In this document: one piece after another, positions 1 to 40,818 of the stretch | Numbering within the stretch: position 1 is the stretch's first letter | How the letters are laid out: each line of letters opens with the position of its first letter | Origin: Candidatus Bipolaricaulota bacterium | GTDB lineage: Bacteria > Bipolaricaulota > Bipolaricaulia > Bipolaricaulales > Bipolaricaulaceae | Direction: 5' to 3' | Assembly (NCBI GenBank): GCA_014361055.1 | Contig: JACIWI010000102.1 | Coordinates: forward strand, 1-40,818 | DNA length: 40,818 bases | Position numbers and translations under genes: made by a program | The notes under the pieces: generated by a model | What the model saw: only the letters and a program-made list of their open reading frames with translations | Databases searched by the model: none | What the model was told of the DNA's origin: nothing

Positions 1-331
1 GGCCGCGGTGCGGGACCTGCCCCGCGGGTGGCCGGTGGGGTATAGCCGGACCTACGTGACCCCGGAGCCGGCGCGGGTGGCGATCCTCGCCGCCGGATAC
101 GGGGACGGCCTCCGGCCGGAGCTCAGGCGGGTGGTAATCCGGGAGCGGCCGGCGGAGCTCGTGGGGAAACTGGGGATGGACACCGCGGCCGCCGATGTGA
201 CCGCCCTCACCGGGGTTCGTCGCGGCGACCGCGCCCTCCTGTTCGGTCCCGGGATCAGCGGCCACCAGGGCTGGATCTGCCCGGTCCTGGTCCCGGTCCT
301 CCTCTCCGCCCGCCGCCGCTGGACGGGGTAG
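1..331 (+). CDS. alr: Alanine racemase, C-terminal part (5' end outside window)
   Basis: Only the last ~110 codons are present; the frame is open to the left window edge. The piece matches the C-terminal beta-domain of PLP-dependent alanine racemase: VGYSRTY, then AAGYGDGL (family GYGDG motif), then GKLGMDTAAADVT, equivalent to the family's G(R/K)xxMDxxxxDV stretch, and a closing RRGDRALLFG. The family interconverts L- and D-alanine for peptidoglycan. The gene ends just before a promoter driving a peptidoglycan-dipeptide epimerase, so it belongs by theme to the murein-peptide cluster downstream. The PLP lysine domain lies outside the window, so activity cannot be judged. A relative with another amino-acid specificity is possible. 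Confidence 0.75.
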   Translation, partial: AAVRDLPRGWPVGYSRTYVTPEPARVAILAAGYGDGLRPELRRVVIRERPAELVGKLGMDTAAADVTALTGVRRGDRALLFGPGISGHQGWICPVLVPVLLSARRRWTG

Positions 332-343
332 GAAAGGCTCCCC

Positions 344-372
344 TTCACACTTGCAATCGTGCGCGGTATAGT
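344..372 (+). promoter_or_regulatory. Sigma70-type promoter of the murein-peptide operon
   Basis: TTCACA (344-349), a 17-base spacer, then TATAGT (367-372). The GTG start of the epimerase gene is only 12 bases past the -10 box, so the transcript would have almost no leader. No Shine-Dalgarno sequence precedes that start. It lies in the 53-base gap after the alanine racemase gene. Confidence 0.65.
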
Positions 373-384
373 GGATCGAAGACT

Positions 385-1542
385 GTGGCCAAAATGCGAG
401 TGGTCGAGGCACGTGTTTTCCGGTTCCGGTTCGTCTTGGACAGGCCGTTCCGGATCGCCACCGGATACACCACGGAGAAGGAGGAGGTCGTCGTCCGGCT
501 CGCCGACGACGCCGGCCACGTAGGGTGGGGAGAGGCGTCGCCAAGCCCGGTGATCCTCAGCGCCACCGCGGACACGGTGGTTGCCGCGCTGGACACGCTG
601 ATCCCCGTGGTCCTCGGAGAGGACCCCCGCCGGCTCGGGCACCTGGTGGACGCGATGGACCGCGTCCTTCGCGGTCACTCCCCGGCCAAGGCGGCGCTGG
701 ACATCGCCCTGCACGACCTCGTGGGGCAGATCACAGGGGAGCCGGTGTGGCGGATGCTGGGCGGCAGCCGTTCTGGGCCAGTGGACACGGACTTCACCGT
801 GGGCCTGGACGCCCCAGAGGCCATGGCCGCTGAGGCCAAGGCCCTCGTGGCCGCGGGCTTCCGCACGATCAAGGTGAAGGTGGGCGAGGATCCTCAGGTG
901 GACGTTGTCCGAGTGCAGGCGATCCGGGACGCGGTAGGGGATGCGGTGACCATCCGCATCGATGCCAACCAGGGCTGGACGCGCCCGGAGGCGGTATGGG
1001 CTCTGACCAGGATGGCCGAATACGACGTCCAGTTCGCCGAGCAACCGGTGGCTGCGGAGGACATCGAGGGGTTGGCGTGGGTGCGCCGCCGGTCCCCGAT
1101 CCCGGTGATGGCCGACGAGGCTGTGCATTCCCCGCAGGACGCCCTGCGGGTGGTGCGGGCGGATGCTGTGGACTACGTGAACATCAAGCTCATGAAGGCG
1201 GGGGGGCTATGGCGGGCCCGGGAGATCGCGGCCATCTGTGGGGCGGCGGGGATCCCCTGCATGATCGGGGGAATGGTGGAGTCGAACCTGTCGGCTACAG
1301 CGGCGGTGCACTTCGCCCTCGCCGCGGGCAACGTGATCTTCCGCGATCTGGACATCGGGGAGTGGCCGGAGACGCGGCTGGTCACCGATGGCGGCGCGCG
1401 CATTGACGGCGGCTGCCAGGTGCTCGCCGACCCGGACGCCCCCGGGCTGGGGATCCGCCGCCTGTACCAGGAGTGGCTCGTGCCCATCAAGACCTATCGC
1501 GTGGGGGAAGGGGGTGGAAAGCGGGGAGGAAGCACGGCGTGA
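385..1542 (+). CDS. ykfB: L-Ala-D/L-Glu (dipeptide) epimerase
   Basis: Enolase-superfamily enzyme of the muconate-lactonizing subgroup, 385 residues. Catalytic lysines sit in TIKVKVG (K163, K165); metal ligands are D193 (RIDAN), E219 (EQP) and D244 (MADE); the opposite general base is K268 (NIKLMK). The DxD pair D321/D323 in FRDLDI matches the motif by which Ala-Glu epimerases hold the dipeptide amino group, which favours this function over mandelate or muconate chemistry. The known reaction turns L-Ala-D-Glu from peptidoglycan into L-Ala-L-Glu, which ordinary peptidases can degrade. GTG is taken as start because the promoter ends just before it; ATG at 394 is an alternative. It heads an operon with peptide-transport, lysA and NlpC/P60 genes, the expected company. 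Confidence 0.88.
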   Translation: MAKMRVVEARVFRFRFVLDRPFRIATGYTTEKEEVVVRLADDAGHVGWGEASPSPVILSATADTVVAALDTLIPVVLGEDPRRLGHLVDAMDRVLRGHSPAKAALDIALHDLVGQITGEPVWRMLGGSRSGPVDTDFTVGLDAPEAMAAEAKALVAAGFRTIKVKVGEDPQVDVVRVQAIRDAVGDAVTIRIDANQGWTRPEAVWALTRMAEYDVQFAEQPVAAEDIEGLAWVRRRSPIPVMADEAVHSPQDALRVVRADAVDYVNIKLMKAGGLWRAREIAAICGAAGIPCMIGGMVESNLSATAAVHFALAAGNVIFRDLDIGEWPETRLVTDGGARIDGGCQVLADPDAPGLGIRRLYQEWLVPIKTYRVGEGGGKRGGSTA

Positions 1543-1577
1543 GGGGATGTGCCAACCGTTCGCAAGGAGGTGCACGC

Positions 1578-3161
1578 ATGAGAAGGATAGCGGCGGTTTG
1601 TGTGCTGGGGTTGATCGTAGGCGGCCTGGCCGGTTGGGCGGTGCCGCCGCGGGACATGCTGATCGTCGGAGCCCGCACGGACATCATCGTGGACTTGGAC
1701 CCGGCGCGGACGTACGAGGTGTTCACCAACCTCATTATCGAGCAGTACTACGATGCCCTGGTCAACATCGTCATCGCAGAGGGGGAAGTGGTGGCTAGGC
1801 CGGGGCTTGCCGTAAGCTGGGAGGTCTCCTCAGATGGGTTGACCTGGACCTTCCACCTCCGCAGAGGGGCTAAGTTCCATTCCGGCCGCGAGGTCACCGC
1901 CGACGATGTTGTGTACTCGTTCCATCGCTCGCTGAGTCTCAATTTCGCCCCGATTTGGATCCTATCCCAATACGTGCCGAGCAAAGACATGATCGCGAAG
2001 GTCGACGATTACACGGTGGCCATCACCACGAAGGAACCGGTAGCAGAGCTCATCATCGCTTCGGTGATCGGCTTTCAGGGGATCTGTTCTATCCTCGACC
2101 GTGAGTTGGTGCAGGCCCATGCTACGGAGGCCGATCCGTGGGCCAACGAGTGGCTCAAAACCAACGATGCCGGGTCTGGGCCGTTCATCCTCGTGGAGTG
2201 ATCGCCCAATGAGCGCATCATCCTCGACCGGTTCGACGGGTACTGGGCCGGGCCTGCCGGGGTGAAGCGCATCATCATCGTCGACATCCCCGAGCCGGCG
2301 GCCCAGAAGCTCGCCCTCGACAAGGGCGACGTCGACATCGCTTGGGATCTCCTGCCGGAGCAGGTGGACCTGTACCGGGGCCTCCCCGGGTTCACGGTGG
2401 TGGAGGGGCCGGGGTGGGGCATCGAGTACCTCGCGGTGAACGCCGGGAAACCTCCGTTCGACAACGAACTCGTGCGTGAGGCCATCCGCTGGGCGGTGGA
2501 TTACGACGCGATCATTTACGGGATCCAGAAGGGCGCAGCCATCTACGGCCAGACAATTATCCCCGCTGGGATGTTCGGGCATCTCCCGGAGACCCCGTTC
2601 CACAAGGACTTGGAGAAAGCCAAGGCCCTCCTGGCCCAGGCGGGATACGCCGAAGGGTTCGAGGTGGAGATACTCTCCAGCACGCACCCACGGCGAGTAG
2701 CCATCGCCACCCAAGTCCAGGCCGACCTCGCCCAGATCGGGATCAAGGTGAATATCACCCAGATGGTGTCAGCCCAGTTCTACGAGATGTACCGGGCCCA
2801 GAAGCACCAGATGCTCGTGGCGGGGTGGGGCGTGGACTACGCTGACCCAGACAGCCTGGCCAAACCATTCGCCCACTGCTGCACCACCGGGCCCGAAGCC
2901 CCGGTGCGGCAGCTGGCGTGGCGGAACATGTACGCGGACTGCGAGACCACCCAGCTTGTTGAGGAAGCAGCCCGAGAGTTGGATCCCGAGAAACGGCGGG
3001 CCATGTACGAGGAGATCCAGCGGCGGCTCCTCCACAAAGGTCCATACGTGATCCTCTACTACCCCCTCAACCAGGTGGTCACCCGGGCCGTGGTCCAGGG
3101 GCTCAAGCTGAACCCGATGCTGAGCTTCACCGAGTTCTGGCCGGTCGCGAAGACGGGCTGA
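1578..3161 (+). pseudogene. Oligopeptide-binding protein (SBP family 5), interrupted by in-frame TGA
   Basis: Starts at ATG 1578 behind AAGGAGGTG (1563-1571) with a signal peptide (RR, hydrophobic core, WAVPP). The fold is the DppA/OppA extracytoplasmic peptide receptor: N-terminal domain with RPGLAVSWEVS, C-terminal domain ending near FTEFWPVAKTG. Codon 208 (2199-2201) is TGA, and the same frame continues to a normal stop at 3161. The reading is GPFILVE-stop-SPNERIILDR. The paralogue at 28601-30196 reads GPYRFDRWIRGDRIVMKR there, so the stop replaces a Trp codon (TGG to TGA). TGA ends many intact genes here, so it is not read as Trp in general. Either the gene is broken in this strain, the base is an error, or there is readthrough. 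Intact, it would give 527 residues, normal for the family. Confidence 0.82.
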
Positions 3162-3165
3162 GGTG

Positions 3166-3198
3166 AAGGGGCCTGGGGCCTTTGCCCCCAGGCCCCTT
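3166..3198 (+). terminator. Perfect GC-rich hairpin between binding-protein and permease genes
   Basis: AAGGGGCCTGGGG (3166-3178) pairs perfectly with CCCCAGGCCCCTT (3186-3198) around a 7-base loop. There is no T-run after it, so a partial terminator or RNA-stability element fits better than a full stop. It starts five bases after the binding-protein stop codon and precedes dppB. The second transport operon has the same arrangement at 28550-28582. Confidence 0.6.
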
Positions 3199-3225
3199 GA
3201 TTCTGAGGGCCTAACCCGGACCACC

Positions 3226-4233
3226 ATGGTTGGCTACGTCGTGCGTCGGTTGGCGTGGATGGTCGTCGTCCTGTGGGGCGTGACGACGATCACGTTCTTC
3301 GTGGCCCGCGTGATCCCCGCTGACCCGGTAGGTGCGATCCTCGGCCCTCAGGCACCTCCGGAAGCCATCGAGCAGGAGAAGGAGCGCTGGGGCCTGGACA
3401 GGCCCATGCACGTCCAGTATGTCCGGTACATCGCCGGGCTCCTGCGGGGGGACCTCGGGGTGTCGCTGCGCACGCGGCGGCCGGTCCTGCAGGACATCCT
3501 TTATTACTTCCCCAACACGATAGAGCTCGCCTTGGCAGCCCTGTTCATCGGCGTGGTGATGGGGATCGGCCTGGGGGTGGTGTCCGCGGTGCGCAGCGGC
3601 CAGGCGGTGGACCACGCGTCGCGGGTGTTCGCCATCGTGGGGCTTTCCATGCCCGCCTTCTGGCTTGGGCTCCTTTTGCTGTTGGTTTTCTACTACAACC
3701 TGGGGTGGCTGCCCGGCCCAGGCCAGCTCCCTTATTACTTCCCACGCCCCCCGCGCGTCACGGGGTTCCTTAGCCTGGATTGCTTCCTCACCCGAGATTG
3801 GACGGCCTTGGGGAGTTACCTCCTTCATCTGATCATGCCGGCGTTCACGTTGGGGTGGCTTTCCACCGCGTCCATCACCCGCATCACCCGGTCGAGCATG
3901 CTCGAGGTGCTTCGGGAGGAATACATCAAGACGGCGCGGATGAAGGGCCTGCGGGAGGGCGTAGTCGTCATCAAGCACGCCTTCAAGAACGCCCTCCTGC
4001 CGGTCATCACGGTGATCGGGATCCGGGTGGCCAGCCTCTTGGAGGGGGCGGTGCTTACGGAAACCGTGTTCGCCTGGCCAGGGTTGGGCCGGTACGCGAC
4101 GCATTCCTTCCTGTCCATCGACTTCAACGCCGTGGTCGGGGTGGCCCTGTTCATGGCCCTCCTCTACGCGGCCTGCAACCTGGCCGTGGACCTCCTGTAC
4201 GCGTACCTCAACCCCAAGATCCGGTACGTGTGA
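3226..4233 (+). CDS. dppB: Peptide ABC transporter permease, DppB type
   Basis: 335 residues when started at ATG 3226 (MVGYVVRRLAWM). Upstream in-frame codons run through the hairpin and are unlikely to be coding. Shows the DppB plan: a cytoplasmic start with an arginine pair, first helix, a long external segment (LRGDLGVSLRTRRPV), then five more helices. The cytoplasmic EAA loop that contacts the ATPase is EYIKTARMKGL, followed by HAFKNALLPV; the end is LNPKIRYV. It would pair with the DppC-type protein just downstream (6-base gap) to pass peptides delivered by the receptor encoded upstream. The operon has no ATPase genes, so DppD/DppF partners must be encoded elsewhere. Confidence 0.92.
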   Translation: MVGYVVRRLAWMVVVLWGVTTITFFVARVIPADPVGAILGPQAPPEAIEQEKERWGLDRPMHVQYVRYIAGLLRGDLGVSLRTRRPVLQDILYYFPNTIELALAALFIGVVMGIGLGVVSAVRSGQAVDHASRVFAIVGLSMPAFWLGLLLLLVFYYNLGWLPGPGQLPYYFPRPPRVTGFLSLDCFLTRDWTALGSYLLHLIMPAFTLGWLSTASITRITRSSMLEVLREEYIKTARMKGLREGVVVIKHAFKNALLPVITVIGIRVASLLEGAVLTETVFAWPGLGRYATHSFLSIDFNAVVGVALFMALLYAACNLAVDLLYAYLNPKIRYV

Positions 4234-4239
4234 CCGACG

Positions 4240-5082
4240 ATGCGGGGACTGACCTGGGGCGACGTGGGGCGGCAGCTGCTGCGCAATCCGCTGTCGCTTG
4301 CGGGCACGGCCACCATCATTGCGCTCCTGCTGCTGGCGCTGCTTGCCCCGTACATCGCTCCGTTCAACCCTTACGCCACCAACCCCATTCAGAAGCTGCT
4401 TCCCCCGAGCGGGACCCACTTGATGGGCACCGATGGGCTCGGCCGGGACGTGTTCAGCCGCGTGCTCTATGGGACCAGGATCTCCTTGTGGATCGCGCTT
4501 CTCATCCTGCTCATCGCGGGCACATTGGGCACGGCGGTGGGCATCGTGGCTGGGTACGTGGGCGGGTTTTGGGATAACGTACTGATGAGAATCACCGACG
4601 TTTTCATGGCTTTTCCCCAACTGATCCTAGCCATGGCTGTGGCGGCCGCCCTAGGGCCGAACCTCACCAACGTGGTGATCGCCATCTCGTTCGGGGCGTG
4701 GACGGTGTTCGCCCGTCTGGCGCGCAGCCGAGCCATCGCGGTGCGGGAGGAGGACTTCGTCGAAGCTGCCCGGGCCGTAGGGGCGGGTCCGCTGCGAATC
4801 CTGTTCGTGCACATCCTCCCCATGGCCCTGAGCCCGGTAATCGTCCAGGGCACGCTCAGCATGGGGGGGATCATCCTCACCGCTGCCGGGCTGGGGTTCC
4901 TGGGGTTTGGTGCCCAGCCCCCCAGCCCGGAATGGGGCCTCATGGTCAGTGACGGCCGCAACTTCATGCCCCATGCATGGTGGGTGTCCACGTTCCCAGG
5001 GCTCGCGATCATGCTCACCGTGCTCGGGTTCAATCTAATTGGGGACGGCATCCGGGACATCCTCGATCCCCGGATGCGTTGA
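4240..5082 (+). CDS. dppC: Peptide ABC transporter permease, DppC type
   Basis: 280 residues. The N-terminal helix (residues about 18-40) is followed by the external motif MGTDGLGRDVFSRVLYG, characteristic of OppC/DppC, then the BPD_transp_1 core with EAA loop EEDFVEAARAVGAGPLRI and HILPMALSPV. The end, GDGIRDILDPRMR, is typical. It forms the second half of the channel with the DppB-type protein. The gene lies 6 bases after dppB and 2 bases before lysA, so translation is probably coupled. In context the load is likely a murein peptide rather than general dipeptides, but the permease sequence alone does not show specificity. Confidence 0.92.
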   Translation: MRGLTWGDVGRQLLRNPLSLAGTATIIALLLLALLAPYIAPFNPYATNPIQKLLPPSGTHLMGTDGLGRDVFSRVLYGTRISLWIALLILLIAGTLGTAVGIVAGYVGGFWDNVLMRITDVFMAFPQLILAMAVAAALGPNLTNVVIAISFGAWTVFARLARSRAIAVREEDFVEAARAVGAGPLRILFVHILPMALSPVIVQGTLSMGGIILTAAGLGFLGFGAQPPSPEWGLMVSDGRNFMPHAWWVSTFPGLAIMLTVLGFNLIGDGIRDILDPRMR

Positions 5083-5084
5083 CC

Positions 5085-6347
5085 ATGGACCATCCTTGGC
5101 TGGAAAGCCGTCAGGGCCGCCTTCAGGTAGAGGGGATCCCCCTCCTCGAACTCGCCCCTCGTTTTGGCACCCCTCTTTACGTGTACTCCGCGCAAGCGCT
5201 GGTGAGCAACGTCCGCAGAATTCAAGCAACCCTCCACGGGCTACCCGTGGAAATCCGATATGCGGTGAAGGCCAACCCCACTGGCGCAATCCTCACGCTC
5301 CTCGCGGCTTTGGGTCTCGGGGCCGAGGTGGTCTCGGGAGGAGAACTTGCCCGGGCCCGGCGGGCGGGCTTCCCCCCTGAAAAAATCGTGTTCACCGGGG
5401 TGGGGAAGACTGGGTGGGAACTGGCCAAAGCGGTGGAAGAAGGGGTGGAGGCCGTGGTGATCGAGTCGCTCGCGGAGATCCCTCTCCTCGAAATGGTCGC
5501 GGGCAACCAGCCCGTGCGCGTGGCCCTCCGCCTGAATCCCGGAACCGTCCTCCCCACTCACCCCTACCTCGCCACGGGTGCCCGGGGCACCAAGTTCGGC
5601 CTCGATGAGCCATCCTTTTGGGAGGCCCTGGACCACCTTCGCCAAACCCCTCTGGAGTTGGTCGGACTCCACACGCACCTCGGCTCCCAGCTCTCCGACC
5701 CCACCCTTTATATCCAAACGCTGGACAGGCTTTTGGAGCTAGCGCGGTTGCTCTGTAAAGACGGATGGAAAATGGAATTCCTCGACTTGGGCGGCGGGTT
5801 TGCCATTCCCCAGTGGCCTGACCTCCCCGGCTTCCCGTTCGCGGAGTTCGCCCAAGCCCTGCGGGCCCGGGAACTGTCCGGGCTTCGTCTCCTCCTCGAG
5901 CCGGGCCGGGCCATCGTGGGGACCGCCGGGATCCTCTTGACCACCGTCCTGCACACCAAAACCGTCCATGGCCGCCGGTTCGTGGTGGTGGACGCGGGGA
6001 TGAATGACTTCCTCAGGCCCAGCTTGTACCGAGCAGCCCACAGGGTGGTGGCAATGGCGGAGGGAGAGGGGGAGGAGCTGGCCGATGTGGTGGGACCGAT
6101 CTGCGAGAGCGGTGATTTCTTAGCCTGGGGACAAAGCCTTCCCCGTTTACGGCCCGGGGATGCCCTGGCCATCCTCGACGCCGGGGCCTACGGAGCCACC
6201 ATGGCTTCCCAATACAACTCCCGCCCCCGGCCAGCGGAGGTCTTGATCGCCAAAGGACGGCCCTATCTGGTGAAGGCCCGGGAGACCGTGGAGGACCTTT
6301 GGCGAGGGGAGGAAATCCCGCAGTGCCTGAGCGACGTACTTGGGTAG
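5085..6347 (+). CDS. lysA: Diaminopimelate decarboxylase
   Basis: 420 residues, full length for LysA, a PLP enzyme (alanine-racemase fold type III) that turns meso-diaminopimelate into L-lysine and CO2. Visible: PLP lysine K62 in YAVKANPT, GLHTHLGSQ, the glycine loop FLDLGGGF, EPGRAIVGTAG, active-site Cys in CESGDFLA supplied across the dimer, and GAYGATMASQYNSR near the end. ATG 5085 lies 2 bases after dppC, and the end overlaps the NlpC/P60 gene, so it is part of the peptide-salvage operon. That position suggests it uses mDAP freed from imported murein peptide, although it could also serve lysine synthesis. A carboxynorspermidine decarboxylase is less likely given the motifs. Confidence 0.93.
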   Translation: MDHPWLESRQGRLQVEGIPLLELAPRFGTPLYVYSAQALVSNVRRIQATLHGLPVEIRYAVKANPTGAILTLLAALGLGAEVVSGGELARARRAGFPPEKIVFTGVGKTGWELAKAVEEGVEAVVIESLAEIPLLEMVAGNQPVRVALRLNPGTVLPTHPYLATGARGTKFGLDEPSFWEALDHLRQTPLELVGLHTHLGSQLSDPTLYIQTLDRLLELARLLCKDGWKMEFLDLGGGFAIPQWPDLPGFPFAEFAQALRARELSGLRLLLEPGRAIVGTAGILLTTVLHTKTVHGRRFVVVDAGMNDFLRPSLYRAAHRVVAMAEGEGEELADVVGPICESGDFLAWGQSLPRLRPGDALAILDAGAYGATMASQYNSRPRPAEVLIAKGRPYLVKARETVEDLWRGEEIPQCLSDVLG

Positions 6348-7150
6348 CCTGTAGCGTGGCCGACCTCCGGGCTCAACCCAATCCCCAGGCGGAGCGGGTC
6401 TCCCAACTCCTCTTGTTCAGCCCATGCCGGGTGGAAGGGGAGGCCCCAGGGTGGCTATGGGTGGTCGGCCCCGATGGGTATAAGGGCTGGATTCGGGCGT
6501 CCCATACCCTGAGCGGACATCTCCCAACCCCCGTCTGGAAGGTGAGCCAACCCATGGTTGTGGCACGCGAAGCCGTAACGGATCAGGTTTTGGGCAGAAT
6601 GGCCCTGGACACCAGGTTCTGGGGCGAGATGGACGGACCGAGGATCTGGCTAACTTGGCCCAGCGGAAGGGCCGGTTGGGTGCCCCTGGATGCCGCGCGG
6701 CCAGCCCACTGGACAGGCACCGCTCAGGACGTCGTGGATTTGGCCGGTGAGCTCATCGGGGTGCCCTACCTTTGGGGCGGCACCTCGCCCTTTGGGTTCG
6801 ACTGCTCCGGGTTGGTCCAAAGGCTTTATCACTTCGTGTTCAACCGCTGGCTTCCTCGGGACTCTCGGGACCAAAGGAATTACGGTGAGCCTGTCCCAGA
6901 TATTTCTCAGCTTCGACCTGGCGACCTTTTGTTTTCCCCAGGGCACGTGGGCATCTGGGCCGGGGATGGGAAGCTCATCCACGCCAGTGCCCACGCCGGT
7001 CAGGTGGTGATCACCGCCCTCGATCCGCCAGAGGATCGGTATGGAGAGGGGCTCCGCGCCCAGTTCCTGGGAGGTGTCCGCCCGATCTCCGCCCGGGGAG
7101 CGCCTCCCTTGACCGGGGTTGAGGAAGGGATCAACTGCCGATCTCCCTGA
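6323..7150 (+). CDS. ykfC: Gamma-D-glutamyl-L-diamino acid endopeptidase, YkfC-like NlpC/P60
   Basis: 275 residues from GTG 6323, chosen because AGGGGAGGA lies about 8 bases upstream; it overlaps lysA by 25 bases. Two SH3b-like segments (residues about 8-62 and 75-125; GYKGWIRAS and GRAGWVPLD) precede an NlpC/P60 domain (about 135-255). The triad is C161 (FDCSGLVQ), H208 (GHVGIW) and H220 (LIHAS). No signal peptide is visible, so it probably acts in the cytoplasm, like Bacillus YkfC, which cuts the gamma-D-Glu-mDAP bond of L-Ala-gamma-D-Glu-mDAP. The neighbours use exactly the two expected products: the epimerase takes L-Ala-D-Glu and LysA takes mDAP. Its last 20 bases overlap the tail of the opposing transporter gene. 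Confidence 0.88.
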   Translation: MPERRTWVACSVADLRAQPNPQAERVSQLLLFSPCRVEGEAPGWLWVVGPDGYKGWIRASHTLSGHLPTPVWKVSQPMVVAREAVTDQVLGRMALDTRFWGEMDGPRIWLTWPSGRAGWVPLDAARPAHWTGTAQDVVDLAGELIGVPYLWGGTSPFGFDCSGLVQRLYHFVFNRWLPRDSRDQRNYGEPVPDISQLRPGDLLFSPGHVGIWAGDGKLIHASAHAGQVVITALDPPEDRYGEGLRAQFLGGVRPISARGAPPLTGVEEGINCRSP

Positions 7151-8468
7151 CCACGTCGGCGAGAGGCCGCCCTCGGGTCTCGTAGGGGAGGAGCAGGGCG
7201 GCGATCCCGGAGAGGGCGTAGGCGGCGGCGAAGACGGTGAGGGCCAGGGGCATCGAAACCCCCAGGAGGTACCCGCCCAGGGTGGGGGCGAGGGCGCCGG
7301 CGATGCGGGTCATCCCGCTGGCCGCCCCCATCCCGGTGGTGCGCAGCTGGGTCGGGTAGGCCTCCGGCGTGTAGGCGTAAAGGGCGCCCCAGGCGCCGAG
7401 GGCGAAGAAGGACATCCACACGGCGGCGGCCACATAGGCGGGGAGGGAGACCGCCACGGCGAACAAGTAGGTGAAGATCCCGCTGGCGATGAGATAAAGG
7501 CCCAGGGTGGGCCGCCGTCCGATCCGCTCCACGAGGAACGCCGCCGAGAAATAGCCCGGGAGTTGCGCCAGGGCCAAAAGGAAGATGTACTCGTACGAGC
7601 GCAGGAAGGTCATCCCTCGCCCGACGAAGAGAGCGGGCAGCCAGGTGAAGACCCCGTAGTAGCCAAGGGAGATGCCGAACCAGATCAGCCACAGCAGGGC
7701 GGTGGTGCGGGTGTAGGGACGGTGCCACAGATCCCGCACTTTGGCCCGCGGGATCGTGGGCACCGCGAGCCGGATCCCGGCGGGCAGCGAGGCCCCGTTC
7801 TCCCGGGCCACCTGCGCCAGGATGCGCCGGGCTTCTTCCTCCCGGCCATGAACCAGGAGGAAGCGAGGGGACTCGGGGACGTAGCGGCGGATCCAGAAGA
7901 CGATGAGCCCGGGGACGGCGGAGAGGGCCGGAAGCAGCCGCCAGCCGACCCGGGGGACGACCAGCCAGGCCAGCCCAGCGGCCACGATCACCCCCAGGGC
8001 CCAGAAGGCCTCCAGGTACACGAGGTAACGGCCCCGCTTTCCCCGGGGGAGATACTCGGCGAAGATGGCGTAGTCCACCGGCAGCGTCCCCCCCACCCCG
8101 AAGCCGGTGAGGGCCCGCAAGAGGACCAGGGCGGCGAAGTTGGGGGAAAAGGCGGAGAGGAGGCCAAAGCCCGAATCGATCAGCACCGTGAGGACGAACC
8201 CGAGCTTGCGGCCGATGCGATCCGAGAGAGTCCCCCAGAACCAGGCGCCGGCCAGCATCCCGAGGAAGATGGCCGTGCTCAGCAGCCCGGCCTGGGCCGT
8301 CGAGAGGTCCCACTCCTCGCGGATGGCGGGCAGGGCGAAGGAGATCAGCAGCACCTCCATGGCGTCAGCCGCCCATCCGGCCCCGCAGATGGCCATCAGC
8401 CGGCGCTGGAACCGGCCGATGCCGATGCGCTCGATGGCCTCCTCGAAGGTCAGGGTGGCGGCGCTCAT
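7131..8468 (-). CDS. Major facilitator transporter, NiaP-like (probable niacin uptake)
   Basis: 445 residues, about 12 membrane helices. Family signs: GTLSDRIGRKLG (MFS motif A, residues 79-90), RYVPESPRFLL after helix 6 (seen in sugar- and metabolite-type MFS), and an N-terminal cytoplasmic stretch IERIGIGRFQRRL then GAGWAADAMEVLL, close to the opening of NiaP/SV2-like carriers. It begins 9 bases after the nicotinamidase-like gene on the same strand, so the two are probably one transcript. The pairing suggests uptake of nicotinate or nicotinamide for NAD salvage. The substrate is inferred from context; aromatic-acid or sugar carriers of the same subfamily remain possible. The 3' end overlaps the NlpC/P60 gene tail to tail by 20 bases. 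Confidence 0.8.
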   Translation of the reverse strand: MSAATLTFEEAIERIGIGRFQRRLMAICGAGWAADAMEVLLISFALPAIREEWDLSTAQAGLLSTAIFLGMLAGAWFWGTLSDRIGRKLGFVLTVLIDSGFGLLSAFSPNFAALVLLRALTGFGVGGTLPVDYAIFAEYLPRGKRGRYLVYLEAFWALGVIVAAGLAWLVVPRVGWRLLPALSAVPGLIVFWIRRYVPESPRFLLVHGREEEARRILAQVARENGASLPAGIRLAVPTIPRAKVRDLWHRPYTRTTALLWLIWFGISLGYYGVFTWLPALFVGRGMTFLRSYEYIFLLALAQLPGYFSAAFLVERIGRRPTLGLYLIASGIFTYLFAVAVSLPAYVAAAVWMSFFALGAWGALYAYTPEAYPTQLRTTGMGAASGMTRIAGALAPTLGGYLLGVSMPLALTVFAAAYALSGIAALLLPYETRGRPLADVVREIGS

Positions 8469-8477
8469 GGGAAACGA

Positions 8478-9092
8478 TCAGTTGGGCCGCGGCGCCCGCA
8501 CGGTCAGGGCATCGACCGTGGTCAGGGTCCCCCGGAACAGGAAAGCCGTCTGGCGGTTGGCCGCCTCCATATCGAAGGGGTGCAGGGCCGAGGTGGCGTC
8601 CACCGGAATGATCACGGAGAACCAGCGGAGGGCGGCGCTGGCGGCGGTGTAGTGGACGCAGATGCTGGCCACGGTGCCACAGATGATGAGGTCGCGGATC
8701 CCCCACAGGCGCAGCTCGTGCTCCAGCGGCGTCCCATAGAAGGCATCGTAGCGGCGCTTCTGAAGCACCAGCTCCCCCTCCCGCGGCCGGAGCTCCCCCA
8801 CGATCTCCCAACCCCAGGTGCCAGCGAGACAATGCTCCCCCCAGATGGGGAACTCCGGATCCCCGGGGTAGTGGGTGTCCTGGGTGAAGACGACGAACAT
8901 CCCGTGGGCTCGGGCCAGGTCCAGGAGGCGCCGGACCTTGGGAACGGTGGCCGGCGCTTCAGGGACGAAGAGCTTGCCCTGAGGATGGACGAAATCGTTC
9001 TGCATGTCCACCACGATCAACGCGGTGGCCCGCGGGTCCACCTCCACACGGGAGGCGAGGGTGTACTCCGGGACCTCCACCTTTCTCGCCAT
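8478..9092 (-). CDS. Isochorismatase-family cysteine hydrolase, nicotinamidase-like
   Basis: 204 residues from ATG 9092, which has GGAGGTGG 5 bases upstream; an ATG 51 bases earlier lacks this. The triad of the family is visible: Asp in VVDMQNDF, Lys in VLQKRRYDAFYGT, Cys in GTVASICVHYTA. The nicotinamidase zinc-site pattern D-x-H ... H-C appears as QDTHYPGD and WGEHCLAGT, which is why I favour nicotinamide deamidation over isochorismate hydrolysis. It is the first gene of a pair with a NiaP-like transporter, in line with niacin salvage. Not proven: N-carbamoylsarcosine amidase and ureidoacrylate hydrolase share this fold, although they normally lack the metal-site histidines. Confidence 0.75.
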   Translation of the reverse strand: MARKVEVPEYTLASRVEVDPRATALIVVDMQNDFVHPQGKLFVPEAPATVPKVRRLLDLARAHGMFVVFTQDTHYPGDPEFPIWGEHCLAGTWGWEIVGELRPREGELVLQKRRYDAFYGTPLEHELRLWGIRDLIICGTVASICVHYTAASAALRWFSVIIPVDATSALHPFDMEAANRQTAFLFRGTLTTVDALTVRAPRPN

Positions 9093-9189
9093 CCGCCACC
9101 TCCGTCCGCCTAAGATGCTAGCCGGCCCGGGGATGGCCTCCAAGGCGGGAAAAGCCGAACGGCGCTGGTCCGCGGGGGTCCCAGGGCGC

Positions 9190-9195
9190 TAGACT
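9190..9195 (+). promoter_or_regulatory. Possible -10 box of the serine hydrolase gene
   Basis: TAGACT, 9 bases before the ATG at 9205, the same spacing as other putative leaderless genes in this window. No good -35 box is visible and no Shine-Dalgarno sequence precedes the ATG. Confidence 0.35.
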
Positions 9196-9204
9196 ATCGG
9201 GGCC

Positions 9205-10572
9205 ATGGATACCAAATGGTTGGACGAGTTCGTGCTGGAGCGGATGAGGAGGACGAGGCTCCCGGGAGTGAGCCTGGCCCTGATGGACGAGGAGGAGGTG
9301 CTCTATGCTCGGGGCTACGGGTTCCGCGACCTCGAACGGGCTCTCCCGACCACCCCCACCACCCTTTACGGCATCGGCAGCGTCACCAAGTCCTTCACTG
9401 CCCTCGCCATAATGAGGCTCGCCGAGGAGGGGAAGCTCTCCCCGGAGGATCCGGTGGAGCGCTACCTTCCCCTCCGGGTTCGGCCGTTCGGCGAGCCCAT
9501 CCGCATTGGGCACCTCCTCACCCACACCTCCGGCCTTCCGGCCTTGGCCTATGCCGAGGCCCAAATCCGCTGGGCCCAGGGGACCGGGGGGCAATCCCTT
9601 CCCCTGGCCTCCGTGGAGGACTTCCTGACCTGGGTGAACGGGGCGGCCGATTGGGTAGAGGCCCGGCCGGGCGAGCGCTGGTTCTACCTCAACGAGGGCT
9701 ACGTCCTCCTTGGGGCGATCATCGAGCGGGTTTCTGGCCTGGCCTACGCTGAATACCTGCGGCGGGAGACCCTGGCCCCTCTGGGCATGACCAGCACGGG
9801 GTTCCTCGGGGAGGAGCTCCCGGAGCCGGCCAAACCCTACGTGATCCCCGCCCAGGGACAGCCCCGGCCAGGGAAGGTCGCCCCCATCCCCATCGGGAGC
9901 GATGGAGCCCTGGTGAGCTCCGTGGTGGACCTCGCCCGCTACATCCAGATGTTCCTCCGCGGCGGCGCCCCCCTCCTCCGGCCCGGGTCCCTGGCGGAGA
10001 TGATCCGGCCGAGAATACCCTTGCCCCACCGGCCCAGCCCGGCCTTCCCCGAGGAAGTCCACATCCCCGCCTACGCCTACGGCCTCATGGTCCAGCCCTT
10101 CCTGGAGGCCACCCTCATCGGGCATGGGGGGAGCGTGTTGGTGTACACCGCATACCTCGGGTTCGTCCCGGAGCGCCGGCTTGGGGTGGCCGTGTTGGCC
10201 AACGGCTCCGGCTACCCCATGGCCCAGCTGGCCCAGGTGGCCTTGGCCCTGGCCATGGGCGCCGACCCCCATCGCCTCCCCTTCCTCCGCTTGGAGGGGG
10301 CTGTGGAGGCCGTGGCCGGGGTGTACGGAAGCTATGGGGAGGGAATGAGGGTCGCGGTGCGCCCCAAGGACGGGGTCCTGGAGCTCGTGGTGGAGGACAA
10401 GGAGGCCCCCCAGAGCGTGTACCTAACGGTGGAGGGAGTCGCCAGGGAGGAGGTGCGGTGCCTTGCGCTTCTTGGGGACCGGGTGCTTCCGGTGATCTTC
10501 CGGAGGAAGGCCGGGGAGGTGGAGCTCCTCTACGAGCGCTACAAGCTCCGCCGCCTCTCCCCCTGGGAGTGA
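9205..10572 (+). CDS. Serine hydrolase of the class C beta-lactamase fold
   Basis: 455 residues. The three motifs of the beta-lactamase/D-peptidase fold are present: S59-x-x-K62 in GSVTKSF, Y161-x-N163 in FYLNEGY, and H307-G-G in IGHGGSV (third motif, the KTG equivalent). There is no signal peptide, so the enzyme is probably cytoplasmic. After the catalytic domain a C-terminal beta-rich domain (about residues 360-455) resembles the tails of esterase or D-aminopeptidase relatives. In this peptide-scavenging context a D-amino-acid amidase or esterase is more likely than antibiotic resistance, but the substrate cannot be read from sequence. It stands alone, divergent from the nicotinamidase pair and convergent with hypA (7-base gap). 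Confidence 0.85.
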   Translation: MDTKWLDEFVLERMRRTRLPGVSLALMDEEEVLYARGYGFRDLERALPTTPTTLYGIGSVTKSFTALAIMRLAEEGKLSPEDPVERYLPLRVRPFGEPIRIGHLLTHTSGLPALAYAEAQIRWAQGTGGQSLPLASVEDFLTWVNGAADWVEARPGERWFYLNEGYVLLGAIIERVSGLAYAEYLRRETLAPLGMTSTGFLGEELPEPAKPYVIPAQGQPRPGKVAPIPIGSDGALVSSVVDLARYIQMFLRGGAPLLRPGSLAEMIRPRIPLPHRPSPAFPEEVHIPAYAYGLMVQPFLEATLIGHGGSVLVYTAYLGFVPERRLGVAVLANGSGYPMAQLAQVALALAMGADPHRLPFLRLEGAVEAVAGVYGSYGEGMRVAVRPKDGVLELVVEDKEAPQSVYLTVEGVAREEVRCLALLGDRVLPVIFRRKAGEVELLYERYKLRRLSPWE

Positions 10573-10579
10573 AACGGCC

Positions 10580-10975
10580 CTACACGGGGGCGGACTCCGC
10601 CGGGTCGTCCACGGACAGGCCCACGATGGCCAACTCCCGGCCGGAGAGGACCTCGGTGCGCTCCCCGCACCGCGGGCAGGCGAGCACGGGCACGGCAAAG
10701 TGCCAGCCCTCGTCCTTGAGGTACCCCACCGGCCCTTCGTAGCCACAGGAGGGGCAGCGCGCCCGCACCGGGACCTTCTCGATCACGAGCTCCGCCCCCG
10801 CCACCTCCGTCCCCTCCGCCAGGATCCGCCAGGCCTCCCGGAGGGCCCACTCCGAGAGGACCAGGAGCTCGCCCTGGCGGAGGTGGACCTTGGCCACCCG
10901 GCCCGGCGGGGGGTGGTTCCGCAGGTGCTCCAACAGCCCATCGAGGAGGGCCTGGGCCAGGGAGTACTCGTGCAT
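10580..10975 (-). CDS. hypA: Hydrogenase nickel-insertion protein HypA
   Basis: 131 residues. Starts MHEYSLAQALL, with the N-terminal Met-His-Glu whose His binds nickel. The zinc site is C74-x-x-C77 (CPSCG) and C100-x-x-C103 (CPRCG). The gap between the two pairs is 22 residues, longer than in E. coli HypA and like the extended zinc loop of Thermococcales HypA. HypA hands nickel to the large hydrogenase subunit together with HypB. The ATG directly abuts the hypB stop (TGAATG). With Mbh encoded next door, MbhL is the obvious client. No hypCDEF or maturation protease gene is in the window. Confidence 0.92.
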   Translation of the reverse strand: MHEYSLAQALLDGLLEHLRNHPPPGRVAKVHLRQGELLVLSEWALREAWRILAEGTEVAGAELVIEKVPVRARCPSCGYEGPVGYLKDEGWHFAVPVLACPRCGERTEVLSGRELAIVGLSVDDPAESAPV

Positions 10976-11620
10976 TCAGAGGCCGAGCGCTGCCAGCAGC
11001 TCCTCCACCCCTCGGCCGCTCTTGGCATCGGTGAGCACCGCCCGTCCATGGGGATTCACCTTGCGGTAGTCGGCCACCAGCTTCTGGGGGTCCACCCCGA
11101 CGATCTCCGCCAGGTCGATCTTGTTCACCGCCACCACGTCGGTCTGGGCGAACATCTTGGGATGCTTGCGCACCATGTCGTCGCCCTCGGTCACCGAGAT
11201 CACCACGAGGTCGGCCTCCGTGCCCAATGGAAAGTCGGCCGGGCACACCAGGTTCCCGACGTTCTCGATGAACAGCACGTTCACGTCCCCAAGTGGGAAG
11301 TCCTCCAGGGCGTGGCCCACCCGGTGGGCGTCCAAGTGACAGTCGTCCCCGGTGTTGATGGCCATCGCCGGGAGCCCGGCGGCCTTGAACCGCTGGTAAT
11401 CGTCGTCGCCCGCCACGTCGCCGGCGATCGCCCCTACCCGGACCCCCTTCGCCTTCAGCCGCTCGGCCATGCGGATGATGAGGAGGGTCTTCCCGGAGCC
11501 GATCGCCCCCATGACGTTGATCGCCCGGATCCCCCGGTCCTTGAGCAGCTCATAGTTGCGCTCCGCCAGCTCGAACTGGCGCTTCAGCACATCGCCAAAC
11601 CCAGCGGTAATGTCGTGCAC
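10976..11620 (-). CDS. hypB: Hydrogenase nickel-insertion GTPase HypB
   Basis: 214 residues. SIMIBI GTPase with P-loop GAIGSGKT (form common in archaeal HypB), the metal-site segment GDDCHLDAHR, FIENVGNLVCP and the base-recognition NKID. It drives GTP-dependent nickel delivery with HypA. The frame is open further upstream, but GTG 11620 fits the family's usual N-terminus (HDITAGFGDVLK). It also sits 9 bases behind a TATGAT box, so the message is probably leaderless. The upstream part of the frame runs antisense through mbhA and is not coding. The gene is divergent from the mbh operon across a 120-base gap holding both promoters, a natural place for shared regulation. Confidence 0.92.
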   Translation of the reverse strand: MHDITAGFGDVLKRQFELAERNYELLKDRGIRAINVMGAIGSGKTLLIIRMAERLKAKGVRVGAIAGDVAGDDDYQRFKAAGLPAMAINTGDDCHLDAHRVGHALEDFPLGDVNVLFIENVGNLVCPADFPLGTEADLVVISVTEGDDMVRKHPKMFAQTDVVAVNKIDLAEIVGVDPQKLVADYRKVNPHGRAVLTDAKSGRGVEELLAALGL

Positions 11621-11629
11621 GGCGGGGCG

Positions 11630-11658
11630 ATCATACCCCTCCCGTTGCCAGACGACAA
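11630..11658 (-). promoter_or_regulatory. hypBA promoter
   Basis: On the minus strand: TTGTCG (11658-11653), 17-base spacer, TATGAT (11635-11630), then 9 bases to the GTG of hypB. The geometry implies a leaderless or nearly leaderless hypB message and supports the chosen start. Confidence 0.55.
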
Positions 11659-11701
11659 CCACTCGAGCGCCTAGGAAACCGGACTCCTGCGCCGTCCACG
11701 C

Positions 11702-11731
11702 TTGCAAGACGGGCCGGGGCTGTGCTATAGT
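11702..11731 (+). promoter_or_regulatory. Promoter of the mbh hydrogenase operon
   Basis: TTGCAA (11702-11707), 18-base spacer, TATAGT (11726-11731), then 9 bases to the mbhA ATG at 11741. There is no Shine-Dalgarno sequence, so the first gene is probably translated from a leaderless message. Confidence 0.6.
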
Positions 11732-11740
11732 TCGCCCGGC

Positions 11741-12256
11741 ATGCGCAGGGCTGCGGAGTGGACGGCGACGGGGATGTTTGCGTTCGCCGTCTATCTTTTG
11801 CTCGCCACGTTCACCGGCTCCCTCGGCCTGTGGGCCCCCGATGAGCTCATCGCCGGGGCTGTCCTCGCGGCGGTGACCGCCCTCGCCACCGGGGCCTTCC
11901 TGTGGGCGCGGGGCGGCTGGCGGCTGCTCCAACCCCAGCGCTGGATCCTGTTCTTGATCTACCTCATCGGCCCGTTCCTGGTGGCGATGGCCAAGGCCAA
12001 CCTGGACGTGGCGTGGCGGGTGATCACCGGCCGCATCCGTCCGGGGATCGTCCGGTTCAACCCGGGCCTCCATACCGAGTTCGGCCGGACGCTCCTCGCC
12101 AACTCCATCACCCTCACCCCGGGCACCCTTACCGTGGACATCGACGACGGCTCGGGCGACTTCTACGTGCACTGGATCAACGTGACCGACGAGTCCCCCA
12201 CCCCGGAACGCGTGTGTGGATCGTTCCCGAACTGGGCACGGAGGATTGCCGAATGA
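11741..12256 (+). CDS. mbhA: Mbh hydrogenase subunit A (MnhE/MrpE family)
   Basis: 171 residues, opening with two or three membrane helices (MFAFAVYLLLATF, LIAGAVLAAVTAL, WILFLIYLIGPFLVAM), then the MrpE hallmark WRVITGRIRPGIVRF and a C-terminal cytoplasmic domain with ANSITLTPGTLTVDI. In Mrp antiporters and in Mbh this subunit belongs to the Na+/H+ translocating membrane arm. First gene of a 14-gene operon in the order of Pyrococcus furiosus mbhA-N. The start at 11741 is fixed by the promoter 9 bases upstream and by homologous length. The end overlaps the next gene by 4 bases (ATGA), the usual coupling in this operon. Confidence 0.93.
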   Translation: MRRAAEWTATGMFAFAVYLLLATFTGSLGLWAPDELIAGAVLAAVTALATGAFLWARGGWRLLQPQRWILFLIYLIGPFLVAMAKANLDVAWRVITGRIRPGIVRFNPGLHTEFGRTLLANSITLTPGTLTVDIDDGSGDFYVHWINVTDESPTPERVCGSFPNWARRIAE

Positions 12257-12519
12257 TCGTGGCTCTCCCGTTTGGCGTGGCGGCAGCGGTGCTCCTTGGG
12301 TTCATCCTGGCGTCCATGGTGCGGCTCGGGATCGGCCCCACCGCCGCCGACCGGGCGGTGGCCCTGGACACGATCAACACCCTGGTCGTGGCGACGATGA
12401 TCCTCCTCGGGGCCGCGTTCGGCCAGGTGGTGCTGATGGATGTGGCCCTGGTGTACGCCCTGCTCTCGTTCGTGAGCACGCTCTACATCGCCCGCTACCT
12501 CGAGGGGGGCCTCAAGTGA
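12253..12519 (+). CDS. mbhB: Mbh hydrogenase subunit B (MnhF/MrpF family)
   Basis: 88 residues, three membrane helices. The signature GPTAADRAVALDTIN between the first two helices is the conserved MrpF loop, followed by a helix with MILLGAAFGQVVLMDVALVYALLSF (described here in two blocks: MILLGAAFGQ and VALVYALLSF). Part of the small-subunit bundle of the sodium-translocating arm. ATG overlaps the mbhA stop, and its own stop overlaps the GTG of mbhC, indicating tightly coupled translation. Confidence 0.93.
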   Translation: MIVALPFGVAAAVLLGFILASMVRLGIGPTAADRAVALDTINTLVVATMILLGAAFGQVVLMDVALVYALLSFVSTLYIARYLEGGLK

Positions 12520-12851
12520 ACGCCCTCATCTACGCGTTCCTCGCCATCGGGGCCGTGTTCAACGGCCTGGGCGCGGTGGCCCTGCTTCGGTTCCCGGATG
12601 TGTACACCCGCGTCCACGGGGCCACGAAGTGCACCACCTTCGGGTCCATCTTCTCTCTCCTGGGGGTGGCGGTGTACGGGTTCGCCCAGGGCGGGGGCAT
12701 CGGCGGGACGATGGCCGTGCGCGCGTTCCTGGCGCTCGTGTTCCTCCTCCTCACCAACCCCACCGGGTCCCACGCCCTGGCCCGGGCCGCCCACCGCGCG
12801 GGGATCAAGCCGTTCCGGGCGGTCGTCGACCGGTTGGAGGAAAGGCGATGA
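12516..12851 (+). CDS. mbhC: Mbh hydrogenase subunit C (MnhG/MrpG family)
   Basis: 111 residues from GTG 12516 (GTGA overlap with mbhB). Three membrane helices. The MrpG signature LLRFPDVYTRVHGATKCTT (19 residues, about 25-43) follows the first helix, then FGSIFSLLGVAVYG and a third helix ending FLLLTNPTGSHALARAAHR. It completes the E-F-G block of the antiporter module. The positively charged tail is cytoplasmic by the positive-inside rule. Confidence 0.93.
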   Translation: MNALIYAFLAIGAVFNGLGAVALLRFPDVYTRVHGATKCTTFGSIFSLLGVAVYGFAQGGGIGGTMAVRAFLALVFLLLTNPTGSHALARAAHRAGIKPFRAVVDRLEERR

Positions 12852-13099
12852 CGGTGTGGGCCGTCCTGCAGGTGATGACCTTGGTTCTGATCGTGATCGG
12901 GTCGGTGCTCGCGGTGTGGCTCAAGGACCTGTTGGCGGCGGTGTTGGCCCTCGGGGGAGCGAGCCTGCTCCTCAGCTTGGAGTTCTACCTCCTCCAGGCA
13001 CCGGACGTGGCCATCGCCGAGGCCGGGATCGGGGCCGCCCTGACCACGGCGATCTTCATCCTCGCCATCCGCAAGACGCGGAGAAAGGAAGAGGAGTGA
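12848..13099 (+). CDS. mbhD: Mbh hydrogenase subunit D (DUF4040, MrpA C-terminal-like)
   Basis: 83 residues. Equivalent to the DUF4040 part of MrpA, which is a separate protein in Mbh. The hydrophobic stretch LVLIVIGSVLAVWLKDLLAA is followed by FYLLQAPDVAIAEAGIG, the conserved motif with an acidic residue thought to lie on the proton/sodium path, then a last helix ending in a charged tail (RKTRRKEEE). ATG overlaps the mbhC stop; the stop overlaps the GTG of mbhE. Confidence 0.9.
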   Translation: MTVWAVLQVMTLVLIVIGSVLAVWLKDLLAAVLALGGASLLLSLEFYLLQAPDVAIAEAGIGAALTTAIFILAIRKTRRKEEE

Positions 13100-13362
13100 A
13101 ACGCTGGTTCGTGCTGGCGGCGTTCCTGGTCGTGGCGGGATTCCTCGTCCTGCTGGGGACCGGGATGCGCCCGTTCGGGGCACCGAAGGCATTCGAGATG
13201 GACCAGTACTTCATCGATTACACCCAGGCCGAGGTGGCGGCGAACAACGTGGTCACCGCGGTCGTGTTCGACTATCGGGGCTACGACACCTTGGGCGAGG
13301 CCACGGTGCTGTTCTGCGCCGTGGTCGGGGTGGCGTTGATCTTGAGGAAGGTGCGGCGATGA
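13096..13362 (+). CDS. mbhE: Mbh hydrogenase subunit E
   Basis: 88 residues from GTG 13096. One N-terminal helix (WFVLAAFLVVAGFLVLLGTG), an external loop with YFIDYTQAEVAANNVVTAVV and FDYRGYDTLGEATVLF, and a second helix ending LRKVRR. The NNVVTAVVFDYRGYDTLGE segment is characteristic of the MrpA/MrpB junction region that is split off as MbhE in membrane-bound hydrogenases. Both ends overlap neighbours by 4 bases. Confidence 0.9.
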   Translation: MKRWFVLAAFLVVAGFLVLLGTGMRPFGAPKAFEMDQYFIDYTQAEVAANNVVTAVVFDYRGYDTLGEATVLFCAVVGVALILRKVRR

Positions 13363-13808
13363 GCGTCGTCGTGCGCACGATCGCCCGGATCCTTCTCCCG
13401 ATCGTGTTCGCGTTCGGGGGATACGTGATCATGCACGGGCACCTCACCCCGGGCGGGGGGTTCCAGGGCGGGGCGGTGGTGGCTTCGGCCCTGGCCCTGG
13501 TGTTGGTGGCGTTCGGCGAAGCTTCGCTCAAGAAGTACAAGGATCTCCTGTCCGCGTTGGAGAGCCTGGGCGGGGTAGCGTTCGTCGTCCTTGGGTTGAT
13601 CGGCATCCCGTTCACGTTCTTCGCCAACGTGCTCGCCGGGGTAGGTGGGTTGTTCGGCCAGTCCGTGCCGCCCGGGCCGAACCCAGGGTACCTCAACACC
13701 GCGGGCACCCTCCCCCTCATGAACTGGGCGGTGGGCCTCAAGGTGATCGCCGGGCTGGGCTCGGTAGTGGTGCTGTTCGGGCTGTTCGGAGGCGAGGATG
13801 ACCGGTAA
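13359..13808 (+). CDS. mbhF: Mbh hydrogenase subunit F (MnhB/MrpB family)
   Basis: 149 residues, four membrane helices. The MrpB hallmark GHLTPGGGFQGG follows the first helix (residues about 28-39). It continues with the ALVLVAFGEAS helix, LLSALESLGGVAFVVLGLIG, and a loop rich in Gly/Pro before the last helix. Located between MbhE and MbhG as in Pyrococcus. Its 3' end overlaps mbhG by 11 bases, the longest overlap inside this operon. Confidence 0.93.
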   Translation: MSVVVRTIARILLPIVFAFGGYVIMHGHLTPGGGFQGGAVVASALALVLVAFGEASLKKYKDLLSALESLGGVAFVVLGLIGIPFTFFANVLAGVGGLFGQSVPPGPNPGYLNTAGTLPLMNWAVGLKVIAGLGSVVVLFGLFGGEDDR

Positions 13809-14145
13809 CCTCCCGTTCGTGGTGTGCATGGTGTTTGTAGCCCTCGGGCTGTGGACCCTTCTTGCCAAGCGGAACCTGATCAAGCTCGTGATCGGGCTGA
13901 CCCTGATCGAAAACGGGGTCAACCTGTTCCTGGTGGCGCTGGGGTACGTGCAGGGCGGGGCGGTCCCGATCTATACCTATGCCCCACCCGGCGTGCGCAT
14001 GGTGCTGCCTACGCCCCAGGCATTGACCCTAACGAGCATCGTGATCGGCCTCGCCACCACAGCCCTCGCGCTCGCGTTCGTGGTCGTGATCTGGCGCCAC
14101 CGCGGGACGCTGGACGCGCGCAAGGTCCGGGAACTCCGCGGATGA
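13798..14145 (+). CDS. mbhG: Mbh hydrogenase subunit G (MnhC/MrpC, NuoK-like)
   Basis: 115 residues, three membrane helices. The NuoK/MrpC signature is clear: a helix with GLWTLLAKRNLIKLVIGLTL followed by IENGVNLFLVALGY (Glu and Asn in the second helix), then PTPQALTLTSIVIGLATTAL. In complex I and Mrp the glutamate of this helix lies on the ion path. Ends in a charged tail (RHRGTLDARKVRELRG) and overlaps mbhH by 4 bases. Confidence 0.94.
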   Translation: MTGNLPFVVCMVFVALGLWTLLAKRNLIKLVIGLTLIENGVNLFLVALGYVQGGAVPIYTYAPPGVRMVLPTPQALTLTSIVIGLATTALALAFVVVIWRHRGTLDARKVRELRG

Positions 14146-15680
14146 ACCTCGCCCCCCACGCCTCGATCCTCGCCATCGCCGTGCCGCTGCTCGGCGGGTT
14201 TGCCCTCCCCCTGTGGGCCAAGCTTCATCGCCGTCTGGGGGAACTCTGGCTTTTCTTGGTCGGGGCGTTCACGGCGGCGATGGTGGTGCTCCTGGCCGTG
14301 CAGGTGTTCACCGGGGGGATCCAGGTGTACACGCTCGGGGCGTCCTCGCCCGGGGAGACGCTCGCGCCGGGGGGCTTTCCGATCCGGATCATGCTCGTGG
14401 TGGATGGCATGGGGGCGTTCACGGCCCTCATCTCGGTGCTGGTGGCGTTGGTTTCGTTCCTCTACGCCTGGCGGTTCCTCACGGAGGACCACGGGAAGAC
14501 CCTCGCCCTCACCCTGGGGCTGCTCCTGTGGGCGGGGATGTTGGGGATGGTGCTCACCGGGGATCTGTTTAACTTCTTCGTGTTCTTCGAGGTCACGAGC
14601 ATTGCCGCCTGCGGGCTCATCGGGTACCGGACGTGGGAGGCGCGGGGGGTGGAAGCCGCGTTCAAGACGATGGTCATGTACACCGTGGGCGGGCTCCTCG
14701 TGCTCCTGGCGATCGCCGTCCTCTATGGCGAGCATGGGGCCTTGAACCTTGCGTACCTCTCCTCCCGGATCCAAGGGTCACTCCCGGACCGGATCGCGCT
14801 CGGGCTCCTCCTCGGCGGGCTTCTCATGAAGGTCGGGGCGGTGCCGGCCCACATGTGGGCCCCGGACGCCTACGGAGAGGCCCCGGCCCAGGCGGTGATC
14901 CTCCTCGTGGCCAACACCCAAGCCTCGCTGTATGGCCTCCTGCGGATCCTGTTCACCCTGTTCGGCGGCATCACCGACCCGGTGGTGGGGTGGCTGGTGA
15001 CGGGCTTGGGGACGGTGACGCTGGTGGTGGCGGCGCTGATGGCCGTGATCCAGACCGACCTCGGGCGGCTGGTCGCCTATGGGGCAGTGTCGCAGATCGG
15101 ATACATGCTCCTCGGGGTCGGGGTCGGGTTCACCGTGATCAGGGCCCGACCGGAGTACGGTCTTGTGGCCATGCAGGGCGGCATCTTTCACATGCTCAAC
15201 GACGCTGCGGCGATCGGCCTTCTGTTCTTATGCGTAGGGGCGGTGGAGCGGGCCGCCGGCGCCCGCGACCTGCGAGGCCTCGGTGGTCTCAGCCATGATC
15301 TCAAATGGACGGCGGGGTTCTTCTTGCTTGGGGCACTGGCCCTGGCCGGGATCCCGCCCCTGAACGGGTTCGCCTCCAAGTTCATGATCTACGAGTCCAG
15401 CTTCCGGCTGTCGCCGATCCTGACCGCGCTGGCGACCTTGGCGTCGATCCTGCTCCTCGCCGTGTTCATCCGCGCGTTCCAGGGAGCGTTCCTCGGGCCT
15501 CGCGGGAAGCCATCGGAGCCGGAGCCCTTCGGGATGGTCTTGGCCATGGGCGTTCTCGCCCTGGCCGTACTTGCGCTGGGACTCGCCCCGGACTTCTTCG
15601 TCCGCCACCTCGTGGCCCCGGCGGCGGAGGCGCTGTGGCAGGGGCGGGACCTGTACCTGGCGGCGGTGCTGGGAGGATAG
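14142..15680 (+). CDS. mbhH: Mbh hydrogenase subunit H (MnhD/MrpD, NuoL/M/N-like antiporter)
   Basis: 512 residues, about 14 helices, the large antiporter-like subunit. Visible family points: the glutamate in NFFVFFEVTSIAACGLIGYR, the lysine in LLMKVGAVPAHMWAPDAYGEAP, the discontinuous helix with QTDLGRLVAYGAVSQIGYML, the histidine in GGIFHMLNDAAAIGLLF, and GIPPLNGFASKFMIYES. It is thought to carry out ion translocation coupled to ferredoxin oxidation and proton reduction. Only one such subunit is present, as in Mbh of Pyrococcus and unlike complex I. ATG 14142 overlaps the mbhG stop. Confidence 0.95.
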   Translation: MNLAPHASILAIAVPLLGGFALPLWAKLHRRLGELWLFLVGAFTAAMVVLLAVQVFTGGIQVYTLGASSPGETLAPGGFPIRIMLVVDGMGAFTALISVLVALVSFLYAWRFLTEDHGKTLALTLGLLLWAGMLGMVLTGDLFNFFVFFEVTSIAACGLIGYRTWEARGVEAAFKTMVMYTVGGLLVLLAIAVLYGEHGALNLAYLSSRIQGSLPDRIALGLLLGGLLMKVGAVPAHMWAPDAYGEAPAQAVILLVANTQASLYGLLRILFTLFGGITDPVVGWLVTGLGTVTLVVAALMAVIQTDLGRLVAYGAVSQIGYMLLGVGVGFTVIRARPEYGLVAMQGGIFHMLNDAAAIGLLFLCVGAVERAAGARDLRGLGGLSHDLKWTAGFFLLGALALAGIPPLNGFASKFMIYESSFRLSPILTALATLASILLLAVFIRAFQGAFLGPRGKPSEPEPFGMVLAMGVLALAVLALGLAPDFFVRHLVAPAAEALWQGRDLYLAAVLGG

Positions 15681-15681
15681 G

Positions 15682-16005
15682 ATGAGGCTTGTCACCGGGG
15701 AAGGCTACTGGAGCCCGCTTGCCTGGCTGGCGGCGGCGGCCGGGGTGCTGCTCCTCGCGGGGCTCCTCTGGTCCCGCGGCCGCCGCGACTGGAAGCGGGG
15801 CACCGAGGAGGAGCTCCCGTTCCTGTCCGGCGAGGCAGCGCCGGAGGGGGCGCGCGTCGGCGGCCAGCACCTGTACTGGGGATTTGTGGAAGGATTGCGC
15901 CCGTACGTGGAGCGATTGCGCGCGTTCCATTCCGGGTTCGTAGCGGATTACGTGGCGTGGTTCGTGGTGGTGTTGGCGATGGCGTTGCTCGTGGCGATGG
16001 TGTAG
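15682..16005 (+). CDS. mbhI: Mbh hydrogenase subunit I
   Basis: 107 residues with two hydrophobic helices (about 11-30 and 88-106) joined by a soluble stretch containing RRDWKRGTEEELPFLSGE and FVEGLRPYVERLRAFHSGFV. Position and layout match MbhI, which connects the antiporter arm with the hydrogenase arm. A Shine-Dalgarno sequence (GGGAGGAT) precedes the ATG, and the 8-base gap to mbhJ makes this the one looser junction in the operon, right at the border between ion-pump and redox modules. By itself the sequence is poorly diagnostic; the assignment rests on synteny. Confidence 0.8.
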   Translation: MRLVTGEGYWSPLAWLAAAAGVLLLAGLLWSRGRRDWKRGTEEELPFLSGEAAPEGARVGGQHLYWGFVEGLRPYVERLRAFHSGFVADYVAWFVVVLAMALLVAMV

Positions 16006-16013
16006 GAGAGGAG

Positions 16014-16448
16014 ATGGGGCTTTCCTCGTTCAAGCGGGCGCTGTGGGTTTTCCATGTCGCCACCGGCTCGTGCAACGGCTGCGACATCGAGATCGTGGCT
16101 GCCCTCACCCCGCGGTACGACGTCGAGCGCTTTGGAATCAAGCTCGTGGGGTCCCCACGCCACGCCGACGTGCTCCTCGTCACCGGGCCGGTGACACGGA
16201 TGATGGCCGAGCGCCTGAAGCGGGTGTACGCCCAGACCCCCGATCCCAAGGCGGTGGTCGTGGTCGGCGGGTGTGGATCCACGTCCGGCGTGTTCTACGA
16301 GTCCTACAACGTGGTCGGCCCGGTGGACCAAGTGATCCCAGTGGACGTGTACGTGCCCGGGTGCCCGCCCCGGCCGGAGGCGATCATCGACGGCGTCGTC
16401 AAGGCGGTGGCCAAGCTGGAGCGGGTAGCCGCGGGAGAGAAGGCATGA
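16014..16448 (+). CDS. mbhJ: Mbh hydrogenase small subunit (NuoB-like, [4Fe-4S])
   Basis: 144 residues, the compact small subunit of group 4 [NiFe] hydrogenases. Four cysteines for the proximal [4Fe-4S] cluster: C20 and C23 (GSCNGCDIE), C87 (VVGGCGST) and C117 (VPGCPPRPE). This spacing is shared with NuoB/EchC. It passes electrons from the ferredoxin-like subunit to the nickel site of MbhL. It lies on the cytoplasmic side of the membrane arm. A Shine-Dalgarno (GGAGAGGAG) precedes ATG 16014, and the stop overlaps the mbhK ATG. Confidence 0.95.
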   Translation: MGLSSFKRALWVFHVATGSCNGCDIEIVAALTPRYDVERFGIKLVGSPRHADVLLVTGPVTRMMAERLKRVYAQTPDPKAVVVVGGCGSTSGVFYESYNVVGPVDQVIPVDVYVPGCPPRPEAIIDGVVKAVAKLERVAAGEKA

Positions 16449-16969
16449 AGGTTGATCAAGTTCTGAACGTGCTCAAGGCCGCCCTGGGCGAAGGCCTGGC
16501 GCACACGGAGGTCCGCGTGCGCCGCGTCGGCGCCAAGGCCCCCGTGGAGCTCAAGGAGATCTGGGCGGAGATCGACCGAGACGCGATCGTCCCCGCGGTG
16601 GCGGCCCTCAAGGCCCTCGGCCCGTTGCACATGTCCGTCATCTCCGGGCAGGACGCAGGAGAGAGGATCGAGCTCCTCTACCACATCGCCGTCGGCTACG
16701 GCACCGAGGGGGGCGAGGTGATGGTCACGCTCCGCCTCGCGGTGCCCAAGGATGACGCGAGGGTTCCGTCCATCTGTCATCTTATCCCCGGGGCGGAGAC
16801 GACCGAACGGGAGAAGATCGAGTTCCTTGGCGTCGAGTTCGTGGGCATCCCCGACAGCCGTCACGTGTTCCTCCCCGATGATCTTCCGGTGCACCCGTGG
16901 CGGAAGGACGAGCCGGAGATGGAACGGTTCCTCCGGCGCATGGTGGAATGGGAGGGCAAGGATGGCTGA
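16445..16969 (+). CDS. mbhK: Mbh hydrogenase subunit K (NuoC-like, 30-kDa family)
   Basis: 174 residues, soluble. Matches the 30-kDa/NuoC fold: IAVGYGTEGGEVMVTLRLAV and the signature VPSICHLIPGAETTEREKIEFLGVEF (seen as HLIPGAETTEREK and FLGVEFVGIP), ending with DDLPVHPWRKDE. The conserved PGAxxxERExxD/F helix packs on the large subunit. It sits between MbhJ and MbhL as in archaeal Mbh, overlapping mbhL by 8 bases. Confidence 0.93.
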   Translation: MKVDQVLNVLKAALGEGLAHTEVRVRRVGAKAPVELKEIWAEIDRDAIVPAVAALKALGPLHMSVISGQDAGERIELLYHIAVGYGTEGGEVMVTLRLAVPKDDARVPSICHLIPGAETTEREKIEFLGVEFVGIPDSRHVFLPDDLPVHPWRKDEPEMERFLRRMVEWEGKDG

Positions 16970-18224
16970 GGCCGAGAACACGTTCCGCATCCCGATCGGA
17001 CCGATCCACCCCGCGCTCAAGGAGCCGATCCGGCTTTCGTTCCAGGTCGAAGGGGAGCGGATCGTCGGGGTGGAGATCCGCACCGGGTTTGCCCACCGTG
17101 GGATCGAGTACATGGGGATGCGACGGAACCTGATCCAGGTCCTGTATCTCGCGGAGCGGATCTGCGGCATCTGCTCCATCTCTCACCCGATCGCCCTCAC
17201 CCAAGCCGTGGAGCAGGCGGCGGGGATCGAGGTTCCGCCCCGCGCCCAGTACATCCGGGTGATCATCTCTGAACTTGAGCGCATCCACTCCCACCTCCTT
17301 TGGGCCGGGGTGGCCGCCCACGAGCTCGGGTTTGACACCCTCCTCCACCTCACCTGGAAGGTGCGGGAGAAGGTCCTCGACATCCTGGAGGAGCTCACTG
17401 GGAACCGCATCAACTACGCGATCCCCATCTACGGCGGGGTGCGGCGGGACATCGCCCCGGACCAACACCCCAAGGTCCAAGACACGATCCGCTACTACCG
17501 GGGGCTTTTGGACGAGCTTCTGGACACGTTCCTGCGCGACCCGTCGGTGGAAGCCCGCACCCGCGGGGTGGGGGTACTGGAGCCAGAGGAAGCCGACGCC
17601 CTGTGCGCGGTCGGCCCCACCGCCCGGGCGTCGGGCCTAGCCAAGGACGTGCGCCAGGACCGGCCGTACCTCGCCTACGGGGAGCTCGGGGTCAAGGCGA
17701 TCACCCCCCGCGACTGGGGCCTCGAGCCCCGTGGTGATGTGTACGACAAGATCGTGGTCCGGCTCCTCGAGGTCGGGCAGTCTTTGGACCTGATCGAGCG
17801 GGCGCTCTTGGAGATGCCGGACGGGGAGATCACCTCGTTCCCCAAGATCCCGGCCTTGCTGGCCCACCTCAAGAAGGCCCATGGGGAGGGCCTGGGCTGG
17901 CACGAGGCCCCGCGGGGGGAGGTCATCCACTACGTGCGCCTGGAGGCGGGGGTCGAGGAGCCGGTGGTGTGGAAGGTCAAGGCCCCCACCTATTCGAACT
18001 TGATGAGCTGGGAACCGATGTTCGAGGGCCAGGAGATCGCGGACATCCCGATCATCGCCGCCTCGATCGACCCCTGCATCTGCTGCATGGACCGCGTGCA
18101 CATGGTGCGCGATGGTTCGGAGGCGACGATGCACAAGGAGGAGCTCCTACGGCTCTCCCGGGAGAAAACGCGCCGGATCACGGACCACGGGTCACGGATC
18201 ACGGGTCTCGGAGGTGTCCGATGA
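16962..18224 (+). CDS. mbhL: Mbh [NiFe]-hydrogenase large subunit (NuoD-like, catalytic)
   Basis: 420 residues. Both cysteine pairs that hold the Ni-Fe site are present: C68/C71 in ERICGICS and C372/C375 in DPCICCMDR. This makes it a true hydrogenase, not the Mbs sulfane reductase or a complex I subunit, whose large subunits have lost cysteines. C374 between the last two ligands is extra. HPALKEP near the N-terminus and GIEYMG are also typical. About 40 residues follow the last cysteine; their final part (KTRRITDHGSRITGLGGVR) is coded by a tandem heptamer repeat and looks like a late addition. Whether the tail is cut on maturation is unknown. ATG 16962 overlaps mbhK; the stop overlaps mbhM. 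Confidence 0.95.
   Translation: MAEAENTFRIPIGPIHPALKEPIRLSFQVEGERIVGVEIRTGFAHRGIEYMGMRRNLIQVLYLAERICGICSISHPIALTQAVEQAAGIEVPPRAQYIRVIISELERIHSHLLWAGVAAHELGFDTLLHLTWKVREKVLDILEELTGNRINYAIPIYGGVRRDIAPDQHPKVQDTIRYYRGLLDELLDTFLRDPSVEARTRGVGVLEPEEADALCAVGPTARASGLAKDVRQDRPYLAYGELGVKAITPRDWGLEPRGDVYDKIVVRLLEVGQSLDLIERALLEMPDGEITSFPKIPALLAHLKKAHGEGLGWHEAPRGEVIHYVRLEAGVEEPVVWKVKAPTYSNLMSWEPMFEGQEIADIPIIAASIDPCICCMDRVHMVRDGSEATMHKEELLRLSREKTRRITDHGSRITGLGGVR
18176..18210 (+). repeat. Five tandem 7-base units at the 3' end of mbhL
   Basis: Units GATCACG, GACCACG, GGTCACG, GATCACG, GGTCTCG follow one another without gaps (18176-18210). They are translated as the variable C-terminal tail of MbhL, just ahead of the mbhM start. 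Confidence 0.85.
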
Positions 18225-19213
18225 GCGGTGTGCATCTCGTGTGGCAGGCAGCGGCGGTGATGGTCGGCAGCGGCGTCGTGGGCCTGGTCTACAAGGGCCT
18301 CGATCGCAAGCTCGCCGCCCGGATGCAGGCCAGAGTCGGCCCTCCGCTCCGGCAACCGTTCCTCGACCTCGGAAAGCTCCTTATGAAGGAGACGGTGGTC
18401 CCGCGGGACGCGGTGGGGTGGCTGTTTTCGGCGATGCCGTTCCTGGCGGCCGTGGCCTCGTTCACCGCCCTCCTCTACCTCCCCTGGGGGCCGTTCCCCC
18501 CGATCCTCCGCGGGTACGGGGACGCAGTGCTGGTCCTGTACCTCCTGGCGGTGCCAGCGTTGGCGATGGCCCTGGGCGGGTTCGCGTCCGGATCGCCCCT
18601 GGCCACGGTGGGCGGGCAGCGGGAGATCGTGATGCTCATGTCCTATGAGTTCCCGCTTGCGGTGGCGCTCGTCGGGGTGGTGTGGCGGCTCAGGGCCCTG
18701 GAGGTGGGACCGGCGTTCTCGCTGGCCACCATCTCCGCAAACCCGTTGTGGACGGCGGTGGGGCCGTTGGGGGTGTTCGGGCTGGCCATCCTCCTCGGCT
18801 GCCTCTTGGTGGTGACCCCGGCCGAGCTCTCCAAGATCCCGTTCGACATCCCCGAGGCGGAGACGGAGATCGCCGGGGGGCTGATGGTGGAGTACTCCGG
18901 GACCTACCTCGCCCTGTTCTACCTCGCCGACGCGGTGAAGACGGTGGCGATGGCGGCGCTGGTGGTGACCTTGTTCATCCCGTACGGGATCGCCGCGCCG
19001 CTCGGGGTCAAGGGCGTGGGCGGGCAGGTGCTCGACGTCGCGTTCTTCCTCGTCAAGGTGTTCGTGGTGATGTTCGCCGCGGTGACCACGGTGCGGGTGG
19101 CAATGGCCCGGTTCAAGGTGGATCAGGTGGTCCGCGGGTTCTGGCTTCAGATCACGGCGGCGGCCGTGGCCGGGTTGGTGCTGCTCGTGCTGGACAAGGC
19201 AGTGATGGGATGA
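18221..19213 (+). CDS. mbhM: Mbh hydrogenase subunit M (NuoH-like membrane anchor)
   Basis: 330 residues, about eight helices. NuoH/EchB family: KLAARMQARVGPPLRQPFLDL at the start (as YKGLDRKLAARMQARVGPP), then KLLMKETVVPRDA and the conserved loop ELSKIPFDIPEAETEIAGG (19 residues), rich in glutamates that couple redox chemistry to ion movement. It anchors the J/K/L/N arm on the membrane. ATGA overlap with mbhL at the start and with mbhN at the end. Confidence 0.95.
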   Translation: MSGVHLVWQAAAVMVGSGVVGLVYKGLDRKLAARMQARVGPPLRQPFLDLGKLLMKETVVPRDAVGWLFSAMPFLAAVASFTALLYLPWGPFPPILRGYGDAVLVLYLLAVPALAMALGGFASGSPLATVGGQREIVMLMSYEFPLAVALVGVVWRLRALEVGPAFSLATISANPLWTAVGPLGVFGLAILLGCLLVVTPAELSKIPFDIPEAETEIAGGLMVEYSGTYLALFYLADAVKTVAMAALVVTLFIPYGIAAPLGVKGVGGQVLDVAFFLVKVFVVMFAAVTTVRVAMARFKVDQVVRGFWLQITAAAVAGLVLLVLDKAVMG

Positions 19214-19602
19214 TCCTGAAGATCCTGTTCAGCCAGCTCTTCACGCGCCCGGCGACCAACCGGTTCCCGGCCAAGTACATGCCCAAGTCGGTGACCGGGT
19301 TCCTGGGAAAGATCCAGTCGGGCAAAACCAAGCTCGTGCCGCCGGTCCCGGTGCCGCCCCGGTTCCGGGGGCGGATCGCCTACGACCGCGACAAGTGCAT
19401 CGGATGCCAGCTGTGCATCCGGGTGTGCCCGGCCAAGGTGATCCAGTTCCGCCCCGAGGTGAAGAAGATCCGCATGCACGTGACCCGGTGTACGTTCTGC
19501 GCCCAGTGCGTGGACGCATGCCCGGTGGACGCGCTCGCCGTGAGCGATCAATTCCTGCTGGCCGACCCCGACCGGTCGGCGGAGTCCCTGACCGTCGAGT
19601 AG
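19210..19602 (+). CDS. mbhN: Mbh hydrogenase subunit N (two-[4Fe-4S] ferredoxin-like, NuoI-like)
   Basis: 130 residues. Two cluster motifs: C63, C66, C69, C73 (CIGCQLCIRVCP) and C94, C97, C100, C104 (CTFCAQCVDACP). The N-terminal 55 residues carry basic and proline-rich segments that dock on MbhM. It receives electrons from reduced ferredoxin and passes them to MbhJ. Last gene of the operon: a perfect hairpin begins right at its stop codon. Confidence 0.94.
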   Translation: MILKILFSQLFTRPATNRFPAKYMPKSVTGFLGKIQSGKTKLVPPVPVPPRFRGRIAYDRDKCIGCQLCIRVCPAKVIQFRPEVKKIRMHVTRCTFCAQCVDACPVDALAVSDQFLLADPDRSAESLTVE

Positions 19603-19636
19603 CTCCCCGCCGCTCTCTCCAAAGAGCGGCGGGGAG
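19603..19636 (+). terminator. Hairpin terminator of the mbh operon
   Basis: CTCCCCGCCGCTCT (19603-19616) and AGAGCGGCGGGGAG (19623-19636) pair perfectly over 14 bp around a 6-base loop, directly after the mbhN stop. There is no T-run. Its place between convergent genes supports a terminator role. Confidence 0.65.
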
Positions 19637-19667
19637 CAGGGCTGGGAACCCCACTCCCCGCACTGGG

Positions 19668-19685
19668 CCGCCGTTTTCGCGGCGG
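19668..19685 (-). terminator. Short hairpin behind the minus-strand exported-protein gene
   Basis: CCGCCG (19668-19673) and CGGCGG (19680-19685) with a loop reading CGAAAA on the minus strand, about 15 bases after that gene's stop at 19701. It may help terminate minus-strand transcription. Confidence 0.35.
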
Positions 19686-19700
19686 GTGGGGTGGGTAAGT

Positions 19701-20387
19701 TCAGGAACCGTGGCTCAACTTGGCCTCCAGGGCTTCCTGGAGGTCCGGGAGGTGGACGATGAGCCACGGCAGGAACATCCGGCCCTGGGCCCCGAGCGTG
19801 CCCATCATCCCCATTGGGACACGCTGCATCGTCATCGGCCGCTGCTGCGTCATCGGGCACGCCGGTTGCTGCTGGAACGGGTGCCACCACCGCGGCCACG
19901 GCTGCACCATCGGGCGAAGCGGAGACATGGGCGTCATCGGCATCGTCTGCTGGCGCTCCCGGAACTGCTGGAGGAACGGCCGCGACCGACGCCCGCCCGC
20001 GGAGAGGAGCAGGCGCTCCCACTGGCGGGCGGTGAGAATCCCCTTGATCCCGTCCAGCGCCTTGTCGGCAAATGCCTGCACCAGCTCTCTCTCCCCGGCC
20101 CAGGACTCCTGCAGCAATCCCTTGAGCTCCTCCGGGGTACCCTGGAACGCGATCAGCTTCTCCTTGAGCGCGTCTTTCCCCGCCAGGATCTCCTCGCGCA
20201 GGGGCATGAGCTCCTGGGTGAGCGCAAGGAGGGCCTTCATTTGGTCCTGGGAGAGCTCCAGCGCGTTGATCACCACCAGCGCCCCGATCCCTTCCCCGCG
20301 GGACCCGAAGCCACCCCCGGCAACGGACGCCAATCCCCCCACGGCCACCACCCCGGCCAAGCCCACCGCGATCCACGCCTTCGTCAT
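19701..20387 (-). CDS. Exported LTXXQ-type protein with Met/Pro-rich tail (Spy/CpxP- or metal-sensor-like)
   Basis: 228 residues. An N-terminal hydrophobic segment (residues 5-24) looks like a signal peptide or anchor. The middle is helical and has two copies of the LTxxQ-type motif: LELSQDQMKALL (43-54) and LTARQWERLL (118-127), as in Spy/CpxP chaperones and heavy-metal-resistance proteins. Residues about 149-204 are rich in Met (around 11) and Pro, with WPRWWHPF and a single Cys, suggesting Cu(I) or other soft-metal binding. A Shine-Dalgarno (GGAAGGGGGG) precedes the ATG. It converges on the hydrogenase operon, and a lipoprotein gene lies upstream on the same strand. Function is unknown; a periplasmic metal or stress protein is the best guess. 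Confidence 0.6.
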   Translation of the reverse strand: MTKAWIAVGLAGVVAVGGLASVAGGGFGSRGEGIGALVVINALELSQDQMKALLALTQELMPLREEILAGKDALKEKLIAFQGTPEELKGLLQESWAGERELVQAFADKALDGIKGILTARQWERLLLSAGGRRSRPFLQQFRERQQTMPMTPMSPLRPMVQPWPRWWHPFQQQPACPMTQQRPMTMQRVPMGMMGTLGAQGRMFLPWLIVHLPDLQEALEAKLSHGS

Positions 20388-20469
20388 CGGCGATCCCCCC
20401 TTCCTTCAAGAATTCATGTAAAACGGTAAGGATGGGGTGTGCATCCAGGGTGAAGGACGCGTGGAGAGG

Positions 20470-20912
20470 CTATGGAGGCGTGACCTCGTGCCAGGCATCC
20501 CAGAGCAGCTCCGCCTCGTGGTAGACGCGCAGGTGCCAGCGCCCGTGGGCCAGGCCCTCGTTGCGCCCCTCGTAGGGGATGAGGGCCAGGCATTGGACGC
20601 ACATTTCCTCGGAGGGTGCGGCCGTGATGGTCAGCACCAGCTCACCCTGGCTCGGGTGGCCGAGGACGGCGCGGAGGGAGTGGCATGGGGTTGGGGCGAG
20701 AAACGCGCCGGAGACCGTGAGGCCGCCTGCCTCGGCCTGGACCTGAACCCGCGCCGGGTCGGCGCTGCACGCTCCGGCGCCGGGCTGGAACACGGCCAGC
20801 TTGGCCCCCCATCGGGCAGGCAGCCGACGAGAAAGACGGGCCCGACGAGGAGCAGGGCAACGGAAGCCCTCTTCCATCTTCCAGCAAGCCACCTCGGGAT
20901 CATCGTGCCCAC
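20470..20912 (-). pseudogene. Lipoprotein gene with a one-base frameshift in a G run
   Basis: GTG 20912 has GGAGG 5 bases upstream and opens a lipoprotein signal: basic start (RWLAGRWKR), hydrophobic core (ASVALLLVGPVFL) and lipobox LVGC. After LPDGG the frame is lost at a run of six G (about 20815-20820). Adding one G would join it to the next frame, which continues AKLAVFQPGAGACSADP and a well-formed beta-rich domain (VQAEAGGLTVSGAFL, HGRWHLRVYHEAELLW) to a stop at 20470. The repaired protein would have about 147 residues, a small exported lipoprotein of unknown function with several Cys (PCHSL, CVQCLAL). This is either an indel error or a real slippage/phase-variation site. It is followed by the Met-rich exported protein gene on the same strand. 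Confidence 0.65.
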
Positions 20913-21006
20913 GATCACCTCCGCCTCGATTGTAGGTGCGAGGCGACGGAGATGGTATCCCTCCACGCCTCGACCTCGCCCTCTGAACGCTGGTCGATCC
21001 ACGCCC

Positions 21007-21035
21007 TTGGCCGTCTCTTCCGCGTGGGGTAAACT
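21007..21035 (+). promoter_or_regulatory. Promoter of the racemase-M29 trio
   Basis: TTGGCC (21007-21012), 17-base spacer, TAAACT (21030-21035), then only 7 bases to ATG 21043. There is no Shine-Dalgarno sequence, so the message is probably leaderless. Confidence 0.55.
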
Positions 21036-21042
21036 AAAATTG

Positions 21043-21747
21043 ATGCCCATAGAGCTACACGTCATCATCCCCGTGTCCACTGATCGCTGGAACGAAGGCG
21101 TGCGCCAGCTGTGCCAGGCCGCCGCCGATCGGGATACGGCGGTGAACGTGGTCCACCTCGCCCATGGCCCGGAGTCCATCGAGTGCACGTACGACGAGAC
21201 GCTGGTCGCGCCTTACGTGATCGAGGCCGCGGCCGCCGCCGAGCGGGCGGGCGCCGACGGGGTGATCGTGTACTGCTTCGGCAACCCGGCGGTGGATGGG
21301 GCTCGGGAGGCGGTCTCCATCCCCGTCGTCGGGCTGGGCGAGGCTGCCGAGGTGGCCGCCCTTCTCCTGGGCGACCGGTTCGGGATCATCTCCACCATCC
21401 CTGAGGCCGTGCCTCGACTGTGGAGGAAGGCCCGGACGCTGGGGGTGGAGGGACGGCTGGTTGGTGTAGTCCCCTTGGGCATTCCCGTCCTCGGCCTCGG
21501 TGACCACCGCCGGGCCGTGGAGGCGGGACTGGCAGCAGGGCGGGAGCTTGTCGCCCGCGGGGCACAGGTCGTGATCCTGGGCTGCGGGTCACTGCTGGGG
21601 GTGGCGGATGAGCTGCGACGGGGACTGGGGATTCCGGTGGTCGTGCCAGCGGTGGCAGCAGTGAAGCTGGCCGAGGCGTACGTGAAGATGGGCATCGCTC
21701 ACAGCAAAGCCGCCTATCCCCCTCCCCCGCCCAAGATCTGGCGCTGA
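21043..21747 (+). CDS. Asp/Glu/hydantoin racemase-family protein
   Basis: 234 residues. Two-cysteine racemase fold: C78 in DGVIVYCFGNPA and C180 in QVVILGCGSLLG sit at the ends of matching strands, as in hydantoin and aspartate/glutamate racemases, where the pair moves a proton between the two faces of the substrate. HLAHGPESIECTYDE near residue 45 is the usual N-terminal substrate loop. It is soluble and PLP-independent. First gene of a plus-strand trio with two M29-type genes, and it faces an operon holding two more two-cysteine proteins of the same fold. The substrate is unknown; a racemase of amino acids, hydantoins or N-acyl compounds is possible. Confidence 0.82.
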   Translation: MPIELHVIIPVSTDRWNEGVRQLCQAAADRDTAVNVVHLAHGPESIECTYDETLVAPYVIEAAAAAERAGADGVIVYCFGNPAVDGAREAVSIPVVGLGEAAEVAALLLGDRFGIISTIPEAVPRLWRKARTLGVEGRLVGVVPLGIPVLGLGDHRRAVEAGLAAGRELVARGAQVVILGCGSLLGVADELRRGLGIPVVVPAVAAVKLAEAYVKMGIAHSKAAYPPPPPKIWR

Positions 21748-21770
21748 ACACAGGAACGGGAGGTAGACCA

Positions 21771-22826
21771 ATGGAGATCGACGCGGAGACCATCCGTCCG
21801 GGTGTGGTGGGGATGCTGCGCGCGAACCTCGGGGTCCAGGCTGGGGAGTCCGTGCTCGTGGTAACCGACGTGCCGACGCCCGAACAGTGGGAAGAGTGGC
21901 CTGTATCGCAGCTTGAGGAGGCCTTCCGGCGGGCGGCGCTGGCTCGTCGGGTGGCGGAGATCGCCGCCGAAGAGCTGCCGGCCTGTGCGGTGGGTTTCCT
22001 GGCCTACCCGGCCACCGGACGCTCGGGGAGCGAGCCCGGCCGGGAGGTGGCGGCAAGGCTGCGGGAAGCGAACGTGGTGGTGGCCATCACCTCCTTTTCC
22101 CTCAGCCATACCCACGCCCGAGAGGGCGCGTGCCGGGCCGGGGCACGGGTGGCGAGCATGCCCCGCTTCGTGCCGGAGATGTTCTACCCGGACGGTCCCT
22201 TGGCCGTGGACTACCGCCGCATCGCGCAGGAGACGGCGCGGATCGCCGCCTGCCTCACCGCTGCCCGCGTGGCCACGGTGCGGTCCCCCGCGGGTACGGA
22301 CCTCGAATTCAGCCTGGAGGGGCGGGAGGGGCGGGTGGACGATGGTCTGTACCTCCGCCCCGGCATGTGGGGGAACCTGCCCGGGGGCGAGGCGTACATC
22401 GCCCCCGTGGAGGGGACGGCGGAGGGGGTGCTGGCCGTGGAGCCGGGTTGGCATCACCGCCTCGTCGAGCCGATGCGCCTGGTGTTCTCCGGCGGCACGG
22501 TGGTCGCCGTGGACGGCGGGGGAGAGGTGGGGGAACATCTACGGGGTTTGCTGGGCATGGAAGGCCGCCAACCCACCGCAGAAGAGCGGGCCCGGCGCCA
22601 CCTGGCCGAGCTGGGCGTGGGGACGAACCCCAACGCGCGGCGCACGGACATCACCCTGGAGGCGGAGAAGATCAAGGGTACCGTGCACGTGGCCATTGGG
22701 GACAACTCCCACATGGGCGGGGCCAACGTGGCCGACTATCACGCCGACTTCGTCGTCCCCCGGGCCACATTGCTCCTCGATGGGCAGGTGGTCATGGACG
22801 AGGGGCGGTGGACGTTCGGCTGGTAA
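21771..22826 (+). CDS. M29-family aminopeptidase
   Basis: 351 residues. The metal ligands of clan MQ/M29 (thermophilic aminopeptidase T type) can be read off: E207 (LPGGEAYIAP), E280 (LAELGVGTNP), H306 (GTVHVAIGD), H324 and D326 (YHADFVV). The M29 fold uses two metal ions and removes N-terminal residues from peptides. It is somewhat shorter than the usual ~410 residues. It starts at ATG 21771 behind GGGAGGT. It lies between a racemase-family gene and a second M29-like gene, suggesting peptide turnover linked with stereoinversion. Substrate preference cannot be told. Confidence 0.82.
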   Translation: MEIDAETIRPGVVGMLRANLGVQAGESVLVVTDVPTPEQWEEWPVSQLEEAFRRAALARRVAEIAAEELPACAVGFLAYPATGRSGSEPGREVAARLREANVVVAITSFSLSHTHAREGACRAGARVASMPRFVPEMFYPDGPLAVDYRRIAQETARIAACLTAARVATVRSPAGTDLEFSLEGREGRVDDGLYLRPGMWGNLPGGEAYIAPVEGTAEGVLAVEPGWHHRLVEPMRLVFSGGTVVAVDGGGEVGEHLRGLLGMEGRQPTAEERARRHLAELGVGTNPNARRTDITLEAEKIKGTVHVAIGDNSHMGGANVADYHADFVVPRATLLLDGQVVMDEGRWTFGW

Positions 22827-22836
22827 GGGAGGAGAG

Positions 22837-23901
22837 ATGGAGCTCGCGCTGGGTGTGGAACCGACCGATCAGTACCTCGCGTTCGAGGCGGCCGGGGCGG
22901 CGCGCAAGCTGGTGGAGGAGGTGATGCTCGTTCGCCCGGGCGAGAACGTGCTGATTACCGTGGACACGATGGGTGACCGGCGGGTGGCGGAGCTGGTCGC
23001 CCAGGCCGCCTACGCGGCTCGGGCCGTCCCCACCCTGGTGGTCTACCCCACCAGCCCGGCCCCGGTGATGGAGCCCCCGCCCCCGGTGGCCGGGGCAGCG
23101 GCGCGGGCCCAGGTGTGGATCGAGCTGGCTGTGGCTTACCTCCTGCACACCGCCGCTCACCGAGCGGCCCTCGCCGGCGGGTGTCGGTACATTTGCCTCA
23201 CCGGTATGGACGTGGACATGCTCGTGCGGTGCATCGGCCGCGTGGACTACCCGAAGATGCTCGCCCTAGGGGAGGCCCTGCAGCGTATCGTGGCCAGGGC
23301 CGATGAGGTGCGGGTCACCAGCCCCGCGGGCACTGACCTCGTGGCCCACAACCGCGGCCGACGGGTGCGGCACGCGGGCAAGCTCGCCGACACCCCGGGC
23401 GAGCCGATCATGCTCGGCGGGCAGATCTCCTGGTGTCCGGTGGAGTCCACGATCGAGGGCATGCTCGTGTTCGACGGCGCCCTGTGGCCGCCGACAGAGC
23501 TGGGCCGGCTTGCCTCCCCGGTGGAGCTGGAGGTCCATCAGGGGGTGATCGTCGCCGTACGGGGTGGGGCGGAGGCGCAGGTGTTCAAGCGGTGGCTCGA
23601 TTCCTTCGCCGACCCCAACATGTATCGCATCGCCCATTACTCTCTGGGGTTCAACCCTGGGGTGACCCGCCCCACCGGGCGGATCGTGGAGGACGAGCGC
23701 GTGTTCGGGTGCATCGAGATGGGCATTGGCACCCAGGGAGCACAGATCGGCGGGCTCACCTGGCAGGCGGCATCGCACACCGACGGAGTGGTCCTCTGTC
23801 CGTCCATTTACCTGGACGGGGAACCGCTGGAGGTCGACGGCCGGTACGTGCACCCGGAGGTAGTGGAGGCCTGCCGGAGCCTGGGCGTCCCCGGCTACTA
23901 G
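22837..23901 (+). CDS. M29-like protein with altered metal ligands (NicX-like)
   Basis: 354 residues from ATG 22837 (AGGGAGGAG upstream). It aligns with the M29 gene just before it, but the ligand set differs: the first Glu becomes Gln (GGQISWCPVES), the second becomes H267 (AHYSLGFNP), and the His of the GTxH motif becomes Glu (GCIEMGIG), while H314 and D316 (SHTDG) remain. H267/H314/D316 resembles the two-His-one-Asp iron site I recall for NicX, the M29-related 2,5-dihydroxypyridine dioxygenase (His265, His318, Asp320). A mononuclear metal enzyme is therefore more likely than an aminopeptidase. In an apparent anaerobe, oxygenase activity would be odd, so the reaction is unknown. Last gene of the trio, convergent with the AroM-like gene. 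Confidence 0.72.
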   Translation: MELALGVEPTDQYLAFEAAGAARKLVEEVMLVRPGENVLITVDTMGDRRVAELVAQAAYAARAVPTLVVYPTSPAPVMEPPPPVAGAAARAQVWIELAVAYLLHTAAHRAALAGGCRYICLTGMDVDMLVRCIGRVDYPKMLALGEALQRIVARADEVRVTSPAGTDLVAHNRGRRVRHAGKLADTPGEPIMLGGQISWCPVESTIEGMLVFDGALWPPTELGRLASPVELEVHQGVIVAVRGGAEAQVFKRWLDSFADPNMYRIAHYSLGFNPGVTRPTGRIVEDERVFGCIEMGIGTQGAQIGGLTWQAASHTDGVVLCPSIYLDGEPLEVDGRYVHPEVVEACRSLGVPGY

Positions 23902-23917
23902 GCAGGCACCCACGTCC

Positions 23918-24574
23918 CTAGACCAGCTCGGCCAGGGCCCGGGCGAGCATGGACCGAACGAGGAGCACAGGGGCTCCGGTAGCCGCCTGCACCTCGTCCT
24001 TCATCCGTTCGCTGTACCCGAAGCAGTGGAGGAGGAACGCCGTCGCTCCGCGCTCGGCCAGCCCCCGGGCAGCCGCGCCCAGGTGGGCCCTACCCGTATA
24101 CGGGGAGACCGACGCTCCGACCGCCTCCACCCCCCACCCCCGCACCTCCTCCACCGCCGGGGCCACCTGCCGCGGCGAAGGGACCAGGATCCCAAGCGGC
24201 CCAGGAAGGGCTGACACGTACGATCTCACGAGAACATGGGGCACGACCACGGGAACCCGGGCCCGCAAGGGGGGAAAGGTCCCGGAACACAGGATCCCGA
24301 TCAGCGCCACGTCTTTTTCCACAGCGCGGATCGCTTCCTGCAGGCGGTGATGGACGAACTCCCGGTGCACCGTGACCTCTCGGCCGTCGGAAAGGCGGGT
24401 GACGAGGGTGCTGTCCTCCCCAAGCGGGGGATGGGTGGCAATCTCGTCCACGGTGAGGCCGTCCAACGCCCCGGCTTGCACGATCTCCACCTCCGGGGGG
24501 AGATGGGCACGGATTTCGGGCACCACATCGTCCCGGGGCGCCTGCCCGATCGTCACGAGGGCGATCCGTTTCAT
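23918..24574 (-). CDS. AroM-family protein (two-cysteine racemase-like fold)
   Basis: 218 residues. The AroM opening ALVTIGQAPRDDVVPE is clear. Two cysteines sit where racemase-superfamily enzymes keep their catalytic pair: C96 in LIGILCSGTFPP and C184 in FLLHCFGYS. The function of AroM is not known; in E. coli it is cotranscribed with shikimate kinase aroL, but no aromatic-pathway gene is near here. It ends an eight-gene minus-strand operon; ATG overlaps the stop of the DUF1177 gene (ATGA). The neighbours (racemase-family, peptide transport, M20) suggest a role in processing an imported amino-acid derivative, perhaps as a racemase, isomerase or lyase. Confidence 0.8.
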   Translation of the reverse strand: MKRIALVTIGQAPRDDVVPEIRAHLPPEVEIVQAGALDGLTVDEIATHPPLGEDSTLVTRLSDGREVTVHREFVHHRLQEAIRAVEKDVALIGILCSGTFPPLRARVPVVVPHVLVRSYVSALPGPLGILVPSPRQVAPAVEEVRGWGVEAVGASVSPYTGRAHLGAAARGLAERGATAFLLHCFGYSERMKDEVQAATGAPVLLVRSMLARALAELV

Positions 24575-25500
24575 GCCTTGCCCAACGTTTGGAGGTGCGA
24601 TAGCGGCCCATACAGCGCGAGCAGCCGCGAGAACTCCTCCGGGTCGTAGAACCGGCACGCGCGGGCGGTGAACGCCTTGGCCACTTCCACGCAGAACCGC
24701 GCGGCCAGCTCCAGGTCGAGGGGGTGGTTGGCCCCGGTAGCGCACCCAGGCACGGGGATCGCCGCGGTGGTCGCTACCCCCACCACGGGGGCGGCGGTGG
24801 CAGTGGCGGGCTGGAGAATGCTGTTTAGGTGATGGATTCCGTTCCCGTAGGGGGTAATGTCCTGGGTGGTGATGGGGAAGACCACCGGTGGCTCCCCTGT
24901 GACATAGCGCATGATCTCCAGAAGGTCCTCGCTGGCCCGCAGGATGTAGCCTTCTTTGACGGTGGGGCTGATCGCGAACCCGCGGCGGTTGATGACCCAG
25001 TTGCCCTTGGTGGCGTCGACGGAGAGGATCGCCTCCATCCGTGGGTCCACTTCGTACTGGTTCATCGTCCCCATGTCCACCGGGGCGTCCATGAACGGGG
25101 CAGGGTCGTGGGGGATGATGGGGGCGTTGGGGCAGATGTGGGTGGCCACGAGCACGTCCCCGGGCAGAACGTCGCCGGAGCTGGCCATCCGTACCAGCTT
25201 GGCCGCGCAGGCCAGGGCGACGATGGCCCCGTCGGCGTCGGACACAAGCCCCAGCCGACTCGGACGGGCCCCGACCCCGCCCAACCGCCCGATCACCCCC
25301 AGCGTGGGCCCACGGCCCTGCCCAGGGATGCGGACCTTGACGAAGTCGGTGCTCCCAGCCTCGCCGTTCACCCGCACCACCCGCACCTCCTCCGCCCCCC
25401 ATCGGCGGAGCCACGCCGCCACGTCGTCCCCCGACGCATGGGGGCTCTCCAGGACCTCCATCGCTTCCATGACCTCACGCAGCACGGGAGCCACCTCCAT
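24571..25500 (-). CDS. DUF1177-family protein
   Basis: 309 residues from ATG 25500, overlapping the M20 peptidase gene by 26 bases; GTG 25503 is an alternative. It matches the conserved DUF1177 family of unknown function. Notable stretches are a histidine/aspartate-rich segment HICPNAPIIPHDPAPFMDA (19 residues, about 128-146) that could bind metal, SVDATKGNWVINRRGFA, and HHLNSILQP before a glycine/alanine-rich segment ending GCATGANHPLDLE. It is soluble, with no signal peptide. The family is often seen beside AroM-like, racemase-like and peptide-transport genes (from memory), as here, so it probably acts on the same imported compound. No reaction can be assigned. Confidence 0.78.
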   Translation of the reverse strand: MEVAPVLREVMEAMEVLESPHASGDDVAAWLRRWGAEEVRVVRVNGEAGSTDFVKVRIPGQGRGPTLGVIGRLGGVGARPSRLGLVSDADGAIVALACAAKLVRMASSGDVLPGDVLVATHICPNAPIIPHDPAPFMDAPVDMGTMNQYEVDPRMEAILSVDATKGNWVINRRGFAISPTVKEGYILRASEDLLEIMRYVTGEPPVVFPITTQDITPYGNGIHHLNSILQPATATAAPVVGVATTAAIPVPGCATGANHPLDLELAARFCVEVAKAFTARACRFYDPEEFSRLLALYGPLSHLQTLGKA

Positions 25501-26737
25501 CACCCGGCGAAAGATAGTCGTGGATGAGCAACGCATATGCTCTCGCGGCTTGGACAAGCTGGGCCACCGCCACCCGCTCATCGTAACCATGGATTCCTTG
25601 CAGATCTGCAGGACCGAACTGGAGTGTTGGGATCCCGTGGCGCCGGAAGAATCGGGCGTCGCTCGATGCCCACTGTAAGACCGGGCGGGACGTGTCCCCA
25701 GCGACCTCACGGATGATCCTGAGCACGAGCTGAACGAAAGGATGCGCGGGTGGGGTGTAGTTCGCCTCGATCGGTTCGCGAAGGGGGGTGATCTCCACTC
25801 CGGAACCAGCTCGCTCTTCCACCAATTGCCGGAAGAGGTCGAGCACAACCCCCACCGGGACCCCGACGGGCACCCGCAAATCGAACTCGGCCTCACATCG
25901 GCTGGCAACGATGTTCACCTTATCCCCACCGGAAATCCGCCCCACGTTCACCGTGACATGGTCTAAAACCTCAGCCTGAACCTCAAGACCTTCCTCGCGA
26001 AGGATGGCCTGAGTTTCGGAGATCAATCGACGGGGTTCCGGGGGAATGGTCCACGACCTTCCCCAAATGGAATAGACTGCTTCAATGACCTTTGTCATGC
26101 GCAGGATCGCGTTTTCACCAACAAGGGGCGATAGGCTGCCGTGGGCAGGGACCCCTCGGGTCATGGCCCGCAACCAGAGGGCCCCCTTTTGGCCGATGGT
26201 CGGATTGATCCCCGAGGGTTCGGCGATGAGGCACGCATCCCCCGTGAACCCTTGCTCAAGGAGCCAACGTGTTCCGTACCAACCCCCGGTTTCCTCGTCG
26301 GGGACGGCCATGAACAGGACCTTGCCCCGCAGGCTGTCCCACCGCACGGCCTCGCTGAGGGCCACGAGGAGGGCGGCCAAGCCCCCCTTCATGTCGCTCG
26401 CCCCCCGCCCGAGGACGTACCCCTCGCGCACCTCCCCGCCAAACGGGTCGAATGCCCACCGCTCGCGGTCGCCGGCTGGGACGACATCCATGTGCCCGTT
26501 CACGACGAGGCACGGGCCGGGGCCGAAGTCGAGCTCCCCGACCACACTCGTCATCCCCGGTGCGGCGGAAAGCTGGCGGGCGGGGATCCCCGCGCGATGC
26601 AGGCGCTCCAGGATGTACGCGGCGATCCCCGTCACGTCACAAGGCGGGTTCTCGCTGGGAAAACGAATGAGCTCGGAGCAGACCGTCGTCACCTCTCGCT
26701 CGCAGTCCCAGCGTTTGATCGCCTCGCTCACAGTCAT
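25475..26737 (-). CDS. M20-family metallopeptidase/deacylase (ArgE/DapE type)
   Basis: 420 residues. Di-zinc motifs of the M20 family: H82 and D84 in NGHMDVVP, D115 in GRGASDMKGG, E148/E149 in PDEETGG, then IAEPSG; a later His lies in GIHGYDER. The dimerisation lid sits in the middle (about 180-300). Relatives include acetylornithine deacetylase, succinyl-DAP desuccinylase and dipeptidases. Arginine or lysine pathway genes are absent nearby, and it lies in a peptide-uptake operon, so hydrolysis of an N-acyl amino acid or dipeptide is more likely. ATG 26737 has GAGGAGGG upstream and lies 9 bases after the permease stop. Confidence 0.88.
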   Translation of the reverse strand: MTVSEAIKRWDCEREVTTVCSELIRFPSENPPCDVTGIAAYILERLHRAGIPARQLSAAPGMTSVVGELDFGPGPCLVVNGHMDVVPAGDRERWAFDPFGGEVREGYVLGRGASDMKGGLAALLVALSEAVRWDSLRGKVLFMAVPDEETGGWYGTRWLLEQGFTGDACLIAEPSGINPTIGQKGALWLRAMTRGVPAHGSLSPLVGENAILRMTKVIEAVYSIWGRSWTIPPEPRRLISETQAILREEGLEVQAEVLDHVTVNVGRISGGDKVNIVASRCEAEFDLRVPVGVPVGVVLDLFRQLVEERAGSGVEITPLREPIEANYTPPAHPFVQLVLRIIREVAGDTSRPVLQWASSDARFFRRHGIPTLQFGPADLQGIHGYDERVAVAQLVQAARAYALLIHDYLSPGDGGGSRAA

Positions 26738-26746
26738 GGTCCCTCC

Positions 26747-27598
26747 TCAAATGCGCCGTTCGAACCTGGGGTCCAGGACGTCCCGCAGCCCGTCGCCGAC
26801 AAAGTTGAACCCCAAGGCGGTGATCATGATCGCAAGCCCGGGGAATGTGGAAACCCACCACGCGAAGCTGATGAGCCCACGGCCGTCAGCGATCAATGCC
26901 CCCCATTCCGGAATCGGGGGCTGGGCCCCCACCCCAAGGAAGCTCAGCGCCGCTGAGGAGAGGATGGCCGCCGGCATTTCCAGCGTAGTGTACACGACCA
27001 CCGGACCAAGGGTGTTGGGCAAGACGTGACGAAACAATATTCGTGTTCGGGAAGCACCCAAAGCGTAGGCCGCCGTCACGTAGTCCAACTCGCGTAGAGA
27101 GAGGACCTGTCCCCGAAGAAGCCGGGTGAATTGTCCCCACCCAGTTACAGCAATGGCTATGATCATCACTCCAATTCCACCACCCAACGCTCCCGCCAGA
27201 GCAAGGGCAAGCACTAACCCCGGGATGGACCACACGATGTCCACCGCCCGCATGATCAGGCCATCCACAACCCCCCCCGCGAACCCGGCCACCAGCCCAA
27301 GGATTCCTCCCAACACCATCTGAAGAACAACCACACCCATCCCGATAAGAAGCGCATAACGACTCCCGTACAGCACCCGACTTAAAAGGTCTCGGCCAAG
27401 CACATCGGTGCCCATGGGGTGCGTCGCCGATGGTGGGGACAGCAAGGCATCGAAGTCCATGGCCAGGGGGTTGTACGGAGCGATTACGTCGGCAAGCAGG
27501 GCCGTAAGTCCCACCGCCGCCACGAAGAACAGCCCGACTAAGGCGAGCCGGTTACGCGTGAACCTGCGAACTGCCCGCGACGAAAAGAACTGTTTCAT
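26747..27598 (-). CDS. dppC: Peptide ABC transporter permease, DppC type (second set)
   Basis: 283 residues. N-terminal cytoplasmic stretch, first helix (LALVGLFFVAAVGLTALLAD), external motif MGTDVLGRDLLSRVLYG, EAA loop ELDYVTAAYALGASRTRI and HVLPNTLGPV, ending GDGLRDVLDPRFERR. Same layout as the first module but clearly diverged from it. It is encoded 2 bases after dppB and 9 bases ahead of the M20 peptidase gene. It forms the channel with the preceding permease; ATPases are not encoded nearby. Confidence 0.92.
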   Translation of the reverse strand: MKQFFSSRAVRRFTRNRLALVGLFFVAAVGLTALLADVIAPYNPLAMDFDALLSPPSATHPMGTDVLGRDLLSRVLYGSRYALLIGMGVVVLQMVLGGILGLVAGFAGGVVDGLIMRAVDIVWSIPGLVLALALAGALGGGIGVMIIAIAVTGWGQFTRLLRGQVLSLRELDYVTAAYALGASRTRILFRHVLPNTLGPVVVYTTLEMPAAILSSAALSFLGVGAQPPIPEWGALIADGRGLISFAWWVSTFPGLAIMITALGFNFVGDGLRDVLDPRFERRI

Positions 27599-27600
27599 GT

Positions 27601-28539
27601 CTAACCGTAGCGGATCCGTGGGTCAATGAGCGTGTACGCGAAGTCCACGACGAGGTTGGCCAGGACCGTCAACAGGGCGATCACGAGGACAATGCCCTGG
27701 ACCACCGGGTAATCCCGTTCCATCACCGCGTTGACAAGGAGCCTCCCCATGCCCGGCCAGGCAAAAACTGTTTCTGTAATCACCGCTCCTCCGAATAGCC
27801 AAGGCAAGCGCAGCCCAAGCAATGTGACCACGGGTATCAGCGCGTTGCGAAGGGCGTGGCGAACCACAACGATGACTTCGTGCACCCCCTTGCTCCGTGC
27901 CGTCCGGATGTATTCTTCATTGATAACCTCGAGCATCGCCGAGCGAGTCAACCGGGTGAACAGGGCAATAGGAGGGAGCCCTAGGGTCAACACAGGGAGA
28001 AGTGCGGATCTCAGTCCGTCAACGGTCCACAGTGGTCCCCCCCTCCCGGAAATGGGGAGGAGCCGCAACCTCAAGCCAAATACCATCATCAACATGATCC
28101 CCAGCCAAAAATAAGGCATGGAAACCCAAAACAGAGCGACGAACCGGCTGACATTGTCAACGATGGTATAGGGGCGCATAGCGGAGATGATCCCGATGGG
28201 GATCGCGATCACTACGGTGAGGATCAGGGCGAGGATGGTCAGCTCCAACGTCGGGCCAATACGGGCCAGGATCAAGGTTGCTACGCGATCTTGGACGTGG
28301 ATGGACAGCCCAAGATCGCCCTGAACGACCCGGGTCAACCAGTTCCAGTATTGGACGTGGATGGGCTTGTCCAAACCAAGTTCGGCCCTCTTCTCCAAGA
28401 CCTTCTCCTCGGACACGTTGGGACCGAAGAGCAGACGGATCGGATCCCCGCTCACATGCATCAGGGAGAAGACGATGGCCGTGACCCCTATGAGAGTGGG
28501 GACCAACATCAACAGACGGCGAACAAGGTAGGCTCCCAT
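27601..28539 (-). CDS. dppB: Peptide ABC transporter permease, DppB type (second set)
   Basis: 312 residues. The start GAYLVRRLLMLVPTLIGV is typical of DppB/GsiC. An external segment holds RVVQGDLGLSIHVQDRVATL, the EAA loop is EYIRTARSKGV with HALRNALIPVV, and the end is LIDPRIRYG. It lies downstream of its binding-protein gene, from which it is separated by a perfect hairpin (28550-28582), just as in the first transport operon. It is likely to import the compound handled by the M20, DUF1177 and AroM-like products. Confidence 0.92.
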   Translation of the reverse strand: MGAYLVRRLLMLVPTLIGVTAIVFSLMHVSGDPIRLLFGPNVSEEKVLEKRAELGLDKPIHVQYWNWLTRVVQGDLGLSIHVQDRVATLILARIGPTLELTILALILTVVIAIPIGIISAMRPYTIVDNVSRFVALFWVSMPYFWLGIMLMMVFGLRLRLLPISGRGGPLWTVDGLRSALLPVLTLGLPPIALFTRLTRSAMLEVINEEYIRTARSKGVHEVIVVVRHALRNALIPVVTLLGLRLPWLFGGAVITETVFAWPGMGRLLVNAVMERDYPVVQGIVLVIALLTVLANLVVDFAYTLIDPRIRYG

Positions 28540-28549
28540 CCCTAGGCAA

Positions 28550-28582
28550 GCCCGGAGGCCGGGGTGGTCCCGGCCTCCGGGC
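28550..28582 (-). terminator. Perfect GC-rich hairpin between binding-protein and permease genes
   Basis: GCCCGGAGGCCGGG (28550-28563) and CCCGGCCTCCGGGC (28569-28582) pair over 14 bp with a 5-base loop, inside the 61-base gap after the binding-protein stop. Like the one at 3166-3198, it has no strong T-run. It probably lowers readthrough into the permease genes or protects the binding-protein message. Confidence 0.6.
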
Positions 28583-28600
28583 CTTTCCCCCTTCCTTCCC

Positions 28601-30196
28601 CTAGCGCTTGTACAACACCAAGGCCCGCATCAGCGGTGGCTGCCACGGGTGGGAGAACAGCTCGTCGAGCCCGCCCACGTCGCGGCGGGCGGCCACCACG
28701 TTTACGTTGACCGCCAGCGGGATCCACACCGCCGACTCTACCACAATGGCCTGAGCCACGACGAACGCGTCCCGGCGGAGCACGTCATCAAGGGCATTGG
28801 AAGACAAATCAAGGAGGGTATCGATGGTCTCGTTCTTCCACTGCCCGAAGTTGCTGGAGCCGATGTTCACGGAGTGGGTGAGGAACGTGAGGTATGGCTC
28901 CCCCATCCACCACGTGTTGCGGAAGATGCCGAGGTCATAGTCGGCAGCCCGCGCGCGGTCATACGTGGCCCCGACCTCGGCCAGGGCAAGGTTGACCTTG
29001 ATCCCCACCTTGGCCAACTGAGCCTGCACCACCTCCGCCGCCCGCCGCCATTGGTCGACGTTGGAGAAGGAGATCAGCGTGAGCTCAAGGCGTTTCCCAT
29101 CCTTCATCCGCACTCCGTCGCGGTCGACCGCTGTCCACCCGGCCTGTTCGAGGTAGGCCACGGACTTCTCGGGATCATACGCGTAGGCGATCTCCTCGAC
29201 CCCCTTCCAATAGCCGGTGGTCCCTGGCCCGACAAGGCCGTAGAGCGGGAACGCGATGCCAAACCAGGCTCCCTTGACGACCTCCTCCTTGTTGATCGCA
29301 TGAGCAATGGCGAGGCGAATGCGGCGATCATTAAACAGCTCGCGCTTCATATTGCAAACCAGATATTGCACACTATACGTGGGGGCCATGTAAACCTGAA
29401 GATTAGGGTTCGCAACCAGCTGCTGATAGCCCATGAGGGGGACGTCGAACGTATAATCGATGTTCCCGGCCAAGATCTCCGCAAGCCGTGTTGCAGCCTC
29501 AGGGATGATGCGCATGACGAGCTCTTCGGCGTGCGCTGGGCCAGGGTTAGAGATGTAGTCGGGGGCGTGGTTGTACGCGGCGAACCGCTTCATGACGATC
29601 CGGTCCCCGCGGATCCAGCGGTCGAACCGGTAGGGGCCAGTGCCTACCAGGCCCTTCACCCCTACCTCCTCATCGGGCATCGTGGCCAACCAATCCGCGG
29701 GCATGATGCTCGCATGGGCATCAGCGATGTGGTACAGGGCCAGCGGTTTGGGGGTAGCGAATTTAAAGATCACCGTGTAAGGGTCTGGGGTCTGGATCTC
29801 CGTGATTCCGTTGTACTTGGGGCCGAGGTAGTTCTCCAGTGGGGACAACCGGAAGTACCGCTCATAAGACGCCTTGACGTCACGGGAGGTCATCTCTTGT
29901 CCAGTGTGGAACAGGACACCCTGCTTCAGGTGGAATACTAGGGTCAGCTTGTCCTCGGACCACTCGAACGAGCGAGCCAGTAGAGGCACCGGCTGGAAGC
30001 TCGGATCCATGTCCAACAACGGTTCCACCACGTAGCTGAGGACCACCAGGGAGTGGAACCGGGTGGTCCGGTGTGGATCTAGAAAATCAGGCTCTTCCTG
30101 AAACGCAGTGACCATCGGCCTCTGGGTCTGCGCGGTGGCACCCAGTACGACCCCGAGGAGGCCCATCAGCACCAACAGCACTATGCCCTTTTTCAT
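28601..30196 (-). CDS. Oligopeptide-binding protein (SBP family 5)
   Basis: 531 residues with a signal peptide (MKKGIVLLVLMGLLGVVLGA, then TAQTQ). DppA/OppA fold: LARSFEWSEDKLTLVFHLKQ in the N-terminal domain, GTGPYRFDRWIRGDRIVMKR at the hinge, INKEEVVKGAW and TLISFSNVDQWRRAAE in the C-terminal domain. It captures a peptide-like solute outside the membrane and delivers it to the DppB/DppC pair downstream. ATG 30196 has GGAGG about 5 bases upstream. It follows a racemase-family gene by an 84-base gap without a clear terminator. It serves as the intact reference for the interrupted paralogue at 1578-3161. Confidence 0.93.
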   Translation of the reverse strand: MKKGIVLLVLMGLLGVVLGATAQTQRPMVTAFQEEPDFLDPHRTTRFHSLVVLSYVVEPLLDMDPSFQPVPLLARSFEWSEDKLTLVFHLKQGVLFHTGQEMTSRDVKASYERYFRLSPLENYLGPKYNGITEIQTPDPYTVIFKFATPKPLALYHIADAHASIMPADWLATMPDEEVGVKGLVGTGPYRFDRWIRGDRIVMKRFAAYNHAPDYISNPGPAHAEELVMRIIPEAATRLAEILAGNIDYTFDVPLMGYQQLVANPNLQVYMAPTYSVQYLVCNMKRELFNDRRIRLAIAHAINKEEVVKGAWFGIAFPLYGLVGPGTTGYWKGVEEIAYAYDPEKSVAYLEQAGWTAVDRDGVRMKDGKRLELTLISFSNVDQWRRAAEVVQAQLAKVGIKVNLALAEVGATYDRARAADYDLGIFRNTWWMGEPYLTFLTHSVNIGSSNFGQWKNETIDTLLDLSSNALDDVLRRDAFVVAQAIVVESAVWIPLAVNVNVVAARRDVGGLDELFSHPWQPPLMRALVLYKR

Positions 30197-30280
30197 CTGT
30201 TCCTCCTTTCACACCGACCAACTCCGTTCAGCATTGCTTTTTCACCCGCAACCATCCCGCGAAGAGGTACAACTGGACTC

Positions 30281-30928
30281 TCACCCCCTTCTGTTCAGGA
30301 CGCACGTGATCGCTGCCCCCATGGCCAGTACAGGGTCCACCACCACCACTGGAAGGGCCTGCCGCAGGGCCGCCGCCGCCCCCACCGTGCTGAACCCGGT
30401 GCAGGCGAGGCCGATCGCGCGGCAGCCCTGGTCGACGAGCCCGACGGCCGCCTGGACCACGGCGTCCATGGCCCCCGGCAGATCAGTGGTCCGGTGGACC
30501 CCCTCCACCTGCCTCCATGCCACCTCACACCCATGGAGGGCCCGCACGATGGCCTGGGGCACGTACGGGGCGATGGTGAGGATGCCCATCTTCGTCCCCA
30601 ACGCCCGCCCGACGAGCCCGAGGCAGGAACCGGCCCCCACCACGGGGATGGACAACGCCTCCCGCAGCTCGTCCACGCCGGGGTCGGCGGCACAGCTCAC
30701 GGCCACCACGTCCACGCGCGCCGCCAACGCTCGGCCCACCCGGACGATCTCGGGGACTGCCTGCTGCTCCAACGTCCTGTTGTAGAGGCCGCCCGGGAAG
30801 CCGTCGATCGCCTGGGTGAGCACGGCAAGCGTCGGGAACGCCTGCTCCAGGATGCGACCATGGACCTGCGCTTGTTCATGATCCAGGTCGCTTATGACGC
30901 GGATCAGCCCCACTCTGATCTTGGCCAT
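30281..30928 (-). CDS. Asp/Glu/hydantoin racemase-family protein (second)
   Basis: 215 residues. Paired cysteines C79 (DVVAVSCAADPG) and C176 (AIGLACTGFS) mark the two-base racemase fold; SIPVVGAGSCLGLVG and MGILTIAP are also family-like. It differs substantially from the racemase-family protein at 21043, so it is not a recent duplicate. ATG 30928 begins 2 bases after the regulator stop (TGACGATG), so the two are coupled. It is the first enzyme gene of the operon, upstream of the transporter. The substrate is unknown; inversion of an amino acid or cyclic amide after uptake is a reasonable guess. Confidence 0.8.
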   Translation of the reverse strand: MAKIRVGLIRVISDLDHEQAQVHGRILEQAFPTLAVLTQAIDGFPGGLYNRTLEQQAVPEIVRVGRALAARVDVVAVSCAADPGVDELREALSIPVVGAGSCLGLVGRALGTKMGILTIAPYVPQAIVRALHGCEVAWRQVEGVHRTTDLPGAMDAVVQAAVGLVDQGCRAIGLACTGFSTVGAAAALRQALPVVVVDPVLAMGAAITCVLNRRG

Positions 30929-30930
30929 CG

Positions 30931-31473
30931 TCAGAACGTGGGCGGGCTGACCGCCCAGATCCCCACTGCCTCCTCGTCGCCGGCGTTTTCGAACCGGTGA
31001 GGCTGCTCGCTGCGGAACGTGATGCTCTGGCCGGCCGTGAGCACGTACGCCTTGTCCCCAACCACGATGCGGACCTTTCCGGACAGGATCAACCCACATT
31101 CAATGCCCTCATGGATGTAGGCCTGGGCCCCGCTGCTCCCCCCTTTCTTGAGGCGAACCTTGAACAGGGCCACCTGGGCGTTGGGCGCCGAAAGGATTTC
31201 GTATTCAAGATGGGGCGACACGATGATGCGGCGCCGTTGCCCATCGGCGAGGACGGTTTGAAACGAGGCCAGGTTGTCTTCAAACAGGTGGACAACGGGC
31301 CGTCCCAAAGCGTCAGCGATTTTCTTCAGAGAAGTCAAGGAAGGGTTGATCTTCCCGTGTTCGAGCTTGCTCAAGTAGCTCTCGGACTTCCCAATCTTCG
31401 CTGCGAGCTCCTGCAAGGTCAACCCCTTCTGTAACCGCAACTCCCGCAACCGCTGACCAAGGTCGCCCGGCAT
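30931..31473 (-). CDS. XRE-family regulator with C-terminal cupin sensor domain
   Basis: 180 residues. A helix-turn-helix of the HTH_3/XRE type spans about residues 8-62 (LRELRLQKGLTLQELAAKIG, SESYLSKLEHGKINPSL). A linker leads to a cupin_2 barrel at about 105-175 (HEGIECGLILSGKVRIVVGD, ITFRSEQPHRFENAG), which in such proteins senses a small molecule or metal. ATG 31473 is preferred because the -10 box ends 9 bases upstream; GTG 31479 is possible. The palindrome in its own promoter suggests autoregulation. It is the first gene of the operon, so it probably controls the racemase, transport, M20, DUF1177 and AroM-like genes behind it. Confidence 0.88.
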   Translation of the reverse strand: MPGDLGQRLRELRLQKGLTLQELAAKIGKSESYLSKLEHGKINPSLTSLKKIADALGRPVVHLFEDNLASFQTVLADGQRRRIIVSPHLEYEILSAPNAQVALFKVRLKKGGSSGAQAYIHEGIECGLILSGKVRIVVGDKAYVLTAGQSITFRSEQPHRFENAGDEEAVGIWAVSPPTF

Positions 31474-31482
31474 GCTCACCCC

Positions 31483-31511
31483 AGTATAGGCAGATCTTGC
31501 CTAAATGTCAA
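31483..31511 (-). promoter_or_regulatory. Consensus promoter of the regulator operon
   Basis: On the minus strand: TTGACA (31511-31506), exactly 17 bases, TATACT (31488-31483), then 9 bases to the ATG. It is the best match to the sigma70 consensus in the window, so the operon would be strong unless repressed. Confidence 0.8.
31487..31503. promoter_or_regulatory. Palindromic operator inside the promoter spacer
   Basis: TAGGCA-GATCT-TGCCTA: 6-base perfect arms around 5 bases, spanning the spacer and touching the -10 box. A dimer of the XRE-cupin regulator bound here would block RNA polymerase. I did not notice a second intact copy by eye. Confidence 0.65.
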
Positions 31512-31648
31512 GTCAGCGCTCAAAGTTCGCTTGAATAGTAATTTCTTTTACGACATGGCTTGATTATCAGTCCAGAAAGACGGACCCCGGGCCATCCACC
31601 GGAGGAAATGGGGCATGAGCAACGCGGCACCCTTGGATACCGGATCCG

Positions 31649-32851
31649 TCAGACGAGCAGGCGGGCGAAGCGGCGACGGCCTACCCGTAGCACCATCCCC
31701 GCCCGCACCTCCACCCGATCTTGCGGGGACCCCACCTTGACCCCATCCAGCTGTACCCCCCCCTGCTCCACCAGCCGGCGCGCCTCCGACCTCGATGAAG
31801 CCAGCCCCGACGCCACGAGCAGCTCCACGATCCCCACCGCCCCGTCCGCATCCAAGAGCTTCCCCACCCGCACCTCCGGCATCTCCGCAGGAGGCTTCTC
31901 TTCCTCGAACACCCGCTCAAAGTGGGCCTGAGCTTGGCGGGCCGCTTCCTCGCCGTGGAACTGGGCGACCAACGTGAACGCCAGGCGCTTCTTCGCCTCT
32001 TTGGGGTGCAGGCCTTGGACCTCTTCCCAGGGGATCCCGGTGAGGAGCCGGTAGTACTGGGGCATGAGCTCATCCGGAAGCGACATCACCTTCCCGAACT
32101 GCTCATCGGGCGGCTCGGCGATCCCGATGTAGTTCCCCCGGGACTGGGACATCGCAAACACCCCGTCCGTGCCGAGGAGGAGGGGCATGGTCAGGATCAC
32201 CTGGGGCTCTTGGCCATACGCCTCCTGGATGTCGCGGCCGATGAGGAGGTTGAACCGCTGGTCCGAGCCCCCGAGCTCCACGTCCGCCCGCACCGCCACC
32301 GAATCGTAGGCCTGGGCCAGGGGATACAGGAACTCCATGATCGTGATCGCCGACCCTTCGTGGAACCGGCGCTGGAAGTCCTCCCGCTCCAGCATCCGGG
32401 CCACGGTGTACCGCGCGGTGAGGCCGATCACCTGGGCCAGGGTGAGTTTCTCCAGCCATTCGGAGTTGTACCGCACCTCAGCCCGCTTCGGGTCCAGGAT
32501 GCGGAACGCCTGCTCCCGGTACGTGTGCATGTTGCGTTCGATCTCCTCAGGCGGCATCGGCTCGCGCGTCTTGGACTTGCCGGACGGATCGCCGATCCGG
32601 CGGGTGAAGTCCCCCACCACCAGCACCGCGGTGTGACCGAGGTCCTGGAACACGCGGAGCTTGCGGAGCACCACCGCATGGCCGAGGGTAAGATGTGGGG
32701 CGGAGGGGTCGATCCCGAGCTTGACCCGCAGGGGCTGGCCCTGGCGCAGCGATCGCTCGAGCTTGGCCGCCAACTCCTCCCGCGGGAGGAGGGTCTCTAC
32801 GTTGTGCTCGATCAAAGCCAGTTGTCGTTCTACTTCCGGGCGAACGTCCAT
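31649..32851 (-). CDS. tyrS: Tyrosyl-tRNA synthetase
   Basis: 400 residues, the bacterial TyrZ-like type. HIGH-equivalent HLTLGH (53-58), GDFTRRIGDPSGKSKTR, tyrosine/tRNA-site stretches EFLYPLAQAYDS and ELGGSDQRFNLL, and a C-terminal S4 RNA-binding domain (about 340-400; ASGLASSRSEARRLVEQGG). The signature loop is degenerate: residues 233-237 read AMSQS where KMSKS is normal, so both lysines that help activate ATP are missing, while the following GNYIGI is kept. It lies 10 bases after gyrA on the same strand with GAAGGAG ahead of the ATG, so it is probably cotranscribed. Confidence 0.92.
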   Translation of the reverse strand: MDVRPEVERQLALIEHNVETLLPREELAAKLERSLRQGQPLRVKLGIDPSAPHLTLGHAVVLRKLRVFQDLGHTAVLVVGDFTRRIGDPSGKSKTREPMPPEEIERNMHTYREQAFRILDPKRAEVRYNSEWLEKLTLAQVIGLTARYTVARMLEREDFQRRFHEGSAITIMEFLYPLAQAYDSVAVRADVELGGSDQRFNLLIGRDIQEAYGQEPQVILTMPLLLGTDGVFAMSQSRGNYIGIAEPPDEQFGKVMSLPDELMPQYYRLLTGIPWEEVQGLHPKEAKKRLAFTLVAQFHGEEAARQAQAHFERVFEEEKPPAEMPEVRVGKLLDADGAVGIVELLVASGLASSRSEARRLVEQGGVQLDGVKVGSPQDRVEVRAGMVLRVGRRRFARLLV

Positions 32852-32861
32852 CGCCGCTCCT

Positions 32862-35258
32862 TCACACCACCACCGCCGACACCACCCGGTCCCCAGGCTC
32901 CACCTGGATCAGCCGCACCCCACGCGCGTACCGGGAGAACGTGCTCACCTGGGCTGCCGGGAAGCGGATCACCTTGCCGCCGGCGGTGGACAGGGCCACC
33001 TCGTCGTCCTCGGCCACCAGGATCACCGCAACGAGCGGCCCCACCTGGTCGTCCAGCTTGATCCCGATCACGCCCCGGCCGCCCCGGCCTTGGGCCGGAA
33101 GATCCGAAAGGTCCACGCGCTTGCCATGCCCGCCTTCGGTCACCAGGAGCAGTCGCTTCCCCTGGCAATCCCGTGGGAGCCCAACCAGGCCCACCACCTT
33201 GTCCCCGGAGGCGAGGCGGATCCCGATCACCCCTTTCGACGGCCGCCGGGTCACCCGTATCTCCTCCTCGGCGAACCGGATCACATGGCCGCCGGAGGTG
33301 GCCAGCACCACCTCCCCCCCACCATGGGTGATGAGCACGTCTACTAGCCGGTCCTCCTCGGGGATGGAGTGGGCCAGGATCCCTTTCGTATGGGCGTTGG
33401 CGTAGTCGGAAAGCGCATTGCGGTTGACGATCCCGTGGCGGGTGGCGAGGAGGGCGTACCCGTGGGTGTAGTCGTCCACCGGCAGCACCGCGCGGATCTC
33501 CTCGCCCACATCCATCTCCAGGAAGTGCCGCAGGTTCTTGCCTACCGAATCCCGCTGGCCGAGGTCCAGGCATCTCATGGGCAGCTTGAACACCCGCCCG
33601 CGGTCAGTGAACACGAGGAGGTCTTGATGCGTATTTCCGGCCACCATCGTCCGTAGAAAGTCCCCCTCTTTGGTGCGGATGCCGATCACGCCCTTGCCGC
33701 CCCGGCCCTGGGCCCGGTACGCCTCGCACTCGGTGGCGTTCACGTACCCCTTGTGGGTCACGCACAGGATCACGTCCTGCAGGGGAACCTCCAGCTCAGG
33801 CAGTTCGCCCACCGCCTCACCGGCGGTGATCGTCGTCCGTCGCCCGTCCCCGTACCGCTCGGCGATGGCCTTGAGCTCCTCACGGATCAAGCCGTCCAGC
33901 CGGACCGGATCGGCCAGCACCGCCTCGTGCTCGGCGATCTTCCCGCGCAGTTCCTCGAGCTCGTCCTCCACCTTGCGCCGTTCCAGCTTGGTGAGCTGGC
34001 TCAGCCGCATCTTGATCACTGCCTCCGCCTGCTTGGCGGAGAGGCCGAGCTCCGCGGCGAGGAGGGCCTCGGCCTCGGCCGGCTCGGCCGCGGAGCGCAC
34101 GATCTCGATGACCTGGTCCAGGTGCGCGATGGCCAGCTTGAACCCTTCCAGGATATGGGCCCGTTCCCGGGCCACGCGCAGCCGGTGCTCCGTCCGCCGC
34201 CGCACCGTGGCCCGGCGGAAGTCGAGGAACACCCGGAGGAGCTTGGGCAGGGACAGGGTACGGGGGCTTCCATCCTGGATCACCAAGAAGTGGCAAGCGA
34301 ACGTGCGCTCAAGCGGGGTGAGCTTGTACAGGCGGTGCAGGAGCCGTTCCCCATCCGTGCCCCGCTTGAGCTCGATCACCACCCGCAGCCCCTCCCGGTC
34401 CGACTCGTCCCGCAGGTCGGCGATCCCCTCCAGCTCCCCGGCCCGGACCTTGGCGACGATGGACTCGAGGATGGTAGACTTGCGCACCTGGTAAGGGATC
34501 TCGGTGATCACGATCCGCTCGTCCTCGACGAACGCGCGAGCTCGCACGGTGAGGCGCCCTTCCCCGGTGCGGTACGCCTCCCGGATCCCGTCCCGACCGA
34601 CGATGAGCCCGCCGGTGGGAAAGTCCGGCCCGGGGATGAGGGGAAGGAGCTCGTCGGCGTCCGCATCCGGGTGGTCCATGAGGTACAGGGTGGCCTGGAT
34701 GAGCTCCCCCAGGTTGTGGGGAGGGATCTGGGTGGTCATCCCCACCGAGATCCCCCACGCCCCGTTGGCGAGGAGGTGGGGGAACCGTACCGGCAGGACC
34801 TCCGGTTCCTCCAGGGAGCCGTCGAAGTTGGGGAGGAAGTCGACCGTATCCTCGGTAAGCTCATCCAAGAACTCGACGGCAATCGGGCTCAAGCGGGCCT
34901 CGGTGTACCTCATCGCCGCCGGCTCGTCCCCGTCCACCGACCCAAAGTTCCCCTGCCCGTCGACCAGGGGGTAGCGGGTAGAGAAACCTTGGGCCAGGCC
35001 CACCATGGCCTCGTACACGGCCATGTCCCCGTGGGGATGGAACTTACCCATCACCTCGCCCACGATGCGGGCCGATTTCTTGTAGGGCTTGCCCGGAGTG
35101 AGGCCGAGCTCGCGCATCCCATAGAGGATGCGGCGCTGCACGGGCTTGAGCCCGTCCCGCACGTCGGGGATGGCCCGGCCGCGGATCACCGAGACGGCGT
35201 AGTCGATATACGACTGCTCCATCTCGTCTTCGATGTAGGCAATCTCTACGCGTTCCAT
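32862..35258 (-). CDS. gyrA: DNA gyrase subunit A
   Basis: 798 residues. Winged-helix/tower part with catalytic Y118 ([10 protein letters not shown]), which forms the DNA-phosphotyrosine link, and a C-terminal beta-pinwheel with repeated GVIGI segments. The GyrA box appears as QGRGGKG (consensus QRRGGKG), which separates gyrase from topoisomerase IV. In the quinolone-binding region [10 protein letters not shown], the positions equal to E. coli Ser83 and Asp87 are Met79 and Glu83. ATG 35258 lies 16 bases after a TAAGAT box, giving a very short leader. No gyrB is nearby. It forms a two-gene unit with tyrS. Confidence 0.95.
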
Positions 35259-35274
35259 ACTGGAAAACCCTTAA

Positions 35275-35303
35275 ATCTTACGAAAGGGAAGGGGCAGGCG
35301 CAA
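35275..35303 (-). promoter_or_regulatory. gyrA-tyrS promoter
   Basis: On the minus strand: TTGCGC (35303-35298), 17-base spacer, TAAGAT (35280-35275). Transcription would start about 9 bases before the gyrA ATG. Confidence 0.5.
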
Positions 35304-35373
35304 GCTTTTCCGGTTGGTGTCCGTTTCGGCTGGGAACTGGTGCCCGGGTTAGACCGCAGCCGGGCGTTCGGGG

Positions 35374-35379
35374 TACGCT
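35374..35379 (+). promoter_or_regulatory. Possible -10 box of the flippase-methyltransferase gene
   Basis: TACGCT ends 8 bases before ATG 35388. TTAGAC (35349-35354) could be a weak -35 box with a long 19-base spacer. The position repeats the near-leaderless pattern; the match is weak. Confidence 0.35.
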
Positions 35380-35387
35380 TAAGGGCC

Positions 35388-37079
35388 ATGAGCCGGGGGT
35401 GGATCGCCGTTGGGCTCGTGCTCGTCGGATTGGGTTTGTTCGCCGCGATCCTCGTCCTGGTAGGGCCGGGCGCGGTGTGGCGCCAGATGCAGGCCCTCGG
35501 ACCCTTAGGGTTCCTGGCGATGTTGGCGGGCGACCTCCTCGCCACCGCGTTGTGGGCCGCAAGCTGGGGGGTGCTGCTCTGGGCGTTTGGGGTGCGCCTC
35601 CCGTGGCGGGCCGTAGCTGGGGTGAGCATGGCCGGGTTCGCCGTGTCCTACCTGACCCCGGTGGCGTACCTGGGCGGGGAGCCGGTGCGGGCTTGGCTCA
35701 CCTCCCGCAAGACCGGCCGGCCGCTCACCACCATCTACGCCACCCTCCTCCTGGACCGGCTCCTGGCCGGGCTGTGCCTGGTGACATTCGCCGTGTTGGG
35801 TGGGGTGGTTGCCCTCACCGGCCCAGTGTTGGGCCTGATGACCAAGGTCAAGGTAGCAGCCGGGCTGGGCGTGGTGTCCGCGGCCGTGGCCCTAGGGGTG
35901 GTTAGCTTTGCCAGGAACTACCATTGGCTGAGCCAGATCGTGGCGGCCTTGGGGCGGCTGAAGCCTGCGTGGCGGCGGCCCACGAGGTGGGCGGAGAAGG
36001 TACGGGAGATGGAGGACGACGTGCACGCCGCGTTCAGCCGGTACCTTCCCTACACCGTCCTCGCCCTGGTGCTGGAGCTTTTGAGCTTCCTCTGCAACTA
36101 CCTGCGCCCTCTCCTCTTCTTCTACTTCACCGAAGGCCGCTGGTTTTCCCTGGCCGACCTCGCCCTGTACTTCAACCTGAACGCCATCCTCACCACCCTC
36201 CTTTGGCTGACCCCGGCCGGGATGGGGACGGCCGAGGGCGGACGGGTGGGCATCCTGAGCCTGGTGGGGATCTCCGCCCAGGGGGGAGTGGCCTTCTCCC
36301 TCACCATCCGGTTCCTGGAGCTCCTGGTGGTGGGGACCGGCTTGGTTTACCTGTCCCGGGAGGGGTTGCTGTACGCGGTGAGGGGGACGAGGGAGGGCCA
36401 CGGACGGAGCCGGGTTCGGTCCTGGCTGGGCATGGTGCGCGGAGCCCTAGAGTTGGGGAGCCTGTACTTCTACGGATGGGTCCTCGGCCCCCGCTGGCTC
36501 CCTCGGTTCTTCGCCCGACTGTATCGGCGGCCCGACCCGTGGGGGTACGAGACGAGCGCGTACGAGCAACGGAAATACGACCTCACCCTGGCCATCCTGC
36601 CGCAGCGGGCGGACCCGGCGCGACCCCCGTACGACCGGATCCTCGAGGTAGGCTGCAGCGAGGGCCTGTTCACCGCCCGGCTGGCCCGGGAAGGGTGGGG
36701 GCGTGAGATCGTCGGGGTGGACTTCATGCCGGCGGCATTGGCGCGGGCCCGGGCCCGTTGCGCGGACCTCCCCGGCGTCCGCTTCCTCCACCTGGACATC
36801 ACCCAGGAGGCACCGGGTGGGGTATTCGACCTCGTGTTCTGCGCCGAGGTCCTCTACTACTTGGGGCCGCTCCGGCGGCTGGAAGCCGTAGCGGACCGGC
36901 TATGCCGGCTCCTCGCCCCCGAGGGCCATCTGGTGCTGGTGAACCCGTGGCCAGCGAGCAGCCTCCTTCATCGCCCGTTCCGCAAGCGGCAGGAGCTCGT
37001 GGTGGTACGCGAGCACGTGGAACGGGACTCGTCCCGCCCCTACGTGATCACCTGTTTGGCCCGTACGCCCCGTCGGTGA
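35388..37079 (+). CDS. Flippase-like (LPG synthase TM/AglD-type) membrane protein fused to SAM methyltransferase
   Basis: 563 residues. Residues about 1-330 hold some eight helices of the lysylphosphatidylglycerol_synthase_TM family: SYLTPVAYLGGEPVRAW (17 residues), TIYATLLLDRLLAG, and LTPAGMGTAEGGRVGIL near the end, the usual three signatures. After a linker (about 340-390) comes a soluble methyltransferase, NodS-like in its opening (YEQRKYDLTLAILP), with SAM motif I EVGCSEGLF (about 420-428), an acidic residue in GVDFMPAAL, and FDLVFCAEVLYYLG. The family's membrane part is tied to lipid or glycolipid movement across the membrane. The fusion suggests methylation of a lipid-linked headgroup. 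ATG 35388 follows a putative -10 box by 8 bases. The end overlaps the opposing deacetylase gene by 32 bases. Confidence 0.8.
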   Translation: MSRGWIAVGLVLVGLGLFAAILVLVGPGAVWRQMQALGPLGFLAMLAGDLLATALWAASWGVLLWAFGVRLPWRAVAGVSMAGFAVSYLTPVAYLGGEPVRAWLTSRKTGRPLTTIYATLLLDRLLAGLCLVTFAVLGGVVALTGPVLGLMTKVKVAAGLGVVSAAVALGVVSFARNYHWLSQIVAALGRLKPAWRRPTRWAEKVREMEDDVHAAFSRYLPYTVLALVLELLSFLCNYLRPLLFFYFTEGRWFSLADLALYFNLNAILTTLLWLTPAGMGTAEGGRVGILSLVGISAQGGVAFSLTIRFLELLVVGTGLVYLSREGLLYAVRGTREGHGRSRVRSWLGMVRGALELGSLYFYGWVLGPRWLPRFFARLYRRPDPWGYETSAYEQRKYDLTLAILPQRADPARPPYDRILEVGCSEGLFTARLAREGWGREIVGVDFMPAALARARARCADLPGVRFLHLDITQEAPGGVFDLVFCAEVLYYLGPLRRLEAVADRLCRLLAPEGHLVLVNPWPASSLLHRPFRKRQELVVVREHVERDSSRPYVITCLARTPRR

Positions 37080-38043
37080 GCTGGGCCAGCGACAGCCCTG
37101 GCAGTCGTGTGTAGATCTCATTGGGCCGCACGAACCCGGCCAGGAACCGCCCATTGGTCACGCGCTGTGAGCTATAGGCCCGGACGGCGGCCAGCTTCAA
37201 CTCCACCACCTCTTCCGGGAGCGGACAGCTTTGCCATTGCCAGCCGTCGAACGTCGCTGGGGGCGCCAGTTCAAGGTCCGGGATCAACCGTCGGGGGAAG
37301 GGCCAACGGGGGGCATGAACCAGGTACAGGCGGAGCTCGGGGCGCTCCTCCCACTCCAGGGCGGCCAGGGCAGCCACGGCGAAGCGCAGGGCGGCTTGGT
37401 GGTCGGGATGGGCGTCATCGGGGTGGGGGAGGTAGACGACGGTGGGACGGAACCGACCCATGATCTCCGTGAGATCCAGCATCAGGTCCTCCCCGCAGTA
37501 CACCGCTTCCGGGCGGTAGCTGTTGGTGTAGAAGGGGTGACGAGCTTTGGTGTAGGGGCTGGTGTAGGGAACCTCACGGTCCCAACAACTCGCCCACATC
37601 GTGGCCAGTCCCCCGTCCGGGTACCCGAGGAAGATCAGGCGGCTCTTGGGCACCCCCAGGATCGAAAGCGCCCGCACCGCTTCCTTCTGCCGGCGGTAGC
37701 CCAGGGCCCGGTAGTCCACCGCCCGGTGAAGGGGGTTCAGGGTGAACAGGCGCTTGGCGGCCCGATTGGCGTCCCCATTGGTCAGGAACACGATCAGCAC
37801 TTCCTGACCCTCCCGCACCATGTTGGCGATCGTCCCCCCCAGCGCCAGGACCTCATCGTCGGGGTGGGGGGCCACCACCAACACCCGTTCCACGTCGGGG
37901 ATGGGATCCGGCGGTTCGACCCGCGGGGGAACGGGCACCCACCACAGGAACAGGTTGAGAAACGGATGAGGGACCCCGGGGATGAACCCCAGGGCGAACG
38001 GCACGAGGACCAGCCCGCCGATCCACCACCGCCGGGCACGCAC
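37048..38043 (-). CDS. PIG-L/LmbE-family N-deacetylase, membrane-anchored
   Basis: 331 residues from GTG 38043, picked for AAGGAGGT 4 bases upstream; GTG 38094, near a promoter, would add 17 residues. One N-terminal helix (WWIGGLVLVPFALGFIPG) anchors the protein. The catalytic zinc motif is APHPDDE (about residues 56-62), with the second site HPDDAHPDH. Family members remove acetyl from GlcNAc-containing substrates such as GlcNAc-PI, mycothiol or bacillithiol precursors. GLATMWASCWDRE and YTSPYTKARHPFYTNSY (17 residues) are less common insertions. It converges on the flippase-methyltransferase gene, hinting at a shared glycolipid or cell-surface role; the substrate is unknown. Confidence 0.82.
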   Translation of the reverse strand: MRARRWWIGGLVLVPFALGFIPGVPHPFLNLFLWWVPVPPRVEPPDPIPDVERVLVVAPHPDDEVLALGGTIANMVREGQEVLIVFLTNGDANRAAKRLFTLNPLHRAVDYRALGYRRQKEAVRALSILGVPKSRLIFLGYPDGGLATMWASCWDREVPYTSPYTKARHPFYTNSYRPEAVYCGEDLMLDLTEIMGRFRPTVVYLPHPDDAHPDHQAALRFAVAALAALEWEERPELRLYLVHAPRWPFPRRLIPDLELAPPATFDGWQWQSCPLPEEVVELKLAAVRAYSSQRVTNGRFLAGFVRPNEIYTRLPGLSLAQLTDGAYGPNR

Positions 38044-38105
38044 CCTGACCTCCTTCACCCCTTCGCCTTCCCGGAAGAACAAGGGTTTCCCCACGCCCTG
38101 CTTTC

Positions 38106-38133
38106 TTTATACTCCTGACACGGGGGAATTCAA
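38106..38133 (-). promoter_or_regulatory. Putative promoter of the deacetylase gene
   Basis: On the minus strand: TTGAAT (38133-38128), 16-base spacer, TATAAA (38111-38106). On the opposite strand the same spot reads TATACT (38108-38113), which could serve the plus-strand gene at 38182. Confidence 0.45.
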
Positions 38134-38181
38134 GCACGCCATCACAGCAGCGGCAACCCGGAATGAAGAGAAGGGACACGG

Positions 38182-39873
38182 ATGATCGCCCGTAGGATAT
38201 CGTGGGTGATGGGTGGTTTGGCGTTGGGGGCGGTGGTGGCCCTGGTGATCGGGGCCCTCGTGTTTTGGGCGTTCCCTGCCTTGAGGCGGGCCCGCAGCCC
38301 CATAGCCGAGATCCAGTCCGGCCCGGTAGTGGTGCGGTACCTGAAGGGAAGCGCGCTCGCCAGCGAAGCGGAGGCGGTGGCATCGGAGGTGAACGCGGCG
38401 TGGCAGGACGTCCTGGAGAAGCTGGGGATCGGCCTCGCCGAGATCCGGGGTCCGGTGGACGTGTACCTCTACGCCAGCACTGCCGAACTCCCCCTGGGGT
38501 ACGCCGCTCGGACGGAGGAGGAGCGAACCTCCGTGGCAGTGGTGGACCACGTGTGGGGTCAACCGCTCGGGGGTGCACTGGGGAGGCTCGCGTGTTCCCT
38601 CCTCTTCGGACGTCCAGGCAACGCCGTGTTCCGGCGAGGCCTTGCCCTCTACCTGGACCACCCGGACCATCCGTGGGCGGTGGAGGCGGCGGCGTGGGGG
38701 GAACCTGTCCCGTGGTCCATCCTGTGGGAAAGGGCGGACCGCCTCCTCCCCCAAGATCCCTGGGAAGGCCTGTACTTCACGGTGAACGCACCCTGGGTAG
38801 GCGTCGCCCCCTCGCTGGAGACCTACCGCGCCCTTATCCTCGCCCGCGGGCAGGGCTCCCAGGGGCGAGGACGGACATGGGAGGCGAGGGCGGGGGCCCT
38901 GGGGGAATGGGTCCTCAACCGGTTCGGCCGCCGCGGGGTGGAGGCGTTCTGGCAGGCTCCCTCCTGGGCAGCGGCCGCGACGGCCCTGGGGATGTCCCCG
39001 GAGGCCATGGCCGCCGAGCTCGACGCGTACCTAGCCGTGTCCTTTGCCGAAAGCCCTGACGCGCCGTACCTGCGGGCGATGACCCTCCTCTACAGCGGGA
39101 GGACCGAACGCGCCTTGGCCGCGCTGCACGCTCTCTCCGGGGAGGAGGTCTCGTGGGCGTTGGGGCTCGCCTACCTCGCCCTGGGCGACCCGGAGCGGGC
39201 CGAGACGGCATGGGAGGGGGGCGAGGCCCACGAACCGGAGCTGCGCGCGGCCGTGGGCACGCTCCGGGGAGAGAGCCGCCTGACGCATGGTCGGCTGGTC
39301 CTGGTTGGCCCGGCGGAGGACGGGGCGCGGTGGTTGGCCGCGGCGGAGGAGGCCCTGGCCCGAGCGATGGACTTCTGGGAAATCGCGGAAGCGGGTCTCC
39401 CCGACAAGCTCGTGTTCTACCTGGTTTCAACCGTGCCCGCAGCCACCGTGCCGTGGGGCGTGGTGTGGGTGACGGCCGGGGCGGAAGCGCTGCCCAGCCT
39501 CGCCGTGCGGGTGGCGTTGGAGGCCGTTTCCCCGTGGGGGCTTCCTGCCTATCGGGCGCTGGTGGAGGGGGTGGTGCTCCACCTGGCCTACCCGGACCGG
39601 GACTTCCGGGCCGAGGCCGCCCGCATCCTGGCCGAGGGGCGGTGGGTGTCCCTGGCCCAGCCCCTGTTCGAGATCTACCCCCCTGAGGTGGCCGAGGCCG
39701 AGGCCGGGGCGCTGGCGCGGTTTCTCGCGGAACGCTATGGGCCGCAGGGCGTGCGGGCGATGTGGGCGCTCCTGGACGCAGGAGCAAGCCCGTTCCGCGC
39801 CGCCGAGCAAGGGCTCGGGATCGCCCTCCTCGAGCTAGAGAAAGAACTGAAGGCCTGGCTCAGACAACCCTGA
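38182..39873 (+). CDS. Membrane-anchored protein of unknown function with two similar halves
   Basis: 563 residues, not recognised with confidence. One N-terminal helix (about 9-32) with an RR start, so the rest is probably outside the membrane. Two regions share a pattern: residues about 47-100 (VVVRYLKGS, SEVNAAWQDVLEKLGI, PVDVYLYAS) and about 372-425 (LVLVGPAED, AEEALARAMDFWEIAEAGL, DKLVFYLVS). Each is followed by an amphipathic stretch and a helix-rich section. This recalls the entry part of peptidase_MA-like (gluzincin) domains, but no HExxH motif is present, so any such domain would be inactive. The middle (about 285-350) has TPR-like alanine-rich helices (YLRAMTLLYSGRTERALAAL). AAGGGA precedes ATG 38182. 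Confidence 0.6.
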   Translation: MIARRISWVMGGLALGAVVALVIGALVFWAFPALRRARSPIAEIQSGPVVVRYLKGSALASEAEAVASEVNAAWQDVLEKLGIGLAEIRGPVDVYLYASTAELPLGYAARTEEERTSVAVVDHVWGQPLGGALGRLACSLLFGRPGNAVFRRGLALYLDHPDHPWAVEAAAWGEPVPWSILWERADRLLPQDPWEGLYFTVNAPWVGVAPSLETYRALILARGQGSQGRGRTWEARAGALGEWVLNRFGRRGVEAFWQAPSWAAAATALGMSPEAMAAELDAYLAVSFAESPDAPYLRAMTLLYSGRTERALAALHALSGEEVSWALGLAYLALGDPERAETAWEGGEAHEPELRAAVGTLRGESRLTHGRLVLVGPAEDGARWLAAAEEALARAMDFWEIAEAGLPDKLVFYLVSTVPAATVPWGVVWVTAGAEALPSLAVRVALEAVSPWGLPAYRALVEGVVLHLAYPDRDFRAEAARILAEGRWVSLAQPLFEIYPPEVAEAEAGALARFLAERYGPQGVRAMWALLDAGASPFRAAEQGLGIALLELEKELKAWLRQP

Positions 39874-40818
39874 ACGGGTCGAACGCGTCCCGTAGGGCAT
39901 CGCCGAGGAAGTTGAACGCGAGCACGGTGATCGTGATGAACAGCCCAGGGATGAGGAGCCACGGGAAGCTCTGGATGGTGGCGGCGTTGTTGGCCTTCGA
40001 GAGGAGGAGCCCCCAGCTCACCATCGGCTCGTTGATGCCGATGCCGAGGAAGCTCAACCCGCTCTCCCCGAGGATCGCCCCGGGGATGGTCAACGTCGCG
40101 GCGACGATGAGGTACGAGGTCAGGTTGGGCAGGATATGGCGGCCGATGATCCGGAGGTCGTTGGCCCCGATGGCCCGGGCGGCCTCGGTGAAGTCCATGG
40201 AACGGATGGACAGCACCACGCCCCGCACCACGCGGGCCCGGGCCGCCCATCCGATCAGGGCCATGATCGCCACGATCCCGAAGAACCGCATCGTCGGGGA
40301 CCACCCCTTGGGCAGGGCCAGCCCCAGCGCCAGCCACAGCGGGAGGGTGGGGATGGACATGACCACCTCAAACGCCCGCTGGAGGAGCATGTCCAGTCCT
40401 CCCCCGTAAAAGCCGGAGATGCCCCCCAGGAGGAGGGAGATCGGGAACGAGATGGCCACCACAAACGGCCCCACGATCAGGGACACCCGACTGCCCATGA
40501 TCACCCGGGAGAAGAGATCCCGCCCCATCTCATCCGTTCCAAACAGGAACATCTTGCCCTGCTCCTCTACCCCAAACAGGTGCACGTCCGTGGGGAAGAT
40601 GCCGAAGAGCCTATAGGGGTGTCCACGCACGAAGAACCGGACTGGATACTTCACGCTTCGGTCCTCGCCGTACTCCCACTTCCAGGTTTCGGTGTTGAGG
40701 CGTCGGGTGACCTGGTACACGAACGGCCGGGTGAGGCGGCCGTTCTCGTCGAAGATGTGGATCTTGGTGGGGGGAGCGTAGGTGAAGGACCGGTACTGTT
40801 CGGTGTGGGGATAGGGGG
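39860..40818 (-). CDS. Peptide ABC transporter permease, DppC/OppC type (5' end outside window)
   Basis: The last ~319 residues are present; the frame is open to the right window edge. The core is DppC-like: FGTDEMGRDLFSRVIMG, EAA loop SMDFTEAARAIGANDLRI, HILPNLTSYLIV, and an end GDALRDAFDPFRVV. Upstream of GTDEMGRD is a soluble segment of at least 95 residues (PTKIHIFDENGRL, RSVKYPVRFFVRGHPYRLFG, DVHLFGV) that ordinary DppC proteins lack. This large external insertion between helix 1 and the core occurs in a subset of OppC-like permeases and may contact the binding protein. The partner genes should lie beyond the window edge. The 3' end overlaps the gene at 38182-39873 tail to tail by 14 bases. 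Confidence 0.88.
   Translation of the reverse strand, partial: PYPHTEQYRSFTYAPPTKIHIFDENGRLTRPFVYQVTRRLNTETWKWEYGEDRSVKYPVRFFVRGHPYRLFGIFPTDVHLFGVEEQGKMFLFGTDEMGRDLFSRVIMGSRVSLIVGPFVVAISFPISLLLGGISGFYGGGLDMLLQRAFEVVMSIPTLPLWLALGLALPKGWSPTMRFFGIVAIMALIGWAARARVVRGVVLSIRSMDFTEAARAIGANDLRIIGRHILPNLTSYLIVAATLTIPGAILGESGLSFLGIGINEPMVSWGLLLSKANNAATIQSFPWLLIPGLFITITVLAFNFLGDALRDAFDPFRVV

Follow-up and report, generated by a model that had tools for sequence, protein, structure and literature searches.

The window analysed here is a stretch of 40,818 nucleotides from a Candidatus Bipolaricaulota bacterium (contig JACIWI010000102.1), in which 11 genes are arranged in two convergent units whose stop codons lie 16 bp apart. 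All of the genes that a previous reading of the letters alone (the sequence-only reading) had named were present, in two convergent units and with the short gaps or overlaps that it described. Spacing within the units ranged from -26 to +84 bp, and DUF1177 and AroM overlap at an ATGA. The features, with the match on which each assignment is based, are the following.

21043..21747, plus strand: R1, Asp/Glu/hydantoin racemase family protein (PF01177, 155 bits)
21771..22826, plus strand: M29a, M29-type aminopeptidase-like protein (PF02073, 30 bits; alignment to AmpS/PepS/AmpT)
22837..23901, plus strand: M29b, same superfamily as M29a, closer to 2,5-dihydroxypyridine 5,6-dioxygenase (profile match to 7cn3)
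23918..24574, minus strand: AroM, two-cysteine racemase-fold protein (PF07302, 220 bits)
24571..25500, minus strand: DUF1177, predicted zinc-exopeptidase-fold enzyme (PF06675, 418 bits)
25475..26737, minus strand: M20, ArgE/DapE-family deacylase or peptidase (TIGR01910, 242.5 bits; PF01546)
26747..27598, minus strand: DppC-type permease (position and homology to DppC of other loci)
27601..28539, minus strand: DppB-type permease (PF00528, 154 bits)
28601..30196, minus strand: SBP_bac_5 solute-binding protein with a signal-like N-terminus (PF00496, 281 bits)
30281..30928, minus strand: R2, Asp/Glu/hydantoin racemase family protein (PF01177, 72.5 bits)
30931..31473, or to a GTG at 31479, minus strand: XRE-cupin regulator (PF01381 and PF07883)
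31483..31511, minus strand: sigma-70-like promoter of the minus unit, TTGACA-17-TATACT (promoter match)
31487-31503, inside the minus-unit promoter: putative operator, inverted repeat TAGGCA-N5-TGCCTA

The intact genes of the cluster are under purifying selection. Outside the two units, an MR_MLE protein encoded in a further unit of the window (385-7150) had L-Ala-D/L-Glu epimerase as its best model, below the cut-off.

Across 80 bacterial and archaeal DUF1177 loci, AroM is the commonest next gene, and it was the next gene on the same strand in 35 of 71 loci. Among 60 relatives in the phylum, AroM co-occurred in 13 of the 15 genomes bearing DUF1177 (Fisher p=4e-8). R2-type racemases, M29 proteins, OPT or Dpp transporters and DUF917 (S-Me-THD-like; 36 loci) were also found as neighbours, together with PucR regulators (about 15 loci), an NCS1-type permease and a carbon-nitrogen hydrolase. 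DUF1177-AroM clusters occur in the archaea Thermococcus (L040) and Bathyarchaeota (L015), and DUF1177 clusters in the genera Paenibacillus and Microbacterium. The window's own genome gave no match to DUF917, with positive controls. The neighbourhood search, which had been named beforehand as the refutation test of the sequence-only reading, found the families recurring together across phyla. These results indicate that the association of DUF1177 with AroM is far beyond chance and that the two form one functional unit.

An alignment of 63 DUF1177 sequences contained 55 invariant columns. A sequence search against the PDB returned no match, and a literature search returned one passing mention, in a paper about another DUF. 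When the AF2 model (pLDDT 87.6, pTM 0.91) was compared with solved structures by Foldseek, the top match was S. griseus aminopeptidase (E 8e-9), and M17, glutaminyl cyclase and DapE were also retrieved (TM 0.5-0.56). DUF1177 is therefore predicted, from a moderate fold match, to share the zinc-exopeptidase fold of M28/M17/M20 and glutaminyl cyclase. Profile comparison with an M20 alignment detected no homology (hhalign probability 1.8), so that this kinship rests on the predicted fold. Residues R72, D88/D90, H121, D162 and D214/H224 are invariant and, by topology only, stand at the ligand places of the canonical His-Asp-Glu/Glu-Asp-His set. Unlike M28 and M20, DUF1177 has no His at the first position, and His121 takes the place of Glu-Glu; the family's candidate metal residues would thus form a set that departs from the canonical one yet is invariant. 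Because it lacks both the canonical M28/M20 ligand pattern and M20 profile similarity, DUF1177 may not be a hydrolase.

Each of the three racemase-fold proteins keeps a cysteine pair, with one Cys after a strand of each half: C78/C181 in R1, C79/C176 in R2 and C96/C184 in AroM. The pairs had been recognised from the sequence, with the second R1 cysteine placed at C180 instead of C181. Both residues were invariant in 23 R2-type and in 46 AroM sequences. R1 and R2 scored above the PF01177 cut-off of 31 bits; the nearest solved structures of R1 were the allantoin racemases 3qvj (E 8e-25) and 5lfd (E 4e-24), the R2 family profile matched solved structure 2eq5 (E 2e-93), and both R1 and this profile matched OpaE (9qbx). 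On these matches, R1 and R2 are classed as members of the allantoin/hydantoin racemase group. The AF2 model of AroM (pLDDT 96.5) matched aspartate, allantoin and glutamate racemases in Foldseek (1jfl, E 3e-7, TM about 0.63). Structure prediction and structure search therefore support AroM as a two-cysteine racemase-fold protein, with putative racemase or isomerase activity; a literature search combining AroM and racemase gave nothing relevant. Two-Cys racemases normally act only where the alpha-carbon is activated, for instance in free amino acids or cyclic amides. The proposal of three working racemases could not be maintained across the lineage, since the R1 gene is broken in both sister genomes, which makes R1 dispensable for cluster function. 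In locus L002 the first Cys of R1 is replaced. A dN/dS value for R1 against L002 was set aside because the alignment crosses a frameshift and the value is inflated.

The two proteins initially described as an M29 pair turned out to differ. M29a (351 aa, compared with 408-418 aa for AmpS, PepS and AmpT) passed the PF02073 cut-off of 27 bits and keeps all five M29 metal-ligand positions shared with these enzymes (E207, E280, H306, H324 and D326), which were invariant in 21 sequences. M29b had no Pfam match; Gln196 stands at the first M29 Glu, the second is replaced by H267, and most M29 ligands are missing. Its profile matched 2,5-dihydroxypyridine 5,6-dioxygenase (7cn3), its best solved relative, with E 5e-29 versus 3e-5 for PepS, and an invariant triad (H267/H314/D316) aligned to the H/H/D metal triad of that enzyme (H265/H318/D320). 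The window's lineage is expected to be anaerobic, where O2-dependent ring cleavage of the 7cn3 kind would be odd. M20 passed the ArgE/DapE model TIGR01910 (cut-off 217.6 bits), has canonical and invariant metal residues (H82, D115, E148/E149 and E173), and belongs to a family whose best matches are desuccinylases.

The importer had been thought to be dedicated to the pathway. The cluster, however, contains no DppD/DppF ATPase genes, and the genome's only oligo_HPY pair (DppD-DppF), located on contig C53 without permeases, serves a genome that has 12 SBP_bac_5 genes. Solved relatives of the binding protein were AgaA, AppA, DppA and NikA; since it resembles dipeptide, opine, nickel and heme binders alike, its ligand is not readable from sequence. 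As regards regulation, the minus-unit promoter was the sole match in 20900-31700 (chance expectation 1.4), and L002 keeps the TTGAC/TATA elements and the AAGATCTG core. The nearest curated model of the XRE-cupin protein was PuuR, below the cut-off. The putative operator stands in front of the minus unit and not in front of the plus unit; the window contains no further perfect copy of it, and looser matches were at chance level, so that the idea of the XRE-cupin protein also controlling the plus unit was dropped. An XRE regulator was matched in 4 of 96 loci, PucR regulators being commoner; it is not part of the conserved gene set. A switch over both units, as first envisaged, is thus not upheld.

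Cyclodipeptide oxidase (CDO) pairs, consisting of a nitroreductase and DUF6092, were found in 4 of 45 DUF1177 genomes, where they adjoin R1-type racemase, M29b-type, DUF917 and Dpp genes in differing combinations. In L102/L025 a single same-strand run reads M29b-CDOA-CDOB-SBP-DppBCDF-M29a-M29b-DUF917-DUF1177-AroM. PF01177 racemases, AroM, DUF917, OPT, Dpp, EamA and peptidase genes were reported in 2024 to be enriched around cyclodipeptide oxidases, with no function assigned to the surrounding set and no mention of DUF1177 (PMC11055893). The claim of an undescribed pathway is accordingly narrowed: the gene set had been noticed, and DUF1177 and the function had not. The predicted fold of DUF1177, the M29a/M29b split and the overlap of the gene set with CDO surroundings are new here.

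Taken together, these data most favour a cluster that takes up and salvages small peptides closed to ordinary peptidases through cyclisation (2,5-diketopiperazine or hydantoin-like rings) or through D residues; we give this reading an even chance. The racemase-fold, amidohydrolase-type and peptide-importer parts fit the import and stereoinversion originally proposed. What the analysis shows is the gene content, the recurring associations, the folds and the conservation of catalytic positions; the substrate, the order of reactions and the roles of DUF1177, M29b and the regulator are inferred. SBP-DppB-DppC would import the compound, powered by the orphan DppD-DppF pair. R2 and AroM, here with R1, would then use 1,1-proton transfer to change the configuration at the acidic alpha-carbon, so that D or D/L compounds end up in the L form. 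A metal-dependent amidohydrolase, for which DUF1177 and M29b are candidates, would open the ring or blocked amide, and the M29a aminopeptidase and M20 deacylase/peptidase would free amino acids for fermentation. The XRE-cupin protein would be an autorepressor, probably relieved by ligand binding. A more specific version, possible though rather doubtful, is that DUF1177 is a new family of metal-dependent cyclic-amide (diketopiperazine) hydrolases, with AroM its dedicated isomerase, in bacterial and archaeal cyclic-dipeptide salvage; if true, it would be the previously missing ring-opening enzyme. Diketopiperazines withstand ordinary peptidases, hydrolases for them were not known in 2013, and Paenibacillus and Microbacterium isolates open LL but not DD diketopiperazine (PMC3852281). 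They build up when protein-rich material is heated (PMC3852281, PMC6152636).

It is unlikely that the substrates are instead linear D-residue peptides, such as murein tri- or tetrapeptides, handled by racemase-fold enzymes and peptidases with no ring opening. The Dpp/Opp importer type fits such peptides, and a murein-peptide-like unit in the window (385-7150: the MR_MLE dipeptide-epimerase-like protein, SBP, DppB, DppC, a DAP/ornithine-type decarboxylase and an NlpC/P60 endopeptidase) is followed by a Pab87-type protein (9205-10572). However, the Thermococcus and Bathyarchaeota that carry DUF1177-AroM have no murein, an activated alpha-carbon is normally needed by two-Cys racemases, and DUF917, PucR, the NCS1-type permease and the carbon-nitrogen hydrolase indicate cyclic amides. 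These same neighbours, and the best matches of R1 and R2, would also suit a hydantoin/N-carbamoyl amino acid pathway of racemase, ring-opening hydrolase and M20 as carbamoylase. We consider this quite improbable, as no DUF917 was detected in the window's genome, M20 sides with ArgE/DapE and desuccinylases, no carbamoylase model is among the 25 NCBIfam matches listed, and the importers are peptide-type (Dpp or OPT).

Purine catabolism, suggested by the allantoin racemase-like R1 and by PucR, is given very little weight because neither an allantoinase nor an allantoate amidohydrolase is recognisable in the cluster; such a pathway would also not be expected to include a peptide importer or two enzymes of peptidase type. 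Biosynthesis or tailoring of cyclic peptides, the context in which NozR, OpaE and AlbAB work (PMC10156859, PMC12661438, PMC11055893), is likewise highly improbable: the cluster has an importer and three enzymes of exopeptidase type, and neither a peptide synthetase nor a cyclodipeptide synthase was seen in it. Of the CDO clusters, 88% lack a cyclodipeptide synthase (PMC11055893). If the salvage reading is wrong, the cluster still represents a common module for the catabolism of D/L peptides or cyclic amides. DUF1177 and AroM are widespread, highly conserved families that are now directly testable as enzymes, and the link to CDO clusters suggests an answer to how microbes open diketopiperazines.

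With the hydantoinase process genes (racemase, hydantoinase, carbamoylase) the cluster shares the logic of a racemase and an M20-type enzyme, but it contains no recognised hydantoinase or carbamoylase. NozR, which isomerises the diketopiperazine cyclo-Trp-Trp (PMC10156859), and OpaE, which isomerises a fused cyclic peptide (PMC12661438), share with R1 and R2 a two-Cys dyad and their place in the allantoin/hydantoin racemase branch; R1 is nearer to allantoin racemase than to OpaE, and NozR and OpaE act in biosynthesis. In comparison with CDO clusters, no DUF917 was found in the window's genome, and no CDOB (PF19585) either, by a model that matches other genomes and whose controls here were also unmatched. 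CDO clusters without a cyclodipeptide synthase (PMC11055893) share gene types with this locus, and the CDO cluster of L102/L025 continues directly into DUF1177-AroM.

The cluster consists of two transcription units.

21043-21747, plus strand: R1, an Asp/Glu/hydantoin racemase family protein
21771-22826, plus strand: M29a, an M29-like protein
22837-23901, plus strand: M29b, an M29-like protein
from 31479 to an end at 23918, minus strand, in this order: XRE-cupin regulator (from 31479), R2 (a second Asp/Glu/hydantoin racemase family protein), SBP (an SBP_bac_5 solute-binding protein), DppB, DppC, M20 (an ArgE/DapE-family deacylase/peptidase), DUF1177 and AroM

Since the minus unit finishes at 23918, the stop codons of these convergent units lie 16 bp apart. 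The closest named relative at the locus, L002, also from Bipolaricaulota, carries all eleven genes in the same arrangement, and its DUF1177 protein is 92% identical. Elsewhere in the window, 16953-19602 encodes Complex I/hydrogenase-like subunits with a 49-kDa subunit homologue, followed, by eye, by a membrane subunit and then a ferredoxin-like protein.

To follow the families across genomes, DUF1177 was searched in the genomes of 84,980 species, which gave more than 560 relatives. The best 80 loci, which were kept, came from Bipolaricaulota, Bacillota, Chloroflexota, Spirochaetes, Synergistales, Aminicenantes, Actinomycetes, Proteobacteria, Thermococcus and Bathyarchaeota. AroM was the next same-strand gene after DUF1177 in 35 of 71 loci, and DUF917 preceded DUF1177 in 26 of 69. 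Of the 73 usable loci, at least 47 have AroM no more than six genes from DUF1177 on one side or the other; the corresponding numbers are at least 31 for DUF917, 28 for R2-type racemases, 25 for M29a-type proteins, 20 for OPT transporters, 17 for DppB and 13 for PucR regulators, all of them lower bounds because many contigs are short. Among 60 related genomes, which are not fully independent, DUF1177 and AroM occurred together in 13, DUF1177 alone in 2 and AroM alone in 4 (p=4e-8), and DUF1177 and DUF917 occurred together in 10 (p=9e-6). A lack of recurring association across genomes would have counted against the sequence-only reading; the neighbour counts and co-occurrence do not refute it. 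A family of ∼280 aa without any Pfam match, F13, adjoins DUF1177 or AroM in six loci (L020 6155-6997 and five more), in Bacillota-type genomes.

The paired cysteines reported for the three racemase-fold proteins were correct except at one position, which is C181 rather than C180. A structure prediction of AroM built on 46 sequences (pLDDT 96.5) had as its nearest solved folds aspartate, allantoin and glutamate racemases and arylmalonate decarboxylase. In the model, C96 follows strand 91-95 and C184 follows strand 179-182, one cysteine per half, and both are invariant in the 46 sequences. The R2 family profile matched 2eq5, a solved, uncharacterised 'hydantoin racemase', with E 2e-93, and a Thermococcus relative of R2 sits within a DUF1177-AroM cluster (L040). 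The nearest relatives of R1 are allantoin racemases. Because characterised members of the allantoin/hydantoin racemase branch act on rings, including allantoin and hydantoin, a cyclic amide would be the simplest reading of the substrate. In the same branch, NozR acts on the diketopiperazine cyclo-Trp-Trp (PMC10156859) and OpaE on the fused peptide ring of oxepinamide (PMC12661438).

R1 is intact in the window. In G001, a sister genome of the same genus, 158 internal bases are deleted from it (L108 2194-2740), and in L002 (13755-14450) a substitution removes the first catalytic cysteine; the frameshift after it falls in a homopolymer and could be a sequencing error. Both sister genomes keep the remaining ten genes intact, and these are under purifying selection (dN/dS of 0.03-0.40 against G001 and of 0.045-0.27 against L002). 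Judged from these gene copies, R1 is dispensable.

The 'M29 pair' proved to be of two kinds. M29a, aligned to AmpS, PepS and AmpT, carries the complete set of five ligand residues, Glu, Glu, His, His and Asp (E207, E280, H306, H324 and D326), at the positions of the metal ligands of AmpS. In contrast, M29b had no Pfam match and scored E 5e-29 against 2,5-dihydroxypyridine dioxygenase and E 3e-5 against PepS. It keeps H267, H314 and D316, which match the iron ligands H265, H318 and D320 in the dioxygenase structure 7cn3, and has Gln and His at the two Glu-ligand positions of M29. Mononuclear-metal relative is a better label for M29b than peptidase.

DUF1177 is a very uniform family, whose members share 56-76% identity with the window protein (mean column identity 62%), and a sequence search of the PDB found no solved relative. 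Its structure prediction (pLDDT 87.6, pTM 0.91) matched the Streptomyces griseus M28 aminopeptidase (E 8e-9), and also M17 leucyl aminopeptidases, glutaminyl cyclase, DapE and an M20-type aminohydrolase, with TM-scores near 0.5-0.56. The M28/M20 metal-ligand places, assigned by strand and helix topology rather than by coordinates, are occupied by R72, D88/D90, H121, D162 and D214/H224, all invariant. Unlike canonical M28/M20 enzymes, DUF1177 lacks the first His and has His where they have Glu-Glu. The plain reading of the model is a putative metal-dependent amidohydrolase with altered chemistry; alternatively, DUF1177 may be inactive and have a binding role instead.

The cluster importer comprises SBP, DppB and DppC, and no ATPase gene was found in the cluster. 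The host genome (1.56 Mb in 150 contigs) contains 12 SBP_bac_5 genes and only two oligo_HPY ATPase genes, an adjacent DppD-DppF pair on contig C53 (L107 4596-6620) that lies between CTP synthase and a further non-transport gene, with no permease genes alongside. The importer probably borrows this pair, which may serve many importers of the genome. As for regulation, a strong sigma-70-like promoter, TTGACA-17-TATACT, precedes the minus unit and makes its start codon almost leaderless; an inverted repeat lies within the promoter spacer, and L002 keeps the hexamers and the AAGATCTG core. No such repeat was found upstream of the plus unit, which is preceded by a TAAACT box kept in both the window and L002. 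The two units are probably controlled separately. The XRE-cupin switch earlier placed over the pathway was not borne out: the repeat lies only before the minus unit, and the regulator, present in 4 of 96 loci, is by that count outside the conserved shared set.

The opposite end of the window carries a second peptide-salvage-like unit.

385-7150: MR_MLE dipeptide-epimerase-like protein (385-1542), SBP, DppB, DppC, PLP decarboxylase of Orn/DAP type and NlpC/P60 endopeptidase

The best NCBIfam model for the 385-1542 protein is L-Ala-D/L-Glu epimerase, under cut-off, and the unit looks like murein-peptide recycling. Its SBP_bac_5 gene (1473-3161) has an in-frame TGA at ∼2199-2201, which may reflect a pseudogene, a sequencing error or recoding. 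The product of 9205-10572 combines a beta-lactamase fold with a Pab87 octamerisation domain; Pab87-type enzymes act on D-amino-acid peptides, an activity in keeping with the theme of the window.

For the cluster itself, a D/L-epimerising catabolism of small peptides or cyclic amides is the likely general function. We give an even chance to the narrower proposal that it takes up and salvages dipeptides that are cyclised or contain D residues. In this scheme AroM and R2 would isomerise the imported compound, a metal enzyme, DUF1177 or M29b, would open the blocked amide, and M29a and M20 would set the amino acids free. There are two main rival substrates. The murein-peptide-like unit at the window's other end favours linear D-peptides, which we nevertheless consider unlikely; hydantoin or N-carbamoyl amino acids are slightly less likely still.

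Most cyclodipeptide oxidase (CDO) gene clusters are without a cyclodipeptide synthase, and they are enriched in PF01177 racemases, DUF917, AroM, Dpp/OPT/EamA transporters and peptidases (PMC11055893). We found CDOB, the DUF6092 protein, in 4 of 45 genomes carrying DUF1177. The nitroreductase (CDOA)-DUF6092 pair was confirmed as genes at three of these loci, and at the fourth the nitroreductase was confirmed beside the CDOB match. The genes around the four loci are combinations of R1-type racemases, M29a/b, DUF917 and Dpp genes. In Chloroflexota, a 192,801-bp contig (L025 and L102) carries a single same-strand run that includes both the CDO genes and DUF1177-AroM.

L025/L102, one strand: M29b-CDOA-CDOB-SBP-DppB-DppC-DppD-DppF-M29a-M29b-DUF917-DUF1177-AroM

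Outside the phylum, the M29a and M29b proteins of this contig score highest against the window's own pair. Searches of the window's own genome detected neither CDOB nor DUF917, and oxidation and DUF917 hydrolysis are therefore outside the route here. Parts of the gene set were already noted around CDO genes in 2024 (PMC11055893), in a text from which DUF1177 is absent. Four points are new here: DUF1177-AroM as a core unit found across phyla, a predicted fold for DUF1177, the split of the M29 pair into two kinds and the physical join of DUF1177-AroM to a CDO cluster.
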